Positions 1 through 64,000 of a stretch of 64,000 nucleotides of DNA are shown here, piece by piece (within the stretch, counting starts at the first letter, position 1; each line of letters starts with the position of its first letter). The stretch covers positions 1 to 64,000 of the forward strand of contig JARSSO010000015.1 of assembly GCA_029624765.1 (NCBI GenBank), given 5' to 3'. The translations under genes and the position numbers were made by a program. The notes under the pieces were generated by a model. The model saw only the letters and a list, made by a program, of their open reading frames with translations, was not told the DNA's origin and searched no databases. The DNA comes from Candidatus Contendibacter sp. (GTDB taxonomy: Bacteria; Pseudomonadota; Gammaproteobacteria; Competibacterales; Competibacteraceae).

Positions 1-60
1 GGCGTCTGATCTCCATATCCAATCCACCGGTTAGAGATGTGTGTAATGGACAGGGCTTAG

Positions 61-480
61 CCGGGGGACTCCCCAAGGTTTGACCGTTCCGGTGGTCAGT
101 TGGATTCTCCACGGTCCCTTCAACGACCGAGGTGAATCCACCATGGCAGAGTATCGGAGTCTGAGTCATACGAAATGGGCCGAAATACGCAGTGTCGAAT
201 GTCGTGGGGTATCTGAAAGGGAAGAGCGCGATCATGATCGCTCGATGTTTTGCGGGAAAGGAACGGAATTTCACGGGCAAGAATTTTTGGGCCAGAGGTT
301 ACTTTGTCTCCACGGTGGGATTGGATAAAACGACGGTTATTGAGTACATTCGGAACCAGGAGGCCGAAGAAGAGCGCCACGAACAGAGGAAGCTGCGGAT
401 GCCGCTTTGAGCGGCCCCAAGCATCCATAACCCCTTTGAGGGGTTCACCTAATAAGCCCCCGGCTTTGCCGGGGGTCATT
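61..480 (+). mobile_element. Decayed IS200/IS605-family element (approximate bounds)
   Basis: The stretch contains the start and the end of an IS200-type TnpA gene (143-410) followed by two compact hairpins: CCCC-TTTGA-GGGG at 431-443, and an 8-bp stem CCCCCGGC with TTT loop at 457-475. A small GGGG/CCCC palindrome lies near 64-76. Subterminal hairpins are what IS200/IS605 elements use as end-recognition sites, so I read the right-hand hairpins as the right end rather than as a terminator. The left boundary is uncertain. The element lacks the HUH domain and cannot move by itself. Directly to its right (485-499) lies a 15-bp sequence also found at 17344-17358. Confidence 0.65.
143..410 (+). 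pseudogene. IS200/IS605 TnpA transposase, internally deleted and frameshifted
   Basis: From the ATG at 143, behind a GAGGTG ribosome binding site, the reading begins MAEYRSLSHTKW, the usual N-terminus of IS200 transposases. Around 180-195 the reading shifts frame. From 192 it continues as the family's C-terminal half: a KGKSAI stretch, a RNF...FWARGYFVSTVG block and the YIRNQE helix carrying the catalytic tyrosine, ending at 410. The middle of the protein, including the HUH metal/nucleophile-positioning motif, is missing, roughly 55-60 residues. Full-length family members have about 130-150 residues. Translation signals are intact, so a short peptide could still be made, but transposase activity is not expected. 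Confidence 0.75.
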
Positions 481-540
481 TAACTTTCGTATAGGCTCTG
501 AACGCGGTTTCCGCCGCTTCCGCGCCGTTGGTGAATCGTT

Positions 541-1164
541 TTAACCGGCGGCGCGATGGCGCGGAGCCGAATGTGTTCGCCACCACCACAGCCGATAGCC
601 CAGCAGCGCCGTCAACACGCCCGCGTAGACCAGCGGCTCGGTGAGGTCGGCCTTGACCAGCCACAGATAGTGCAGCACGCCGAGCGCGCCGATGAGATAA
701 ACCAGTCGGTGCAGCCGCTGCCAGTTGCGCCCCAGCCGCTTGATCATCCCGTTGGTGGAGGTGACCGCCAGCGGGATCAGCAGCAGCCAGCCGGTAAATC
801 CCACCGTGATGTAGGGCCGCTTGGCGATATCCGCCACGATGGCCCGCCAGTCGAATAACTGGTCGAAGACCAGGTACACGCCAAAGTGCAGGCAGACGTA
901 AAAAAAAGCGAACAGGCCCAGCATCCGCCGAAATCGTTGCAACCAGTTCCAGCCGGTCAGCCGCCGCAACGGCGTCACCGCCAGGGTCAGCAGCAGGAAG
1001 CGCAGGCTCCAGTCGCCGGTGCGGTGGCTGAGGGTTTCGACCGGATTGGCGCCCAACTGGCCTTGCCAGCCCAGCCAGACCATCCAGGCCAGCGGCAGCA
1101 GGCTGACGGCGAATACCAGTGGTTTACCCCATGGTGGAACCAAACGGTGTGGTCGATTTGTCAT
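541..1164 (-). CDS. msrQ: MsrQ, haem-binding membrane subunit of periplasmic methionine sulfoxide reductase
   Basis: A 207-residue inner-membrane protein of the MsrQ/YedZ family. Such proteins pass electrons from the quinone pool or flavin through haem b to the periplasmic molybdenum enzyme MsrP, which repairs oxidised methionines. The sequence shows six hydrophobic segments, an early TGDWSLRFLLLTLAVTPLRR block typical of the ferric-reductase-like domain, and conserved histidines in segments such as YVCLHFGVY, LQRLHRLVYLIG and ALGVLHYLWLV. The reading frame is open much further upstream, but that part overlaps two small RNA units and does not resemble the family; the ATG at 1164 gives the family length. 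No msrP is beside it in the window; downstream lies only the IS remnant. Confidence 0.85.
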   Translation of the reverse strand: MTNRPHRLVPPWGKPLVFAVSLLPLAWMVWLGWQGQLGANPVETLSHRTGDWSLRFLLLTLAVTPLRRLTGWNWLQRFRRMLGLFAFFYVCLHFGVYLVFDQLFDWRAIVADIAKRPYITVGFTGWLLLIPLAVTSTNGMIKRLGRNWQRLHRLVYLIGALGVLHYLWLVKADLTEPLVYAGVLTALLGYRLWWWRTHSAPRHRAAG

Positions 1165-1262
1165 CGTTGCCGGATAAATGGTTGGGAGGAAGGAGCGATT
1201 CGTCGGTATCGGAACCTTCTTGGCCGGAAAGTTCCCGGCGCCGGTCCTGCCCTCGCGGACAC

Positions 1263-1289
1263 AAAAAAGCCGGGGGTCGAGCCCCCGGC
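1263..1289 (-). terminator. Rho-independent terminator of small RNA B
   Basis: Minus strand: GCCGGGGG, loop CTCGA, CCCCCGGC, then TTTTTT at 1268-1263. A textbook intrinsic terminator. It also shows that transcripts starting upstream do not simply run on into msrQ, whose start lies about 100 bp further on. Confidence 0.85.
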
Positions 1290-1340
1290 CAATAACCACC
1301 AAAGGAAGATTGGAGAAGAACAACATCCGAACGATGTCCG
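1263..1340 (-). ncRNA. Candidate small RNA B (downstream copy of a tandem pair)
   Basis: A self-contained unit of about 78 nt on the minus strand: a TTGACG...TACCTT promoter, a short unstructured part, the core TCCTTTGGTGGTT, then a GC hairpin (8-bp stem) and a run of six T. The stretch CAATC-T-TCCTTTGGTGGTT is shared almost unchanged with the unit at 1398-1511. TCCTTT is complementary to a Shine-Dalgarno sequence, so the RNA could pair with ribosome binding sites. No convincing reading frame fits between promoter and terminator. I do not recognise a named family; ends are predicted from promoter and U-tract. Confidence 0.6.
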
Positions 1341-1346
1341 GGACAT

Positions 1347-1376
1347 AAGGTAAACGGTTTTGCTGCAGCGCGTCAA
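1347..1376 (-). promoter_or_regulatory. Sigma-70-type promoter of small RNA B
   Basis: Minus strand -35 TTGACG at 1376-1371, 18-bp spacer, -10 TACCTT at 1352-1347. The predicted start is near 1340. The -35 and the following bases (TTGACGC) match those of the promoter at 1518-1546. Confidence 0.55.
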
Positions 1377-1397
1377 GTGATTTTTTTGCAGCGCAAC

Positions 1398-1428
1398 AAA
1401 AAAGCCGAGACAAGTTGACTGTCTCGGC
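1398..1428 (-). terminator. Rho-independent terminator of small RNA A
   Basis: Minus strand GCCGAGACA / TGTCTCGGC 9-bp stem (1428-1404) followed by TTTTTT (1403-1398). Confidence 0.85.
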
Positions 1429-1511
1429 AAGGAACCACCAAAGGAGGATTGCTTCAATTCGCATCCACCCATGAGGACGAGTGAAGCGAATAACATTCAC
1501 TACGAATGTTG
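1398..1511 (-). ncRNA. Candidate small RNA A (upstream copy of a tandem pair)
   Basis: About 114 nt on the minus strand between a near-consensus promoter and an intrinsic terminator. The 5' part can form a hairpin AACATTC-GTAGT-GAATGTT and a second stem ATTCGC/GCGAAT; then comes single-stranded CAATCCTCCTTTGGTGGTT, whose CCTCCTTT is a full anti-Shine-Dalgarno sequence, and the terminator. The core is shared with the unit at 1263-1340, so the two look like duplicated sibling RNAs. This design (own promoter, exposed C/U-rich anti-SD region, terminator used by Hfq) is typical of trans-acting regulators. The exact family is unknown to me. Confidence 0.65.
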
Positions 1512-1517
1512 CAGTGC

Positions 1518-1546
1518 AGTATAAAGACGATATTGCACTGCGTCAA
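1518..1546 (-). promoter_or_regulatory. Strong sigma-70-type promoter of small RNA A
   Basis: Minus strand -35 TTGACG at 1546-1541, 17-bp spacer, -10 TATACT at 1523-1518; predicted start near 1511. It lies just after the end of the oxidoreductase gene (1652), so this RNA is transcribed independently of the hyp operon. Confidence 0.75.
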
Positions 1547-1651
1547 GCATTTTGAAGTTTTCGCATAAAACAGGCAGCCCGTTATGCGGGTAGGTTGTTA
1601 AACCATGATCGGAACCGTGAAAATCCTCATCGAAAAGGTTCAGGGCCGACT

Positions 1652-2671
1652 TTAGGTCGTTTTGCCGCCATGTCGCAACACGATCTTGCCCAACTGTTCG
1701 GCCGCCAGCAATCGCTGGTGGGCGACGACCGCCTCGTCGAGCGCGAGGACCCGATCCAGCACCGGCTCGATCCGGTGCGCCTCGACAAAACGCAGCATGG
1801 CGGCGAACTCGTCGGGCGAGCCCATGGTGGAGCCGACGATGCGCGCCTGCCGGAAAAACAGCTTGGCCATCTCCAGTCCCGTCGGCGGGTTGCCGGCGGT
1901 CGCGCCGTAGATCACCAGCCGGCCGGCCGGCTTGAGCGCCGAAAAGCAACCCTTGAAGGCTGGGCCGCCGGTGCCGTCGACGACCACGTCCACGCCGCCG
2001 GTCATCTTGGCCAGTTGCTTGTCCCAGTCGCCCGCCCGATAGTTGACGCCGTCCGCCGCACCCATCCGCCGAGCCTGTTCCAGCTTGGCCTCATCGCCGC
2101 TGGTCACGAAGACCCGCGCGCCCAGCGCCACCGCCCATTTCAAGGCGAAGGTCGCCACGCCGCCGCCGATGCCGGTGACCAGCACCGTTTCCCCGGCCCG
2201 CGCCGCTCCCTGCGTCATCAGCGCCCGCCAGGAGGTCAGGCCGGCCAACGGGATCGCCGCCGCTTGTTCCCAGCTCAGGAACGCCGGTTTGGGAAACACG
2301 TGGCCGACGGGAACGCAAATGGATTCGGCGAACGTGCCGGGATCGGGCATTCCCAGCACGCGAAAAGTGGGACCGGGAAAGCGAGGGTCCGCGCCCCAGT
2401 CGTAGGCGGGATAAATCACGACCTCCCGTCCCAGACAGTCCGCCGGGGCGCCGGGGCCGAGCTTGTCCACCACCCCGGCGCCGTCCGAACCGGTGGTGCA
2501 GGGCAACCGGATAGCCGGATACTGGCCGAGGGTGATCCAGACATCGCGGCGGTTGAGCGCCGAGGCATGGAGGCGAACCCGGACTTGGCCCGGACCCGGT
2601 TCCGGGGTGGGGATCTCATCGATGCGCAACTGCTCGGGACCGCCGAGTTGGGAGAGGATGACAGCCTTCAT
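1652..2671 (-). CDS. Zinc-type alcohol dehydrogenase / quinone oxidoreductase-like protein (MDR superfamily)
   Basis: A 339-residue medium-chain dehydrogenase/reductase. The N-terminal GroES-like domain contains ASALNRRDVW and GSDGAGVV. The NAD(P)-binding half has the glycine motif in VLVTGIGGGVATFALKWA near residues 165-181, followed by the expected VTSGDEAKLEQARRMGA. The cysteines of the structural-zinc lobe are not obvious, which favours the quinone-oxidoreductase branch; the substrate cannot be told from sequence. It starts 27 bp after hypC on the same strand, so it is probably the last gene of the hyp operon, an unusual partner for hydrogenase maturation genes. Confidence 0.8.
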   Translation of the reverse strand: MKAVILSQLGGPEQLRIDEIPTPEPGPGQVRVRLHASALNRRDVWITLGQYPAIRLPCTTGSDGAGVVDKLGPGAPADCLGREVVIYPAYDWGADPRFPGPTFRVLGMPDPGTFAESICVPVGHVFPKPAFLSWEQAAAIPLAGLTSWRALMTQGAARAGETVLVTGIGGGVATFALKWAVALGARVFVTSGDEAKLEQARRMGAADGVNYRAGDWDKQLAKMTGGVDVVVDGTGGPAFKGCFSALKPAGRLVIYGATAGNPPTGLEMAKLFFRQARIVGSTMGSPDEFAAMLRFVEAHRIEPVLDRVLALDEAVVAHQRLLAAEQLGKIVLRHGGKTT

Positions 2672-2698
2672 GAAGTCAACTCCTGGATTCAGTGTGAT

Positions 2699-2944
2699 TC
2701 AGGCCAGTGGGACGGATGCCGTGGCCGCGCGGGTCGCCAGTTCGGCGAACAGGCGCAAGGTGGCTTCGGCCTCGGCCACGTTCAAACGTTCGAGCGCGTA
2801 GCCGACATGGACGATGACGTAATCACCCACCGCCACCTGGTCGAGCAGGGCGGTGGAAATGGATTTGCGGATACCGTCCAACTCCACCACGGCGGTTTCG
2901 GCATCCGGCGTTTCGATGACTTGGACGGGGATGGCTAGACACAT
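2699..2944 (-). CDS. hypC: HypC, hydrogenase maturation chaperone
   Basis: An 81-residue HypC/HupF protein. It begins MCLAIP, and Cys2 is the residue that holds the Fe(CN)2CO precursor and contacts the hydrogenase large subunit; the family's VGDYVIVHVGYALERL stretch follows near residues 38-53. With HypD (not in this window) it carries the iron centre into the large subunit. Size is typical. It lies 30 bp after hypF in the run hypB-hypF-hypC. Confidence 0.95.
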   Translation of the reverse strand: MCLAIPVQVIETPDAETAVVELDGIRKSISTALLDQVAVGDYVIVHVGYALERLNVAEAEATLRLFAELATRAATASVPLA

Positions 2945-2974
2945 GGTTGGGAACCTCGGGTCGGAGATGTGGTT

Positions 2975-5308
<2,334 letters not shown>

Positions 5309-5326
5309 GGCCGTTGCGTCAGCCGC

Positions 5327-6226
5327 TCACGCTTCCAGCCGGGCGCGCGCCTCGGCCAGCCGCTCCTCCAGGCGTTCGACCTGCCGCCGCAGCGCCGCGC
5401 GCCGCTCGACCCGCAACCAGTCCAGCCAGTCGGCCAGTCCCGCGCCGGTGCGCGCCGACAGTTGCAGGACGGTGAGATCGGGATTGATGCGGCGCGCGTA
5501 TTCCAGGCACTGTTCCACGTCGAAATCCAGATGCGGCAGCAAGTCGATCTTGTTGAGCAGGAGCAGATCGGCGGCGGCGAACATGTTCGGATACTTGAGC
5601 GGCTTGTCCTCGCCCTCGGTCACGGAGAGCACGACCACCTTGTGCGCCTCGCCCAGATCGAAACCGGCCGGGCACACCAGATTGCCGACGTTCTCGATGA
5701 ACAGCACCCCGCCCTCGGGCAAGGCCAGAGATTCGAAGGCGTGGCCGATTGTGTGAGCGTCGAGATGGCAACCCTTGCCGGTATTAACCTGGATCGCCGG
5801 GACACCGGTGGCGCGGAGCCGGTCGGCGTCGCGGCTGGTTTGCTGGTCGCCCTCGATCACCGCCAGCGGCATTTCCTCCCGCAACGCCTCCAGAGTCCGC
5901 GCCAGCAGGCTGGTCTTGCCGGAACCGGGGCTGGAAACCAGATTCAACGTCAGCAGGCCCCGCGTTTCGAACAACCGCCGGTTGGCGTCGGCGAAGCCCT
6001 GGTTGTAGGCCAGCAGGTCCTGTTCGAGCCGCAGCAACCGGGGCGAATCGGAACCGGGTGGCGCCAGGACGAAGGCGGGAGGGGGGACAGGGATGCCGCC
6101 AAGGTCGTGTGGGTGAGCGTGAGAATGGCCGTCGCCATGATGGTGGAGATGAGCGCGCCGATGTTCCGGGGATTGACGTTCCTCGATCCGGATTTCTCCC
6201 TCACCACAACCACAGACGTTGCACAT
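5327..6226 (-). CDS. hypB: HypB, GTPase for nickel insertion into hydrogenase
   Basis: A 299-residue HypB. The N-terminus has CNVCGCGEG, the cysteine nickel-binding motif. Next comes a histidine-rich store ([16 protein letters not shown], about 26-41), then the GTPase domain with P-loop [11 protein letters not shown], the metal/switch region [13 protein letters not shown], and NKIDLL as the base-specificity motif. HypB works with HypA to deliver nickel. The His-rich part suggests it can also store the metal. It is first in the minus-strand run hypB-hypF-hypC-oxidoreductase; hypA, hypD, hypE and hydrogenase structural genes are not in the window. Confidence 0.95.
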
Positions 6227-6478
6227 CGAAGACTCCTTCTGGCTTTCGGAGGGCGGATGCGTTGCATTTTAAGCATAGAACAGTCCAACGCCCGTGGCGA
6301 CTTGCGATCAAGTCGGACCGGACCCCTGGATTCCAGTTGATTCCGCCCGTTTCGGGATGGCCCACCGGTTCAAACTGAACCGGTTCAACCGATCATTATG
6401 GACCGGACAGCATTCAGAATCGGCTGCGGAATAGTGGAGGAGAACTTATTTTTTCTTATTTTTCAATAGATAATATTA
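6227..6478. promoter_or_regulatory. Upstream region of hypB with a perfect inverted repeat
   Basis: No gene is seen here. At 6364-6384 there is ACCGGTTCA-AAC-TGAACCGGT, a perfect 9-bp inverted repeat with a 3-bp centre, about 140 bp upstream of hypB, the size expected of a dimeric regulator site. A very AT-rich patch lies at 6447-6479. I found no clean FNR box and no clear sigma-70 promoter for hypB. Confidence 0.35.
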
Positions 6479-6494
6479 TGGCATGTTGTTTGCC
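6479..6494 (+). promoter_or_regulatory. Sigma-54-type promoter
   Basis: Plus strand TGGCATG-TTGT-TTGCC: GG at 6480-6481 and GC at 6492-6493 with exactly 10 bp between, close to the RpoN consensus TGGCACG-N4-TTGC. It points toward 6640, where only the orphan terminator and the end of leuA (opposite strand) lie. The site is nearly palindromic, and the minus strand also reads GG-N10-GC toward hypB, but with a poorer -12 element. Confidence 0.45.
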
Positions 6495-6504
6495 AAGATT
6501 ATCG

Positions 6505-6634
6505 GGCGGGTCCAGGGACGATTTACCGTGAGGGATCACCGAATTGCTTGAGCGATAGTGAACGGGGTCGGCGAACGGAGGCGCGTGGATTGGGGGTGGG
6601 CGAGCCTAGCGGCGTTCGCACCACCCCTTTTTTT
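6505..6634 (+). ncRNA. Candidate RpoN-dependent small RNA
   Basis: About 130 nt lie between the sigma-54-type promoter (start expected near 6505) and a strong plus-strand terminator, with no plausible reading frame. The sequence has several GGA motifs, one of them in the loop of a small hairpin GTGA-GGGA-TCAC, resembling the binding sites of CsrA/RsmA. That would fit a protein-sequestering RNA, but this is only a suggestion from the motif. Confidence 0.35.
6593..6634 (+). terminator. Plus-strand Rho-independent terminator with no obvious gene upstream
   Basis: GGGGTGG (6593-6599) pairs with CCACCCC (6621-6627). An inner GCGA/TCGC and GCC/GGC stem surrounds a TAGC loop, and seven T follow at 6628-6634. 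The U-tract exists only on the plus strand, so it is not primarily the leuA terminator. Confidence 0.7.
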
Positions 6635-6642
6635 GGCGCGCG

Positions 6643-8457
<1,815 letters not shown>

Positions 8458-8574
8458 CTAGGCCCGACGACCGTGACTTAGTCGCGGCAGGGACAAGGAG
8501 AGAGCGCGCGCGAAAACGGAGGGATGAACGCTGACGGGAACGCGGAAGACGCGGGGTCGATACGGCTTAGACAT
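8458..8574 (-). CDS. Possible leuA leader peptide (attenuator)
   Basis: A 38-codon frame starts about 200 bp upstream of leuA and ends TAG at 8460-8458. It encodes MSKPYRPRV... with four leucines in nine residues near its end (ALSLSLPRL, including a CTA codon), followed immediately by overlapping GC-rich inverted repeats (GGCC...GGCCGCC). Leucine-rich leader peptides followed by alternative hairpins control leu genes in many proteobacteria. Against it: no leucine run, a poor ribosome binding site and no U-tract after the hairpins. Otherwise 8371-8708 holds nothing I recognise. Confidence 0.25.
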   Translation of the reverse strand: MSKPYRPRVFRVPVSVHPSVFARALSLSLPRLSHGRRA

Positions 8575-8708
8575 GGGAGCAATCCTCGAAACGGTTCATG
8601 AAGATGAACGGCGACAGCAAGACCCCGGCGCTCCTTTGGGAGGCCGGGCGACTCAGTCGCCGTTCGAACCGTTCGGTGGATTGCGCGTTCATGGATCAGT
8701 GGATGGTT

Positions 8709-8987
8709 TCAGGGCCGCTTGGAAGAGCGGTCGGGCAAGGATCTTCTGGAAGCCGGTTCACGCCCGGCATTGGCGGCGGGTCGGCCTGAACGGGGCTCGC
8801 GTCCGGCCGCCGAGCGAACCGGCTTCTTGCCGCGGGCTCGAGCCCGGACCTGCTGGATGATCACACCCGCGATGATCAGGAGCACGCCGCACAGCTTCCC
8901 CGGGATATTATCCAAGGCGAATAGCGTGATCAACCCCGCCAGCATATAGAGATAGGGCAAAAGTTCGTAGATCGGCTGCGGAATCAT
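8709..8987 (-). CDS. Small membrane protein of unknown function
   Basis: A 92-residue frame. It opens with two hydrophobic segments (about 8-25 and 30-47) separated by ALDNIPGKL, and continues with a strongly basic tail rich in Arg, Gly, Ala and Pro. I do not recognise a family. The membrane half reads like a real protein, while the tail has the composition of the local GC-rich DNA. It stands between leuA and the cytochrome b561-like gene. 8988-9193 contains no further gene I can support. Confidence 0.5.
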   Translation of the reverse strand: MIPQPIYELLPYLYMLAGLITLFALDNIPGKLCGVLLIIAGVIIQQVRARARGKKPVRSAAGREPRSGRPAANAGREPASRRSLPDRSSKRP

Positions 8988-9193
8988 GTCGTCGAGCCTC
9001 GTAACCCGTCATTTCGTAGACCCGGTTCCACTGTCCTTGGGAAAACAGGGATATCGCTTTACATAATGGTAACAGTTTCTCCCGATTTCGACAGGGATGT
9101 CGAGATTTTGTGGTGGTTGCGGGCTGCTCCAAGTTCGTCAAGAATGGAGTCGGAACGGTTTTCGTGGGCGCCCCGTTGAGCGAGGTGAGGGTT

Positions 9194-9868
9194 ATGACCG
9201 AAAAAAATGATGTAATTCAGAATATTGAAGTATGGGATTTGCCGACCCGGCTATTTCACTGGTCGCTGGTGGCGCTCGTGGCCGCGCAATGGCTGACCGC
9301 CGAGGGAAGCGGCGCCATGCATTGGCACGTCCGGGGCGGTTACGCAGTGCTGGCGCTAGTGCTGTTTCGCCTGATCTGGGGATTCATGGGCAGCGACACC
9401 GCGCGCTTCAGCGATTTCTTGCGCGGGCCAGGTGCGGCGCTGGCGTATGCCCAAGCGTTGCGGCGCGGCGAGACGCCGCGCTATCTCGGCCACAACCCGC
9501 TCGGTGCCTGGTCCATCGTGGCGATGCTGGTGTTGTTGCTGATCCAGGCCGGCACCGGATTGTTCGCCAACGACGATATCCTGATCGAGGGACCGCTGTA
9601 CGCCTGGGTGTCGAAAGGAACCAGCGACTGGTTGACCACGATCCACAGGTTCAATTTCAATCTGCTGTTGCTGGTGATCGCGGTCCATCTCTCGGCGGTG
9701 CTGTTCTACCTGCTGGTCAAGCGCGAAAATCTGATTCGTCCCATGCTGAGCGGCCGCAAGCGCCTGCCACCGGGGGAGGTTGGCCCGGCGCCGCGCATCG
9801 TCAGCCCTTGGCTGGGGTTGGCGGTTTTGGCGGTCGCGGTGGTTGCCGTCTGGCTGCTGGTGCGTTGA
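9194..9868 (+). CDS. Cytochrome b561-type membrane protein
   Basis: A 224-residue di-haem membrane cytochrome of the bacterial b561/hydrogenase-b-subunit superfamily. It starts EVWDLPTRLFHWSL, the usual first helix with a haem-ligand His, followed by MHWHVRGGYAVLALVLFRLIWG with further histidines, and later TIHRFNFNLLLLVIAVHLSAVLFY with the last ligands. Four main hydrophobic helices plus a C-terminal one are visible. Such proteins move electrons between quinones and soluble or periplasmic cytochromes. The ATG at 9194 follows GAGGTGAGG. It converges on the cytochrome c' gene, a likely partner because c'-like proteins are often coupled to b561-type cytochromes. Confidence 0.85.
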   Translation: MTEKNDVIQNIEVWDLPTRLFHWSLVALVAAQWLTAEGSGAMHWHVRGGYAVLALVLFRLIWGFMGSDTARFSDFLRGPGAALAYAQALRRGETPRYLGHNPLGAWSIVAMLVLLLIQAGTGLFANDDILIEGPLYAWVSKGTSDWLTTIHRFNFNLLLLVIAVHLSAVLFYLLVKRENLIRPMLSGRKRLPPGEVGPAPRIVSPWLGLAVLAVAVVAVWLLVR

Positions 9869-9886
9869 GCGGCGGCGAAAACGACG

Positions 9887-9910
9887 AAGGCCATGCCGAA
9901 GCATGGCCTT
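9887..9910. terminator. Bidirectional hairpin terminator
   Basis: AAGGCCATGC - CGAA - GCATGGCCTT: a perfect 10-bp stem with tetraloop between the convergent cytochrome b561-like and cytochrome c' genes. T-rich sequence follows on both strands, although neither U-tract is long. Confidence 0.65.
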
Positions 9911-9934
9911 TCGGTTCGACCAACCGCGAAACGA

Positions 9935-10402
9935 TCAATCCTTCCTGAATTCCTTATGGCAGGCCTTGCAGGTTTCGGCGGTCTTGCCGAACTGGGCCTT
10001 GATGTCCGCTTCCTTGCCGCTCTTGGCGACTTCGGCCAGCTTGGTCGCCTCCTGTTGGAAATTGGTCATCTTGGTTTGAAATTCGCTCCATTTGGTCCAG
10101 ATTTCCGGCTTGGCCTCGGTATCCTTCACCACATCCGGTCCGGAGCCCTTCGAAAAACCCTCGGGGGCCGCCTTGCTCATCATCTCGACGTACTGGGCGT
10201 GACGGGCCACGGCGGCGGCGTCGAACGGAACCTCACCCTTGACCATCGCGCCGATGGGTTTGAAATTCCAGCCGATGATCGTGTAAACGGATTTTCGGTA
10301 CTCGACCACCTCTTCTGGCTTCTGGCCAGCCGCGTTGGCGGCCGTCAGTACGCCCATGCCCAGGATTCCACCCACCAAAATCATCGCCAATTGCTTGTTC
10401 AT
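9935..10402 (-). CDS. Cytochrome c' (periplasmic haem protein)
   Basis: A 155-residue protein with a signal peptide (MNKQLAMILVGGILGMGV... cleaved after AANA, about residue 24) and a single haem motif CKACH close to the C-terminus, the hallmark of the four-helix-bundle cytochrome c'/c556 family. The mature chain begins QKPEEVVEYRKSVYTIIGWN, as usual for the family. These proteins bind NO or act as electron carriers in the periplasm. It converges with the cytochrome b561-like gene across a shared terminator. Confidence 0.92.
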   Translation of the reverse strand: MNKQLAMILVGGILGMGVLTAANAAGQKPEEVVEYRKSVYTIIGWNFKPIGAMVKGEVPFDAAAVARHAQYVEMMSKAAPEGFSKGSGPDVVKDTEAKPEIWTKWSEFQTKMTNFQQEATKLAEVAKSGKEADIKAQFGKTAETCKACHKEFRKD

Positions 10403-10500
10403 TGATAAGTATCCCCCAGATTTATGATCAAATAAGTTCGATATCGGTAATCATGCCACGGGTCCAGCATTTTGCAAGGCCAAGCTGAAACCAGGCTGAA

Positions 10501-10848
10501 TCATCGGCTTTTGTCGTGGCCTTCAAGATGCAGCGCCAGCCAGACCGTTGGCGGATCGTGGCTGGTCCATTCCACCCGATGCCGACGATGCGCCGGAATC
10601 CAGACGTAATCGCCCGGCGTCAGGATGCGCGCGGCATCCTCGTCGGCGAAGCGCAATCCAGCCCGACCCTGCAACAGCGTCACCCATTCGTCTTCATCCT
10701 GGTCGTACCATTCGCTGGGCGGAGTGGCGTGACCGATGGAAACGATGCGTTCCAGCCGACAGCCACCAGTGCGCAAAAGAGTGTCGAACCGTTCCGCCGG
10801 CAGGGTGGTCGGAATACCAGCGAACAAATGGCCCGCATCGACGATCAT
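10501..10848 (-). CDS. Cupin-domain protein
   Basis: A 115-residue single cupin barrel. The first cupin motif is visible as PPSEWYDQDEDEWVTLLQGRAGLRF (residues 43-67), with Glu and Asp where metal-binding histidines often stand; the second is LTPGDYVWIPAHRRHRVEW (76-94) with His87, His90 and Trp94. It resembles the small cupins described as phosphoribosylaminoimidazole-carboxylase-like, whose substrate is unknown. The ATG at 10848 follows GGAG. It is divergent from the MaoC-phosphate acetyltransferase gene with about 110 bp between. Confidence 0.75.
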   Translation of the reverse strand: MIVDAGHLFAGIPTTLPAERFDTLLRTGGCRLERIVSIGHATPPSEWYDQDEDEWVTLLQGRAGLRFADEDAARILTPGDYVWIPAHRRHRVEWTSHDPPTVWLALHLEGHDKSR

Positions 10849-10959
10849 GGGATCGAACTCCAACGGTAGTGAATGTTGCGGTGCAAAATGAGCTAGAATT
10901 GAAGTGGTTATCGAATCGCTGAACCGCGCCTCGCAACGCCCGCCTTGAGAGGAATCGCC

Positions 10960-12354
10960 ATGCATGCCGACACCATCACCAATCGCACTTTCGCCGAAAT
11001 CGAGATCGGCGAGAAGGCCAGCCTGACCCGCACCCTGAAACCGCTCGACATACAACTGTTCGCCACGCTGACCGGCGACCTGAATCCCACCCACCTGGAC
11101 GAGAAATTCGCTCGCCAGTATCAGGCCGGACAACGGGTTGGCCACAGCATGTGGGCGGCCAGCCTGCTGTCGGGGCTGTTCGGCTGCCAGTTGCCGGGGC
11201 CGGGCAGCGTGTTCGCCGCCCAGTCGTTTCGTTACCTGCGGCCGGTGCATCTGAACGACACCCTGACCCTGACCGCCGAGGCGCGGGAAAAACACCCGGA
11301 CCGCCGAATCGTGGTATTCGCCTGCGCCGCCATCAACCAGCAGGGCGAGACCGTGATGGAAGCGACGGTCGAGGTGATCGCGCCGACGGAGAAAATCACC
11401 ACGCCGCAGCCGGAGCTGGCCTCGATGGCGATTCAAACCCACGACAAATTCAATCGGCTGATCGAGTATTGTGCTCCGTTGCCCGACATCGTCACCGCCG
11501 TCGCCCATCCCTGCGACGAATCCTCGCTCACCGCCGCGGTGGAGGCGGCGGAGGCCAGTCTGATCCTGCCGATCCTGGTCGGGCCGGCGGACAAGATTCG
11601 CGCCACGGCGGACAAATACCAGATCGATGTCGGTCGCTTTGAGATTGTGGATGTCCCGCACAGCCACGCCGCCGCCGCCAAGGCGGTGGAACTGGTGCGC
11701 AATGGCCAGGCGGAGGTATTGATGAAGGGGAGCCTGCACACCGACGAACTGATGCACGAGGCCATGCGCGCCGAGACCGGGATTCGCACCGAACGCCGGA
11801 TCAGCCACGTGTTCTGCATGGACGTGCCGTCCTATCACAAGCTGCTGCTGGTCACCGACGCCGCGATCAATATCTACCCCGCGCTCGACGACAAGCGCGA
11901 CATTTGCCAGAACGCCATCGATCTGGCCCGGATTCTGGGGATCGAGCGCCCCAAGGTGGCGATTCTGTCGGCGGTGGAAACCATCAGCGTCAAGATCGCC
12001 TCGACCACCGAGGCTGCCTCGCTGTGCAAGATGGCCGACCGGGGACAGATCGTCGGCGGGCTGCTGGATGGGCCGCTGGCGATGGACAACGCCATCAGCA
12101 AGGTGGCGGCGGAGATCAAGGGGATCAAATCCGAGGTGGCGGGCGACGCCGACATCCTGCTGGTGCCCGATCTGGAAGCCGGCAACATCCTGGCCAAGCA
12201 ACTCACCTTCATGGCGCAGGCCGACGCCGCCGGCATCGTGCTGGGCGCGCGGGCCCCGATCATTCTGACCAGCCGCGCCGACAACGTTCGCACCCGGATG
12301 GCGTCCTGCGCGGTGGCGGTACTGATCGCTCACACCCGGCGCGGCAGCCGGTAG
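10960..12354 (+). CDS. Bifunctional enoyl-CoA hydratase (MaoC) / phosphate acetyltransferase
   Basis: A 464-residue fusion. Residues 1-140 form a MaoC hot-dog hydratase: FATLTGDLNPTHLDE carries the catalytic Asp/His pair and GHSMWAASLLSG follows. Residues 150-464 form a phosphate acyltransferase of the Pta/Ptb type (LPILVGPADKI, LMKGSLHTDELMHEAM, TERRISHVFCM, LVPDLEAGNILAKQL). The architecture is known from many proteobacteria and would link acyl-CoA and acyl-phosphate pools. No acetate kinase gene lies beside it. A TTG five codons upstream is open, but the ATG at 10960 follows GAGAGGA at the right distance. Confidence 0.88.
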   Translation: MHADTITNRTFAEIEIGEKASLTRTLKPLDIQLFATLTGDLNPTHLDEKFARQYQAGQRVGHSMWAASLLSGLFGCQLPGPGSVFAAQSFRYLRPVHLNDTLTLTAEAREKHPDRRIVVFACAAINQQGETVMEATVEVIAPTEKITTPQPELASMAIQTHDKFNRLIEYCAPLPDIVTAVAHPCDESSLTAAVEAAEASLILPILVGPADKIRATADKYQIDVGRFEIVDVPHSHAAAAKAVELVRNGQAEVLMKGSLHTDELMHEAMRAETGIRTERRISHVFCMDVPSYHKLLLVTDAAINIYPALDDKRDICQNAIDLARILGIERPKVAILSAVETISVKIASTTEAASLCKMADRGQIVGGLLDGPLAMDNAISKVAAEIKGIKSEVAGDADILLVPDLEAGNILAKQLTFMAQADAAGIVLGARAPIILTSRADNVRTRMASCAVAVLIAHTRRGSR

Positions 12355-12371
12355 CCGGCCCGCTTGCTCGC

Positions 12372-12396
12372 CCATCGGGTTTGATCAGCCCGATGG
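12372..12396. terminator. Hairpin between convergent genes
   Basis: CCATCGGG (12372-12379) and CCCGATGG (12389-12396) form an 8-bp stem between the 3' ends of the MaoC-Pta gene and gcvPA. No U-tract follows on either strand, so it may be only a transcript-stabilising hairpin. Confidence 0.35.
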
Positions 12397-12429
12397 ATGA
12401 GCGGAGCGAGCCGAGCGGCATTTCCACCG

Positions 12430-13785
12430 CTAAACCACTTCCGCCAGCGCCGCCGCGTACCGCTGCAAATCCGTCTCGTTTCGGGTTTCGGTGGCGCACA
12501 CCAGCAATGCGTCGCCCAGTTCGGGATACTCGCCGCGCAGATCGAGGCCACCAAGAATGCCGCGCGCCAGCAGATCTTCCAATACCTCGTTGACTGGGCG
12601 CGGCAGTTTCAGCACCGCTTCGTGGAACACCGGCCGGTCGAAGACCCGGCCCACGCCGGGAACTTGCGTCAGCCGCTCCACCAGCGCCCGCGTATTGGCG
12701 TGGCAAGCGGCGGCGACCTGTTCCAGCCCGCGCGGACCCAGCAGCGACAGGTACAGGGTGGCGGCGGTCGCCAGCAAGCCCTGATTGGTGCAGATGTTGG
12801 ACGTGGCCTTGGAACGACGGATGTGCTGCTCGCGGGCCTGAAGCGTCAGGGTAAAGCCGGGTTTGCCGTCCAGATCCACAGTGCGGCCCACCAGCCGGCC
12901 CGGCATCTGCCGCACCAGTTCCCGCCGGCAACACAGGAACCCGAAATACGGCCCGCCCGAACTCAGCGGCGACCCAAGCGGCTGACCGTCGCCGCAGACG
13001 ATGTCCGCCCCGGTTTCGCCCCATTCGCCCGGCGGCTTGAGGATGGCCAGGGCCGTGGGGTTGACCACCGCGACCACCAGCATCTGATTGTGGTGCGCCC
13101 AGTCGGTCAATGAATCCACATCCTCCAGCACCCCGAAGAAATTGGGCTGTGGGATGACCAGCGCCGCGAAATCCTGCCCGGCATACGGGGCGAGCGCCTC
13201 GACCGGGGTATGGCCGCCGGTCGGATCGTAGGGCAGTTCCACCGCTTCGACGCCCTGATTGTGGACGATGGCGTGGACGGTTCGTCGATACAATGGATGC
13301 AAGGCGCGCGGAACCAGAATCCGCCTGGATTTGGCCTTCCGATGGGCGCGCACCGCCATCAGCAGCGCCTCGGCCAGCGCCGAGGCGCCGTCGTACAGCG
13401 AGGCGTTGGAAACGTCCATCGCGGTCAGGCCGGCCATCATGCTCTGGTACTCGTAAAGCACCTGCAAGGTGCCCTGACTCGCTTCCGGCTGATAGGGGGT
13501 ATAGGCGCTGTAAAACTCGCCGCGACCGGCAATTTCCCAGACCGCCGCCGGAATGTGATGTTCGTAGGCGCCCGCGCCCAGGAAGCACAGCGGGCGGGGC
13601 GCGTCCGCCGCTCGCGCTTCCAGCAGCCGGGTCACTTGCAACTCGTTCAGCGCCTCCGGTAGCGCCGGCAATGGACCGATGCGCAGCGCCGGGGGAATTT
13701 CGTCGAACAGTGCTTCCAGACTTGGAGCGTCGATCGCGGCCAGCATCGCCTCGACGTCGGCCGGGGTGTGGGGGATGAAAGGCAT
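12430..13785 (-). CDS. gcvPA: Glycine dehydrogenase (decarboxylating) subunit 1, GcvPA
   Basis: A 451-residue N-terminal-half P-protein of the split type. It begins [18 protein letters not shown] and contains [38 protein letters not shown] and [12 protein letters not shown], all typical of GcvPA. In organisms with a split P-protein, GcvPA pairs with GcvPB, which binds pyridoxal phosphate through its lysine; that lysine motif is absent here, as expected. It is the last gene of gcvT-gcvH-gcvPA (17 bp after gcvH). The usual next gene, gcvPB, is missing: the DNA runs instead into a convergent unrelated gene, so gcvPB must be elsewhere if the system works. Confidence 0.92.
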
Positions 13786-13802
13786 GGCCGGCGCGTCCCG
13801 CG

Positions 13803-14231
13803 TCAGCCGGTCAGCTTGGGATTGGCCAGGGAGGTTTCGTCCTCGTCCTCGGCGACGGCGACAGCCTCGTAGGCCCTGGCGTCCAGCAATTGATCCAGCC
13901 CGGCGGCGGTCTTGAGCCGGAAAATCCAGCCCCCGCCGTAAGGATCCTCGTTGATCAGTTCCGGATTGTCGGCCAGCGCCTCGTTCACTTCCACGATGAC
14001 GCCGTCCAGTGGGCTGTACACATCCGAAGCGGCCTTGACCGATTCGACCACCGCGCAACTCTCGGCGGCGGCCACGGCCCGACCTACTTCCGGGATTTCC
14101 ACGAAGACCAGATCACCGAGCAGGTGCTGGGCGTGATCGGTGATGCCCACGGTCACGGTGCCGTCGTCGTTGGGGCGCACCCACTCGTGGGATTCGGTGT
14201 AATACAGGTCGGCGGGAATGATGCTGCTCAT
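13803..14231 (-). CDS. gcvH: Glycine cleavage system H protein
   Basis: A 142-residue lipoyl-carrier protein. Lys66 in ESVKAASD is the lipoylation site; the N-terminal YYTESHEWV and the [12 protein letters not shown] strand are classical. It shuttles the aminomethyl group of glycine between the P, T and L proteins. The C-terminus (about residues 118-142, with EDEDE) is longer and more acidic than in the 129-residue E. coli protein. Encoded between gcvT and gcvPA with short gaps. Confidence 0.95.
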
Positions 14232-14264
14232 GCTCAGTTCCTCAACAACGGTTCGAGGGAGAGG

Positions 14265-15353
14265 TCATTCGATCAGAACGCGGCCATGGCGGACGAACGG
14301 CGGCTTGACCACCCGCGCCGGCAACCGCTTGCCGCGAATGTCCACTTGACAGCGGACGCCGACGCCGGCCTCGACCCGCGCCAGGGCGATGGCGCGGGTC
14401 AGGGTGGGCGAGAAGGTGCCGCTGGTGATCTGGCCGATTTCACGGTCGTCGATATAGACGGGTTGATGACCGCGCAGGACGCCACGCTCTTCCAGCACCA
14501 GACCGACGAAGGTTTGCGGCACGCCGACGGTCCGTTGCCGTTCCAGCGCGGCCCGACCGAGGAAGTCGCGGTCCATCGGTTCCCAGGCCACGGTCCAGCC
14601 CAGCCCCGAGACCAGCGGAGTGGTGGTTTCGTCCATGTCGCTGCCGTACAGATTCATGCCGGCTTCCAGGCGCAGCGTGTCGCGGGCGCCCAGTCCACAG
14701 GGCGCGACGTCGGCGGCGAGAATCCGGTCCCAGAGTTCGGGCGTCACGGCGGCGGGTGGCAGGATTTCCACGCCGTCCTCGCCGGTATAGCCGGTGCGGG
14801 CGATGAACAGACCTTCGGCTTCCAGCGCGTGAAACGGCTTGAGCGCGCGAACCGCGGCGACCGTCGCCGCGCCGAGGACGAGTTCCAACCTCGCCAGCGC
14901 CTCCGGTCCCTGCGCCGCCAGCATCGCCAGATCGTCGCGTTCGCGCCAGGCCGCGCCGAAACGGGCGGCGATGGGAGCGATCCAGGCCAGGTCCTTGTCG
15001 CGGGTGGCGGCGTTTAGCACCAGCCGGTAGCCGGCCGCGCCGCGATCGTAGACGATCAGATCGTCGATGACGCCGCCGGCTTCGTTCAACATACAGGTAT
15101 ACAACGCCTTGCCGGGATACAGGCGGGCGACGTCGTTGGCGAGCAGATGGCGCAACAGGGTCCGGGTCGGCGCCGGATCGGCGAAGTCCACGATGGTCAT
15201 GTGCGACACATCGAACAGGCCGGCGGCGCGGCGCACGCGATGATGTTCGTCGAGTTGCGAACCGTAGTGCAACGGCATGTCCCAGCCACCGAAATCCACC
15301 AGCCTGGCTCCCAGGGCGGCGTGACGGGCATACAGGGGAGTGCGTTTGGCCAT
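14265..15353 (-). CDS. gcvT: Glycine cleavage system aminomethyltransferase (T protein)
   Basis: A 362-residue T protein that moves the aminomethyl carbon from lipoyl-H protein to tetrahydrofolate. Visible motifs are MPLHYGSQLDEHHRVRRAAG, FDVSHM, CMLNEAGGVIDDLIVY (with the catalytic Asp), ARTGYTGEDGVEI and GLGARDTLRLEAGMNLYG. The ATG at 15353 gives the standard length; the frame is open further upstream without family similarity. It is the first gene of the gcv run. The 100 bp to truD show no glycine riboswitch that I could recognise. Confidence 0.94.
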   Translation of the reverse strand: MAKRTPLYARHAALGARLVDFGGWDMPLHYGSQLDEHHRVRRAAGLFDVSHMTIVDFADPAPTRTLLRHLLANDVARLYPGKALYTCMLNEAGGVIDDLIVYDRGAAGYRLVLNAATRDKDLAWIAPIAARFGAAWRERDDLAMLAAQGPEALARLELVLGAATVAAVRALKPFHALEAEGLFIARTGYTGEDGVEILPPAAVTPELWDRILAADVAPCGLGARDTLRLEAGMNLYGSDMDETTTPLVSGLGWTVAWEPMDRDFLGRAALERQRTVGVPQTFVGLVLEERGVLRGHQPVYIDDREIGQITSGTFSPTLTRAIALARVEAGVGVRCQVDIRGKRLPARVVKPPFVRHGRVLIE

Positions 15354-15454
15354 GCGGAAAATCCCAATGGGATGAATGCGCCATGGTAGCCTGAAATCAG
15401 CCGCCGGGGATACCGTTGACGCAAACATCGAGCGGTGATCGGTATCTCGCGCGG

Positions 15455-16495
15455 TCAGTCGATCGGTCGTGCCAGTTCGCGCAGCACGGTGGTGGCGTAG
15501 GCGCCGGCCGGCAGCTTGAAAGCCACCACGGCGACGCCAGGCTCGGGGAATTCCAGCTTCGCATCGCGCGCCACCAGCCGCAGCGCCCGTCGTTCCTGAT
15601 CCAGCCCGGCCGTCGCCAGTCCATCGCGGAATGTCGGCAGCGTCGCCGCCACCGCTTCCTCCAGTTCTCGAACCGGGCCGCCGCTGCGCAGCTCCCCGGC
15701 ACCCCACAGCGGCCCGGTGGGATGCAGGTCAAAGGCGGCTACTCGCTGGCCAATGGTTTCATCCACCTCGTCGACCACGAAGCTGCTGTGGCTACCGCCC
15801 AGCATCAGCACCTCGCCGGGCAACGGCCGGTTCCACGTTCCCTCGACCACCCGCCGCGCCAGCACGGCGTTGAACAGCGCCGAACGCGCGGCGGACAGAT
15901 ACAGACCTCGTTGATGCCGGTCGCGGACTTTCAACGCGCCGCGTAGCATCGCCTCGGCCCGTTCCAGATTGCCCGCTTCCCGACCGAAGCGTTGTTCGCC
16001 GAAGTAGTTGGGAACGCCGGTCGCGGCGATGCGCTGGAACCGCGCCGCCAGTTCCGCCGGCTCGCCGTCCAGGTCGCGGATCACGACGCGGAAAGTGTTG
16101 CCGCTCAGCGCGCCGCGCCGCAGCTTACGGGAATGGCGCGTCGCGTTCAGCACGGTGAAATCGGGATCGGGGCTGGCGGACCAGTCGGGTTCCGCCCGAC
16201 CGGGCAGATGCACCGAGAACCATTGCTCGGTCACGGCGTGGCGGTCCTTGAGGCCGGCGTAGCTCACCGCGCCGGACGGGACGCCGGCCTGCTCGGCCAG
16301 CCGCCGCGCCACCCACTCGGTGTTCGCGCCACGCTTGCGCACCCACAGCCAAGCGTGCTCACCCGCGCCGTCCAAGGTAAAGGGAATTTCCTCGCGGACC
16401 TGGAAATCCTCGGCAACGGCGCGCAGCCGGCCCGATCCAGCCGGTCGGCCGTGAGCAAAAGGGAGGAGAGTGGACTGCTGGGCTTCAGTGGACAT
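15455..16495 (-). CDS. truD: tRNA pseudouridine(13) synthase TruD
   Basis: A 346-residue TruD, which makes pseudouridine 13 in tRNA-Glu. The catalytic Asp84 lies in YAGLKDRHAVTEQWFSV (79-95), and the family's second block VPNYFGEQRFGREAGN follows at about residue 180. Length is normal. In many gammaproteobacteria truD follows ispF; here a divergent Uma2 gene and a repeat (16602-17356) separate them. The gap to gcvT is about 100 bp. Confidence 0.93.
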   Translation of the reverse strand: MSTEAQQSTLLPFAHGRPAGSGRLRAVAEDFQVREEIPFTLDGAGEHAWLWVRKRGANTEWVARRLAEQAGVPSGAVSYAGLKDRHAVTEQWFSVHLPGRAEPDWSASPDPDFTVLNATRHSRKLRRGALSGNTFRVVIRDLDGEPAELAARFQRIAATGVPNYFGEQRFGREAGNLERAEAMLRGALKVRDRHQRGLYLSAARSALFNAVLARRVVEGTWNRPLPGEVLMLGGSHSSFVVDEVDETIGQRVAAFDLHPTGPLWGAGELRSGGPVRELEEAVAATLPTFRDGLATAGLDQERRALRLVARDAKLEFPEPGVAVVAFKLPAGAYATTVLRELARPID

Positions 16496-16518
16496 CGTGA
16501 TGTTCCGAATGGTTTGGA

Positions 16519-16540
16519 GCGCGCGGTTTAGCCCGCGCGC
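16519..16540. repeat. GC hairpin between divergent truD and Uma2 genes
   Basis: GCGCGCGG (16519-16526) pairs perfectly with CCGCGCGC (16533-16540) across a six-base loop. It lies in the 5' region of truD and upstream of the Uma2 gene; no U-tract follows. Role unknown. Confidence 0.35.
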
Positions 16541-16601
16541 CGATGCGTCGATCCGCCATGCTAAGCTTTAACGATCAACGATTGCATTTTGGAGTGCCAC
16601 C

Positions 16602-17204
16602 ATGCCTCAACTCGCGCAACGCCTCGCCTTCACCTACGACGATTATCTGGAATGGGAACAACGCCAGCCGGAGCGCCATGAATACGTGCGCGGCGAAGTG
16701 TTCGCCATGGCTGGAACCACCGACCGGCACAATGAAATTTCAATGAATCTTACTACCCTGCTGCGCCAGCATTTGCGCGGCACGCCCTGCCGGGTCTACA
16801 TGGCCGATGTCAAGGTACGAGTAGATGCGGCCGATTGTGGATTCTATCCCGATGTGCAGGTGACCTGCGCCGAGAGCGACCGCGCTGACCGCCTGGTCAA
16901 GCGCTCGCCGACCCTGGTGGTCGAGGTGCTGTCGGATAGCACCGCCTCCTATGATCTGGGCGACAAGTTCGCCGCCTATCAGCAACTCGACAGCTTGCGG
17001 GAATACGTGCTGGTGGATCAGGAGCGAATTCGGGTCCTGATTTATCGGCGGCGGGACGGACGATGGTGGGTGGACAGCGTTGGTCCCGCCGGACGGCTGC
17101 GCCTGGACAGCGTTGACTTGGACTGCCCGGTGGAGGCGCTGTACGAAGACCTGAGCGAACCGCTCGCTCCCAATGCCGCCACGGGGGACGAGCAGCGTGG
17201 GTGA
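16602..17204 (+). CDS. Uma2 family (DUF820) PD-(D/E)XK nuclease-fold protein
   Basis: A 200-residue member of the Uma2 family. The order of signals is typical: FTYDDYLEWEQRQPERHEYVRGEVFAMAGTTDRHNEI, then YPDVQVTC with the catalytic Asp, then LVVEVLSDST with the E-x-L/K strand, and DKFAAYQQLDSLREYVLVDQ. The fold is that of restriction-type endonucleases, but the biological role is not established; the genes are often numerous and mobile in cyanobacteria and some proteobacteria. It stands alone, followed directly by a palindromic repeat, which supports insertion between truD and ispF. Confidence 0.85.
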   Translation: MPQLAQRLAFTYDDYLEWEQRQPERHEYVRGEVFAMAGTTDRHNEISMNLTTLLRQHLRGTPCRVYMADVKVRVDAADCGFYPDVQVTCAESDRADRLVKRSPTLVVEVLSDSTASYDLGDKFAAYQQLDSLREYVLVDQERIRVLIYRRRDGRWWVDSVGPAGRLRLDSVDLDCPVEALYEDLSEPLAPNAATGDEQRG

Positions 17205-17220
17205 TTCCTTCCTCTCTCAA

Positions 17221-17356
17221 AGCCTATGCGAAAACTCCCCTCTCCCAAAGGGAGAGGGATTGGGGGTGAGGGTTTTTCATTCAATCGGTTAGCTCCCTCA
17301 CCCTAACCCTCTCCCAAAGGGAGAGGGAATTCAGCAAAAATATTTTCGTATAGGCT
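17221..17356. repeat. MITE-like palindromic repeat with inverted ends
   Basis: The ends are inverted copies: AGCCTATGCGAAAA at 17221-17234 and TTTTCGTATAGGCT at 17343-17356. Inside lie two copies of the palindrome CCCTCTCCC-AAA-GGGAGAGGG, one near 17238 and one near 17312, each joined to a CCCTCACCC or its complement. The 15-bp piece TTTCGTATAGGCTCT recurs at 485-499 next to the IS200 remnant, so this is a dispersed element. No coding potential is seen. Confidence 0.6.
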
Positions 17357-17365
17357 CTCAGACGT

Positions 17366-17833
17366 TCAAACCAGCAGCGCCACGGCGTGAACGGCGATGC
17401 CCTCGCCGCGCCCGATGTAACCCAGCCGCTCGGTGGTGGTGGCCTTGACGTTGATCCGGTCCAGGGCGATGGCCAGATCGGCGGCGATGGTTTCCCGCAT
17501 GGCGGAAATGTGCGGGGCCATTCTGGGCGCCTGGGCGATGATCGTGGCGTCCGCGTTGCTCACCGTTAGGCCCTGTTCCCGCAGCAGGGCCGCGACCCGT
17601 CGCAACAGGACGCGGCTGTCGATACCCTTGAATTCCGCGCCGCTGTCGGGAAAGTGCCGGCCGATGTCGCCCAGTCCCGCCCCGCCCAGCAGGGCGTCGC
17701 ACAGCGCATGCAACAGCACGTCGCCGTCGGAATGCGCGATCAGTCCATGCGTGTGCGGGATGCGAACCCCGCCCAGGATAATGAACTCGCCCGGCCCGAA
17801 AGCGTGCACGTCGAAGCCGTGACCGATGCGCAT
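17366..17833 (-). CDS. ispF: 2-C-methyl-D-erythritol 2,4-cyclodiphosphate synthase
   Basis: A 155-residue IspF of the MEP isoprenoid pathway. It starts [13 protein letters not shown] with the metal ligands Asp8 and His10; [20 protein letters not shown] carries the third ligand (His) and DIGRHFPDS follows. The C-terminal [19 protein letters not shown] is the nucleotide-contact end. Length is normal. It is the last gene of the minus-strand run pyrG-kdsA-eno-ftsB-ispD-ispF and starts 22 bp after ispD. Confidence 0.96.
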
Positions 17834-17855
17834 GGCGTTGCCCTCTCGTCGGGAT

Positions 17856-18563
17856 TCAGCCGGCGGACCGGCGGGTCAGATAAAACTCCGCCAGCGCTAG
17901 GTCTTCCGGCCGGGTGATTTTCAAATTGTCCGCCCGGCCCTCGACCAGCCGGGGGGCGAAACCGGCCGCTTCCATCGCCGCCGCTTCGTCAGTGACCAGC
18001 AGCCCGCGGTCCAGCGCCGCGCGCAGCGCATCATGCAGCATTCCCAGTCGGAACATCTGCGGGGTCAGCGCGTGCCAGAGCCGCGAACGATCCACCGTCG
18101 TCGCGGCTCGTCCGGCCTCGTCGGCCTGTTTCAAGGTATCCCGCGCCGGCACGGCGAGCAGTCCACCCACCGGATCGTCGACCAGCTCCAGCAACCGGTC
18201 CACATCCCCGGCACTCAGGCAGGGCCGGGCGGCGTCGTGGACCAGGACCCAGTCGTTCGGCGCGGCCCACCCCCGCAGCGCCTCCAGCCCGTTCAAGACC
18301 GAATGGCAGCGTTCCGCGCCGCCAATGACGACCCGTAGCGGCTTGGTGGCGGCCAGTTCGGCGGCGACCGCTGGCCACCATTCGTCCTCGGCGCTTATGG
18401 CGACGACCACGCCGGCAATGCGCGGATGATCCAGCAAGGTGGCGAGGGCGTGGGCGATGACCGGCCGGCCGACCAGAGATAGATATTGCTTGGGGACGGT
18501 CAAACCCATGCGCTTGCCGATGCCGGCGGCGGGGATCAACGCCCAGTGACGCACGTTAATCAC
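17856..18563 (-). CDS. ispD: 2-C-methyl-D-erythritol 4-phosphate cytidylyltransferase
   Basis: A 235-residue IspD, the MEP-pathway enzyme that joins CTP to methylerythritol phosphate. The nucleotide-binding N-terminus [19 protein letters not shown] and the [10 protein letters not shown] block are clear, and [11 protein letters not shown] stands near the end. Its start overlaps the end of ftsB by 8 bp, so translation is probably coupled. Confidence 0.96.
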
Positions 18564-19092
18564 GGCGCGGCGACGCTCCGGGGACGGCTGGCGCGGGCCT
18601 GGCGGCTGGGGCCGGCGGTTTGGCGGCGGGCGTCGGCGGTTTGGCCGGCGCCATGGGTTTGGCGGCGGGCGTCGGCGGTTTGGCCGGCGCCATGGGTTTG
18701 GCGGCGGATGCCGGCGGCGTCGCCGCTGGCGTGGGTTTGTGCGGGGGCGTCGCCGCTGGCGGCAAGGGTTTATCGAGGAAGCGGTAAAAGGTCTCGTCCG
18801 GACGAATCATGCCCATGTCGGCGCGCGCCCGTTCCTCGATGGCCATCGAGCCACGTTTCAGATCCTCGATCTCGGCCGTCAACGCATGGTTGCGCTCGGC
18901 CAGCTCGGCGTTTTCCTCGGTCTGGGCGCGAATGCTGATCCGCAGGGTGTGGGTCTGGCGCACGCCGTCTTCGTCGATCCAGAGCAGGTAATGCAAGAAC
19001 ACCAGCGCCGCGATCAATCCGACCGCCAGCAGTTGCAGTTTGAATCCTTGCTCGGGGAAATGGGCCATGGGGGGCGCGGCGACGGAATACAT
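18556..19092 (-). CDS. ftsB: Cell division protein FtsB with a Pro/Ala-rich tail
   Basis: A 178-residue protein. Residues 18-40 form one membrane helix ([20 protein letters not shown]), followed by [10 protein letters not shown] and a coiled coil with [24 protein letters not shown] and [20 protein letters not shown], the core of FtsB in the FtsQLB divisome complex. Typical FtsB has about 90-110 residues; here a tail of about 70 residues made of Ala, Pro and Lys is added, containing an exact 13-residue tandem repeat. ATG at 19092 follows GGGGAGG; a later ATG (19068) has no such site. The position between eno and ispD is the classical ftsB position. Confidence 0.9.
18622..18699. repeat. Perfect 39-bp tandem repeat inside ftsB
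   Basis: Two identical 39-bp units (18622-18660 and 18661-18699) encode two copies of a 13-residue Ala-Lys-Pro-Met/Pro-Thr unit in the FtsB tail. Perfect identity points to recent duplication or slippage, so tail length may vary between strains. Confidence 0.9.
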
Positions 19093-19202
19093 CAGCGCCT
19101 CCCCGTCATTCCCTCCATTCGGAAAGGAAGACGGGAAGGCGCGGCAGGGTCAAGACGACGGGACCAAGACAGTCGCCGTCAGGGTTTCAGGATTGCGGGG
19201 AT

Positions 19203-20495
<1,293 letters not shown>

Positions 20496-20536
20496 TCAAC
20501 TCCTATGGGTGTTGCGCTCTTGGGGGAATAAAGTGC

Positions 20537-24397
<3,861 letters not shown>

Positions 24398-24487
24398 CTT
24401 TCGCGCTTGAGAGCTTTCATTCCTTATGGCGGTTTGAGTCAATCCAGGACTGACCTGCTCCATCCGCCAGCCAAAAATTTTTCGAAA

Positions 24488-25150
24488 TTAAAAAAGGGGT
24501 AATCGGTCGCTGGTAATCGGTAACAGTTGAGGAGAGGGGCCGGCATATACGCTTTTGGGTTTCGTGTCCTGGCCGATGACCGCGCCTGCCCCGACAACGC
24601 TTGCCTCGCCGATGCGCACCTGGTCCCGGACGGTGGCGCTTGCCCCCAGGAAAGCGTAGGGTTCGACGATGACGCTACCCGCCAGCACCACGTTGACAGC
24701 CAGATAGCAGTGGTCGCCGACGACGGTATGGTGGCCGACGATGCTGGCCGTGCCGACGTGGACGTTATTGCCCAGTTTGGCGTAGGGTTGGATAACACAG
24801 CCGTCTCCGATCAGACAGTTTTCGCCTATTTCGACCTCGGGCCAAACGACTGCTTTCGAACTGACGTAACTGATGAAACGATAACCGTGCTCTTTTGCTT
24901 GTCCATAGCGCTCGGCTCTTATTCGATTGATTTTGACGTGACCGACCGCGATGAACAGCCGGTATCTATCCGGTGGATAGTGTTTTACCACGCGCTCAAA
25001 AGGAATCACGGGCAGATCAAGCAACCGGTCGGCCTCGATAAGATGCCCATCCACTGTAAAAGCGACAACCTGGTGAGATGAATCGTGCTTGAGGCGGGCA
25101 AAGGCCAGTTTGGCCAGTTGGCCATTACCATAAATGACTATTTGGCTCAT
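24488..25150 (-). CDS. NeuD-like left-handed-beta-helix acyltransferase
   Basis: A 220-residue NeuD/PglD-type protein. An N-terminal Rossmann-like part (VIYGNGQLAKLAFARL, residues 4-19) is followed by hexapeptide repeats from about residue 95 (GENCLIGDGCVIQPYAKLGNNVHVG, then VGHHTVVGDHCYLAVNVVLAG), ending in VGAGAVIGQD. Relatives transfer acetyl or other acyl groups to amino or hydroxyl groups of sugars. His139/His140 in IVGHHTVVGDH are candidates for the catalytic base. It is the last gene of the unusual minus-strand cluster, 62 bp after the A-PCP-deaminase gene, and could transfer the carrier-bound acid made there. Base composition is lower in GC than the housekeeping block to its left. Confidence 0.8.
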   Translation of the reverse strand: MSQIVIYGNGQLAKLAFARLKHDSSHQVVAFTVDGHLIEADRLLDLPVIPFERVVKHYPPDRYRLFIAVGHVKINRIRAERYGQAKEHGYRFISYVSSKAVVWPEVEIGENCLIGDGCVIQPYAKLGNNVHVGTASIVGHHTVVGDHCYLAVNVVLAGSVIVEPYAFLGASATVRDQVRIGEASVVGAGAVIGQDTKPKSVYAGPSPQLLPITSDRLPLF

Positions 25151-25212
25151 GGCTGTGCATTCTTTGGTGAGAAATTAATTGCTTATGAAAACCAGGGGTT
25201 GGATAAATTCAA

Positions 25213-27528
25213 TTACAATCCGATGGTTTTTATTTTGAACCAGGTTTCGAAAACTTCCAGCATCTCGTTACGTAAGAGATCGGGAATCAAGGTGATGGAG
25301 CGATCCAGCATCCGCCGCATCGTGACGCAGGGCACGGTTGGTTGGCTGAGGCCAAAATTGACTTCGTCTTCCATTCGGGCACTGTAGATGACGGTGGTAA
25401 TATTGGCCCAGATGCAGGCGGTCAAACACATACTGCAAGGTTCGCACGTGGAATAAATGGTGCAATCGGATAAATCCATCGTGCCTAGTGCCCGACAGGC
25501 GTGGCGAATCGCCTCCAGCTCGGCATGGGCAGTGGGGTCTACATGCTGCCAGATTGCATTGTGCACGGAAGCGATTACGGTATCGCCCTTGACAATGCAG
25601 GCGGCATAGGGTGGGTGGCCCTCCTGGATCGCTTCCCTGGCCTGATGAATAGCCAATCGCATGAATCGTTCATGCTTTTCCTGTTCGACCAATTGTGGAC
25701 TGATACTGCTGGGAGATTGGTTGTCTTCCGCGTGAATGGTCAATCGCCGCTCGATGATTTCCAGCAATCTGGCGAAGGTCGGGTTCTCGAAAACATCCCG
25801 CATGGTGATGTCGATCTTCAATCTCTCTTCCAGTCGCGTCACCAGTTTGAGCGCCAATAACGAATAGCCACCCAACTCGAAGAAATCATCCTCCAAACCA
25901 ATCGAATCGATGTTGAGCAATTCTTGCCATGCGTTTAAGAGGACCTGCGCGACGGAGTCAGGAGAAGAAACTGATTCGGCAACTTTATCCTCGATGTCGG
26001 TGGTCGATGGTTCAATCGCGGATAACGCCTCAAAGTCCAGCTTTCCATTGGGGGTCAGTGGGAAGTGATTCACGAACATGAAACAGTCGGGAATTGCGTA
26101 GTGTGGCACAATCTCGCTAAGATAACGGTTCAAGGAGCAAGGGAACCCGTTCGGCTGCTTTGGAATTAAATAGGCAGCCAAATGGATCGAACCATCGGAA
26201 TCCGCGTATGGAGTAACCACGGCATCGTCGATTTGTGGATGCTTCATCAGGGCCGCTTCGATATCGCCAGGCTCGACACGATAACCACGCACCTTGATTT
26301 GCCGATCCGCTCGGCCGATGAATTCAATATCGCCATCGGGTCGTCGCCGTGCTAGATCGCCAGTTCGATATAAGCGACTGTCACCCAACGGGATGGAGAA
26401 ATCCGGAATAAAGCGCGCCGAGGTCAATTCCGGCTGATTCAGGTAGCCACGCGCCACGGCTGGCCCGCCAACGTATAGCTCCCCAACCTGCCCCGTGCCC
26501 ACGGGATTTTGGTTCGAATCCAGTAGATGAAGTTCAACATCGGGTAAGGGAACGCCAATGTTACTGCGGTTTTCTTTCTTGAGATCGGCCTTTACCATGC
26601 GTCGGAACGCAATCTCACCGGCGGTTTCGGTTAATGCATACATATTGGCCAGCAATGGTTTCTCATCTCCAAACCGCGTCAGCCAGGATTCCAGAATCCA
26701 AGATTCCAAGGGTTCGCCACTGAAAGCCACGAGTCGTAATGACGATAAATCGACCGCGGCCGATGCGGTCGTTGCCGCGCGGGCCAGGGATCGGAAAGCC
26801 GAGGGTGTTTGGCTGAGTACGGTAACCTGCTCGGACGCTATCAGCCTGAGCAGATTTGACGGAGCCATCGTCACTTCCGGCGGGACGACCACCAGACGAC
26901 CGCCGTGGGCCAGCGCGCCCCACATCTCCCAGATCGAAAAACCAAAGGCATGGGAATGAAAGAGAGTCCAAATATCGTTCCGGTCGAATCGGAGGTGTCG
27001 ACTCATCGCCGGAAAAAGGCGGGCAACGTTGGCGTGCGTGACCATGACGCCCTTGGGGCGACCGGTTGAGCCGGAAGTGTAGAGAACGTACATCAGATCG
27101 TCTGATTTAACTTCAAAATCAATATCTTGTTCCGATTGCCGGGCAAGCGCCAAATCGTCGAGGTTGACGCGGATGGCATGGTGAACGAGACCAATGTCGA
27201 GGGTTGTCTGAGTAATGAAAATGTTCGGGTTGCTGTCCTTGACGATAAAGGAACGCCACTCGGCCGGGTAATGAGGATCCACCGGCACGTAGGCCGCGCC
27301 AGCCTTCAGGATGCCTATCAAACCGATGATGGCCAGTTCCGAACGCTCCGTACCAAGACCCACCAGAATTCCGGGACCGGCGCCTAGTTGCCGCAGGTAG
27401 CGAGCCACCTGGTTGGCGCGTCGGTTTAGTTGGCCGTAGGTCAAGGAACGGTCTTGGCATCGAATAGCGATGACATCTGGAAAATGTTGGGCCTGGCTTT
27501 CAAAAAGACGATGCAGGCAAGGGTACAT
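25213..27528 (-). CDS. Adenylation domain - carrier domain - guanine-deaminase-like domain fusion
   Basis: A 771-residue protein. Residues 1-500 are an NRPS-type adenylation domain: A3 YTSGSTGRPKG (150-160), A4 region HAFGFSIWE (193-201), A5 NMYALTE (295-301), A8 GRADRQIKVRGYRVEPG (405-421) and A10 lysine in PNGKL (Lys496). Residues 530-595 are a carrier protein with the phosphopantetheine Ser556 in LGGYSLL. Residues 615-765 form a zinc deaminase like guanine/tRNA-adenosine deaminases: HAE (668-670, Zn His and catalytic Glu) and CEPCSMC (695-701, two Zn Cys). No condensation or thioesterase domain is present. Gly196 stands where amino-acid-activating domains carry Asp235 (PheA numbering), suggesting a substrate without a free alpha-amino group. 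Neighbours are a QueD-like enzyme, a P450, an aminotransferase and an acyltransferase. Confidence 0.9.
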   Translation of the reverse strand: MYPCLHRLFESQAQHFPDVIAIRCQDRSLTYGQLNRRANQVARYLRQLGAGPGILVGLGTERSELAIIGLIGILKAGAAYVPVDPHYPAEWRSFIVKDSNPNIFITQTTLDIGLVHHAIRVNLDDLALARQSEQDIDFEVKSDDLMYVLYTSGSTGRPKGVMVTHANVARLFPAMSRHLRFDRNDIWTLFHSHAFGFSIWEMWGALAHGGRLVVVPPEVTMAPSNLLRLIASEQVTVLSQTPSAFRSLARAATTASAAVDLSSLRLVAFSGEPLESWILESWLTRFGDEKPLLANMYALTETAGEIAFRRMVKADLKKENRSNIGVPLPDVELHLLDSNQNPVGTGQVGELYVGGPAVARGYLNQPELTSARFIPDFSIPLGDSRLYRTGDLARRRPDGDIEFIGRADRQIKVRGYRVEPGDIEAALMKHPQIDDAVVTPYADSDGSIHLAAYLIPKQPNGFPCSLNRYLSEIVPHYAIPDCFMFVNHFPLTPNGKLDFEALSAIEPSTTDIEDKVAESVSSPDSVAQVLLNAWQELLNIDSIGLEDDFFELGGYSLLALKLVTRLEERLKIDITMRDVFENPTFARLLEIIERRLTIHAEDNQSPSSISPQLVEQEKHERFMRLAIHQAREAIQEGHPPYAACIVKGDTVIASVHNAIWQHVDPTAHAELEAIRHACRALGTMDLSDCTIYSTCEPCSMCLTACIWANITTVIYSARMEDEVNFGLSQPTVPCVTMRRMLDRSITLIPDLLRNEMLEVFETWFKIKTIGL

Positions 27529-27537
27529 GCGGGGATT

Positions 27538-27552
27538 CCATTAAATTAATGG
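27538..27552. promoter_or_regulatory. Perfect palindrome upstream of the A-PCP-deaminase start
   Basis: CCATTAA-A-TTAATGG (plus strand) lies 10 bp upstream of the start codon at 27528, in the 89-bp gap after the QueD-like gene. It could be an operator or a small mRNA hairpin next to the ribosome binding site. No gene-sized frame exists in the gap. Confidence 0.4.
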
Positions 27553-27617
27553 TTAGGCGCAAAAAGAGTTGTTGAATTCCTTTTCCTTGATCGATGGTTA
27601 TTCTTCTGGTGATCATG

Positions 27618-27971
27618 TCACGGACGGTATTCCGCCCAAGTTGTGGGCGTTTCACTGACGCAAACGGCCACCGTCTGGGGCCAGATGGCTTTTGCTCTTT
27701 GGAAAAGGTAGTAAGCCAGGTTCTCGGCGCTGGTGGGTCCAGGAATGATTTCATTTAAATGACGGTGATCCAATTCATTGTCGATAATAGCCTTGAATGA
27801 CCGAAGGTCGCCGTAATCGACCACAAAACCCGTCTGATCCAATAGTTCGGCCGCAAGAATTAGCTCGACGATATAATTATGCCCATGCAAGCGGCTGCAA
27901 GGATGACTGTCCGGTAATCCTTCTATGATATGACTGGCACTGAAATAAAATTTTTTCTTGATGGTAAACAT
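27618..27971 (-). CDS. 6-pyruvoyltetrahydropterin synthase / QueD-like enzyme
   Basis: A 117-residue T-fold enzyme. Zinc ligands are His14 (FSASH) and His29/His31 (HGH). Cys25 in CSRLHGHNY is the catalytic cysteine in the CxxxHGH spacing of bacterial QueD, which makes 6-carboxytetrahydropterin from dihydroneopterin triphosphate. LDHRHLN (68-73), PTSAENLA (79-85) and SETPTTWAEY with the pterin-anchoring Glu107 complete the active site. No queE, queC or folE lies nearby, and the gene is embedded between a P450 (10 bp upstream) and the adenylation protein, so a role in a special product seems likelier than queuosine. A second, housekeeping QueD may exist elsewhere. Confidence 0.88.
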   Translation of the reverse strand: MFTIKKKFYFSASHIIEGLPDSHPCSRLHGHNYIVELILAAELLDQTGFVVDYGDLRSFKAIIDNELDHRHLNEIIPGPTSAENLAYYLFQRAKAIWPQTVAVCVSETPTTWAEYRP

Positions 27972-27981
27972 GTCTTTTGAA

Positions 27982-29205
27982 CTAGATTGCTTTTTTGAAC
28001 CGCACTGGCAGGGAATCGACGCCGCGCAAGAAAATGCTGTCGCGCCACTTCAGCGTATCGTCGACCAGGGCGATATCCTGGGTTAGGGCGAGCAAGGCGC
28101 CGATGGCAATTTGTGCTTCAGCGCGAGCGATACCAGCTCCCAGACAGGAATGGCGGCCTCCGCCAAAACCAAGATGGTCATTATCCTCGCGGGTGATATC
28201 TAAAATATCCGGTTCGACAAAACGACCAGGGTCACGGTTCGCGGAACCGAGCAGCAGGAAAACAGGATCACCAGCGGCGATGAGGCGATCGTGCCACTGC
28301 ATGGTCTCCAGCGCGGTACGACCTACTACTTGCGCCGGGGTGTCGTAGCGCAACAGTTCCTCCACCGCGCTCTTGATCAGCGTGGGCTGGTTTTTTAGCA
28401 TACGCAGTTGCGCCGGATTTTTGAGCAATGCGAGCATCCCGTTACCGATCAGATGGACCAATGTTTCTTCTCCATTGGCAAATAGCAGGATGCAGGTGGC
28501 GATCAGCTCATCGTCGCCAAGTTGATCAAGTTCATCGCGAACGTGAATCAGGCTACTAATGACATCATGTTGCGGTCGACGACGACGGTGAACGACAAGT
28601 TCACGGAGATAGTCGCTGAAGTCCAAAATCGCCTGATTGAGGCGCTGGTAAACTTCGGCGGAGGGCATTGGCGAAAAGATGTAGAAAAACCAGCTGGACC
28701 ATTCCTTGAGCAAACGACGGTCCTGATTAGGGATACCCAAAATTTCGGCGATGACGAAAACCGGCAAAAAGCTGGCGAAATCCTTGACAATATCCATCTC
28801 TCCCCGATCGAGCAATGGATTCAGCACTTGATTGACAATTTGCCGAATTCTTCCACGAAAATCGGCCACCAGCGTTTCGGTGATCACTTTTGCCAACAGG
28901 CGGCGCAAGCGGGTATGATCGGGAGGGTCGAGAAAAGGCAGCAGATGGTCCGCTACTTTCGCTGCTGGAAATCGTTGACGATTGGATGACGAATGCACGG
29001 AATAACGCGACGGACGGGAACTCAGTCGAGAATCCCGCAATGCCGTCGCTACATCCGCGTAGCGAGAGATAACCCACATGCCGTAGGGGCTACGGTGGAC
29101 AGGGTCTTTTTCGCGAAGATGTCGGTAAAACGAATAGGGTTCGGCCAAGAAGTCGGGAGAGAATGGATTGAATTCGAGTGTATTTTTTGGCGATGTCGTC
29201 TTCAA
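27982..29205 (-). CDS. Cytochrome P450
   Basis: A 407-residue soluble bacterial P450. The haem loop FGGGRHSCLGAGIARAE contains the ligand Cys354; ExxR is E283-L-L-R286; DPPDHTRLRRLL (about 92-103) is the usual helix-C motif. In helix I the normal AGHETT is NGEETL: the acid-threonine pair needed for oxygen activation is kept, but the first Ala is Asn and the last Thr is Leu. P450s coded beside adenylation-carrier proteins often oxidise the carrier-bound substrate, as NovI does with NovH. No ferredoxin gene is adjacent. It is followed by the QueD-like gene after 10 bp and preceded by the aminotransferase after 57 bp. Confidence 0.93.
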   Translation of the reverse strand: MKTTSPKNTLEFNPFSPDFLAEPYSFYRHLREKDPVHRSPYGMWVISRYADVATALRDSRLSSRPSRYSVHSSSNRQRFPAAKVADHLLPFLDPPDHTRLRRLLAKVITETLVADFRGRIRQIVNQVLNPLLDRGEMDIVKDFASFLPVFVIAEILGIPNQDRRLLKEWSSWFFYIFSPMPSAEVYQRLNQAILDFSDYLRELVVHRRRRPQHDVISSLIHVRDELDQLGDDELIATCILLFANGEETLVHLIGNGMLALLKNPAQLRMLKNQPTLIKSAVEELLRYDTPAQVVGRTALETMQWHDRLIAAGDPVFLLLGSANRDPGRFVEPDILDITREDNDHLGFGGGRHSCLGAGIARAEAQIAIGALLALTQDIALVDDTLKWRDSIFLRGVDSLPVRFKKAI

Positions 29206-29262
29206 TTTTAGCCTGCGTATTAATTGTCGGATAACGTCTGCTTGTCCGCTGCGGTCCAGAAG

Positions 29263-30375
29263 TCAATCGGTTTCGGCAATCATGCCGATGATCGCATCCA
29301 TCTCCTCATCCTTCAAGGCCGGATAAATCGGTAGACACAATACTTTTTTTGCCACGTCGCGCGCGATCGGCAGGTGGGTGGGCGCGGCGCTGGGCAGATT
29401 TCGATACATGGGAAATTCACTGATCAGCGGATAAAAGTAACGTCGCGCATGAATGCCGCGCTCCCGCAGTCGATGGTAAAGCCCGTCGCGGGAGAGAGGA
29501 TAATCGGATTGGACAAGGATTGGAAAGTAGGCATGGTTCCAAACGATGTCGGCCGGCAACGGGGGGCATTCGATACCGGGGATGTGCTCAAGCCTCCGGC
29601 GATAGAATGTGTCGATTTCTCGACGCCGGCGAATGGCGGCGTCGACATGACGCAATTGCAAAAGGCCGAAGGCCGCTTGCAACTCGCTCATTTTACCATT
29701 GATACCCGTTGTCAGCACCGTCACCTCATCGGCGACGCCAAAATTCTTGAGCAAGTCGATCCGTCGTTTGGTTTCGGCGTCGGGGCAGACGATGGCTCCA
29801 CCTTCGCAGGTGGTGAACACCTTGGTCGCGTGAAAGCTCAGCACCGAAAGGTCGCCATGCCGGGTTATGTCGCCGCCGGAGTCGCGCACGGCGAAGGCAT
29901 GGGCCGCGTCGTAGATCACCTTGAGGTCGTGGACGTCGGCGACGCGCTGAATGGCATTCACATCGCAAGGCCGCCCGTAAACGTGCACCGGAAGAATCGC
30001 CGTGGTACGGGGCGTGATCGCCGCCTCGACCGCTTTAGGGTCGAGGTTGAGCGAGTTGGGATCGATGTCGGCGAAAACCGGTGTGATTCCACCCCACCAC
30101 AAGGCATGGGTGGTGGCCACGAACGAAAATGGGGTCGTAATGATCTCGCCGGACAACCCCAGCGCTTTCAACGCCGTCATGAGCGCCAGGGTGCCACTGG
30201 CGAACAGGGCAATGTGTTCGACGCCCAGATACTCGGCCAGGGCCATTTCCAGCCGCCAGTGGAAAGGTCCGGCGTTGGTCAGCCTCCGGGTTTTCCAGAT
30301 TTCCTCAAGATAGGGAATGAACTCTTCCAGGGGCGGCAGGAAAGGTTGGGTAACCGTGATGAGCCGGTTACTCAC
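29263..30375 (-). CDS. DegT/DnrJ/EryC1/StrS family sugar aminotransferase
   Basis: A 370-residue pyridoxal-phosphate enzyme of the type that aminates keto-sugars on nucleotides. LFASGTLALMTALKALG forms the cofactor phosphate cup, VYDAAHAF (written IYDAAHAF here) holds the ring-binding Asp, and LSFHATKVFTTCEGGAI contains the Schiff-base Lys185. The GTG start at 30375 overlaps the stop of the upstream SPINDLY gene (GTGA), so the two are co-translated. Sugar aminotransferases often pair with NeuD-like acyltransferases to make N-acylated amino sugars, and such a gene closes this cluster. No dehydratase supplying the keto-sugar is in the window. Confidence 0.9.
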   Translation of the reverse strand: MSNRLITVTQPFLPPLEEFIPYLEEIWKTRRLTNAGPFHWRLEMALAEYLGVEHIALFASGTLALMTALKALGLSGEIITTPFSFVATTHALWWGGITPVFADIDPNSLNLDPKAVEAAITPRTTAILPVHVYGRPCDVNAIQRVADVHDLKVIYDAAHAFAVRDSGGDITRHGDLSVLSFHATKVFTTCEGGAIVCPDAETKRRIDLLKNFGVADEVTVLTTGINGKMSELQAAFGLLQLRHVDAAIRRRREIDTFYRRRLEHIPGIECPPLPADIVWNHAYFPILVQSDYPLSRDGLYHRLRERGIHARRYFYPLISEFPMYRNLPSAAPTHLPIARDVAKKVLCLPIYPALKDEEMDAIIGMIAETD

Positions 30376-32762
30376 GGGGTTACCTCGAAACGTTCGGGCG
30401 GCAGACCCGCGCACCAGCGCTCCCACATGATCCGCATCGCTTTCTCGAAGTTGCGCGCCATGGTTTCCGGGCGGTACAGCGCGTTGTTGTTGAAGCGCTC
30501 GCGCAACCCGGCTCGCAGCATCGCCAGTTCGGATAGATGGGTTGTCCAATGGGCAGCGCGAGAAACGAATTCGTCTTCGGTGGATGTAACCCATTCGGGC
30601 AATCCGAGACGCCAAAGGACACGGGCGCTTTGATAATGCACCCGACTCGGTCCCGTCAGGGTCAACACCGGCACGCCCATCCAGAGCGCGTGGTTGGTGG
30701 TGGTGCCTCCCGTGTAGGGGAAGGTGTCCAGCATGATATCCACTTCGTGGTGCAATTGCAGATAGTCCCGCAGCCCGACCCGGGGGTGAAATTCCAGCCG
30801 GTCGGGATCGATCCCGTGACGAGCGAAAGTTTCGGTGAAACTTGCCTTGAGGCCGTCGTCGGTGACGGAACCGATCAGCATCCGTGCGGTGGGCAGCGCG
30901 CGCAGCACCCTGCTCCACAAGGCGATAACCTGGTGACCCAGTTTGTTGGTGCGATTGAAACTGCCAAAGGTCACGAATCCCCGGGCGAGAGCCGGCAGCG
31001 CATTGATCTCCGGAGCGCTCGCCGCGGGCTCGAACAAGGTGGCCGCCGGTAGACAGGCAAATTTTTCGGTGTACAGATGATCGAACGTTCTCGGTGGCGC
31101 GCTGAGATCGGTCAACTTGTAATCCATGGCGCGCAGCCCCGTCGTTCCCGGATAGCCGATCCAGGTGACTTGCACCGGAGCCGGTTTGCGGGCGAAGGTT
31201 AACAAACGATGGTGCGAGGTGTGGCCGGAAAGATCGAACAGGATGTCAATGCCATCGGCGCGGATGCACTCGGCCAGTTCCTGGTCGGACAGTCGCTCGA
31301 CCTGCCGCCAGTGGCGTACCAGATTCTTGAGGCGGGTCGTCACCGCGTCTTCTTGAAAGCGATTGTTGTAGACATGCAGCTCAAGTTTGGTTTGATCCAG
31401 CACTCGCCACACCGGCTCGATGAAATACGCCACCGAGTGGTTGTACAAATCGGCGGAAACGAATCCCAGCCGCAACGTTCGGTCCAGCGTTCGGTCGTTG
31501 CCATGGGGCCGCCATTGCGCGCGCAAGGGGGTCTCGAACCGCTCGCCAAAGGCCAGATGTTCGGCGAAGACCACCGCGGGATCGACATTTTCCGTATGCG
31601 ACAAGCAGAACAATACACCGCTGAAGGCCATCGCATCGTCGGGTTCGAGTTCGAGCGCGCGGCGATAGCTGGCCATCGCCTCGCCGGTCTGCCCCAGGTC
31701 GTGCAGCGCATTGCCCAGGTTGCCATGAATCTGGGCGTGATCGGGTTTAAGTTCGAGCGCCTGGCGGTAGCTGGCGACGGCTGCTTGAAGTTGCCCCAAA
31801 CCCTTGAGAGCGTTACCCAGGTTGTTGTGAATCAGGGCATGATCGGATTTAAGTTCAAGCGCGCGGCGGTAGCTGGTGACCGCCTCTTGCAGGTGTCCCA
31901 GTTCGCTGAGGGAAAACCCCAGGTTATTGTAGGCTTCGGCGTAGTCGGGCTTTAGCGCCAGCGCGCGCCTGGCGTGGCGGCAAGCCTCCTCGAAATGGCC
32001 CAGCGCGTGGGCGCAGGCGGAATAATCGAGCCAAATCTCCGCGCGCGCCGGGTCAATTTCGACGCCGCGCGCGTAACACGGCAGCGCTTTATCCGGTTGC
32101 CCCAGTCGGGCAAACAGCGCCGCCAGGTCGTACCATATTTCGATGTCGTTTGGGCACGACGCGCTGGCTTCCTCCAGCGCCGCCACCGCTTCAGGATCGC
32201 GACCTTGCATCGACAGCGCCACGCCGAGCAGGCGCCAGATCTTGCCGTGGTCGGGGTATTGCCTTGACAACGTTCGCGCGGCGGCTTCCATCTCGGCATG
32301 ACGGCCCGCCTTGAGCAGAACGAACAGGGGCGTCACCGGATCGGCTCTTCTGTCCGGGGGAGGGACCGAGGGACTCGCCGAGGCGCCGGCCCGCGCGGCC
32401 GCAATCTGTTTCTGGAGCACCCGCGCGCTTTCGCCCCCCAACCCACGGTCGATGGCCGTTTGCAGCGTGGCGTGAGCCTCTTCGATGCACCCGGCGGACA
32501 ACAGTCCCCGCGCATACGAAAGCCAGTACTGGCCATTGGCGGGGTCGATGTCCAACGCTTCCTTGAGATGGGGCAACCCTTCCTCCACCCTGCCGGTCTG
32601 CATGGCCAGCACCCCCAGATTGTGGTGGGCGTCCGGTTGGTTGGGCTGGTGGGTGAGAAAAAGTCGGTAAAGCCTTTCCGCGCCTGGCAGTCGGCCGGCT
32701 TGATGATGGGTGATCGCGTGCCCTAGGAGGTTTTCCGGGTCGCTGTCGGTGGAAGAGAGCAT
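30372..32762 (-). CDS. TPR / SPINDLY-type O-GlcNAc-transferase-like protein (first copy)
   Basis: A 796-residue protein. The N-terminal half carries about ten TPR units, the clearest being three near-identical ones (AEAYNNLGFSLSELGHLQEA, ALIHNNLGNALKGLGQLQAA, AQIHGNLGNALHDLGQTGEA). The C-terminal half from about residue 420 is the GT41 catalytic region: LRLGFVSADLYNHSVAYF, ILFDLSGHTSHHRLLTFARKPAPVQVTWIGYPGTTG, FGSFNRTNKLG and LDTFPYTGGTTTNHALWMGVPV. Bacterial members glycosylate proteins such as adhesins, or work in glycan gene clusters. The ATG at 32762 follows AGGA; an open frame upstream is ignored. It heads the run leading to the aminotransferase, P450 and A-PCP-deaminase genes. Confidence 0.9.
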   Translation of the reverse strand: MLSSTDSDPENLLGHAITHHQAGRLPGAERLYRLFLTHQPNQPDAHHNLGVLAMQTGRVEEGLPHLKEALDIDPANGQYWLSYARGLLSAGCIEEAHATLQTAIDRGLGGESARVLQKQIAAARAGASASPSVPPPDRRADPVTPLFVLLKAGRHAEMEAAARTLSRQYPDHGKIWRLLGVALSMQGRDPEAVAALEEASASCPNDIEIWYDLAALFARLGQPDKALPCYARGVEIDPARAEIWLDYSACAHALGHFEEACRHARRALALKPDYAEAYNNLGFSLSELGHLQEAVTSYRRALELKSDHALIHNNLGNALKGLGQLQAAVASYRQALELKPDHAQIHGNLGNALHDLGQTGEAMASYRRALELEPDDAMAFSGVLFCLSHTENVDPAVVFAEHLAFGERFETPLRAQWRPHGNDRTLDRTLRLGFVSADLYNHSVAYFIEPVWRVLDQTKLELHVYNNRFQEDAVTTRLKNLVRHWRQVERLSDQELAECIRADGIDILFDLSGHTSHHRLLTFARKPAPVQVTWIGYPGTTGLRAMDYKLTDLSAPPRTFDHLYTEKFACLPAATLFEPAASAPEINALPALARGFVTFGSFNRTNKLGHQVIALWSRVLRALPTARMLIGSVTDDGLKASFTETFARHGIDPDRLEFHPRVGLRDYLQLHHEVDIMLDTFPYTGGTTTNHALWMGVPVLTLTGPSRVHYQSARVLWRLGLPEWVTSTEDEFVSRAAHWTTHLSELAMLRAGLRERFNNNALYRPETMARNFEKAMRIMWERWCAGLPPERFEVTP

Positions 32763-32895
32763 GGTGGTCCTGGCAATGTCTTTGGCCCAAGTGTCCTCAT
32801 GATCGCCGGCGCGGCGCGTCCTCGGTGCTGGCTGATTGGAGGACTGGATTCGAGGCGCCCCAGCATGGGTCAAATTCCCGGGTTTGCCAAGAAGT

Positions 32896-32925
32896 AAAAT
32901 AGTGATAGCCGCTCTCGACGGTCAA
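32896..32925 (-). promoter_or_regulatory. Possible promoter of the 32762-24488 gene cluster
   Basis: Minus strand TTGACC (32925-32920), 18-bp spacer, TATTTT (32901-32896). It would give a leader of about 125 nt before the SPINDLY gene. The -10 is weak. The 329-bp gap 32763-33091 separates this cluster from the divergent glycosyltransferase operon; I see nothing else in it. Confidence 0.35.
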
Positions 32926-33091
32926 ATCGCCCCACACCGGAAATCGACGCCATGGATCGATTACACTACGGTTCCGGCTCACACCAGGAAAAGCTTCATG
33001 GACACCCCACAGTTGAGAACGACGCGTCGAACGAAAGAGCGAGGCCAATGCCCATTCCACCGAACATGGACGGGCTGAAGCGCGCCGACCG

Positions 33092-33799
33092 ATGGCCCAC
33101 TTCGCTACTGTCGTCGTCCTCATTCCCGCTCACAACGAGGAAGCCACGGTCGGCGACATCGTCGCCCGGGTCCGGCGCTTGTGGAACTGTTCCGTTGTGG
33201 TCATCGACGATTGCAGCACGGACGCAACGGTGCGAATCGCTGGCGCCGCCGGCGCCACGGTGTTGCCGTTGACCATCCAGCTCGGCGCCTGGGGCGCCAT
33301 TCAGACCGGTCTGCGCTACGCCCTGCGCCAGGGTTATCGAACCGCCGTGACCCTCGATGCCGACGGTCAACACGACCCCGAGGACATCGGCGCCCTGCTG
33401 CGACCGCTTGCCACCGCCGCCGCCGACGTGGCCATCGGCGCCTTTCCCGAGCGCGCCAGTCGCGCCCGGCGTCTCGCCTGGTCCTATTTTCGCTGGCTCA
33501 CCGGCCTTAAGCTGGAGGACATCACCTCGGGCTTTCGCGCCTATAACCTCGCGGCGATGAATGCGCTGGCCTCGCGCGAGGCCAGCTTGCTGGACTATCA
33601 GGACGTGGGCGTCCTGCTGATCCTGCGGCGCAAGGGCCTGCGCATCGCCGAGGCGCCGGTGGCGATGCGACCCCGGACCGCCGGCGCTTCCCGGATATTC
33701 CGCTCGTGGTGGGTTGTGGGAAAATATATGTTGCAAACCAGCGTGCTGTGCATCGCCCGGGTCGGCTTCCATCCCTTGCCACCCCCCGCCGACGACTAG
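33092..33799 (+). CDS. Family 2 glycosyltransferase (dolichol-phosphate-mannose-synthase-like)
   Basis: A 235-residue GT-A enzyme without membrane helices. VVVLIPAHNEEATVGDIV starts the fold, VVIDDCSTDAT binds the nucleotide, and LDADGQHDPEDI contains the DxD metal motif; DITSGFRAYN is the acceptor-side block of DPM1/polyprenyl-phosphate glycosyltransferases. It likely moves a sugar to a lipid phosphate carrier. Its 3' neighbour, a DUF2304 protein 9 bp on, is a frequent partner of this subfamily. Confidence 0.87.
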   Translation: MAHFATVVVLIPAHNEEATVGDIVARVRRLWNCSVVVIDDCSTDATVRIAGAAGATVLPLTIQLGAWGAIQTGLRYALRQGYRTAVTLDADGQHDPEDIGALLRPLATAAADVAIGAFPERASRARRLAWSYFRWLTGLKLEDITSGFRAYNLAAMNALASREASLLDYQDVGVLLILRRKGLRIAEAPVAMRPRTAGASRIFRSWWVVGKYMLQTSVLCIARVGFHPLPPPADD

Positions 33800-33808
33800 A
33801 ACCCCTCA

Positions 33809-34201
33809 ATGATCACCCACCAACTCACCTCAATGGCGATTGGCGTTCTCCTCGCCGCCGTCATCCTGTTCCTGGTTCGACGCGACCATCTCCATGGACC
33901 CTATTCGCTGTGGTGGATCGGCGTCGCCGCGACCGTCGCCCTGCTCGGCTTCTTTCCCCGCCTGTTCGACGTACTGGCCAGCAAGCTGGGGATCAGCTAT
34001 CCACCGATCCTGGCCATCGTGCTGGGTTTCAGCATGCTGCTGGTCAAGATTCTGACCATGGACCTGGAGCGCTCCCGGCAGGAGCGGCTGATTCGCCGGC
34101 TGGCCCAGCGGTTGGCGATGCTGGAAGCGCAACTGCCGGAGCCGAATGGAGTGGATGCCGCGGAACACGATCCTTCGCCCTCTTCCGGGGTTGCCGAGTA
34201 A
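33809..34201 (+). CDS. DUF2304 small membrane protein
   Basis: A 130-residue protein with three hydrophobic helices (about 8-24, 35-48, 66-82) and a cytosolic tail predicted to form a coiled coil (MDLERSRQERLIRRLAQRL). DUF2304 proteins usually sit directly after DPM1-like glycosyltransferases, as here, and are thought to anchor or assist them. It starts 9 bp after that gene and ends 3 bp before the next start. Confidence 0.8.
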   Translation: MITHQLTSMAIGVLLAAVILFLVRRDHLHGPYSLWWIGVAATVALLGFFPRLFDVLASKLGISYPPILAIVLGFSMLLVKILTMDLERSRQERLIRRLAQRLAMLEAQLPEPNGVDAAEHDPSPSSGVAE

Positions 34202-34204
34202 ACC

Positions 34205-35377
34205 ATGCGCGTTCTCCATGTCGGCAAGTATTACCCGCCCTTCGCCGGCGGCATGGAACACTTCCTGGCTGACCTGCTACCCGCCCTGCGAACGCGGGGT
34301 ATCGCGGCGGCGGCGCTGGTGCATGACGAACAGCCGCGCCGCCGTGGCCAATGGCCCGCTCCCAACGCCGCCATCCCCATTTACCGCGCGCCCTGTCATG
34401 GCCGATTGCTCTACGCGCCAATCAGCCCCCGGTTCCCGTTCTGGCTGGCCCGGACGATCCGCGAGTTTCGCCCCGACCTGTTGCACCTGCACCTGCCCAA
34501 CACCTCGGCGTTCTGGGCCTTGGCGGTTCCCGCCGCGCGCCGGCTGCCATGGGTCGTGCACTGGCACGCCGATGTAGTGGCGTCCCTGCTCGATCGCCGG
34601 CTGGCGCTGGCCTACCGGTTCTACCGGCCGTTCGAGCAACGCCTGATCGCCGCCAGCCGGGCGGTGATCGCCACCTCGCCGCCCTATTTGGACGCCAGCG
34701 TCGCCCTGGCGCCGTGGCGGGAGCGTTGCCACATCGTTCCGCTCGGTCTGGACCCGAACCGCATTCCCGCTCCTGACGCGGCGGCGCTGGCCCACGCCAG
34801 GGCGCTGTGGGGCGATAGGCGTTTCCGGGTGCTCGCCATCGGTCGGCTGACCTATTACAAGGGCCATGAGGTGCTGATTCAAGCCGCCGCCGATCTGCCG
34901 GACAGCCGGGTGTTGATCGTGGGGACCGGCGAGCGGCGGGCGCGATTGGAAGCGCTCATCCAAGCGTTGGGGCTGGGCGAGCGGGTGCGCCTGCCGGGTT
35001 TCCAGCCGGAAGCCGATCTCAACGCCCTGCTGGCCGTTTGCGACGTTCTGTGCCTGCCGTCGCTGGAACGGACCGAAGCGTTCGGTCTGGTGCTGCTGGA
35101 GGCGATGCGGTTCGGCAGGCCGGTGGTGGTCGGCGACATTCCCGGCTCCGGGGCCGGTTGGGTGGTGCGACAGGCCGGTCACGGACTCCTGGTTCCGCCG
35201 GGCGATCCCGTGCAATTGGCGGCGGCGCTGCGGGAACTGCGACAGGATGCCGTCCGGCGGCAATCCCTGGGTCAGGCGGGCGCGACGGCATTGCGGGAAC
35301 GGTTTGGCATCGAACCGGTGGCAGCGGCGGTGGCGGAACTCTATCGACGGATGCTAACCGCCACTCGGCTTTCCTGA
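34205..35377 (+). CDS. Family 4 glycosyltransferase
   Basis: A 390-residue GT-B enzyme. The N-terminus VLHVGKYYPPFAGGMEHFLADL is typical of GT4 polysaccharide enzymes; VVHWHADVVAS lies on the acceptor side. The C-half has VLAIGRLTYYKGHEVLIQAA, VGTGERRARLEAL and SLERTEAFGLVLLEAM, the donor-nucleotide ExxxxxxxE signature. It is third in the short plus-strand operon and its end overlaps the convergent gene by 24 bp. Confidence 0.9.
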   Translation: MRVLHVGKYYPPFAGGMEHFLADLLPALRTRGIAAAALVHDEQPRRRGQWPAPNAAIPIYRAPCHGRLLYAPISPRFPFWLARTIREFRPDLLHLHLPNTSAFWALAVPAARRLPWVVHWHADVVASLLDRRLALAYRFYRPFEQRLIAASRAVIATSPPYLDASVALAPWRERCHIVPLGLDPNRIPAPDAAALAHARALWGDRRFRVLAIGRLTYYKGHEVLIQAAADLPDSRVLIVGTGERRARLEALIQALGLGERVRLPGFQPEADLNALLAVCDVLCLPSLERTEAFGLVLLEAMRFGRPVVVGDIPGSGAGWVVRQAGHGLLVPPGDPVQLAAALRELRQDAVRRQSLGQAGATALRERFGIEPVAAAVAELYRRMLTATRLS

Positions 35378-36853
35378 CCGAGCAGGATCGAGAGTGCGGG
35401 ACGCCTGCTCGAACACCGTCAAGATCCAGAACAGGAACGCCGGGACGAAATCCAAAGCCACGCGATTGATGCTGGTGTACTGCTCCGCCCAGCGTTGGGC
35501 GTCGGTCAGGAAAAACAGCACGAACAGAGCGGCCAGACTGGCGGCGACAAAGCTCAGTTCCGCCCGCAGCCAGCGCTTCGCCCGACCCCGGACCACGCTG
35601 ATCGCGGCCACCCCGGCGGCAATCAGCGCCAGGTACCCCAACAGATGCCAGTTGGCCAGAACCAGGAAATTCTTCACCACCGGATCCCAGCCGCCGCGAT
35701 AACCCAGGTTGAACCGGCCCAGATACGGAACCTGGATCAAATCCGGCTTCAACACCCACTCGCCCAGTCCAGGCAGATTGAACGCCACGCCGCCCGCCCG
35801 CCACCACCCCAGCGCCGTGACCGCGACTGCGACCGCGACCGCCAGCAACCGCCATCCGCCCAGGCGGGCGGCCAGCCATGCCGGAATGAAGAGGAGCAGC
35901 CAAACCGCGCCCTCCAGTTTGACCAGCGGACAGGCCAGGGCCAGTAGCGCCGCCAACAGCCCTTGCCGGCGGTCGCCGTTCCGCGCCCACTGGAAAAACG
36001 CGATGGCGGCCAACCCGAACACCGCCGTCAGCCACAGGTCGGCATACCCGGCCAAGGCGACGTGGGTATCCAGCAGCGGCAGCGAAAGCAGCAGCCAGGT
36101 AAAGACCAGCGCGGTCAGAGCCGAAGCGCCCCACAACCGCGCCTGGCCGTAAAACCCCAGCCCCAACCCCAGCGCGCAGCCCAGCCAGGGCAGATTGGCG
36201 GCGGTCTCGTTCCACCCGCCGTAAGCCAGAGTCGGCCACAGCGCCAGCAGCGGTACGGTATAGGGATAGGTCCAAGCCTCGATGGTATAGACCGATCCCG
36301 TGGCGTCGCTCAGCCAGCGCTGGGGATCGACAAAGGGCGTCAGTTGCCCCAGCTCCGACCAGACCCGCGGCCGAACCGCCCAGGTGGTCCAGGCATCCCA
36401 GGGATACAGCGGTCGCCACCACAACTCCAACGCCAAATTGACGAATCGCGCTCCCAGCCAGACCAGTAGCAGCACGAACAGCACCCGTTGCCATTCCGCC
36501 CCGGTCTCCGGCGCCGTTTCCTGGACCTGAGAGTCCACGGATCGATCCGGCGGGGCTTTCCCTCCCTGACCCAGGACTGGGAAATCGAGCGCGGTTCGCC
36601 GCCAAGCCCGCCAGCCGCCCGCCAGCGCCAGCAGCGCCAGAACGATAGTGGGACCGAGCCAGTCCAGCGACAGTCCGAGCACGGCCTGGGCGCGCAGCAG
36701 CAGGGTCGCCGCCAGCAAACCCAGCAGCCCGCCGTAGCCCAGCGCCAGCGGCCATACGCCGGAGGGTGACGCATCACGCCACAAAGCCCGTACCCAGAAC
36801 ACGCCGGCGAACCACGGTATCGCCAGCGCCAATCCCACCCGCCACCACTCCAT
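35354..36853 (-). CDS. Polytopic membrane protein, probable GT-C-type glycosyltransferase
   Basis: A 499-residue protein with about eleven hydrophobic helices. After the first helices and a short cytosolic stretch (80-115) comes WWRPLYPWDAWTTWAVRPRVWSELG: an acidic residue in the first large loop, as in PMT/ArnT-like enzymes that take sugar from a polyprenyl phosphate. SINRVALDFVPAFLFWIL closes the chain. I cannot name the family with certainty. It is last in the long minus-strand glycan run, 2 bp after its upstream neighbour. Confidence 0.65.
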   Translation of the reverse strand: MEWWRVGLALAIPWFAGVFWVRALWRDASPSGVWPLALGYGGLLGLLAATLLLRAQAVLGLSLDWLGPTIVLALLALAGGWRAWRRTALDFPVLGQGGKAPPDRSVDSQVQETAPETGAEWQRVLFVLLLVWLGARFVNLALELWWRPLYPWDAWTTWAVRPRVWSELGQLTPFVDPQRWLSDATGSVYTIEAWTYPYTVPLLALWPTLAYGGWNETAANLPWLGCALGLGLGFYGQARLWGASALTALVFTWLLLSLPLLDTHVALAGYADLWLTAVFGLAAIAFFQWARNGDRRQGLLAALLALACPLVKLEGAVWLLLFIPAWLAARLGGWRLLAVAVAVAVTALGWWRAGGVAFNLPGLGEWVLKPDLIQVPYLGRFNLGYRGGWDPVVKNFLVLANWHLLGYLALIAAGVAAISVVRGRAKRWLRAELSFVAASLAALFVLFFLTDAQRWAEQYTSINRVALDFVPAFLFWILTVFEQASRTLDPARSGKPSGG

Positions 36854-36855
36854 GG

Positions 36856-38064
36856 TTACGCTCCTTCCCGTATTCGAAACAGCGCGCCCCGCGCGGCGAA
36901 ATGCAACATTTCCACTGGCAACCGCGTATCCCCCTCTTCCAGCATCCGTCGTTCGGGATCGTAGCGCGCGTCGGCGAGCGGCGACAGAATCAGGATGTAG
37001 TCGCCGGGGCGGGCCCGGTCGGTAAGCGGCAGCCGCGCGAGTCCGGCATAACCGTTATGCGGCAATAGATGGTAACGCGCGCGCCCGGCCCAGAAACCGG
37101 CGGGATCGGCGCTGACGATGAACAGCCGCGCTGGTCGCTCCGGGAGCCGCTGGCGCACCTCCCGCAGAAAGCGGTAAAACTCGCCGTCCAGCGCCGCCAA
37201 CCGCCGATCTTCCTCGCTCTTGCCGGCGAAATCCTTCGCGGTTTGCACCAAGCGCTGGCCTAGATCCCATTGCCAGCGCACGTCCAGCGCCAGCCAGCCC
37301 AGCAGGAACAAGGCCGCGTAGGGCAACAGCGCGCCCGGCGCGCGGCGCGGCAGATAGAGCAGCGCATACAGCGCCATGCCGAACCCCACCCACAACGCCA
37401 CCATCACCACCGGCGGAAACAGCGCGTTCAGCGGTGCGCCCGAGTGGTAGTTGATCGACCGCTGGCTCCAGTCCTCAAATGTCGTCCAATCCTCGACCAT
37501 CCCGCGCAGCAACGCCCCCACGGTGGGAACCACCGGTCGCAGTTCCAAGTGGCGGACCACCAGCGGTTGCGACAGCGGCCCGCGCACCGCCAGGCCGATA
37601 CCGGCGATGCGACCTTGCCAGCCCGGTTCCATCCCCAAATCCAGCACGCCTTCGTCGGAACTCGCCGGGGGCAACACCCGCTCGCGCGAGGTTTTGGGAT
37701 CGGCGGCTGTTGCCCAGACCAGCCGTACCTCGCTACCGGGTTGCAGGCCGTCGATACGCCACGCGAACTGACGGTACAACGCCGCTGGCGCCATTCGAGC
37801 CCCCCCCCGTGCCGCCGCCCACCCCTGCGGACCGACCTGGCGAATTTCCAGCCCGACGGGCGTTTGCCCACCCTGGCCGCTGACCAGTTGCAGCTTGGCG
37901 CCCGGCAAGACCACCGGTGGCGCCACCATGGCCAAGCCGCCCATCCGATAAAACAGTACGAGCGCCAGCATCGCCAGCAAAGCTCCACCCAACGCCGCCA
38001 GCAACCAAAGCCAAAACGGTTGTGTCCAGCGAAAGAAGATTCGCGCCCTCATCGTTCGCGTCAT
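36856..38064 (-). CDS. Membrane protein with periplasmic domain, unknown function
   Basis: A 402-residue protein. One helix lies at about 15-37, followed by an outside domain of about 180 residues (beta-rich appearance, with QPGSEVRLVWATAADPKTSRERV), three more helices between about 215 and 285, and a C-terminal domain of about 110 residues with LFIVSADPAGFWAGRARYHLLPHNGY. The pattern resembles proteins encoded beside GT-C membrane transferases. The start at 38064 makes an ATGA overlap with the epimerase stop. Function not recognised. Confidence 0.7.
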   Translation of the reverse strand: MTRTMRARIFFRWTQPFWLWLLAALGGALLAMLALVLFYRMGGLAMVAPPVVLPGAKLQLVSGQGGQTPVGLEIRQVGPQGWAAARGGARMAPAALYRQFAWRIDGLQPGSEVRLVWATAADPKTSRERVLPPASSDEGVLDLGMEPGWQGRIAGIGLAVRGPLSQPLVVRHLELRPVVPTVGALLRGMVEDWTTFEDWSQRSINYHSGAPLNALFPPVVMVALWVGFGMALYALLYLPRRAPGALLPYAALFLLGWLALDVRWQWDLGQRLVQTAKDFAGKSEEDRRLAALDGEFYRFLREVRQRLPERPARLFIVSADPAGFWAGRARYHLLPHNGYAGLARLPLTDRARPGDYILILSPLADARYDPERRMLEEGDTRLPVEMLHFAARGALFRIREGA

Positions 38065-39059
38065 TGCCGTAATCCGGTTTCGCAATAGCGCTGAAACGTC
38101 CAGTCCGGCCGGTAGCCCAGTTCCCGCTCGATCCGCGTGGAATCGTAACAGGCCCAACCCAGCAACTTGTCCAGCGCCGACCCAACCCGCCGATTCCGGC
38201 GACCCGTCAGCCACAATACGTTATCGGCCAACATCGCCGCGCCGTAAAGCACGCTGGCCGGAACCGCCCAGCGTGGCGCGGCGTATCCCAGCGCCCGGCG
38301 GATCGTCAGATACAGTTCCCGCCCCGAATACGGCTGGCCATCAGTCACCAGATAGGTTTGACCTCGCGCGGCGGGATGCGCGGCGGCTAGCACCGCCGCC
38401 TGCGCCACATCATCCACATGAACCAGCGAGCGGCGATTGCCGGTTTCCGGCAGCGGTGGCAACCAGCCACGACGCGCCGCTTCCACCAGGCGCGCCAGAT
38501 TGGCCTTCATCCCCGCTCCGTAAACCAGCGCCGGACGCAGATTGACCGCGTGCAATCCCGCTTGGCGGCCCACCAGCAGAACTTGGGCCTCGGCGGCACG
38601 CTTGGCCCGGCCATAGGGCGTTTCCGGCGGCGCGTCCCAACCTTCGTCCACGCAACGCGGCCCCGGTTCGCCCACGGCCTTGACGCTGCTGAGATGAATG
38701 AACCGTTCGACCCGGGCCGTCGCGGCCGCGTCAAGCAGGCGAAAGGTTCCCTTGGCGTTGACCTCCCAGTGCCGGGCCGCGAATTCCGGCGTGGCCGCCG
38801 CGTCGGCATGGGCGAAACCGGCGGCATGGATCACGGTGTCGATTCCGGTGCAGGCACGAGCCAGACTGGCGGCGTCCGTCAAATCGCCGATGGCGATTTC
38901 CATACCCTCCCAGTCGGGCGGAGGCGCGCGATGCGGGCGAACCAGCACCCGTACCCGCGCCTTGCATTCCCGCAACGCCGTCGTTAGCCGGCGACCGATG
39001 AAACCGGTTGCGCCGGTCACCAGCACGGGCCGGTCCTGGAAAAAATCCGTCGTTACCAC
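38061..39059 (-). CDS. NAD-dependent sugar epimerase/dehydratase-like protein (extended SDR)
   Basis: A 332-residue extended short-chain dehydrogenase. VLVTGATGFIGRRLTTAL is the NAD-binding glycine motif, VIHAAGFAHAD follows, the active-site Ser lies in IHLSSVKAVGE, and PYGRAKRAAEAQ provides the Tyr/Lys pair in the form YxxxK. It resembles WbpV/WbnF-type UDP-sugar C4-epimerases or reductases in O-antigen clusters. There is no ATG: the start is GTG at 39059 or 39062, overlapping the end of the preceding glycosyltransferase gene. Confidence 0.85.
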   Translation of the reverse strand: MVTTDFFQDRPVLVTGATGFIGRRLTTALRECKARVRVLVRPHRAPPPDWEGMEIAIGDLTDAASLARACTGIDTVIHAAGFAHADAAATPEFAARHWEVNAKGTFRLLDAAATARVERFIHLSSVKAVGEPGPRCVDEGWDAPPETPYGRAKRAAEAQVLLVGRQAGLHAVNLRPALVYGAGMKANLARLVEAARRGWLPPLPETGNRRSLVHVDDVAQAAVLAAAHPAARGQTYLVTDGQPYSGRELYLTIRRALGYAAPRWAVPASVLYGAAMLADNVLWLTGRRNRRVGSALDKLLGWACYDSTRIERELGYRPDWTFQRYCETGLRQ

Positions 39060-39874
39060 CACCGCCAACCGTACCGGTTGAAGAACAGGATCGCCGCGCG
39101 CAGGAACAGCCCGATGTGGCGCAAGCCCTTGCGGGCGGCGTGCCCCCCCCGATGAACGATACGAACCTGTGGAACGTAGGCCAAGCGCGTCACTTTCCCC
39201 AGTCGCAGACTTAAATCGAAGTCCTCGAAATACAGGAAATACTCCGGCCGGAATCCATCCACCCGGTCCAGCGCCGCCCGCCGACAGAGCATGAAGCAAC
39301 CGCTCGCGATGGGCGGATCCCAGAATACCCCGTCGCCGGTTTGGTCGCGCAGTTCGTACCGATCCAGCCGGGCCTGGCAGCGCCGCCGCAACCCGGCCGG
39401 GGCGAAGCCGCGTAGCGCCAGATCCAGCACGGTCGGGAATCGCTTGCACAGATATTGTCGCTGGCTATCCCCACCCCAGGCCGCCGGGGTGACCAGGCCA
39501 GCCTCGGGATGCGCGGCCAGAAACGCCAGTCCCGCGCCGAGCGCTTCCTCTTCCAGCAGTACGTCGGGATTGAGAATCAGGTGAACTTCACCGTCGCTGA
39601 CCCGAAGCGCCAGATTGTGGCCGGCGCCATAGCCGACGTTGCCGTGGCCGCTCAGTAACTCGGTGGCGGCGGGCAACGCGGCGACATCCAGCACCTGTCG
39701 CAACGGCTCGCGCCAGCCGGTTCCAGGGCCGTTGTCCACCACCACCACGCTGGCCTCGGTCACGTCGCCCTGCTGGCAGGCGTGGCGCAAGGCTCGACCG
39801 AGATGTTCCAGCACTTGCGCCAGCAACGCCAAGTCCGGAGCGTGGGTAACGATGGAAATCGCCAGCGAAGTCAC
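39053..39874 (-). CDS. Family 2 glycosyltransferase (rhamnosyltransferase-like)
   Basis: A 273-residue GT2 enzyme. SLAISIVTHAPDLA opens the fold, VVVVDNGPGTG and HLILNPDVLLEEEA (metal motif in the NPD form, as in rhamnosyltransferases) follow; SGCFMLCRRAALDRVDGF and YFLYFEDFDLSLRL are the acceptor-side signatures. The GTG at 39874 overlaps the methyltransferase stop as GTGA, so translation is coupled. Confidence 0.88.
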   Translation of the reverse strand: MTSLAISIVTHAPDLALLAQVLEHLGRALRHACQQGDVTEASVVVVDNGPGTGWREPLRQVLDVAALPAATELLSGHGNVGYGAGHNLALRVSDGEVHLILNPDVLLEEEALGAGLAFLAAHPEAGLVTPAAWGGDSQRQYLCKRFPTVLDLALRGFAPAGLRRRCQARLDRYELRDQTGDGVFWDPPIASGCFMLCRRAALDRVDGFRPEYFLYFEDFDLSLRLGKVTRLAYVPQVRIVHRGGHAARKGLRHIGLFLRAAILFFNRYGWRWW

Positions 39875-41373
39875 GCGCGACCACGCCAGCGTTGTAATCT
39901 GGCCCACAGTCGCTCCCGCCACGAGCGCCGCAACACAGCGCGCAAGCCGGCCAGCTCGGCACTCTGTTCATTCAACAGCGCCCGCAAGGCATCCGCTTGT
40001 CGCTCCAATTCCGCCTCGCGCGTCGTCAGCGCGGCCAACGCCTTTTCCAGATCGACCTCGCGCGCGTTTCGCGCCGCCAGCGCGGATTCCAATCCGACAT
40101 TCCGTTCCATCAACGCTGTCACGCTGGCCTTCAGTTCCTCCTCTCGCCGCGCCAGATCGGCCCGCATCGCTTCGGCATCCCGGCGCGGGATGCAATCCTG
40201 GACCAAGGCCAGATAGTCCAGCGACATCGGCCAGGACAGTTCCAGGCGCAACTCGCCGCCTTCCCGTAGTTCGGCCAGCGCCATGGCGGGAATCGGCAGT
40301 TCCAGACTTGGATCTTCGCCGGCCAGCAACACCGTTGCCCCGGGCGACAAAACCGGTTCCGCGAACGCCAACTGCTGGCCGGGTTGCATCGCCAGGCTGT
40401 CGCGTCGGCCGTCCCATTCCCACAGCAACCGGTCGGCGTTGTCGTGCAGCCCCAGCGCATACAGCCGGATCAGGCCCGGTCGGTCGGCGAAATCGAGTCG
40501 CAAGGCTTCGGGTGGAATCGGAGAGGGGGGGAGCGGCAACGCCACCCGCTGTCGCGCTTCGCCCAGCCGGCCCCAGGCGGCGCTGCTTGCGTGCTCCCGG
40601 TAAGGCTCTCCCGGCAACCGCCAGAACAGTTGGCAAGCGAACCGCAACTCGGGTGAGGGACAGGTTGGGATCGGTGGGATAGAGTCGAGGGTTTCGGACC
40701 CAACGGCGGCCGCGACGATGAATTGATAGACCAGCGCTTCGGGCCGCCCCAACAGCGCGCGCGTCAAAGCCGGCGGGAGCGCGCTCCAATGCCGGTCGGT
40801 GAATTCGGATTCGCGCACGTCCCGAAGCGCGGCATCCACCGCGACCACTTCCAGACCATGCTGCTCCAACAGTCGACTCAACGATGTCAGGGTGAAAAAG
40901 CGCAGGTGGGTTTCGTCGAGCAGACCCTCCGGTCGGTAGCGAAATTCCCCGGCCAGCAAATCGGCGATCAATCCGGCGTAGGCGATGTTGGGAACGGACG
41001 CCAGCACCCGGCCGTTCGGGGCGAGCAGGCTGGTCAATTGGGCGAGTAAATCGCCGGGTTGGCGCAGATGCTCCAGAATGTCGGCGCAAACGATGAAATC
41101 GTAACGACAACCCGTGAAACGCTCGGCCAGGTCGATGCGCTCGAGATCGGCGCATTCCAACCGTCGATACCAGGGGGCGGCCTCGGCGGCGGCGTGGGGA
41201 TTGCCTTCGACCCCATCCAGCGTGCAGCCGAGTCGCTCCGCCAGATAGCGGCCCAGCACGCCGGGTCCGGCGCCCAAATCGAGTACCCGACTGGCCGGCC
41301 GAACCAGACGGGCGAGTTTGGCCAGGGAATCCTGGCTGTCCGGGGCCAGGGGACGGCGATAAACGTGGGACAC
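39871..41373 (-). CDS. SAM-dependent methyltransferase with long C-terminal coiled coil
   Basis: A 500-residue protein. Residues 20-210 are a class I methyltransferase: VLDLGAGPGVLGRYLAE is the SAM-binding motif, and ADILEHLRQPGDLL and SVPNIAYAG follow. Residues 210-350 are a beta-rich region without clear family. Residues 365-480 form a charged coiled coil (RREEELKASVTALMERN, then REAELERQADALRALLNEQ), ending in a basic amphipathic piece (RRSWRERLWARLQRW). The layout recalls WbdD, which caps O-polysaccharide chains and measures their length with a coiled coil, but no kinase domain is present. The same operon encodes a Wzt with the C-terminal domain that recognises capped chains. GTG at 41373 chosen. 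Confidence 0.82.
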   Translation of the reverse strand: MSHVYRRPLAPDSQDSLAKLARLVRPASRVLDLGAGPGVLGRYLAERLGCTLDGVEGNPHAAAEAAPWYRRLECADLERIDLAERFTGCRYDFIVCADILEHLRQPGDLLAQLTSLLAPNGRVLASVPNIAYAGLIADLLAGEFRYRPEGLLDETHLRFFTLTSLSRLLEQHGLEVVAVDAALRDVRESEFTDRHWSALPPALTRALLGRPEALVYQFIVAAAVGSETLDSIPPIPTCPSPELRFACQLFWRLPGEPYREHASSAAWGRLGEARQRVALPLPPSPIPPEALRLDFADRPGLIRLYALGLHDNADRLLWEWDGRRDSLAMQPGQQLAFAEPVLSPGATVLLAGEDPSLELPIPAMALAELREGGELRLELSWPMSLDYLALVQDCIPRRDAEAMRADLARREEELKASVTALMERNVGLESALAARNAREVDLEKALAALTTREAELERQADALRALLNEQSAELAGLRAVLRRSWRERLWARLQRWRGRA

Positions 41374-41383
41374 GGATAACCCT

Positions 41384-42352
41384 TTACCTTCTCCAAAGCA
41401 CCAGCGAACCACGATTCATCGCGCGCCGCAGCATCCAGCAGGAAACGCGGCGCCGCGACTGAATCGCCTTGCGCCGCCGCCAGCAACGCGGCAGGCCGCG
41501 CCAGGCGTCCCACTTGGCGCGCAGCAGCGTAAGACCCTGGCCGCGCCAGGCGAACCACAACAGAGCGCCCAGATTGAGCAGCAGATGCTGCGGCAGGTAC
41601 AGCCAGAACAGCGGACCGGGCATGTTCTTGCACCAGGTCCAGACCAGATTGCGATGACCGTGGTAGAGCGAAAACGGGCTGCGTCGGCCGGTCACCGCCG
41701 AACCGACATGCCGGACCACCGCATCCGGGACATACCGGCAGCCATGGCCCAGCAACCGCAGCCGAAATCCCAGATCGACGTCCTCGAAATAACAAAAATA
41801 ATCCTCGTCGAACCCGCCCGCTTCGAAAAACGCCTTGCGGCGGTATAGCGCCGCCGCCGCGCAGGGGGCGAAAATTTCCCCGGCCTCGCTCGCGCCCGCC
41901 GCGACTGGCCGGCCATGGTCGCGCCGCCAGGCCAAGCCGCTGACGTGATAGACATCGCCGGTTCCATCCAGGCGGCCAGGGTCACCGGCATCCAGCAGCC
42001 GCGCGCCGAAGCTGGCGCAATCGGGACACGTCACCGCCGCGGCCAACAGACGTTCCAGCCATTGCGGCTCCGGAAACGCATCGGGATTGAGCAGCGCCAG
42101 CCATTCCACCTGACCCGCCCGCCGCGCCGCCAGATTGTTGGCGGCGGCAAATCCGAGGTTGTGGTCCAGCCGAACGAGTTCCACTTCCGGATAGTCATGC
42201 TCCAGCCGGTCGGCCGAACCGTCGTGACTGGCGTTGTCGACCACGATCAACCGCTCCGGGCGCCGGGTTTGAGCGCGCAGACAGCGCAGGCACTGGCTCA
42301 GCAAAGTTCCGCTATTGAAATTCACGATGATCACCGCGACTTCGGCCGTCAC
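41384..42352 (-). CDS. Family 2 glycosyltransferase (rhamnosyltransferase-like)
   Basis: A 322-residue GT2 enzyme with VAVIIVNFNSGTLLSQCL at the start, IVVDNASHDGSADRL, LNPDAFPEPQWLE (metal motif region) and FFEAGGFDEDYFCYFEDVDLGFRLRLLGH. A C-terminal hydrophobic piece (LYLPQHLLLNLGALLWFAWRG) may anchor it to the membrane. The GTG at 42352 is preceded by AAGGGGG; a TTG further up is less likely. Confidence 0.88.
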   Translation of the reverse strand: MTAEVAVIIVNFNSGTLLSQCLRCLRAQTRRPERLIVVDNASHDGSADRLEHDYPEVELVRLDHNLGFAAANNLAARRAGQVEWLALLNPDAFPEPQWLERLLAAAVTCPDCASFGARLLDAGDPGRLDGTGDVYHVSGLAWRRDHGRPVAAGASEAGEIFAPCAAAALYRRKAFFEAGGFDEDYFCYFEDVDLGFRLRLLGHGCRYVPDAVVRHVGSAVTGRRSPFSLYHGHRNLVWTWCKNMPGPLFWLYLPQHLLLNLGALLWFAWRGQGLTLLRAKWDAWRGLPRCWRRRKAIQSRRRVSCWMLRRAMNRGSLVLWRR

Positions 42353-42447
42353 CCGTGCCCCCTTCGTCAATCGCCGACCATCCTCTCGTGGTTGACAAGG
42401 AAAAAGTCAATACCGCTCCATCAGGGATCGGTAGTCGCCCGGACAGG

Positions 42448-44751
42448 CTAGCGCGCCAGAGTTTTTCTTGCCAGGACGCCAACCAGCTTGAAGCTTGATC
42501 CGAGGATCAGAACAAGCCACTTCTTTTGTCTTTCGCCGAAGCGCGGACTGGCCGCCAGCTTTTGCAACGCATAACGTCCAAATTGCCGCGCCACGTCGAA
42601 AAATCGTGCCTTGGGGTCGATTAGAAGCACGGGAGTTTTTTCATCCTTCACAGCGACAGCATCGGCAATATCGACCTGCTTTGGCACGTCTCTCCTCAAG
42701 AAATAACGCGGATGTGAAAACTCCGGCAATGGTGTCAACGTGTGATATTCCTCGACCATCTCTTTTGCCGTGCGATGCGTTCGACTAGTCAGCCTTTGTC
42801 TGACTTGATCAAGAACCACCGTATTCCGGGACAGCCAATTGATCTTCTCCACAATGCTGGATTTTTCGGGTCGACAAACGAATCCATCGACCCCGTCCGT
42901 GATTCTATCGATGAAGCTGCCAAGATTGGTAGTAACGGGCGGAATTCCAAGAATCCAAAGTTCGCTCAGGGTATAACTGTAGGTTTCCGGTACAATCGAA
43001 AGCAGTAGGCCAATATGGGGATCAATTTTGGCCACGATTTCTGGAAGTTGATCGTATTCGTACCACGACGTCACGTAAATTCCAGGCTTTCCCTCGAAAG
43101 CCCGTCCATCCTCTCCACAGCCCACCAAATGGAATTCCACGGAATCGCATAGTTCCGGGTAAATTTCTTCCAATAATTTCTTGCCCTTGTGTGGGACCAA
43201 GCTTCCAAGCACTATGGTTCTCAGTTTTTCGGAAGGACGTATTCCCTTTCTTGTCGGGGAAGGTGTAAAGTTGACGCCGTGGTGAACGATATTGAATTCT
43301 TTATTTCGGAGTTCGGGAATCAGGACTTTCATGTGGCGGGGAACCGATTCCGAGGGTGAGACCAGACAGATGTTCGATCTCGACAATCGCTTCACGAAAT
43401 GATTACGAATTCCCAACCATTCCAGCAAGCTCACATTATTGAAATAACAGTTCTTCTCGTTCGAAGCGAAACACTCCTCCAAGCGCGTCTCGGTACATGT
43501 CTCGCATATCCCCTCAAAATAGATATTGATGGCTGGACAAAACGGGTAGTAATCATGAGTGATGAAAATTGTCTTTATATCGGTATTAAGCGTATCCAGC
43601 GAATGCCCGATCAGCGACGAAACCAGGATGACCTCGATTCCAAAATCGTCGATAATCTCTTGCAGAATGGCTTTGTATTGAAGATTCGTGACGACTGTCG
43701 AACGAATTGGATAATAAAGTTCCCACGAGCGAAGTGGAGCCTCCATATCGCAGGAACGGTACAGAGCAATGCGTTTTCCAAAAACGCCCCAAATGCCGCT
43801 TGACCTCAGTACCAGGTTGGTTCGATTCGTATCGCTTTGACAATAATCCCTTAGCCAACGCTCCTGTCCACCGCCCCAGCTATGAACGACATGCATTTGC
43901 ACGGGCTGGATGTCGTTACTGTCGATCGGTTTATTGGCATCTCCGGCCAAGACTTCCTGGACCGCCTGGCGAATATCGGCGAGAGGGTTCATCTGGTTGA
44001 CGAGCCGGACCTCTTCTTGCGCGGCGATTTCGTCCATATGCCTTGAATGAGCCGCATTGGAATCCATCACGTAGAGATGATCGCAGCAAACGTTATGAAA
44101 CCCGTTAAGGCGAAAGGTTCTTGCCAAGGCCCAGCAGAATGCGCCAAGTTCCCTGGTCTTATCACTAACCAGCGTCGGCCATATCGATTTCAAAGCCGGT
44201 CGTCTTAAATACACGCAACTGCATAGCAGCGCGGGTACTTCAATATTACGCTTTTGCCCAAAGGCATAAGACAGCCGGTCCACGATTGAAAGGTTTGATC
44301 TCCCCGAATGCTCCTTGTCCAATAGTGCGAACAGAGGGGATATATCGCAGAGTGGCGATACGGAGGCAATATTCTCATCCTGAAACGCCGCTAGGGCAAG
44401 TCGAGCCTCCCAACCGTGAGGGACCTCCACGCCAGGCAAGATCAGGATCACGTCATGGTCATCGTACTGCGTGGGTAGGTGAGAAAGCGCCTGGTAAGGC
44501 AGGCAGGGATCCACGGGTTCTTCGACTTTGATCCACCGAATCCGGCCGCCAAAATCTGACTTTGACTCATTATGCGATGGAATCGATTGCCAGTCGATAC
44601 CGAGCGGGATTACCAGGATTTCCATTTCCACAAGGGTATTAGCGGCGACGGATTCCAAAGTACGGCTTAAAAGAGACTGTTCACCTTCGCAAACCGGAAT
44701 ACACACGACGCGCGAAGCGTCGCTATTGGGAATCCTGTCAATCGAAGACAT
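42448..44751 (-). CDS. Large two-domain glycosyltransferase (GT2-like N-part, GT4 C-part)
   Basis: A 767-residue protein. The first 260 residues look like a degenerate GT2 fold (VVCIPVCEGEQSLLSRTLESVAANTLVEMEILVI, then VILILPGVEV). The second half is a GT4-type enzyme: HVVHSWGGGQERWL, IFITHDYYPFCPAINIYFEG with a cysteine-rich insert (CETCTETRLEECF), LGSLVPHKGKKLLEEI, and SYTLSELWILGIPPVTTNLG as the donor-site block. Base composition is clearly richer in A+T than the genes on either side, suggesting acquisition from outside. It lies 70 bp after another large glycosyltransferase gene of similar composition. Confidence 0.8.
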   Translation of the reverse strand: MSSIDRIPNSDASRVVCIPVCEGEQSLLSRTLESVAANTLVEMEILVIPLGIDWQSIPSHNESKSDFGGRIRWIKVEEPVDPCLPYQALSHLPTQYDDHDVILILPGVEVPHGWEARLALAAFQDENIASVSPLCDISPLFALLDKEHSGRSNLSIVDRLSYAFGQKRNIEVPALLCSCVYLRRPALKSIWPTLVSDKTRELGAFCWALARTFRLNGFHNVCCDHLYVMDSNAAHSRHMDEIAAQEEVRLVNQMNPLADIRQAVQEVLAGDANKPIDSNDIQPVQMHVVHSWGGGQERWLRDYCQSDTNRTNLVLRSSGIWGVFGKRIALYRSCDMEAPLRSWELYYPIRSTVVTNLQYKAILQEIIDDFGIEVILVSSLIGHSLDTLNTDIKTIFITHDYYPFCPAINIYFEGICETCTETRLEECFASNEKNCYFNNVSLLEWLGIRNHFVKRLSRSNICLVSPSESVPRHMKVLIPELRNKEFNIVHHGVNFTPSPTRKGIRPSEKLRTIVLGSLVPHKGKKLLEEIYPELCDSVEFHLVGCGEDGRAFEGKPGIYVTSWYEYDQLPEIVAKIDPHIGLLLSIVPETYSYTLSELWILGIPPVTTNLGSFIDRITDGVDGFVCRPEKSSIVEKINWLSRNTVVLDQVRQRLTSRTHRTAKEMVEEYHTLTPLPEFSHPRYFLRRDVPKQVDIADAVAVKDEKTPVLLIDPKARFFDVARQFGRYALQKLAASPRFGERQKKWLVLILGSSFKLVGVLARKTLAR

Positions 44752-44822
44752 GAAAGACTCCGAAGATTATTCCTTAGCCACGCCAAACTGGAGCGATTGG
44801 TAGCAAGACGATCACCAAAAAA

Positions 44823-47174
44823 TCAGCCACTGGCGTGATTGCCTAACGAAACATGGTCTTTGATGACGGAAAAAATTTGTCTTGCGCTGACTTCAACGTC
44901 ATATTGACCGCGAACCTTTTCTGAAATGCGCTTGCCCATATTTTTAGTTAAATCAGGTTCATGGAATAATCGATAAAGAGCGCGCGCCGCCCCGTCGACA
45001 TCGAGATACGGTACGACAAACCCACCGTCGTCCTCGACCAGATCGGGAGCGCCACCCGCCTTTTCAAAACAGATAACTGGCTTTTCCAGCGCTCCGGCTT
45101 CAAGACAGACCAGTGGAAAGGGGTCTTCCCGGGAGGACAGCAAAAATACATCGAATTGGGAAAAATAAGGAACCACCTGCTCCTTGACTCCCGTGAAAAT
45201 CACGCATTTTCTCAGCAACTCTGATCCATTGATCTCATGACTGAGTTGCAAGGTATCGTGCGAATCCAGATCACCACCTACCCATATGAATCTTATTCGG
45301 CGCCGGTCTTCCGGGGCCAGCATCTTTAGTAATGTCTTCGCGATTTGAATAAAGAGATCAATTCCTTTGCGCCAGTCCGTCGTACCGCACCCGCCGACGA
45401 CAAAAGCATCCGTGTCGATGTCGAGTTGTTGACGAATGGAGGCGGAATTGACTTTGGATAATTTTTCGGTGATCTCTGCAACGGGCACGAAAGAGTGGAT
45501 AATTTTGATTTTTTGGCTGGGGATGGCGTGATTGGTCTCAAGATTGGCCTTGACCGCATTGGAAACCGCAATGAATAGAGTTGTATGCTTTTTTACCAAT
45601 TCGAATAGTCTTCCTGGTGCAAAACGCTGAATGCTATGCTCCAGTTCGTGTATGGTGGATATGACCACCATATCAGGCGCATCGATAACCGACTTCAAAT
45701 CGTCGATTACATCGCCATTGACCGCCGTATTGGAGTAAATCAGTTTTACTTTGGAGTCATGAATAAAATTTCGCAGTTCGTCAATCCATATATCGGGGCC
45801 AAACTCCGAGCGAATCAAGGTAGGTCCCAACGCCATGAACTCTCGGGAAAGTTCGCCTCCTCCTCTTAAGACTATCTTGAAATTCAACGAGGTATTTTTT
45901 TTTATCCAGCGAAGAAGGTTAAGCAGCACGATCGGCGCGCCGGTTCGGCCCGCATCGTGGCCAATGAATACCACCGGCGCGTCATATTGTTCGGACATGG
46001 GGACCGGATTCGAAAAAAAGCGTTTCGTTCCTCTAGATTTGAAGTAGCGATATAGCATCCAGGCGCCTCGCATCGCCTTGACGCAAAGAGTGGATAGAAG
46101 TGGATGGTGTTTCAGCTTATCCCCGATTCTCGTTACCGCAATCCGCCCAATTCGCTGAAATTCGGTTTCGGGGACTTTCTCGATCGCCGTCACTGGTTCC
46201 GGGGATTCCGTAGTTTTCTGAATCAAGGGATTCTTCTGGGATCTGATGAAGGAATCGGGTGGGTCTGTTTTGATTGAGTAAAAATCGGGCGCCAGGAGAT
46301 TTTCATCGGAAAGATAGGCGTCGGCGGTTTGGTATCGATTCCGCAAGCAATGGAAAAAGTAATACAGAACGGTTTCGAGCCTTCCGGCCTTGGTCAGACA
46401 GCTAATTAGACTGACCAGACTTTCTCGCTCAAGATCGACCAACTCATGGTCCATGACTCTCGAATAAATGTGGAACGCGACAATGGCGTCGCGTTCCAGG
46501 AAAACCTTGTGATAATTCTCACTGATCGTATTGGCGTCATGGATTCTATACCTCAATAAAGGTTCATCGATGACGACTATCTTTTTGCCATGGGTAATCA
46601 AGCGTAAAAAAAAGTCCAGATCGTGCGCATAGCGGAAGCGGGCAAAGGTTCCTATCCGGTCGAATACGCTTCTCTTAATAAACACATTCGATGTCGTGAA
46701 CAGGAAATTCCCATCGACCAGCGCCAGGAACAAATCGTTCGTTTCCTTGTATTTGGATTTGTAATAATTACACCAGACCAGTTCGATTGGTTTTCCTTCC
46801 TGATCGATACCCTGGATGGCGGTTGCAATCATATCCACGCTTGGGTCGGCCAAGGCGTATTTGAGGCATGTTTCCAATCTTTTCGGATGGTACAGATCAT
46901 CGCTGTTTAAAATCGCGATATAATCATATGCCGCTTCCTGGATCGCTGTATTAATCGCCGCATGAGCGCCCTGGTTGGCCTGAGCGATATATTTTATTTG
47001 AGGATGTTCTTGACATAAACGCTGCATTACGGTATGCGAGCCATCGGTTGAGCCATCATTGATCACTATAATCTCGCCGGGAGAGATAGTTTGATTAATG
47101 GCGCTTTTAATGGCTGCTTCGATGAATTTTTCGTGATTGTAAAGAGGAATGACGACCGATACGAGGTTGCTCAT
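44823..47174 (-). CDS. GT2-GT4 bifunctional glycosyltransferase
   Basis: A 783-residue protein with two catalytic modules. Residues 1-260 form a GT2 domain (VVIPLYNHEKFIEAAIKSAI, IVINDGSTDGS, AILNSDDLYHPKRLE with the DD metal motif, FARFRYAHDLDFFLRL). Residues 390-783 form a GT4 domain (PVVFIGHDAGRTGAPIVLLNLL, VGGCGTTDWRKGIDLFIQIA, LLSSREDPFPLVCLEAGAL). Such double enzymes often build a repeating disaccharide. A+T-rich like the next gene, unlike the flanks. Several ATG/GTG codons cluster at 47174-47183; the last fits the fold best. Confidence 0.87.
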   Translation of the reverse strand: MSNLVSVVIPLYNHEKFIEAAIKSAINQTISPGEIIVINDGSTDGSHTVMQRLCQEHPQIKYIAQANQGAHAAINTAIQEAAYDYIAILNSDDLYHPKRLETCLKYALADPSVDMIATAIQGIDQEGKPIELVWCNYYKSKYKETNDLFLALVDGNFLFTTSNVFIKRSVFDRIGTFARFRYAHDLDFFLRLITHGKKIVVIDEPLLRYRIHDANTISENYHKVFLERDAIVAFHIYSRVMDHELVDLERESLVSLISCLTKAGRLETVLYYFFHCLRNRYQTADAYLSDENLLAPDFYSIKTDPPDSFIRSQKNPLIQKTTESPEPVTAIEKVPETEFQRIGRIAVTRIGDKLKHHPLLSTLCVKAMRGAWMLYRYFKSRGTKRFFSNPVPMSEQYDAPVVFIGHDAGRTGAPIVLLNLLRWIKKNTSLNFKIVLRGGGELSREFMALGPTLIRSEFGPDIWIDELRNFIHDSKVKLIYSNTAVNGDVIDDLKSVIDAPDMVVISTIHELEHSIQRFAPGRLFELVKKHTTLFIAVSNAVKANLETNHAIPSQKIKIIHSFVPVAEITEKLSKVNSASIRQQLDIDTDAFVVGGCGTTDWRKGIDLFIQIAKTLLKMLAPEDRRRIRFIWVGGDLDSHDTLQLSHEINGSELLRKCVIFTGVKEQVVPYFSQFDVFLLSSREDPFPLVCLEAGALEKPVICFEKAGGAPDLVEDDGGFVVPYLDVDGAARALYRLFHEPDLTKNMGKRISEKVRGQYDVEVSARQIFSVIKDHVSLGNHASG

Positions 47175-47205
47175 TCGCATCACCAGAGATCGATGCCGGA
47201 AATCA

Positions 47206-48615
47206 TCAAGCCGATTCCCGAACCGGTTTCGGAGCGTTGTCAGGCGCGATGTTCAGTTCGATATTCAGCATCGGCATACCCACCAGCCCCTGGTGAGTGC
47301 TGCTGGCGTGGGATTTGAAAATCAACACGTCGCTGCACCAGCAATGGTGAAGATGTTCCTGCTGGGTACCCGAGGCTACCGCGATGTCCAAGGCATAATC
47401 GCCGACCGGAAGCACCGGCATACAAAAGCTGAATTGCGCAATCAGGCGCTGGCCGGCGGCCACTGACCGACGATCGGCGGCGTAAGTCAAATAGGTGTTG
47501 TCGCCGAACAAATTCTGGCCCAGTCTGTCCTTGACGAAAAATCCGATAATTGGATCTTCGATGCGCTCCAGCGCCAAGGCATCGACGACCAGGGTGACCA
47601 ATTCGCCACCGACCATCCAGTGCAGGCGTCGCCCTTGTTCATCTTCGAAATAAACGTCCTCGATGCGGACCGCCCCGGTCACATAGCCGTCAAGCTTGAA
47701 ATGAAATTCGAACAATTCCAGATCGTTGCGGAACCGGGTTTGGTTGAGAACCGCCAACCGCTGATCCACCGGTCCAGCGGCGGCCCGCCGGCTGGGGGCT
47801 GACAAGGCCGGATCGGTAACGGTCCGCGACGATGGGGCAGCGGTGGCCCGAGCCGCGAGCAAGGCCGTCAGATAATGCTCGCAAACCTCCTTGGCGGGTC
47901 CGATCTCGTGCAATTGACCATGATCCAGCCACAATACCCGATCACATAAATTGATCACCGCGCCGGTATCGTGGCTCACGAAGAACAGTGTGCCCCGTTC
48001 CTGGAATCCGCGCAGGAACCGCATGCACTTTTGCACGAAGAAAGCATCTCCAACCGCCAGCGCCTCGTCGATCACCAAAATGTCGGCGCGGACATGGGCA
48101 GCGACGGCGAAGGCCAACCGCACCGCCATGCCGCTGGAATACGTTTTGACCGGCTGATCGATGAATTCACCGATGTCGGCGAACGCCAGGATCTCCGGCA
48201 AATAATATTCGATTTCCGCGTCGTCGAGACCGAGGATCGCGGCGTTGAGATGGACGTTTTCGCGGCCGGTAAACTCCGGGTTAAAACCGGTGCCCAGTTC
48301 CAGCAGGGCCGCCACCCGGCCCTGAACCGCCAGCGTTCCCGTGGTCGGCGCCAGCGTGCCGCACAGGATTTTCAGCAGCGTGGACTTGCCGGAGCCGTTG
48401 CGGCCGATCACTCCGATGGTTTCGCCGCGCTGGACGGTGAAGGACACATCGCGCAGGGCCCAGAATTCGCGGTAAAAGCGGCGGCGGCCACGCCACAGCA
48501 TTTGTTTCAGGCGATCCTGCGGCCGCTCGTAAATGTGATAGCACTTGCCAACCCCCTTCGCCTCGATAACCGCGTTCGCTGGGGAGGGTGGAGCGGCAAC
48601 GGCCTCAAAGGACAT
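47206..48615 (-). CDS. wzt: Wzt, ATP-binding subunit of polysaccharide ABC exporter, with C-terminal glycan-binding domain
   Basis: A 469-residue protein. Residues 15-265 are the ATPase: Walker A GRNGSGKSTLL, signature YSSGMAVRLAFA, Walker B ILVIDEALAVGD and H-loop FVSHD, with the YHIYERPQDRLKQML start of Wzt/TagH proteins. Residues 300-460 form the Wzt C-terminal beta-sandwich (VRIEDVYFEDEQGRRLHWMVGGE, FFVKDRLGQNLFGDNTY), which in E. coli O8/O9a binds the modified end of the finished chain before export. Its start overlaps wzm by 11 bp. The presence of this domain implies that chains carry a terminal cap. Confidence 0.94.
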   Translation of the reverse strand: MSFEAVAAPPSPANAVIEAKGVGKCYHIYERPQDRLKQMLWRGRRRFYREFWALRDVSFTVQRGETIGVIGRNGSGKSTLLKILCGTLAPTTGTLAVQGRVAALLELGTGFNPEFTGRENVHLNAAILGLDDAEIEYYLPEILAFADIGEFIDQPVKTYSSGMAVRLAFAVAAHVRADILVIDEALAVGDAFFVQKCMRFLRGFQERGTLFFVSHDTGAVINLCDRVLWLDHGQLHEIGPAKEVCEHYLTALLAARATAAPSSRTVTDPALSAPSRRAAAGPVDQRLAVLNQTRFRNDLELFEFHFKLDGYVTGAVRIEDVYFEDEQGRRLHWMVGGELVTLVVDALALERIEDPIIGFFVKDRLGQNLFGDNTYLTYAADRRSVAAGQRLIAQFSFCMPVLPVGDYALDIAVASGTQQEHLHHCWCSDVLIFKSHASSTHQGLVGMPMLNIELNIAPDNAPKPVRESA

Positions 48616-49450
48616 CGGCGAACCCCTTGCGGGTGCGGGCAAACCACCAGGCGCCCAGCAACGCCATCGCCAATCCCAAGGCAAGACACAGCGAATAGGA
48701 AATCCAGCCTGGTGGTTGCCCGAACAAAATGATTGCCCGAGTCTGCTCAATGACCACCGCCAATGGATTGAGTTGCAGCCAGGGCCGCATCGATTCCGGC
48801 AGCGCCTCGATGGGATAGAACACCGGACTGAGGAACATCATCAGTTGCACCAGCGGTACGATCATCTGCTGGATATCGCGGATGTATACGCCCAATGCCG
48901 CCAGGAACCAGCTCAATCCCAGCACGAACAGCATCAACGGCAGCACCACGACCGGTAGCAGCAAGGCCGTCCACGCCAGACCCGACCCCCAAACCGCTTG
49001 CAACGACAAAATCACCACCAGCGTGGCGATCAACGTCAGCAGGGCGGACGCCACCATCACCGCCGGCAGCATTTCCAGGGGAAAAACGACGTTCTTGACG
49101 TAGTTCTGGTGCGCCAAGATAAGTCCAGGGGCGCGACCGAGGCATTCAGCGAAAAAGTTGTAGAGCGCCAGGCCGATGAACAGGACCAGCCCCAGGGCGC
49201 TGAGCGAATGGCTATCGAGACCCGCCCAGCGCAGCTTGAAGATCACGCCGAAGAAGAAGGTGAACACCAGCAGCGACAACAGTGGAAGCATAAAGGACCA
49301 CAACACGCCCAGGTAGGAACCGCGATAGCGCTCGGCAAAATCGCGCAGCAGCAACTTGAGGAACAGCGGGCGTTGTAGCCAGGATTGACGCAGAACCTGG
49401 CGCAACAATCCGCCTCGTCCAGCATCCGCTTTAACATCCACGAAAAACAT
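48605..49450 (-). CDS. wzm: Wzm, permease of polysaccharide ABC exporter
   Basis: A 281-residue ABC-2 type permease with six membrane helices. LLLRDFAERYRGSYLGVLWSFMLPLL is the gate-helix and first-helix region typical of Wzm/RfbD; SPVFYPIEALP and LNPLAVVIEQTRAII are the conserved loop between the later helices. With Wzt it exports undecaprenyl-linked polysaccharide made in the cytosol. Starts 5 bp after the SPINDLY gene, so one transcript is likely. Confidence 0.94.
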   Translation of the reverse strand: MFFVDVKADAGRGGLLRQVLRQSWLQRPLFLKLLLRDFAERYRGSYLGVLWSFMLPLLSLLVFTFFFGVIFKLRWAGLDSHSLSALGLVLFIGLALYNFFAECLGRAPGLILAHQNYVKNVVFPLEMLPAVMVASALLTLIATLVVILSLQAVWGSGLAWTALLLPVVVLPLMLFVLGLSWFLAALGVYIRDIQQMIVPLVQLMMFLSPVFYPIEALPESMRPWLQLNPLAVVIEQTRAIILFGQPPGWISYSLCLALGLAMALLGAWWFARTRKGFADVL

Positions 49451-49454
49451 CGAA

Positions 49455-52385
49455 TCAGGTCGTACTTGGCAGCGGCGCGACCCACAACGGCGCGGGTGGC
49501 AACCCCTGAACATGGCGCTCCCACATCATCTCATACGCCCGTTCGAGATGCCGGGCGAAACGCTCGGTATCGAATAGCGGCGCGCGGAGACGATTGTAGG
49601 CCAGTTTTTCCCGGAGCGTCGCCAGTTCGTCCGGTCGGGTGGCCAGCCGCACCGCCAATTCCTCGTAGTCTTCCAGCGAGTTCGTGATGAGATCCGGCAT
49701 TCCGACCGCGTGCAGCAGACTGGCGGCCACGCGCGCCGGGAACGTCTCGCCGATGCAGGTCAGCACCGGCAGACCGGTCCACAAGGCGTCGCTGGCGGTG
49801 GTGTGGGCGTTGCAGAGGCGGGTGTCGAGAAACATGTCGGCCAGCCGGTGGCGTTCCAGATGCCGGGGCTTGGGCAAGTATTCGGCGAAAAGCAGCCGTT
49901 CACCCCTCACGCCGTGCGCGGCGGCGGTCACGCGCAGTCGCTCCCGCGCTTCGTGATCATTGGCGTACAGCCAAAGCACCGAGCCTGGCGTTCGGTCCAG
50001 AATGCGCATCCAGACCGCGAACATGACCGGTTCAAGTTTCTGGATTTGATTGAAACCGCAGAAGACGAAACCGTGTTCCGGCAAGCCTTGATCGACCCGC
50101 CGGACGCCAGTTTCGGCGATTGCCTGTTTCCGATCATTGACCTGATAGCATTCCGGCAGATAAACCGGCTGCTCGGTAAAACAGGGCCGAAGCTCTTCCG
50201 GTAAAACCACCGAATCCGCGATGATGTAGGGAATGAACGGCGCTCCCAGACTGCCTGGATAGCCCAGATAGCTGGCTTGCAGGGGGGCAGGCCGCAGGGC
50301 CAGGATTTCCGGGCGGGCGCCAGCGGTATATCCCATCAAATCGATCAAAATATGAACGCCATCGGCGTTGATCCGGGTAGCGGCCTCGGCATTGCTCATG
50401 CCGGTCAGGTCCACGAACCGATCCGCGCCAGCTTTGATTCGCTGGGAGTAGGCGCTACCGTCATCCTTGCCCAAGGCGTAAATGCAGATTTCGAAACGAT
50501 TGCGATCATGCAGGTCGAACAAGCCGCCGATCAAATGCCCGGTTGGATGATTGCGAAAATCCGCCGACAGGTATCCGATCCGGAGCCGCGCCACCACCGG
50601 CTCCGGATTCGTCCATTTCAGTTTTTGCCGCATCGCCGCGATGCCGGACGCCAGAAACTGACCATGGCTGTGCGCGATAGCCGCCGTCAATTCAGGCGCG
50701 AACGGTAGAAAGGTCGTTTTGAAAGGAGGTATCGGCGCCGGCTTTCCCTCGGCCAGGCATTGCCGGATCAACGTTTTCGCATGTTCGATGACCGCATCGT
50801 ATTGTTCCCACTCGCAATGCTCCAGCAGCCGGCCCAACGTGAACGCAAGGTATTCCGCTCGAGGATCCAGCTCCGGCATCAGGGCATCAGGTGGTGTTCC
50901 ATCCACCTGATAACGCTGTCTGAACGCCAGAAAGGCTTCTTCATCCAGCGCGCGGGCGGTTGCAAACGCCTGTCGTGCTTCTTCAAACCGTTCCAGTCCC
51001 GCCAACGCCCCACCCCTGTTGGCGTATGCCTGCCAATTCCGCGGGCCACGCTCCAGCAGTTTATCGGTTCTCGCCAAAGCCTCGGCAAAGCGATGCAAAC
51101 CATTGAGGGCCGCGATGCCATTGATGGTGGCTTGGACATGGTCCGGTTCCAGCGTCAGGGCGCGTTCGGCGGCCACCCAGGCGTCGGTGTAACGTTCCTT
51201 CGCCAAGAGCAGCGCTGTTTTCGCTGTCCATAATTGCGCCTGGTTGGGATCTGCGGCAATCGCTTGCTCGATCCAGGCCCATGCGACTTCCCACTGCCGG
51301 CGACTCCATAGAATCTCGGCCTTGAGCACGACCGCCTCGGAAGAGTTGGTGCTGGACGCCAGCACCGCGTCCACGCGTGATTCCGCTTCGGTAAGGCGTT
51401 TCAGTTCCATCAAGGCTCGGGCCACGCCGAGTTGTAACGCCGGGCGGCCAGGATATCGAAGCAATCCGGCCTGTCCTTCAGCCACCACATCGGTGTAGCG
51501 CCGCAAACCCAGCATGGCTTGCATCTTCAACTCCAAGGCGTCGGGGCTGGAAGTATCTCGCGCCAACGCGTTCCGCGCAGTCGCGAGCGCCTCCTGAAAA
51601 TCTCCCAACCTCAACAAGGCTAGTGCTCTGTTGATCAGCCCCTTGAGATGACCGGAATCGAGTTGCAACAGCCGATCCGCGGTGGCCAGCGCTTCACGTG
51701 GCCGCCGCAAGCCCAGCAACGCCGCTGTTCGATTCAGCAGGGCCACCATCGAATCCGGTCGAATCTCCAAGGCGGCATCGGCGGCTTGCAAGGCTTCCTC
51801 GGGGCGGCCGAGGGCAACCAACACCGAACATCGATTGATCAACGCATCGTGGTGCCGAGGTTCGCTCGCCAGCAATTGATCGAAGGCTTCCAACGCCGCC
51901 CGAGGTTGACCCATGCGATACAAAGCAATTCCTCGGTTCAGACGAGCGGGCGGATCGGTTGGCTCGATCCGCAACGCCTGTTCCAACAACGGCAGCGCCT
52001 CGGCGAAACGTCCCAAATTCAACAATGCGCTCGCCTTGCTGTTGAGCGCCTTGAGATCGTCCGGCATTAGCGCCAGAGCGGCATCAGCCGCCCGCAGGGC
52101 ATTGTCGTATCGACCCATGTGGGTCAAGGCCGCCGCCGCGATCAGATAGGGGCGCGGTTGGGATGAATCCAGGGCCAATGCGCTCGCGGCCGCCTCGACA
52201 CATTCCAAAAAGCGTTGTTGACGCAACAGAGCGATTGCCAGCCCGGTCCAGGCCGTGACGTTTTCCGGATGGTTCCGGCAAAGCTCCAAATACAGTTCGG
52301 CGGCCTCGCCATGATGGCCCGTTTCGATCAGTCCATCAGCCCGCTCCAGCGGGGATTGCGGTTTGAGGGAATCGCTATCGGCCAT
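49455..52385 (-). CDS. TPR / SPINDLY-type O-GlcNAc-transferase-like protein (second copy)
   Basis: A 976-residue protein. The first 520 residues are about fourteen TPR units rich in Ala and Leu (for example NVTAWTGLAIALLRQQRFLECV and DPPARLNRGIALYRMGQPRAAL). The catalytic GT41 half follows: LRIGYLSADFRNHPTGHLIGGLFDLHDR, ILIDLMGYTAGARPEILALRPAPLQASYLGYPGS, FCGFNQIQKLEP and LDTRLCNAHTTASDALWTGLPVL. Its best-conserved residues differ from the first copy (for example YTAGARPEI versus HTSHHRLLT), so they are not recent duplicates. It directly precedes wzm, which ties it to polysaccharide or glycoprotein synthesis. Confidence 0.9.
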   Translation of the reverse strand: MADSDSLKPQSPLERADGLIETGHHGEAAELYLELCRNHPENVTAWTGLAIALLRQQRFLECVEAAASALALDSSQPRPYLIAAAALTHMGRYDNALRAADAALALMPDDLKALNSKASALLNLGRFAEALPLLEQALRIEPTDPPARLNRGIALYRMGQPRAALEAFDQLLASEPRHHDALINRCSVLVALGRPEEALQAADAALEIRPDSMVALLNRTAALLGLRRPREALATADRLLQLDSGHLKGLINRALALLRLGDFQEALATARNALARDTSSPDALELKMQAMLGLRRYTDVVAEGQAGLLRYPGRPALQLGVARALMELKRLTEAESRVDAVLASSTNSSEAVVLKAEILWSRRQWEVAWAWIEQAIAADPNQAQLWTAKTALLLAKERYTDAWVAAERALTLEPDHVQATINGIAALNGLHRFAEALARTDKLLERGPRNWQAYANRGGALAGLERFEEARQAFATARALDEEAFLAFRQRYQVDGTPPDALMPELDPRAEYLAFTLGRLLEHCEWEQYDAVIEHAKTLIRQCLAEGKPAPIPPFKTTFLPFAPELTAAIAHSHGQFLASGIAAMRQKLKWTNPEPVVARLRIGYLSADFRNHPTGHLIGGLFDLHDRNRFEICIYALGKDDGSAYSQRIKAGADRFVDLTGMSNAEAATRINADGVHILIDLMGYTAGARPEILALRPAPLQASYLGYPGSLGAPFIPYIIADSVVLPEELRPCFTEQPVYLPECYQVNDRKQAIAETGVRRVDQGLPEHGFVFCGFNQIQKLEPVMFAVWMRILDRTPGSVLWLYANDHEARERLRVTAAAHGVRGERLLFAEYLPKPRHLERHRLADMFLDTRLCNAHTTASDALWTGLPVLTCIGETFPARVAASLLHAVGMPDLITNSLEDYEELAVRLATRPDELATLREKLAYNRLRAPLFDTERFARHLERAYEMMWERHVQGLPPAPLWVAPLPSTT

Positions 52386-52402
52386 GACGGTTCGTCAACC
52401 GT

Positions 52403-52813
52403 TCAACGCTGGGGAGTCTGGTGATACCACTCACCCTCGATCAGTACCCAGTCCTCGGTAAGGGTTTGCGGCATCCAACCGAGCGTACCCACGGCCACCT
52501 GGCCCTGAAGCGTGACCGTGGCATTGTCGCCCTCAATCTTGGTTTCCACGATCTTGACTTCCCGTACCGGTAATCCCCCCAACTGTTGATATTTGTCGGG
52601 GGTCAACCAACCGCCAGGTTGCGCCGCGGATTCCAAACCGTAAACCGTATGCACGTCATTGATGGATCGCGCGGTCCAGTAACGCTGAACCCGCTGTTCA
52701 AGCGATTCTCCAGCGACTGTGGCGGCGCCCGACACGGCCAGCGCCACGATCGATGCCATCAACGCCCGTTTTCCGAACCGGACAATCTCCTTACTGCTTG
52801 GCTGGATTCGCAT
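52403..52813 (-). CDS. Small secreted protein of unknown function
   Basis: A 136-residue protein with an N-terminal signal (basic start, then ALMASIVALAVSGAATVAG). The mature part LEQRVQRYWTARSINDVHTVYGLE followed by strands ending in EDWVLIEGEWYHQTPQR resembles small SnoaL/NTF2-like or lipoprotein-type domains that sense or scaffold, but I cannot assign a family. It overlaps the end of the upstream propeller-parvulin gene by 23 bp, so the two are probably co-expressed. Confidence 0.7.
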   Translation of the reverse strand: MRIQPSSKEIVRFGKRALMASIVALAVSGAATVAGESLEQRVQRYWTARSINDVHTVYGLESAAQPGGWLTPDKYQQLGGLPVREVKIVETKIEGDNATVTLQGQVAVGTLGWMPQTLTEDWVLIEGEWYHQTPQR

Positions 52814-54806
52814 TTTCCATCTCCTTTTCCATCACCGTCACGCCAAATCGCTCGGCGAGCGTTTTCAGGTAGCGGCCACGGGCTTGCTGCTGTTGGTCCG
52901 CCCGCCACCGATTCGACGCCTTGGTCCGCACCACGTTGAACTCCACAAATACCGGCGCTCGCCAGTCGCGTATCAGCAAAATCTCGTAACCCACGGGCGA
53001 TTCCACGATGCCGGTGCGCTGGCCGGTTTGCAAGCCGCGCAGGGCATCCCGCAACCAGGGTTCGACATTGCGCGCCACGAACCCCCGTTCCGGCCCCGTG
53101 CCGCGCGCGCGGGGGTTTTCGGATAATGCAGCGGCAACCTGGTCGAACTTCTCGCCTGCCTCCAACCGTCGCAGCGCCTGTTCGGCGCGCTGCCGGGCGG
53201 GGGGACCACCCGGTCGATCCTGATCGTTGCGGAATTGGATCTGAACCAACTGGACCATCTCTGGAATGCCGTATTCCTCTTTATTGGTTTCGTAGTACGC
53301 ACGCAGCACCGCCTCATCGGGCGCTTCCGGCAAGGGGAAATATTTTTCTTCCAGACTTTTCATGCCGGATGAAAACTGCTCAAACGTCAAGGGCTCGGTG
53401 GCTCCAAGCTCACGTGCCACCGCTTTTTTCAGCAGGGCCTCCTCGATGATTTTCCGCAGGATCTCAATCTGACCACTCGAACTTTCCAAGGAGTGACCGG
53501 TACCGGACTCCATCACGAACTGGCGCACCTGGCTGACCGTGATGGCCTGATCGCCGACCTTGGCGACTACTCGGGAAGGATCATCCTGGATTTTGATTTC
53601 ACCTTTCAACGCCTTGGTCGCCAGCGCCGAATCCGCGACGGCATGGAATTTGTTCGCCAGATCTGTCCAAAGGGGGCCGTAAACAATGCGCAGGGAATCC
53701 TCGACGACATTCATGACCATCACCACATCGAGTTCGCCATCGCCGTCGATATCCCGCAGCATCAACTGACGCAGGCTGGCGTCAATGGGTAATTCGACCG
53801 TGTCGTACCGAAAGGGATTTCCTTTTCTGATCCGATAGAACATCAACGACTGTTCGGTATCGGCAACCAGCAGCAAAGCGCTGTCTCGATCCTCGGCGAT
53901 GGCCAGTCGGGCCGGTCCCCATGCGGAACTGGGAACGGTCAATTCCGGACCCGGGGTAAAATGGCCCTTGCCATCGTTCAGCAAGGTTGCGATGCGGCGT
54001 TCCGATTCCAACGGCAACAGAATATCCACGGCGCCGTCACCATTCAGGTCGGCCACCGCCAAATGACGGGGCGCGCCCACCGGCGCGGTCCAGATAAGGG
54101 CCGGCTCGGGTGGCTTGCCATCCTTCGGGTAATTGACTTGCCAGATCGCGCGTGAACGCCGGGTGGTGTACAGCAATTCGGCGATACCGTCATTGTCAAC
54201 GTCGGCGAAGGTTACCACACCGGGAATACTCTGCCTTGGCACCGTCAGCTCGTAGGCTTTATCCACTTGGGCGGTATCTGGCTGGAAATTTCGTAGCACG
54301 GTCAGCGTATCGCCCTGATAGGGTGCGACGGCTAGCGATAACCCCCAACCCGGCCAAGAGAACGTGGTCACCGCATAGGGTCCGTCGAGGGGGTAGGTCG
54401 CGCCTTCCTTTAAGCTACCCTTGCCATCCAGCAGCAACACTTTTAGCACGCCCTCGCCTTCGGCGCTTAGGACATAGCGAGATTCCACTCCGGGCAAGCG
54501 ACTGAATTCGTTGGCATGAAATCCCAGCACCTTGACGGCGGGTCCCGCCTTGAATTGGCGCGGCGCCTTCTGATACAGGATTTGCGCGGTCGACCGGCCC
54601 CGATTGGTCGTCACCAGATCGATATGGCCATCGTGATCCACATCGTCAGGCACCACCGCAAAGATATCTCCCTCCACCGGTAACGGTTGTGGCGCGGCGG
54701 TAACTGTACCCTCGGCTAGCACTGGCGATGCCAGCAGCATTGTCCACCCCAACACTGCGGAACCGAGTACCGCGCCAACCCCGCGGTAGCCCAAATCGCT
54801 AGTCAT
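52791..54806 (-). CDS. Secreted FG-GAP/VCBS beta-propeller fused to a parvulin-type prolyl isomerase
   Basis: A 671-residue protein with a signal peptide (cleavage after VLAEG or so, about residue 32). Residues 40-380 contain four calcium-loop repeats of the FG-GAP/VCBS kind: DDVDHDGHIDLV, ADVDNDGIAELL, ADLNGDGAVDILL and DIDGDGELDVV. After about residue 400 the chain changes to a SurA/PpiC-like part: VAKVGDQAITVSQVRQFV, a helical chaperone section, then the parvulin core (RLEAGEKFDQVAAALSENP...GPERGFVARNVEPWLRDAL). Parvulins help periplasmic or outer-membrane proteins fold; the propeller would be the binding part. I do not know this combination from a named protein. It heads the minus-strand glycan run. 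Confidence 0.82.
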   Translation of the reverse strand: MTSDLGYRGVGAVLGSAVLGWTMLLASPVLAEGTVTAAPQPLPVEGDIFAVVPDDVDHDGHIDLVTTNRGRSTAQILYQKAPRQFKAGPAVKVLGFHANEFSRLPGVESRYVLSAEGEGVLKVLLLDGKGSLKEGATYPLDGPYAVTTFSWPGWGLSLAVAPYQGDTLTVLRNFQPDTAQVDKAYELTVPRQSIPGVVTFADVDNDGIAELLYTTRRSRAIWQVNYPKDGKPPEPALIWTAPVGAPRHLAVADLNGDGAVDILLPLESERRIATLLNDGKGHFTPGPELTVPSSAWGPARLAIAEDRDSALLLVADTEQSLMFYRIRKGNPFRYDTVELPIDASLRQLMLRDIDGDGELDVVMVMNVVEDSLRIVYGPLWTDLANKFHAVADSALATKALKGEIKIQDDPSRVVAKVGDQAITVSQVRQFVMESGTGHSLESSSGQIEILRKIIEEALLKKAVARELGATEPLTFEQFSSGMKSLEEKYFPLPEAPDEAVLRAYYETNKEEYGIPEMVQLVQIQFRNDQDRPGGPPARQRAEQALRRLEAGEKFDQVAAALSENPRARGTGPERGFVARNVEPWLRDALRGLQTGQRTGIVESPVGYEILLIRDWRAPVFVEFNVVRTKASNRWRADQQQQARGRYLKTLAERFGVTVMEKEMENANPAKQ

Positions 54807-54889
54807 CTTACTTTCTCCAGCCGACAGCGACCTTATCAGGTTGTCGGCAAGTCAAGCCCACGACAAATTTTTCTATCGGAAACAAAAAG

Positions 54890-54917
54890 AAACGGCGCCT
54901 TGTATAAGGCGCCGTTT
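54890..54917. terminator. Strong bidirectional Rho-independent terminator
   Basis: AAACGGCGCCTT - GTAT - AAGGCGCCGTTT: a perfect 12-bp stem with T-rich tails on both strands (CTTTTTGTTT on the minus side). It ends the transcript of the 54966-56213 gene and isolates it from the next operon. Confidence 0.9.
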
Positions 54918-54965
54918 TTCAGGCAACTGCCCAGATCAACGGCTAACCATGGTTAGCGGCGAATC

Positions 54966-56213
54966 TTAATAGGCCGGACCCTGGGTGGACATCTCGGTCT
55001 GCAGCTGGACGCTGTTGGCCCCGCTGGCGCCTAAGCCCAGCATGTTGAAGGACACGCCGGAAGAAACGAACGGAATGTTGGAGTTCACGCCCGCCGGGCT
55101 AGCCGAAATCGCCAACGCCTCGGGGATGCCGAAGCGGACGATACCGGTGTTGACCACCGTCTTTCCAGAATAGGCCTCCGTCTCGCTGTGAAGCATGCCT
55201 GGGAACGCGGGCGACGTCGGCGTGCTGGTCACGATGTTCAACTCGTCGGGGAAGTCCCACGAGAACGAGTTCATGTAAACCTGCTCGCTGTTGTAGGTCT
55301 CGCCGGCGCTGAAACGGCTTTGGGTCAGGCTGGCGGTGTTACCATAGCCCAAGGCCAGCGCCTGCGCCGCGTTGTAGGAACCCGCGTTGAAGTTGAACCA
55401 GAACACCATCCGGTTTTCGGTGGCCAATGCCGGATCCAGGAAGTAGCGCATGTAAATATCGCGCCGCAGGGCGTTGGTATCCCGCAGATGGGTGAAATCG
55501 CTGCCGCTCAACAACCGGGTAAACGCAGGGTATCCGGCGCGCTTGGCCATGTTGTTGGTGTTGACGGTCAGATCGGGGTTGAGCGACCAGATTGGATTCG
55601 GCAGGATCGGGATGAACGCCTGCGATGCCCAATTACCCTGGATCTGATAAGCATGGCCATACAGCGCGAAAGTTGGGACGGCGGCGGCAGAGGTCAAATC
55701 CAGCGCCCGATCCACCTCATCGGCGGTAAAGATCATGTATCCGTTCACGCCATTCAGCACGGTTTGCCCAGTCTGCTGGATGGTATTGCACCAGTCGAAC
55801 CGAACGAAGTCGTTGTCGGTGGCCGGGATTACGCCGTCCAGCCGGTGAACGCTCCTGGTGTCATAGAAGTACCAGTGGATCGACCGGGTGTAAGGGCCAG
55901 CCGACGTCTTTCGAGCCGGCAGGGTGGGGGTGCCGGGAGTCGGAGGAACCAAACCACCCACCGTGAACGTCGCCAAGCTCCAGGGAGCGGGATAATAAGT
56001 ATTGTTCGCAAACAAACCCAGCCGAACCTTGTCGAAAGTGATCAGGCCGACCAAGGTATTCTGGTTGTTGCTTGCGGGGTTGCAAATCACATACGGTACC
56101 AAAATCGCGTCGCCAGGCTCGGACAACTGCACGGTCGCATAGCTGCTGCCCGAAGCCAGCAGGGCACCCGCCACTGCGGCGGCGGCGCCAATCTTTTTGA
56201 ATTCACGCACCAT
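54966..56213 (-). CDS. Secreted protein of unknown function
   Basis: A 415-residue protein with a clear signal peptide (MVREFKKIGAAAAVAGALLASGSSYA, cleavage about residue 26). The mature chain starts TVQLSEPGDAILVPYVICN and is rich in Asn, Thr, Ser, Tyr and Phe with alternating strands, no helices of note and only two cysteines (CN in VICNPAS and DWCNT). It looks like a surface or outer-membrane beta-protein; I do not recognise the family. It stands alone between a near-consensus promoter with a long leader and a strong terminator, as expected for an abundant protein. ATG at 56213 follows AAGGAG. The neighbouring type II secretion operon could export it, but that is a guess. Confidence 0.85.
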   Translation of the reverse strand: MVREFKKIGAAAAVAGALLASGSSYATVQLSEPGDAILVPYVICNPASNNQNTLVGLITFDKVRLGLFANNTYYPAPWSLATFTVGGLVPPTPGTPTLPARKTSAGPYTRSIHWYFYDTRSVHRLDGVIPATDNDFVRFDWCNTIQQTGQTVLNGVNGYMIFTADEVDRALDLTSAAAVPTFALYGHAYQIQGNWASQAFIPILPNPIWSLNPDLTVNTNNMAKRAGYPAFTRLLSGSDFTHLRDTNALRRDIYMRYFLDPALATENRMVFWFNFNAGSYNAAQALALGYGNTASLTQSRFSAGETYNSEQVYMNSFSWDFPDELNIVTSTPTSPAFPGMLHSETEAYSGKTVVNTGIVRFGIPEALAISASPAGVNSNIPFVSSGVSFNMLGLGASGANSVQLQTEMSTQGPAY

Positions 56214-56380
56214 CTTGAGGCTCCTTAACAAGTAGCAAGGGAGTAGCATTATCCAAGAGAAGTCTCAACAACAGCATCAACTGTACGTTGAAAACCTCTG
56301 CAAGTCAACCAAACAACAGACGATGACAAAAATACAACAACTCCGTAGTCTTTGCCACCACAAACCCCTATTGAGCATAG

Positions 56381-56409
56381 ACTATAAGTGTAGCAAATCA
56401 TCTTGTCAA
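56381..56409 (-). promoter_or_regulatory. Near-consensus sigma-70 promoter with long leader
   Basis: Minus strand TTGACA (56409-56404), 17-bp spacer, TATAGT (56386-56381); start near 56374. The leader of about 160 nt to the ATG at 56213 contains repeated TTGTTG/TGTTGTT words, as does the DNA just upstream. The stretch 56214-56481 has no gene. Confidence 0.8.
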
Positions 56410-56481
56410 CCATGCAACAACCGATACCAAAAAAACAACAAAACTCTTCGTCGTTCGCCATCTTACCCAAGAACGGCCCGG

Positions 56482-58836
56482 TCAACCGGCGGGCGTCACC
56501 AAGGGCGCGAGTTGTTGCATCTTGCGTTTGATCTCCTCGGTCACTTGGCCGGCCTCCTCGCTGCCCTGGACCACGCGCGGGGTCAGCAACACGATCAGTT
56601 CGGTGCGGTCCACCTGTTCCTCGGTGTTGCCAAACAACGCGCCCAGCACTGGAATCTTGTAAAGGATCGGGAAGCCGCTCTGCCCATCGGTGCGGTTGTC
56701 GCGGATCAGGCCGCCCAGCACCAGGGTTTGGCCACTCTTGACCACCACCTTGCTGGTGACGTTGCGTTGCAGGAACGCCCGTTGCTTGTTGGCCACCGAT
56801 CCCGTCTGGCTGACTTCGACCAACGGGCCTGGCTCGACGACCTCTTGCTTGATCTCCATGTTCACCATGCCGCCGGAATTGACCCGCGGCAACACCTCCA
56901 GCAACACGCCGGTATCCTTGTAATCGGCGCCGCCGGTGGTGATGGTGGTGCCGCCATAGATGGTTTGCGGGGCGGGAACCGGCGTCTGGGTGCCGACCCG
57001 GATCGACGCCTGCTGGTTGTCCAGCACCATCACCTGCGGCGAGGAGAGCACCTTGACCTTGGAATCGGTGGCCAGCGCGTTGAGGAGCGCCTTGACCATC
57101 CCGGCGCTGTCGGTGATGGCGTAAGAGAACTGACCGGCCGGGATGTCGGAGAGCACGTCCGTCAACGTCAAGTCGTTCGGAAGACCCAACGAGCCGTTGC
57201 CGGTGTAGCCGTTGCCAACCCGGTTGTTGAAAAACCACTGCACCCCATATTTCAGATTGCCAGTCAGGGACACCTCGGCGATGGTCGCTTCGATCAGCAC
57301 CTGCCGGGGCGGGATATCCATTTTTTCCAGGGTGCTAAGGATTCGTTCGTAATTCTGGCTGGTGGCCCAGATCAACAGCGAATTGTTATCGGGGTCGGCC
57401 ACGATACGGACTTCTTCCATGCCCGCGCTGGGTCCGCCGGAACCCAGGGCGCCGACCCCACCACCGCCCGCGCCGCTGGAACGACCGCCGGCACGGCCGC
57501 CCAGGGATGACGTGGATCCGCCGGCAAGCGTTCCGCGGGAAGAAGTTCCCAGCCCCGAGCTGCTGCTGCCCAGTCCCGAACTGCTGCTGCCCAGTCCCGA
57601 ACTGCCGCTGCCCAGCCCCGAACTGCCGCCGCCCAGCCCCGAGCTGCTGCTGCCCAGCCCCGAACTACCGCCGCCTAGGCTTGAGCCACTAGATAATCCG
57701 CCGGTCGATGCGCCGCCGGATGCCTGCCCGGCCCTCAGACCCGGCGCCACCTCGCCGCCGCGGGTTCCGCCACCACCGCCCAGGTTGAACAGGCTGTTGA
57801 GCAACTCGGCCATGTAGTCGGCGCGACTATGCTGCACCGCGTACACGTACAGTCGCTCGCCGCCGAAGCCGTCCAGCCGTTCGATCCAGGTCGCCACCTG
57901 CTTGAGGTATTCCACCTGCGGGGTGATCACCAGCACGGCGTTGAGCTTGCCGAGGGGCACGAATCGGAGCAAGCCGGAGATCGGCGTGCCGGAACCTTCG
58001 CCCAGCAACTGGTTCAATTCACCGGCCACGGTCTGGCTGTCCACGTTGCGCAGCCGGAACATGCCGATGGACATTCCCTTGAGCCAGTTCACGTCGAAGG
58101 TATCGATCGTACTCTGGGCGCTGGCCAGCTCCTGGGGGGTGCCGGCCACGATCAGCAGGTTGCGGGCGACATCCGCCCGGAGCACGCCGCCCTCGGGCAC
58201 GAAGGGCGCGATGATCGCCTGCATCTCGACGGCGCTGATGTAGTTCAGGGGGATGATCCGCACCCCGTATCCCACCCCGCCGCCGCCCAGTCGCGGGGCC
58301 AGATGAGCCCGTCGCACCGCGCCGGCCGCCGGCAGGATCTTGTAAAGACCGCCTTCGCGCACCAGCACCGCCTGGTTCGCCCGCAGCAGGGTCTCCAGGG
58401 TGGGCAGCAATTGATCCCGCGCCAGCGGCCGGCTGGTCTGCACCGTGACTTCGCCCTGTACCTGGGGGTCGACCGTGTAATTTTCCTTGAGGGTGTCGAA
58501 AATGACCTTGGCCACGTCGCGAATGTCGGCGCCGTCGAAGTTGAGGGTCACCTCGCCGGGCGCGGTTCGAGGCGCGGGCGTCGGTTTGGTCGCGGCCTTC
58601 TTGTCGATCAAATCCCCAGTGCTGGGAAAAATCAGCGGAGCCTTGGGGGCCGGCGCCAGATCCATGCCGGCCTTGGCCGATTCCGGCGACGGCTGCGGTT
58701 TCGCGGTCAACCGCGGCGCTCCCCCAAACAATGGAGCCTCCGGGGCGCTCGAGTCGGACGGCGCGGTCGCGCACGCGCCCAACAGCAATAAGGCCAGCAA
58801 TGAGCCGGCCGGGCGAGGAAAGCAAATTTTGCTCAT
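56482..58836 (-). CDS. gspD: Type II secretion secretin GspD (lipoprotein type)
   Basis: A 784-residue secretin forming the outer-membrane gate. The signal ends in a lipobox (LLGAC, Cys22), so the protein appears to be lipidated itself, which may replace a pilotin. N0 starts at VTLNFDGADIRDVAKVIFDTL; N1-N3 follow (IIPLNYISAVEMQAII, IGMFRLRNVDSQTVAGELNQLL, VYAVQHSRADYMAELLNSLF). A Gly/Ser-rich loop (about 365-470) holds a tandem repeat. The C-terminal secretin core has RQVLIEATIAEVSLTGNLKYG and LVLGGLIRDNRT, with RTELIVLLTPRVV at the end. Last gene of the gsp operon, as in Xanthomonas xps. Confidence 0.95.
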   Translation of the reverse strand: MSKICFPRPAGSLLALLLLGACATAPSDSSAPEAPLFGGAPRLTAKPQPSPESAKAGMDLAPAPKAPLIFPSTGDLIDKKAATKPTPAPRTAPGEVTLNFDGADIRDVAKVIFDTLKENYTVDPQVQGEVTVQTSRPLARDQLLPTLETLLRANQAVLVREGGLYKILPAAGAVRRAHLAPRLGGGGVGYGVRIIPLNYISAVEMQAIIAPFVPEGGVLRADVARNLLIVAGTPQELASAQSTIDTFDVNWLKGMSIGMFRLRNVDSQTVAGELNQLLGEGSGTPISGLLRFVPLGKLNAVLVITPQVEYLKQVATWIERLDGFGGERLYVYAVQHSRADYMAELLNSLFNLGGGGGTRGGEVAPGLRAGQASGGASTGGLSSGSSLGGGSSGLGSSSSGLGGGSSGLGSGSSGLGSSSSGLGSSSSGLGTSSRGTLAGGSTSSLGGRAGGRSSGAGGGGVGALGSGGPSAGMEEVRIVADPDNNSLLIWATSQNYERILSTLEKMDIPPRQVLIEATIAEVSLTGNLKYGVQWFFNNRVGNGYTGNGSLGLPNDLTLTDVLSDIPAGQFSYAITDSAGMVKALLNALATDSKVKVLSSPQVMVLDNQQASIRVGTQTPVPAPQTIYGGTTITTGGADYKDTGVLLEVLPRVNSGGMVNMEIKQEVVEPGPLVEVSQTGSVANKQRAFLQRNVTSKVVVKSGQTLVLGGLIRDNRTDGQSGFPILYKIPVLGALFGNTEEQVDRTELIVLLTPRVVQGSEEAGQVTEEIKRKMQQLAPLVTPAG
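57548..57673. repeat. Six 21-bp tandem repeats inside gspD
   Basis: Six units of the form CCCAGYCCCGARCTGCYGCYG (plus strand), with only third-base-type differences, encode repeated Ser/Gly-Leu-Gly heptads in the linker of GspD. Copy number could vary by slippage without changing frame. Confidence 0.9.
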
Positions 58837-58860
58837 GAATGGATCAGCCTTTTACCTCAT

Positions 58861-59514
58861 TCATTGCGGCGGCGCGGCAACCGGCGGCGGCGCATTGAGT
58901 TGTGATCCGGCCGGCATACCCCCCGGTCCGATCAGCACGCTGGTGGGAGGGGCGGGAACCTGGGCTGGGGGAGTCGCGTCCTGCCCCGGCTGGGGGGCGT
59001 CCGCTCGCTTCGCGCGCGGCTTGCCGGGCTTGCGGGGTCGGGTCAGCGGCAAATCCTGGGTCGTTTCACCCTTGCGCAATATGACCCGGTCCGGCAAGAC
59101 CGTGTCCAGTCGCCATTCCCCGATCATTTCCCCCACGCCGACCCGCATCGTCCTGGCGTTCGGCGCTTCCGGCCGCAGCAGGGCGGCCTGGGTTCCAGGC
59201 ATGATCATGACGCCAAACAAGATGAATTTCTGCTCCGGTCCCGTCGCCGGCTTCTCCGGTGGCGTCTCATCGGGCGGCGGTGGCGGTTCGGGCCGGCGCT
59301 CGGCGATGAACAACGGGCGAATCGCCACCTCACTGTACTGAGCCGGCGGCGACAAGCCGAAGGGTTCCAGCGGCGCCACCGCCGGCAGTTCCGGGGGCGG
59401 GGCGGGGCGGACGACCGGTGGTTGCGGCGGATGCCCGATCCGCCACAGCAGGACCAGGGCCGCCAGCCCGCCCAGCGCCAGCCAAAACAGCAAACCGACC
59501 GTCCGGGCGGGCAT
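58861..59514 (-). CDS. gspN: Type II secretion protein XpsN/GspC-like
   Basis: A 217-residue bitopic protein: one helix at 5-24, a Pro-rich periplasmic linker, and a homology-region-like domain (PLFIAERRPEPP, FILFGVMIMPGTQAALLR, GEMIGEWRLDTVLPDRVILRKGE; about 65-155), then another Pro/Ala-rich tail. This is the layout of XpsN in Xanthomonas and of GspC in other systems, which links the inner-membrane platform to GspD. Its place between gspM and gspD matches xpsN. It overlaps gspM by one base. Confidence 0.75.
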   Translation of the reverse strand: MPARTVGLLFWLALGGLAALVLLWRIGHPPQPPVVRPAPPPELPAVAPLEPFGLSPPAQYSEVAIRPLFIAERRPEPPPPPDETPPEKPATGPEQKFILFGVMIMPGTQAALLRPEAPNARTMRVGVGEMIGEWRLDTVLPDRVILRKGETTQDLPLTRPRKPGKPRAKRADAPQPGQDATPPAQVPAPPTSVLIGPGGMPAGSQLNAPPPVAAPPQ

Positions 59515-60110
59515 TAGCCGCCTTCCTTGCGCAAATAACCCGAAACCTCGAACTGCGCGTTCAACTGAATCCGGGTGTAGGTGGCGTATCGGCCGCTGGG
59601 CAGGCGCGGACGATTCACCCGCGCCGTCACCTCCAGGTTGTCCACGAACAACAGCGGGGTCTGTGATTCAAGATCGTACAGCACCTTTTGCAAACCGCCG
59701 ACGTCACCGTTCATCACCGCGCTGATCGTGACCTTGGTCGCGCCGGCCTCCTCGACCGGCGGCAGGGCTTGAATGCTTTGCAAGGTTCCTCCGGCGGCCT
59801 CGATCAGGGCCTTGAGCCGCTGTTGCAATTCGGCGGCCGCCAGCGCCGGGACGGATTGCGGCAAGTACTGGGCGGTCACGTTGCGATCCTGCTGAACCTT
59901 GGCGATCAACTGCCGCGCCGGTTCCTCGGTGGTGGCGATCCGCTCCAGTTGCGCCAACTGTCCCTGATACTGTTCCAACGCGTTTCGATAATAGCGATAG
60001 CGACCGACCAGCGCCTGATCCACCACCAGAACCAGGACGCCGCCCGCAAGCAGTAATAAGGCCAGGGCCGCCAAGCGATGGCCCCGGCTGGGTTCGGTCG
60101 TGGCGTCCAT
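59514..60110 (-). CDS. gspM: Type II secretion protein GspM
   Basis: A 198-residue inner-membrane protein with one helix (LAALALLLLAGGVLVLVVDQAL, 13-34), a coiled coil (YYRNALEQYQGQLAQLERI) and a ferredoxin-like domain typical of GspM/PilO (VTISAVMNGDVGGLQKVLYDLESQTPLLFVDNLEV). It partners GspL in the inner-membrane platform. Its ATG shares one base with the gspL stop. Confidence 0.85.
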   Translation of the reverse strand: MDATTEPSRGHRLAALALLLLAGGVLVLVVDQALVGRYRYYRNALEQYQGQLAQLERIATTEEPARQLIAKVQQDRNVTAQYLPQSVPALAAAELQQRLKALIEAAGGTLQSIQALPPVEEAGATKVTISAVMNGDVGGLQKVLYDLESQTPLLFVDNLEVTARVNRPRLPSGRYATYTRIQLNAQFEVSGYLRKEGG

Positions 60111-61186
60111 CACGGCTCTCGCGCGATGCGGGCGTTCAACATGAAACGTTCCTTGCCGGTGCGGGGATCGGTGGTCACTGGCGAGGTAAAACCCGCGCCA
60201 TTGAGCCATTTCGAAGCTTCCACGATTCCGACCAGCGCCGACGCCTTGCTCGACTGACCGATGAGCTGCACGTTATCTCCTTTGATCTGCAATCGTTCCA
60301 GCCAGGTATCGTCGGGCAGAATCATAGTCAACTCCCGCAGCAGATCCACCCGGGCGGGAACCGATTGTTTTTTTCGCGCCAACATGCGGGAAGATTCCAA
60401 GGTCTTGTCGAGTTGATCGCGCAAGGCCAATGCCTGATGCGCCGTCTTCTTCGCCTGGTTGACCCTGGTGATCGCTTCGAGCACCAGCGTGCGCTGCTGC
60501 CAGATCGGCAGCGCCACGGCCGCCGCGACCAGCAAAAGGCTGGCGAGCATCACGGCCATGCGGCGGCGCTGGCTCCAAAGTTCACGGGTGGGGATTTGTT
60601 CCGGCGGCAGTAGATTGAGGCCGGGACGACCGCCCGCCACCTCCAGCGCGTCTGGCGGCAAGCCCTGTTGCCGTAGCTGGGTCAGCAGCGGTTCCACGGC
60701 GGCGCGCGGCAGGACGGTGAGTTCGATCCGCAGGCGCCGCGATTCGGGCTGGCGCTCCAGCACGGCCGCATCGTAATAAACCTGAGCAGCGGTAAACGGC
60801 GTCAGTCGGTCCATCTCGAACCCCGCCACCTGGCGCGGATTTTTCTCGGCTGCTAGGGGGAGGGTGAGTGTCCGAACGAGCGCTTGGCTGGCGGGAACGT
60901 GCAACACCCATTGCCGGGGACGTTCCGTCCGCAACCGATCCGCTATCGCCGTCCAGTCGGGCGCCACCCGATCCAGTCGTTCCAGTTCCTGAACGCGACC
61001 GACTTCCTCGCGGGCCAGCACACAGGCGCCGTCCTCCACCGCAAGCACCAGCCGCCGCGCCGATCCGGCCAGCCAACGGCGAGCGCCAACGGGCAACCAC
61101 GCCAGCAGGCCTTCTCGCCACCACCGCCAAGCCGCGCCCCAGTCCAGGCGCGGATTGATTTTCAAGACCCGCGAAAGCGATAACAC
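60110..61186 (-). CDS. gspL: Type II secretion protein GspL (PilN-domain type)
   Basis: A 358-residue protein. The cytosolic actin-like part (about 45-200; LVLAVEDGACVLA, WVLHVPASQALVRTLTLPLAAEKN) would bind GspE; one membrane helix at about 213-232 (AVMLASLLLVAAAVALPIW) is followed by a coiled coil and a PilN-like periplasmic domain (LRELTMILPDDTWLERLQIKGDNVQLIG). Operon position between gspK and gspM. About 64 bp separate it from gspK. Confidence 0.9.
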   Translation of the reverse strand: MLSLSRVLKINPRLDWGAAWRWWREGLLAWLPVGARRWLAGSARRLVLAVEDGACVLAREEVGRVQELERLDRVAPDWTAIADRLRTERPRQWVLHVPASQALVRTLTLPLAAEKNPRQVAGFEMDRLTPFTAAQVYYDAAVLERQPESRRLRIELTVLPRAAVEPLLTQLRQQGLPPDALEVAGGRPGLNLLPPEQIPTRELWSQRRRMAVMLASLLLVAAAVALPIWQQRTLVLEAITRVNQAKKTAHQALALRDQLDKTLESSRMLARKKQSVPARVDLLRELTMILPDDTWLERLQIKGDNVQLIGQSSKASALVGIVEASKWLNGAGFTSPVTTDPRTGKERFMLNARIAREP

Positions 61187-61250
61187 CAGTGACAGACACT
61201 CCGGTTGAAAAACCTTGCCATCTTGATGAGTCAGGGAAAACGGCCGCGCT

Positions 61251-62192
61251 TTACCACCCCTCGCGCCAGGCCAGCAACCGCGGGCCGCGTCCCCCGAACA
61301 CGCTCGCCCCGAACGCGCCCGGCCCGGCCGCCATCCCGCCCTGGGTGTCGAACACCGCTTCCACGCGCACCGCCGTTCCCGCGTCGGTCTCCGCCTCGGC
61401 CCTTATATGATAAACGCTGGAACGCCCCCCGAAGAAAAAGGATGATCCCTCGTTCGACGACAAGGGGGGCGCGGGCAAGCCATCGGCGGCGGCGCGGGTG
61501 CGGGCCGCAACGTAATCGGTCGCCGTTCGTTCGTCCAGTCCCAGGGCGTTCAAGACCCGGGCGGGGGCCAATTCCGGATTCACGGTGGATTCGTAGGAGA
61601 ATACGGTCGTCACGCTGGTCAAGCGTTGTTGCAGTTCCCCGGTCATGCCCAGAACCTGTCCCAGTTCCTCGACGCTTTCGAAATTGGCGTTCTTGGGCTT
61701 GGGCCAGCCGGCGGCGCGGTAGTCGGCGCTTTCCGCCCCGTAAGGCAACGACCGGTCGTCGTCGGGATCGCGCCAGTCCTGAATGGCGTTCGCCAATCTG
61801 TCCTGCTCTCTTGGCGCGACACCCACCCCCGCCAGCAGGGCCTTGAGCAATTCGAACCCGGCATTGTTCAGGTTGATCAGACCGCTGGCGTTGGTCACCT
61901 CGATCCGCACCCGCCCGCCGCCAAACGTCCATTCGCGCGGATCGCCGTTCGGCGGCCACTGCTTTTGCGCCTCCGGGTCCAGTTGCCACGCCAACCCATA
62001 GGCCACCCCCGCCTCGGCCAGGGCCCGGGCTTGCGCCCGCTCGACCGCGCTGGTCGCCAGCCGGGTTTCGACCCGCATCGAATAGGCGAAGCCGCCGGCC
62101 ATCACCGCCAGCAGCGTCACGATCCACAGCACGATGACCAGCACCATGCCGCGCTGGCCAGCCGGGCGTTCGGGAAGGTTGACGCCGTTCAT
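61251..62192 (-). CDS. gspK: Type II secretion minor pseudopilin GspK
   Basis: A 313-residue minor pseudopilin that caps the pilus tip. The type IV prepilin-like start (RGMVLVIVLWIVTLLAVMAGGFAYSMRVETRL) lacks the usual Glu5, which is normal for GspK. A large globular part follows with LINLNNAGFELLKALLAGVGV, AIQDWRDPDDDRSLPYGAES (calcium-site acids) and LNALGLDERTATDYVAARTR. ATG at 62192 makes an ATGA overlap with gspJ. Confidence 0.93.
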   Translation of the reverse strand: MNGVNLPERPAGQRGMVLVIVLWIVTLLAVMAGGFAYSMRVETRLATSAVERAQARALAEAGVAYGLAWQLDPEAQKQWPPNGDPREWTFGGGRVRIEVTNASGLINLNNAGFELLKALLAGVGVAPREQDRLANAIQDWRDPDDDRSLPYGAESADYRAAGWPKPKNANFESVEELGQVLGMTGELQQRLTSVTTVFSYESTVNPELAPARVLNALGLDERTATDYVAARTRAAADGLPAPPLSSNEGSSFFFGGRSSVYHIRAEAETDAGTAVRVEAVFDTQGGMAAGPGAFGASVFGGRGPRLLAWREGW

Positions 62193-62803
62193 CGCGGTAA
62201 TCCCTCGCTCAGCGCCACCACCAGATCGGGCCAGGGCTGGTCTTGCAGAGCCAAATTCAGACGCACCAGCAACGGCCGCCGCTCCAGACTGGTCCATTGG
62301 GAGCGCCATTGCGGACGGGGATCGTCGTCGCGCTCGGAACCGAAATAGGCCCATTCGACACCGGCGACGCCTTCCAACAGCACGGTTTCCCGCTCCTGGC
62401 CGGCATTCGGATCCGCGGGCAGATACGGCCGCCAGCGGATCCACAACCGGCCATCGCCGCCCTCGATTCGCACCCGATACAATCCGCCCTGTCCCAATTG
62501 CGCCAGCATCGGAGCGACGAACTCGATATGGTTCGCTTCACCGGCGAACACCACGATTTTTTCCTGCCGGTCGTTGGTCCAGTAAACGGTCAGGGACTGC
62601 GCCAACTGGCGGCGGAGAAACTCTTCCGCCAGGCGCAGCCGGTTGGTGGCCTCGGCGCGGGCCTCGCCGCTGTCCCAGCCGTTCAGCCCCAGCCGCAGGC
62701 CGCTGTACAGCAACACCAGCACCAGTCCGGTCAGAGTGATGGCGACCACCAGCTCCAGCAAGGTGAAACCGCGCTGCGCGCGGCGCCAGCGCGCGGCGGT
62801 CAT
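62189..62803 (-). CDS. gspJ: Type II secretion minor pseudopilin GspJ
   Basis: A 204-residue prepilin-like protein with the leader and cleavage site RAQRGFTLLELVVAITLTGLVLVLL (Glu at +5) and the GspJ-type body (RLAEEFLRRQLAQSLTVYW, VEWAYFGSERDDDPRPQW). It belongs to the H-I-J-K tip complex. Start and stop overlap the neighbouring genes by four bases each. Confidence 0.93.
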   Translation of the reverse strand: MTAARWRRAQRGFTLLELVVAITLTGLVLVLLYSGLRLGLNGWDSGEARAEATNRLRLAEEFLRRQLAQSLTVYWTNDRQEKIVVFAGEANHIEFVAPMLAQLGQGGLYRVRIEGGDGRLWIRWRPYLPADPNAGQERETVLLEGVAGVEWAYFGSERDDDPRPQWRSQWTSLERRPLLVRLNLALQDQPWPDLVVALSEGLPR

Positions 62804-63213
62804 CCGCGCGCCCCCGGCGCTTCCAGCGGCGTCAGGCGCACGGTTTCCAGCACCACCGAGCGAGTTGGCGTCGGACCGCCCCAGAACACCTCGACGCTGA
62901 CGCGCCAAGCCCGCATCCGGGTTTTTTCGGGGTCCGGGATGTTTTCGGCGTAGGTGCTCACCGCGCCGCGCCAGGAAAACCGGTCGTTGATCGGGCCTGC
63001 GCGCACGCCTTCGCTCAGCGGCGCTTCGCGGCCGTAGGCGGCCAGGATCGATTCGGCGTACAGGGTCGCCTGGGTGTAATCGTCCGCCACGCCGGCATTG
63101 CGCAACCCGGTGGCGAAGACTTGCAACAGCACGCCGAGCGAGATGCTGAGGATGGCGAACGCCACCAGCACTTCCAGCAGGGAAAAGCCCCGCTGACCGC
63201 TTCGACCGCTCAT
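62800..63213 (-). CDS. gspI: Type II secretion minor pseudopilin GspI
   Basis: A 137-residue pseudopilin. The N-terminus SGQRGFSLLEVLVAFAILSISLGVLLQVF is the prepilin peptidase site and helix; YTQATLYAESILAAYG is the conserved GspI stretch. It nucleates the tip complex with GspJ and GspK. It is joined by four-base overlaps to gspH and gspJ. Confidence 0.93.
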   Translation of the reverse strand: MSGRSGQRGFSLLEVLVAFAILSISLGVLLQVFATGLRNAGVADDYTQATLYAESILAAYGREAPLSEGVRAGPINDRFSWRGAVSTYAENIPDPEKTRMRAWRVSVEVFWGGPTPTRSVVLETVRLTPLEAPGARG

Positions 63214-63683
63214 GGCTGAACTTCCCGTTCGACGATGGCGATAGCGCCGGTCAGCCAGTCCACGTTCACCTGGTAGGCCAGTTTCGGGCCGCTGACGGTG
63301 ATATGGCCGCCGGTGGAACTGCCGTCGGGAAAGAAGCGGATATTGCCGGTCGCGCCGTCGATCAATTCGGACTGGGCGGTGTAGAGCTTGAGCGCCACGC
63401 TCTCCGGCAGCGCGACGACGCGCGGATCGCCAGTCACGCCGAAACGATGTCCCGCCAGGTCAAGCGTCAGTACCGCCTCATGCTGGCGAGTGATCGCCTC
63501 GTTGCGGGCGCCGCGCAAGCCGGCGGCCAGTTGCCGGGCCGCGCCGCGCAGTTCGGTGGCGCCGCTCATGCCCGATAGCAGCGGCGGCACCAGCGCCACC
63601 AGCAATACGCCGATCACCAGCGCGACCAGAATTTCCAGCAGGGTGAACCCTCGCTGCCGCCGCGCGGTCGTCGCCACGTCCAC
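63210..63683 (-). CDS. gspH: Type II secretion minor pseudopilin GspH
   Basis: A protein of about 157 residues with prepilin start RRQRGFTLLEILVALVIGVLLVALV and the GspH/FimT-type stretch LAAGLRGARNEAITRQHEAVLTLDL. No ATG is available; GTG at 63683 (or 63677) follows the end of gspG by a few bases. It connects the pilus shaft (GspG) with the tip complex. Confidence 0.9.
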   Translation of the reverse strand: MDVATTARRQRGFTLLEILVALVIGVLLVALVPPLLSGMSGATELRGAARQLAAGLRGARNEAITRQHEAVLTLDLAGHRFGVTGDPRVVALPESVALKLYTAQSELIDGATGNIRFFPDGSSTGGHITVSGPKLAYQVNVDWLTGAIAIVEREVQP

Positions 63684-63690
63684 CGGGTGC

Positions 63691-64000
63691 TTACAACCAG
63701 CTCACCACGTCCTGATTCTCGCCCTCGCCGCCCTCGGCGTTGTCGGCGCCCAGCGAATAGAGATCGAATGCGCCCCCGTGCTGACCCGGAGCACGGTATT
63801 GGTAATCGTTGCCCCAGGGATCCTTGGGAATAGTATTCTTCCGCAGGTAGGGACCGTTCCAGCGGGCGGCGCCCGAGGGTTGCACGACCAGCGCCGCCAG
63901 ACCCTCGGCGCTGTTGGGATAGCGGCCCATGTCCAGCCGAAAGGCGTCCAGCGCGGTGCTGAAATCCTCGATTTGCAGCTTGGCGGCCTTGGTGTTCGCG
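63691..64000 (-). CDS. gspG: Type II secretion major pseudopilin GspG (5' part cut off by the window edge)
   Basis: The C-terminal 102 codons of GspG. From the edge the protein reads ...KAAKLQIEDFSTALDAFRLDMGRYPNS, the strongly conserved major-pseudopilin block, followed by GLAALVVQPSG, KDPWGNDYQYRAPGQHG and DLYSLGADNAEGGEGENQD, which includes the calcium-binding loop. The prepilin leader lies outside the window. gspE and gspF, if the order is like xps, should lie further right. Confidence 0.95.
   Translation of the reverse strand, partial: ANTKAAKLQIEDFSTALDAFRLDMGRYPNSAEGLAALVVQPSGAARWNGPYLRKNTIPKDPWGNDYQYRAPGQHGGAFDLYSLGADNAEGGEGENQDVVSWL

Follow-up and report, generated by a model that had tools for sequence, protein, structure and literature searches.

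An unusual adenylation-carrier-deaminase fusion protein encoded in a variable gene cassette at the border of a polysaccharide locus

The stretch of DNA analyzed here, referred to as the window, comprises 64,000 nucleotides of a Candidatus Contendibacter genome. Its minus strand carries, in order of transcription, genes for a DegT aminotransferase, a cytochrome P450 (P0003), a QueD/PTPS-like enzyme (P0002), a fusion protein (P0001), and a NeuD-type acyltransferase (P0004) (Table 1). The initial annotation had placed P0001 at the correct coordinates, leaving out the strand; it missed the QueD/PTPS-like enzyme and the P450 encoded next door, and, as regards the setting, the variable slot beside the polysaccharide locus.

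Table 1. Features of the cassette and its border in the window
Feature	Coordinates	Strand	Basis
NeuD/PglD-type sugar acyltransferase P0004, 220 aa, candidate trans release enzyme	24488..25150	-	TIGR03570 180 bits
A-T-deaminase fusion protein P0001, 771 aa	25213..27528	-	single open frame, ATG start; Pfam domains
Deaminase domain of P0001, residues 617-771; Q729 at 25342-25344	25216..25680	-	PF00383 3.7e-24; alignments; AF2 model
Carrier (PP-binding) domain of P0001, residues 528-590; Ser556 at 25861-25863	25759..25947	-	PF00550 1.9e-15; GGYS motif
Adenylation domain of P0001, residues 9-500	26029..27504	-	PF00501 + PF13193; aligned to Thr1 5n9w
QueD/PTPS-like enzyme P0002, 117 aa	27618..27971	-	PF01242 5.6e-30
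Cytochrome P450 P0003, 407 aa, haem motif FGGGRHSCLG	27982..29205	-	PF00067 8.6e-21
DegT/DnrJ/EryC1 sugar aminotransferase	29263..30375	-	PF01041 3.6e-102; best NCBIfam model DesI, below cut-off
Variable cassette slot, metB-like stop to DegT stop	24398..29262	.	blastn of window vs congener loci

P0001 is one uninterrupted frame in which four Pfam domains follow one another: AMP-binding (9e-88, residues 9 to 363), AMP-binding_C (8e-9, 423 to 496), PP-binding (1.9e-15, 528 to 590), and dCMP_cyt_deam_1 (3.7e-24, 617 to 716). All four matches exceed their gathering cut-offs and are far from chance. Among the motifs that had been reported as intact, A3 reads YTSGSTGRPKG (150 to 160), A10 is the NGK at 494, the phosphopantetheine serine S556 lies within GGYS (553 to 556), and the deaminase carries HAE at 668 to 670 and CxxC at 698 to 701. 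The protein contains the elements of an A-T loading didomain, namely, an AMP-binding core with A3 and A10 and a carrier with its serine. Condensation, thioesterase, and reductase domains were not detected in P0001 by Pfam, in agreement with the initial annotation, which had expected release to depend on a partner in trans; a candidate is present in the NeuD-type acyltransferase encoded just downstream. A MafB19-type polymorphic toxin was considered as an identity for P0001 and rejected: the PF14437 match overlaps the stronger PF00383 match, the N terminus is an NRPS module, and no secretion leader of the toxin type was found.

It is very improbable that adjacent A-T and deaminase genes were falsely joined here by a sequencing or assembly error. 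The fusion comes from a single genome, and a TTG codon at 613 lies near the point where free-standing relatives start. Against this, the frame is open across the linker of ~26 residues, and inspection of residues 590 to 640, which include the 600-to-620 interval previously singled out for a possible stop or frameshift, revealed neither; the possible starts at 613 and 623 have no Shine-Dalgarno-like sequence in front of them, and a start at 623 would fall inside the first helix of the deaminase model. An identical copy (100%) was recovered from a 128-kb contig of the genome to which the window belongs; this is the same assembly and hence not independent proof. Adenylation, carrier, and deaminase domains almost certainly form a single polypeptide.

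Genome samples of 190 relatives, 398 members of the phylum, and 385 and 369 members of the class (~1,300 in total, partly overlapping and all from the same phylum) yielded no second carrier-deaminase fusion, and in its own genome P0001 is the only full-length match to itself. A plasmid collection yielded no such fusion, its NRPS matches reaching at most 89% coverage at ~26% identity and not being judged residue by residue. Pattern scans for P0001, which detect close relatives only, gave one NRPS-type locus (27%) among genome contigs and no relative among viral contigs. One Gloeocapsopsis NRPS match that extends to query residue 640 was set aside as an ordinary NRPS by annotation, with no deaminase annotated. 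The literature on NRPSs with a deaminase domain or on guanine deaminase fusions held nothing relevant. The fusion is seen as one instance in one genome. The earlier observation that a deaminase sits behind a carrier in one polypeptide is borne out, and the architecture was found nowhere else in the ~1,300 genomes or the plasmids.

The A domain is Thr-type. Over the pocket region its closest solved relative is Thr1 (5n9w, 7.5e-49), and CytC1 is also among the closest structures (2e-40); unlike these, the A domain of P0001 is fused to a carrier and a deaminase. Pocket residues were taken from alignments with Thr1, ObiF1, and CytC1. The Thr1 segment FDFSVWE reads FGFSIWE in P0001, the α-amine-binding Asp235 (GrsA numbering) being replaced by Gly196 (26941-26943), a change that is seen against all three comparison proteins. 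Relative to Thr1, the pocket differs by D235G, N278S, V299A, G301S, V330G, and H331E, with E305 of P0001 occupying position 331; F236, W239, and M322 are the same, and the catalytic Lys517 is present as NGK. The initial annotation was right about motifs A3 and A10 and missed the loss of the α-amine-binding aspartate. With Asp235 changed to glycine and differences at five further pocket positions, the domain probably takes something other than an ordinary α-amino acid. Glycine at position 235 occurs in α-hydroxy-acid A domains.

The AlphaFold2 model of the deaminase domain (pLDDT 90) matches guanosine deaminase best (7dbf_D, Z 23.6, 1.6 Å over 151 residues), followed within 1 to 2 Z units by TadA and NE0047 structures. 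The domain resembles the guanine and guanosine deaminases (B. subtilis GuaD 1wkq, Arabidopsis GSDA 7dbf, and NE0047) in its fold, in its zinc site (ligands H668, C698, and C701), in its catalytic glutamate (E670), and in the equivalents of GuaD Asn42 and Trp92, which are kept in a 62-row alignment. Unlike these enzymes, it has a carrier in front and belongs to a separate clade, and two further features are missing. The second acid, Asp114 of GuaD, is Gln729 in P0001, where all other Trp92-bearing homologues in the 62-row table, L026 excepted, have Asp or Glu. The C-terminal capping tyrosine (Tyr185 of GSDA) is absent; P0001 ends IKTIGL, and the aligned GSDA end at 185 meets a glycine. Nearly all guanine-deaminase-type rows among the 62 have a C-terminal tyrosine, the GuaD row used being short at its end. 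The earlier label "guanine-deaminase-like" is therefore apt for the fold and the wider family and not for Asp114 or the terminal tyrosine. Because both have been lost, free guanine is an unlikely substrate, as judged from the sequence.

The Tyr185 tail of guanosine deaminase shuts the active site and restricts the size of the pocket (PMC9739398), and the loss of the capping tyrosine would therefore suit a large, carrier-tethered substrate, or else mark decay. That the fused domain is active on a tethered substrate, as a putative on-carrier deaminase, is our tentative reading. Without the second acid, the domain might be inactive. An inactive or nearly inactive deaminase, kept as a structural or docking part, would leave P0001 as an A-T loading didomain acting with the P450, as for β-hydroxylated amino acids, and would account for the loss of both the second acid and the tyrosine and for a long branch (1.46 changes per column) in the deaminase tree. 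A dead domain would, however, be expected to lose the zinc ligands, the catalytic glutamate, and the Asn42 and Trp92 equivalents, all of which are kept, and confidence in the modeled fold is high; we consider an inactive domain unlikely.

In the tree, the P0001 deaminase forms a clade (99/99) together with four deaminases from phages and three from family f54, its closest single relatives being the phage proteins. No PTPS gene was found beside the phage deaminases in their records, which may be fragments. In three genera, all of family f54, the deaminase gene is followed by mobA, mobB, and moeA (L133:8174-11128, L132:5532-8500, and L131 ~8000-11100), as confirmed by Pfam in L133. These mob-linked deaminases are GuaD-like, with GF-x-Glu replacing GFDD, and an Atg22-type MFS gene lies upstream in at least two of the genera. 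Since members of the clade sit in mobA-mobB-moeA operons, the clade has a link to pterin cofactor genes that does not depend on the QueD neighbor in the window. Guanine catabolism through xanthine dehydrogenase could be another reason for a molybdenum-cofactor neighborhood; no xanthine dehydrogenase was recognized in the one fully annotated neighborhood of the three. All close relatives found appear free-standing, as would be expected if a pterin, a deazaguanine, or a nucleoside were deaminated as a free small molecule ahead of loading and the fusion served co-expression only. The pocket-closing tail is kept in the clade, however, and lost in the fused copy, and we regard action on a free substrate as improbable.

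P0002 keeps the active-site Cys, Asp-His, and Glu and the zinc-ligand His when aligned to E. coli QueD (4ntm) and is ~60% identical to alphaproteobacterial QueD; it scores 85 bits with the TIGR03367 equivalog model, the cut-off being 89.25. Unlike queuosine QueD, it has neither queC nor queE beside it in the operon, and QueC is absent from its own genome, where a search gave only a partial match of 23.8 bits in a 633-aa frame. QueE was not convincingly found in the genome (21.3 bits against a cut-off of 206, which the model passes in only 1 of 14 controls), its absence being less certain than that of QueC. In view of the absence of QueC and the lack of a convincing QueE, P0002 probably lies outside queuosine synthesis. 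Though QueC is absent, the genome encodes two more PTPS homologues (L019:1486-1893 and L020 ~1501-1884), whose neighbors resemble coproporphyrinogen oxidase and glycosyltransferase genes. Their existence means that PTPS-like proteins in this genome need not make 6-carboxytetrahydropterin (CPH4).

The best plasmid relatives of the P450 P0003 are Nostoc proteins, 51% and 45% identical. On the Nostoc plasmids (L036:5780-9191 and L037:5646-9197), a FAAL-carrier gene directly precedes the P450 gene and PKS/NRPS genes follow it, which suggests, by analogy, a carrier-bound substrate for P0003. P0004 exceeds the TIGR03570 cut-off (180 against 160.8 bits), as expected of a NeuD/PglD N-acyltransferase, and shares 43% identity with the second of the two NeuD proteins encoded at this slot in the congeneric genome G005. 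Known NeuD/PglD enzymes use acetyl-CoA; the putative donor for P0004 would instead be a carrier-bound acyl group.

The four slot genes have GC contents of 47.5-55.5%; several of the genes around them (such as eno, pyrG, the metB-like gene, and that of a glycosyltransferase) lie at 64-69%. By blastn, two congeners, G004 and G005, conserve the metB-like gene at 91-92% DNA identity and the DegT gene with the polysaccharide genes that follow it at 84-86%; the stretch between the metB-like and DegT stop codons holds different genes in each. That of G005 (L054:7773-12789) encodes a NeuD, a TauD dioxygenase, a PylC-like-N protein, WbqC, a second NeuD, and BKACE, and that of G004 (L053:14141-16609) encodes one unassigned product besides a PylC-like-N protein and a ferredoxin-like frame. 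NeuD-type acyltransferases are present in two of the three slot gene sets seen (window and G005). Promoter and terminator scans gave no excess over shuffles, and repeats of the kind that flank a mobile element were not apparent. We propose that the slot is a site of exchangeable cassettes and that the cassette in the window was acquired horizontally.

Glycosyltransferases, a Wzm/Wzt-type transporter, and two TPR-GT41 proteins are encoded upstream of the cassette, which places it at the margin of a polysaccharide locus. The two TPR proteins are large, their GT41 domains are of the O-GlcNAc-transferase type, and their genes (30372-32870 and 49455-52385) flank the polysaccharide genes; a 671-aa protein joining FG-GAP repeats to a PPIC-type rotamase domain is encoded at 52791-54806. 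A dTDP-glucose 4,6-dehydratase is encoded in the genome (476.9 bits, cut-off 365.1). Given that exchangeable gene sets, two of three with a NeuD, adjoin a fixed aminotransferase, acyl decoration of an amino sugar fits the slot. The slot genes probably constitute an acyl-decoration cassette, a reading that is fairly well supported, and we conclude that the architecture of P0001 is real and unusual and belongs to a variable cassette that probably serves glycan decoration. Acyl decoration makes the NeuD-like enzyme a candidate for the release step missing from P0001, a role that we give to P0004 with only slightly less than even confidence.

In the simplest reading that uses every gene, P0001 would serve a horizontally acquired acyl-decoration cassette by loading and tailoring its acyl group, a pterin acid. 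P0002 would produce this acid, most simply CPH4, from the folate intermediate dihydroneopterin triphosphate; as the cassette is without a GTP cyclohydrolase, FolE would need to be supplied by the chromosome. The A domain would adenylate the pterin carboxylate and load it onto Ser556, and the Glu at position 331 could hold the 2-amino-4-oxopyrimidine edge. In CPH4 the carbon that bears the carboxyl group is flanked by a nitrogen that is not a basic amine, and the molecule would be compatible with a pocket that carries D235G. The fused deaminase, its capping tail gone, would then remove the 2-amino group by hydrolysis while the ring is tethered, turning the pterin into a lumazine type and attacking the same ring edge as in guanine. 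After oxidation of the carrier-bound group by the P450, the NeuD-type acyltransferase would transfer the acyl group onto the nucleotide-linked amino sugar that the DegT aminotransferase makes, the end product being destined for the surface polysaccharide. As the best explanation of the locus, pterin-acid decoration is put forward tentatively, and a pterin-type acid as the A-domain substrate is likewise possible rather than probable. The fully specified outcome, in which a carrier-tethered pterin carboxylate becomes a lumazine-type acyl group that a NeuD-type transferase passes to an amino sugar, giving a pteridine-decorated surface glycan, is rather unlikely to be right in every part.

The same cassette logic would hold with a different acyl group, an α-hydroxy, α-keto, or other acid bearing an amidine, a guanidine, or a heterocyclic amine, on which nitrogen group the deaminase would act, the QueD-like enzyme supplying something else. 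D235G says only that the α-amine is not read, and a glycine there fits α-hydroxy-acid A domains; the A-domain scaffold is of the Thr type, and P450s often hydroxylate carrier-bound acyl groups, as the FAAL-carrier gene beside the relatives of P0003 recalls. A non-pterin acid would, however, leave the intact QueD-like gene in the operon of a genome without QueC unexplained, and we find it somewhat unlikely.

For the pterin-acid pathway, a close parallel is the Photorhabdus pepteridine pathway, in which a carrier-domain protein and a PTPS homologue likewise share one cluster (PMC5384830). That cluster has a GTP cyclohydrolase, a PTPS, a reductase, and a T-C-pyruvate dehydrogenase E2 fusion, whereas the operon described here has the A-T-deaminase, the P450, and the NeuD; by Pfam, neither a GTP cyclohydrolase nor a T-C-E2 protein is encoded in it, and the word "deaminase" does not occur in the pepteridine paper (PMC5384830).

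The deaminase subclade also draws attention to the deaminase in the mobA-mobB-moeA operons of three genera. If the pterin-acid pathway is correct, nucleobase-type deaminases would join the NRPS tailoring domains, pterins would become NRPS building blocks, and an NRPS module would serve glycan decoration instead of the synthesis of a peptide.
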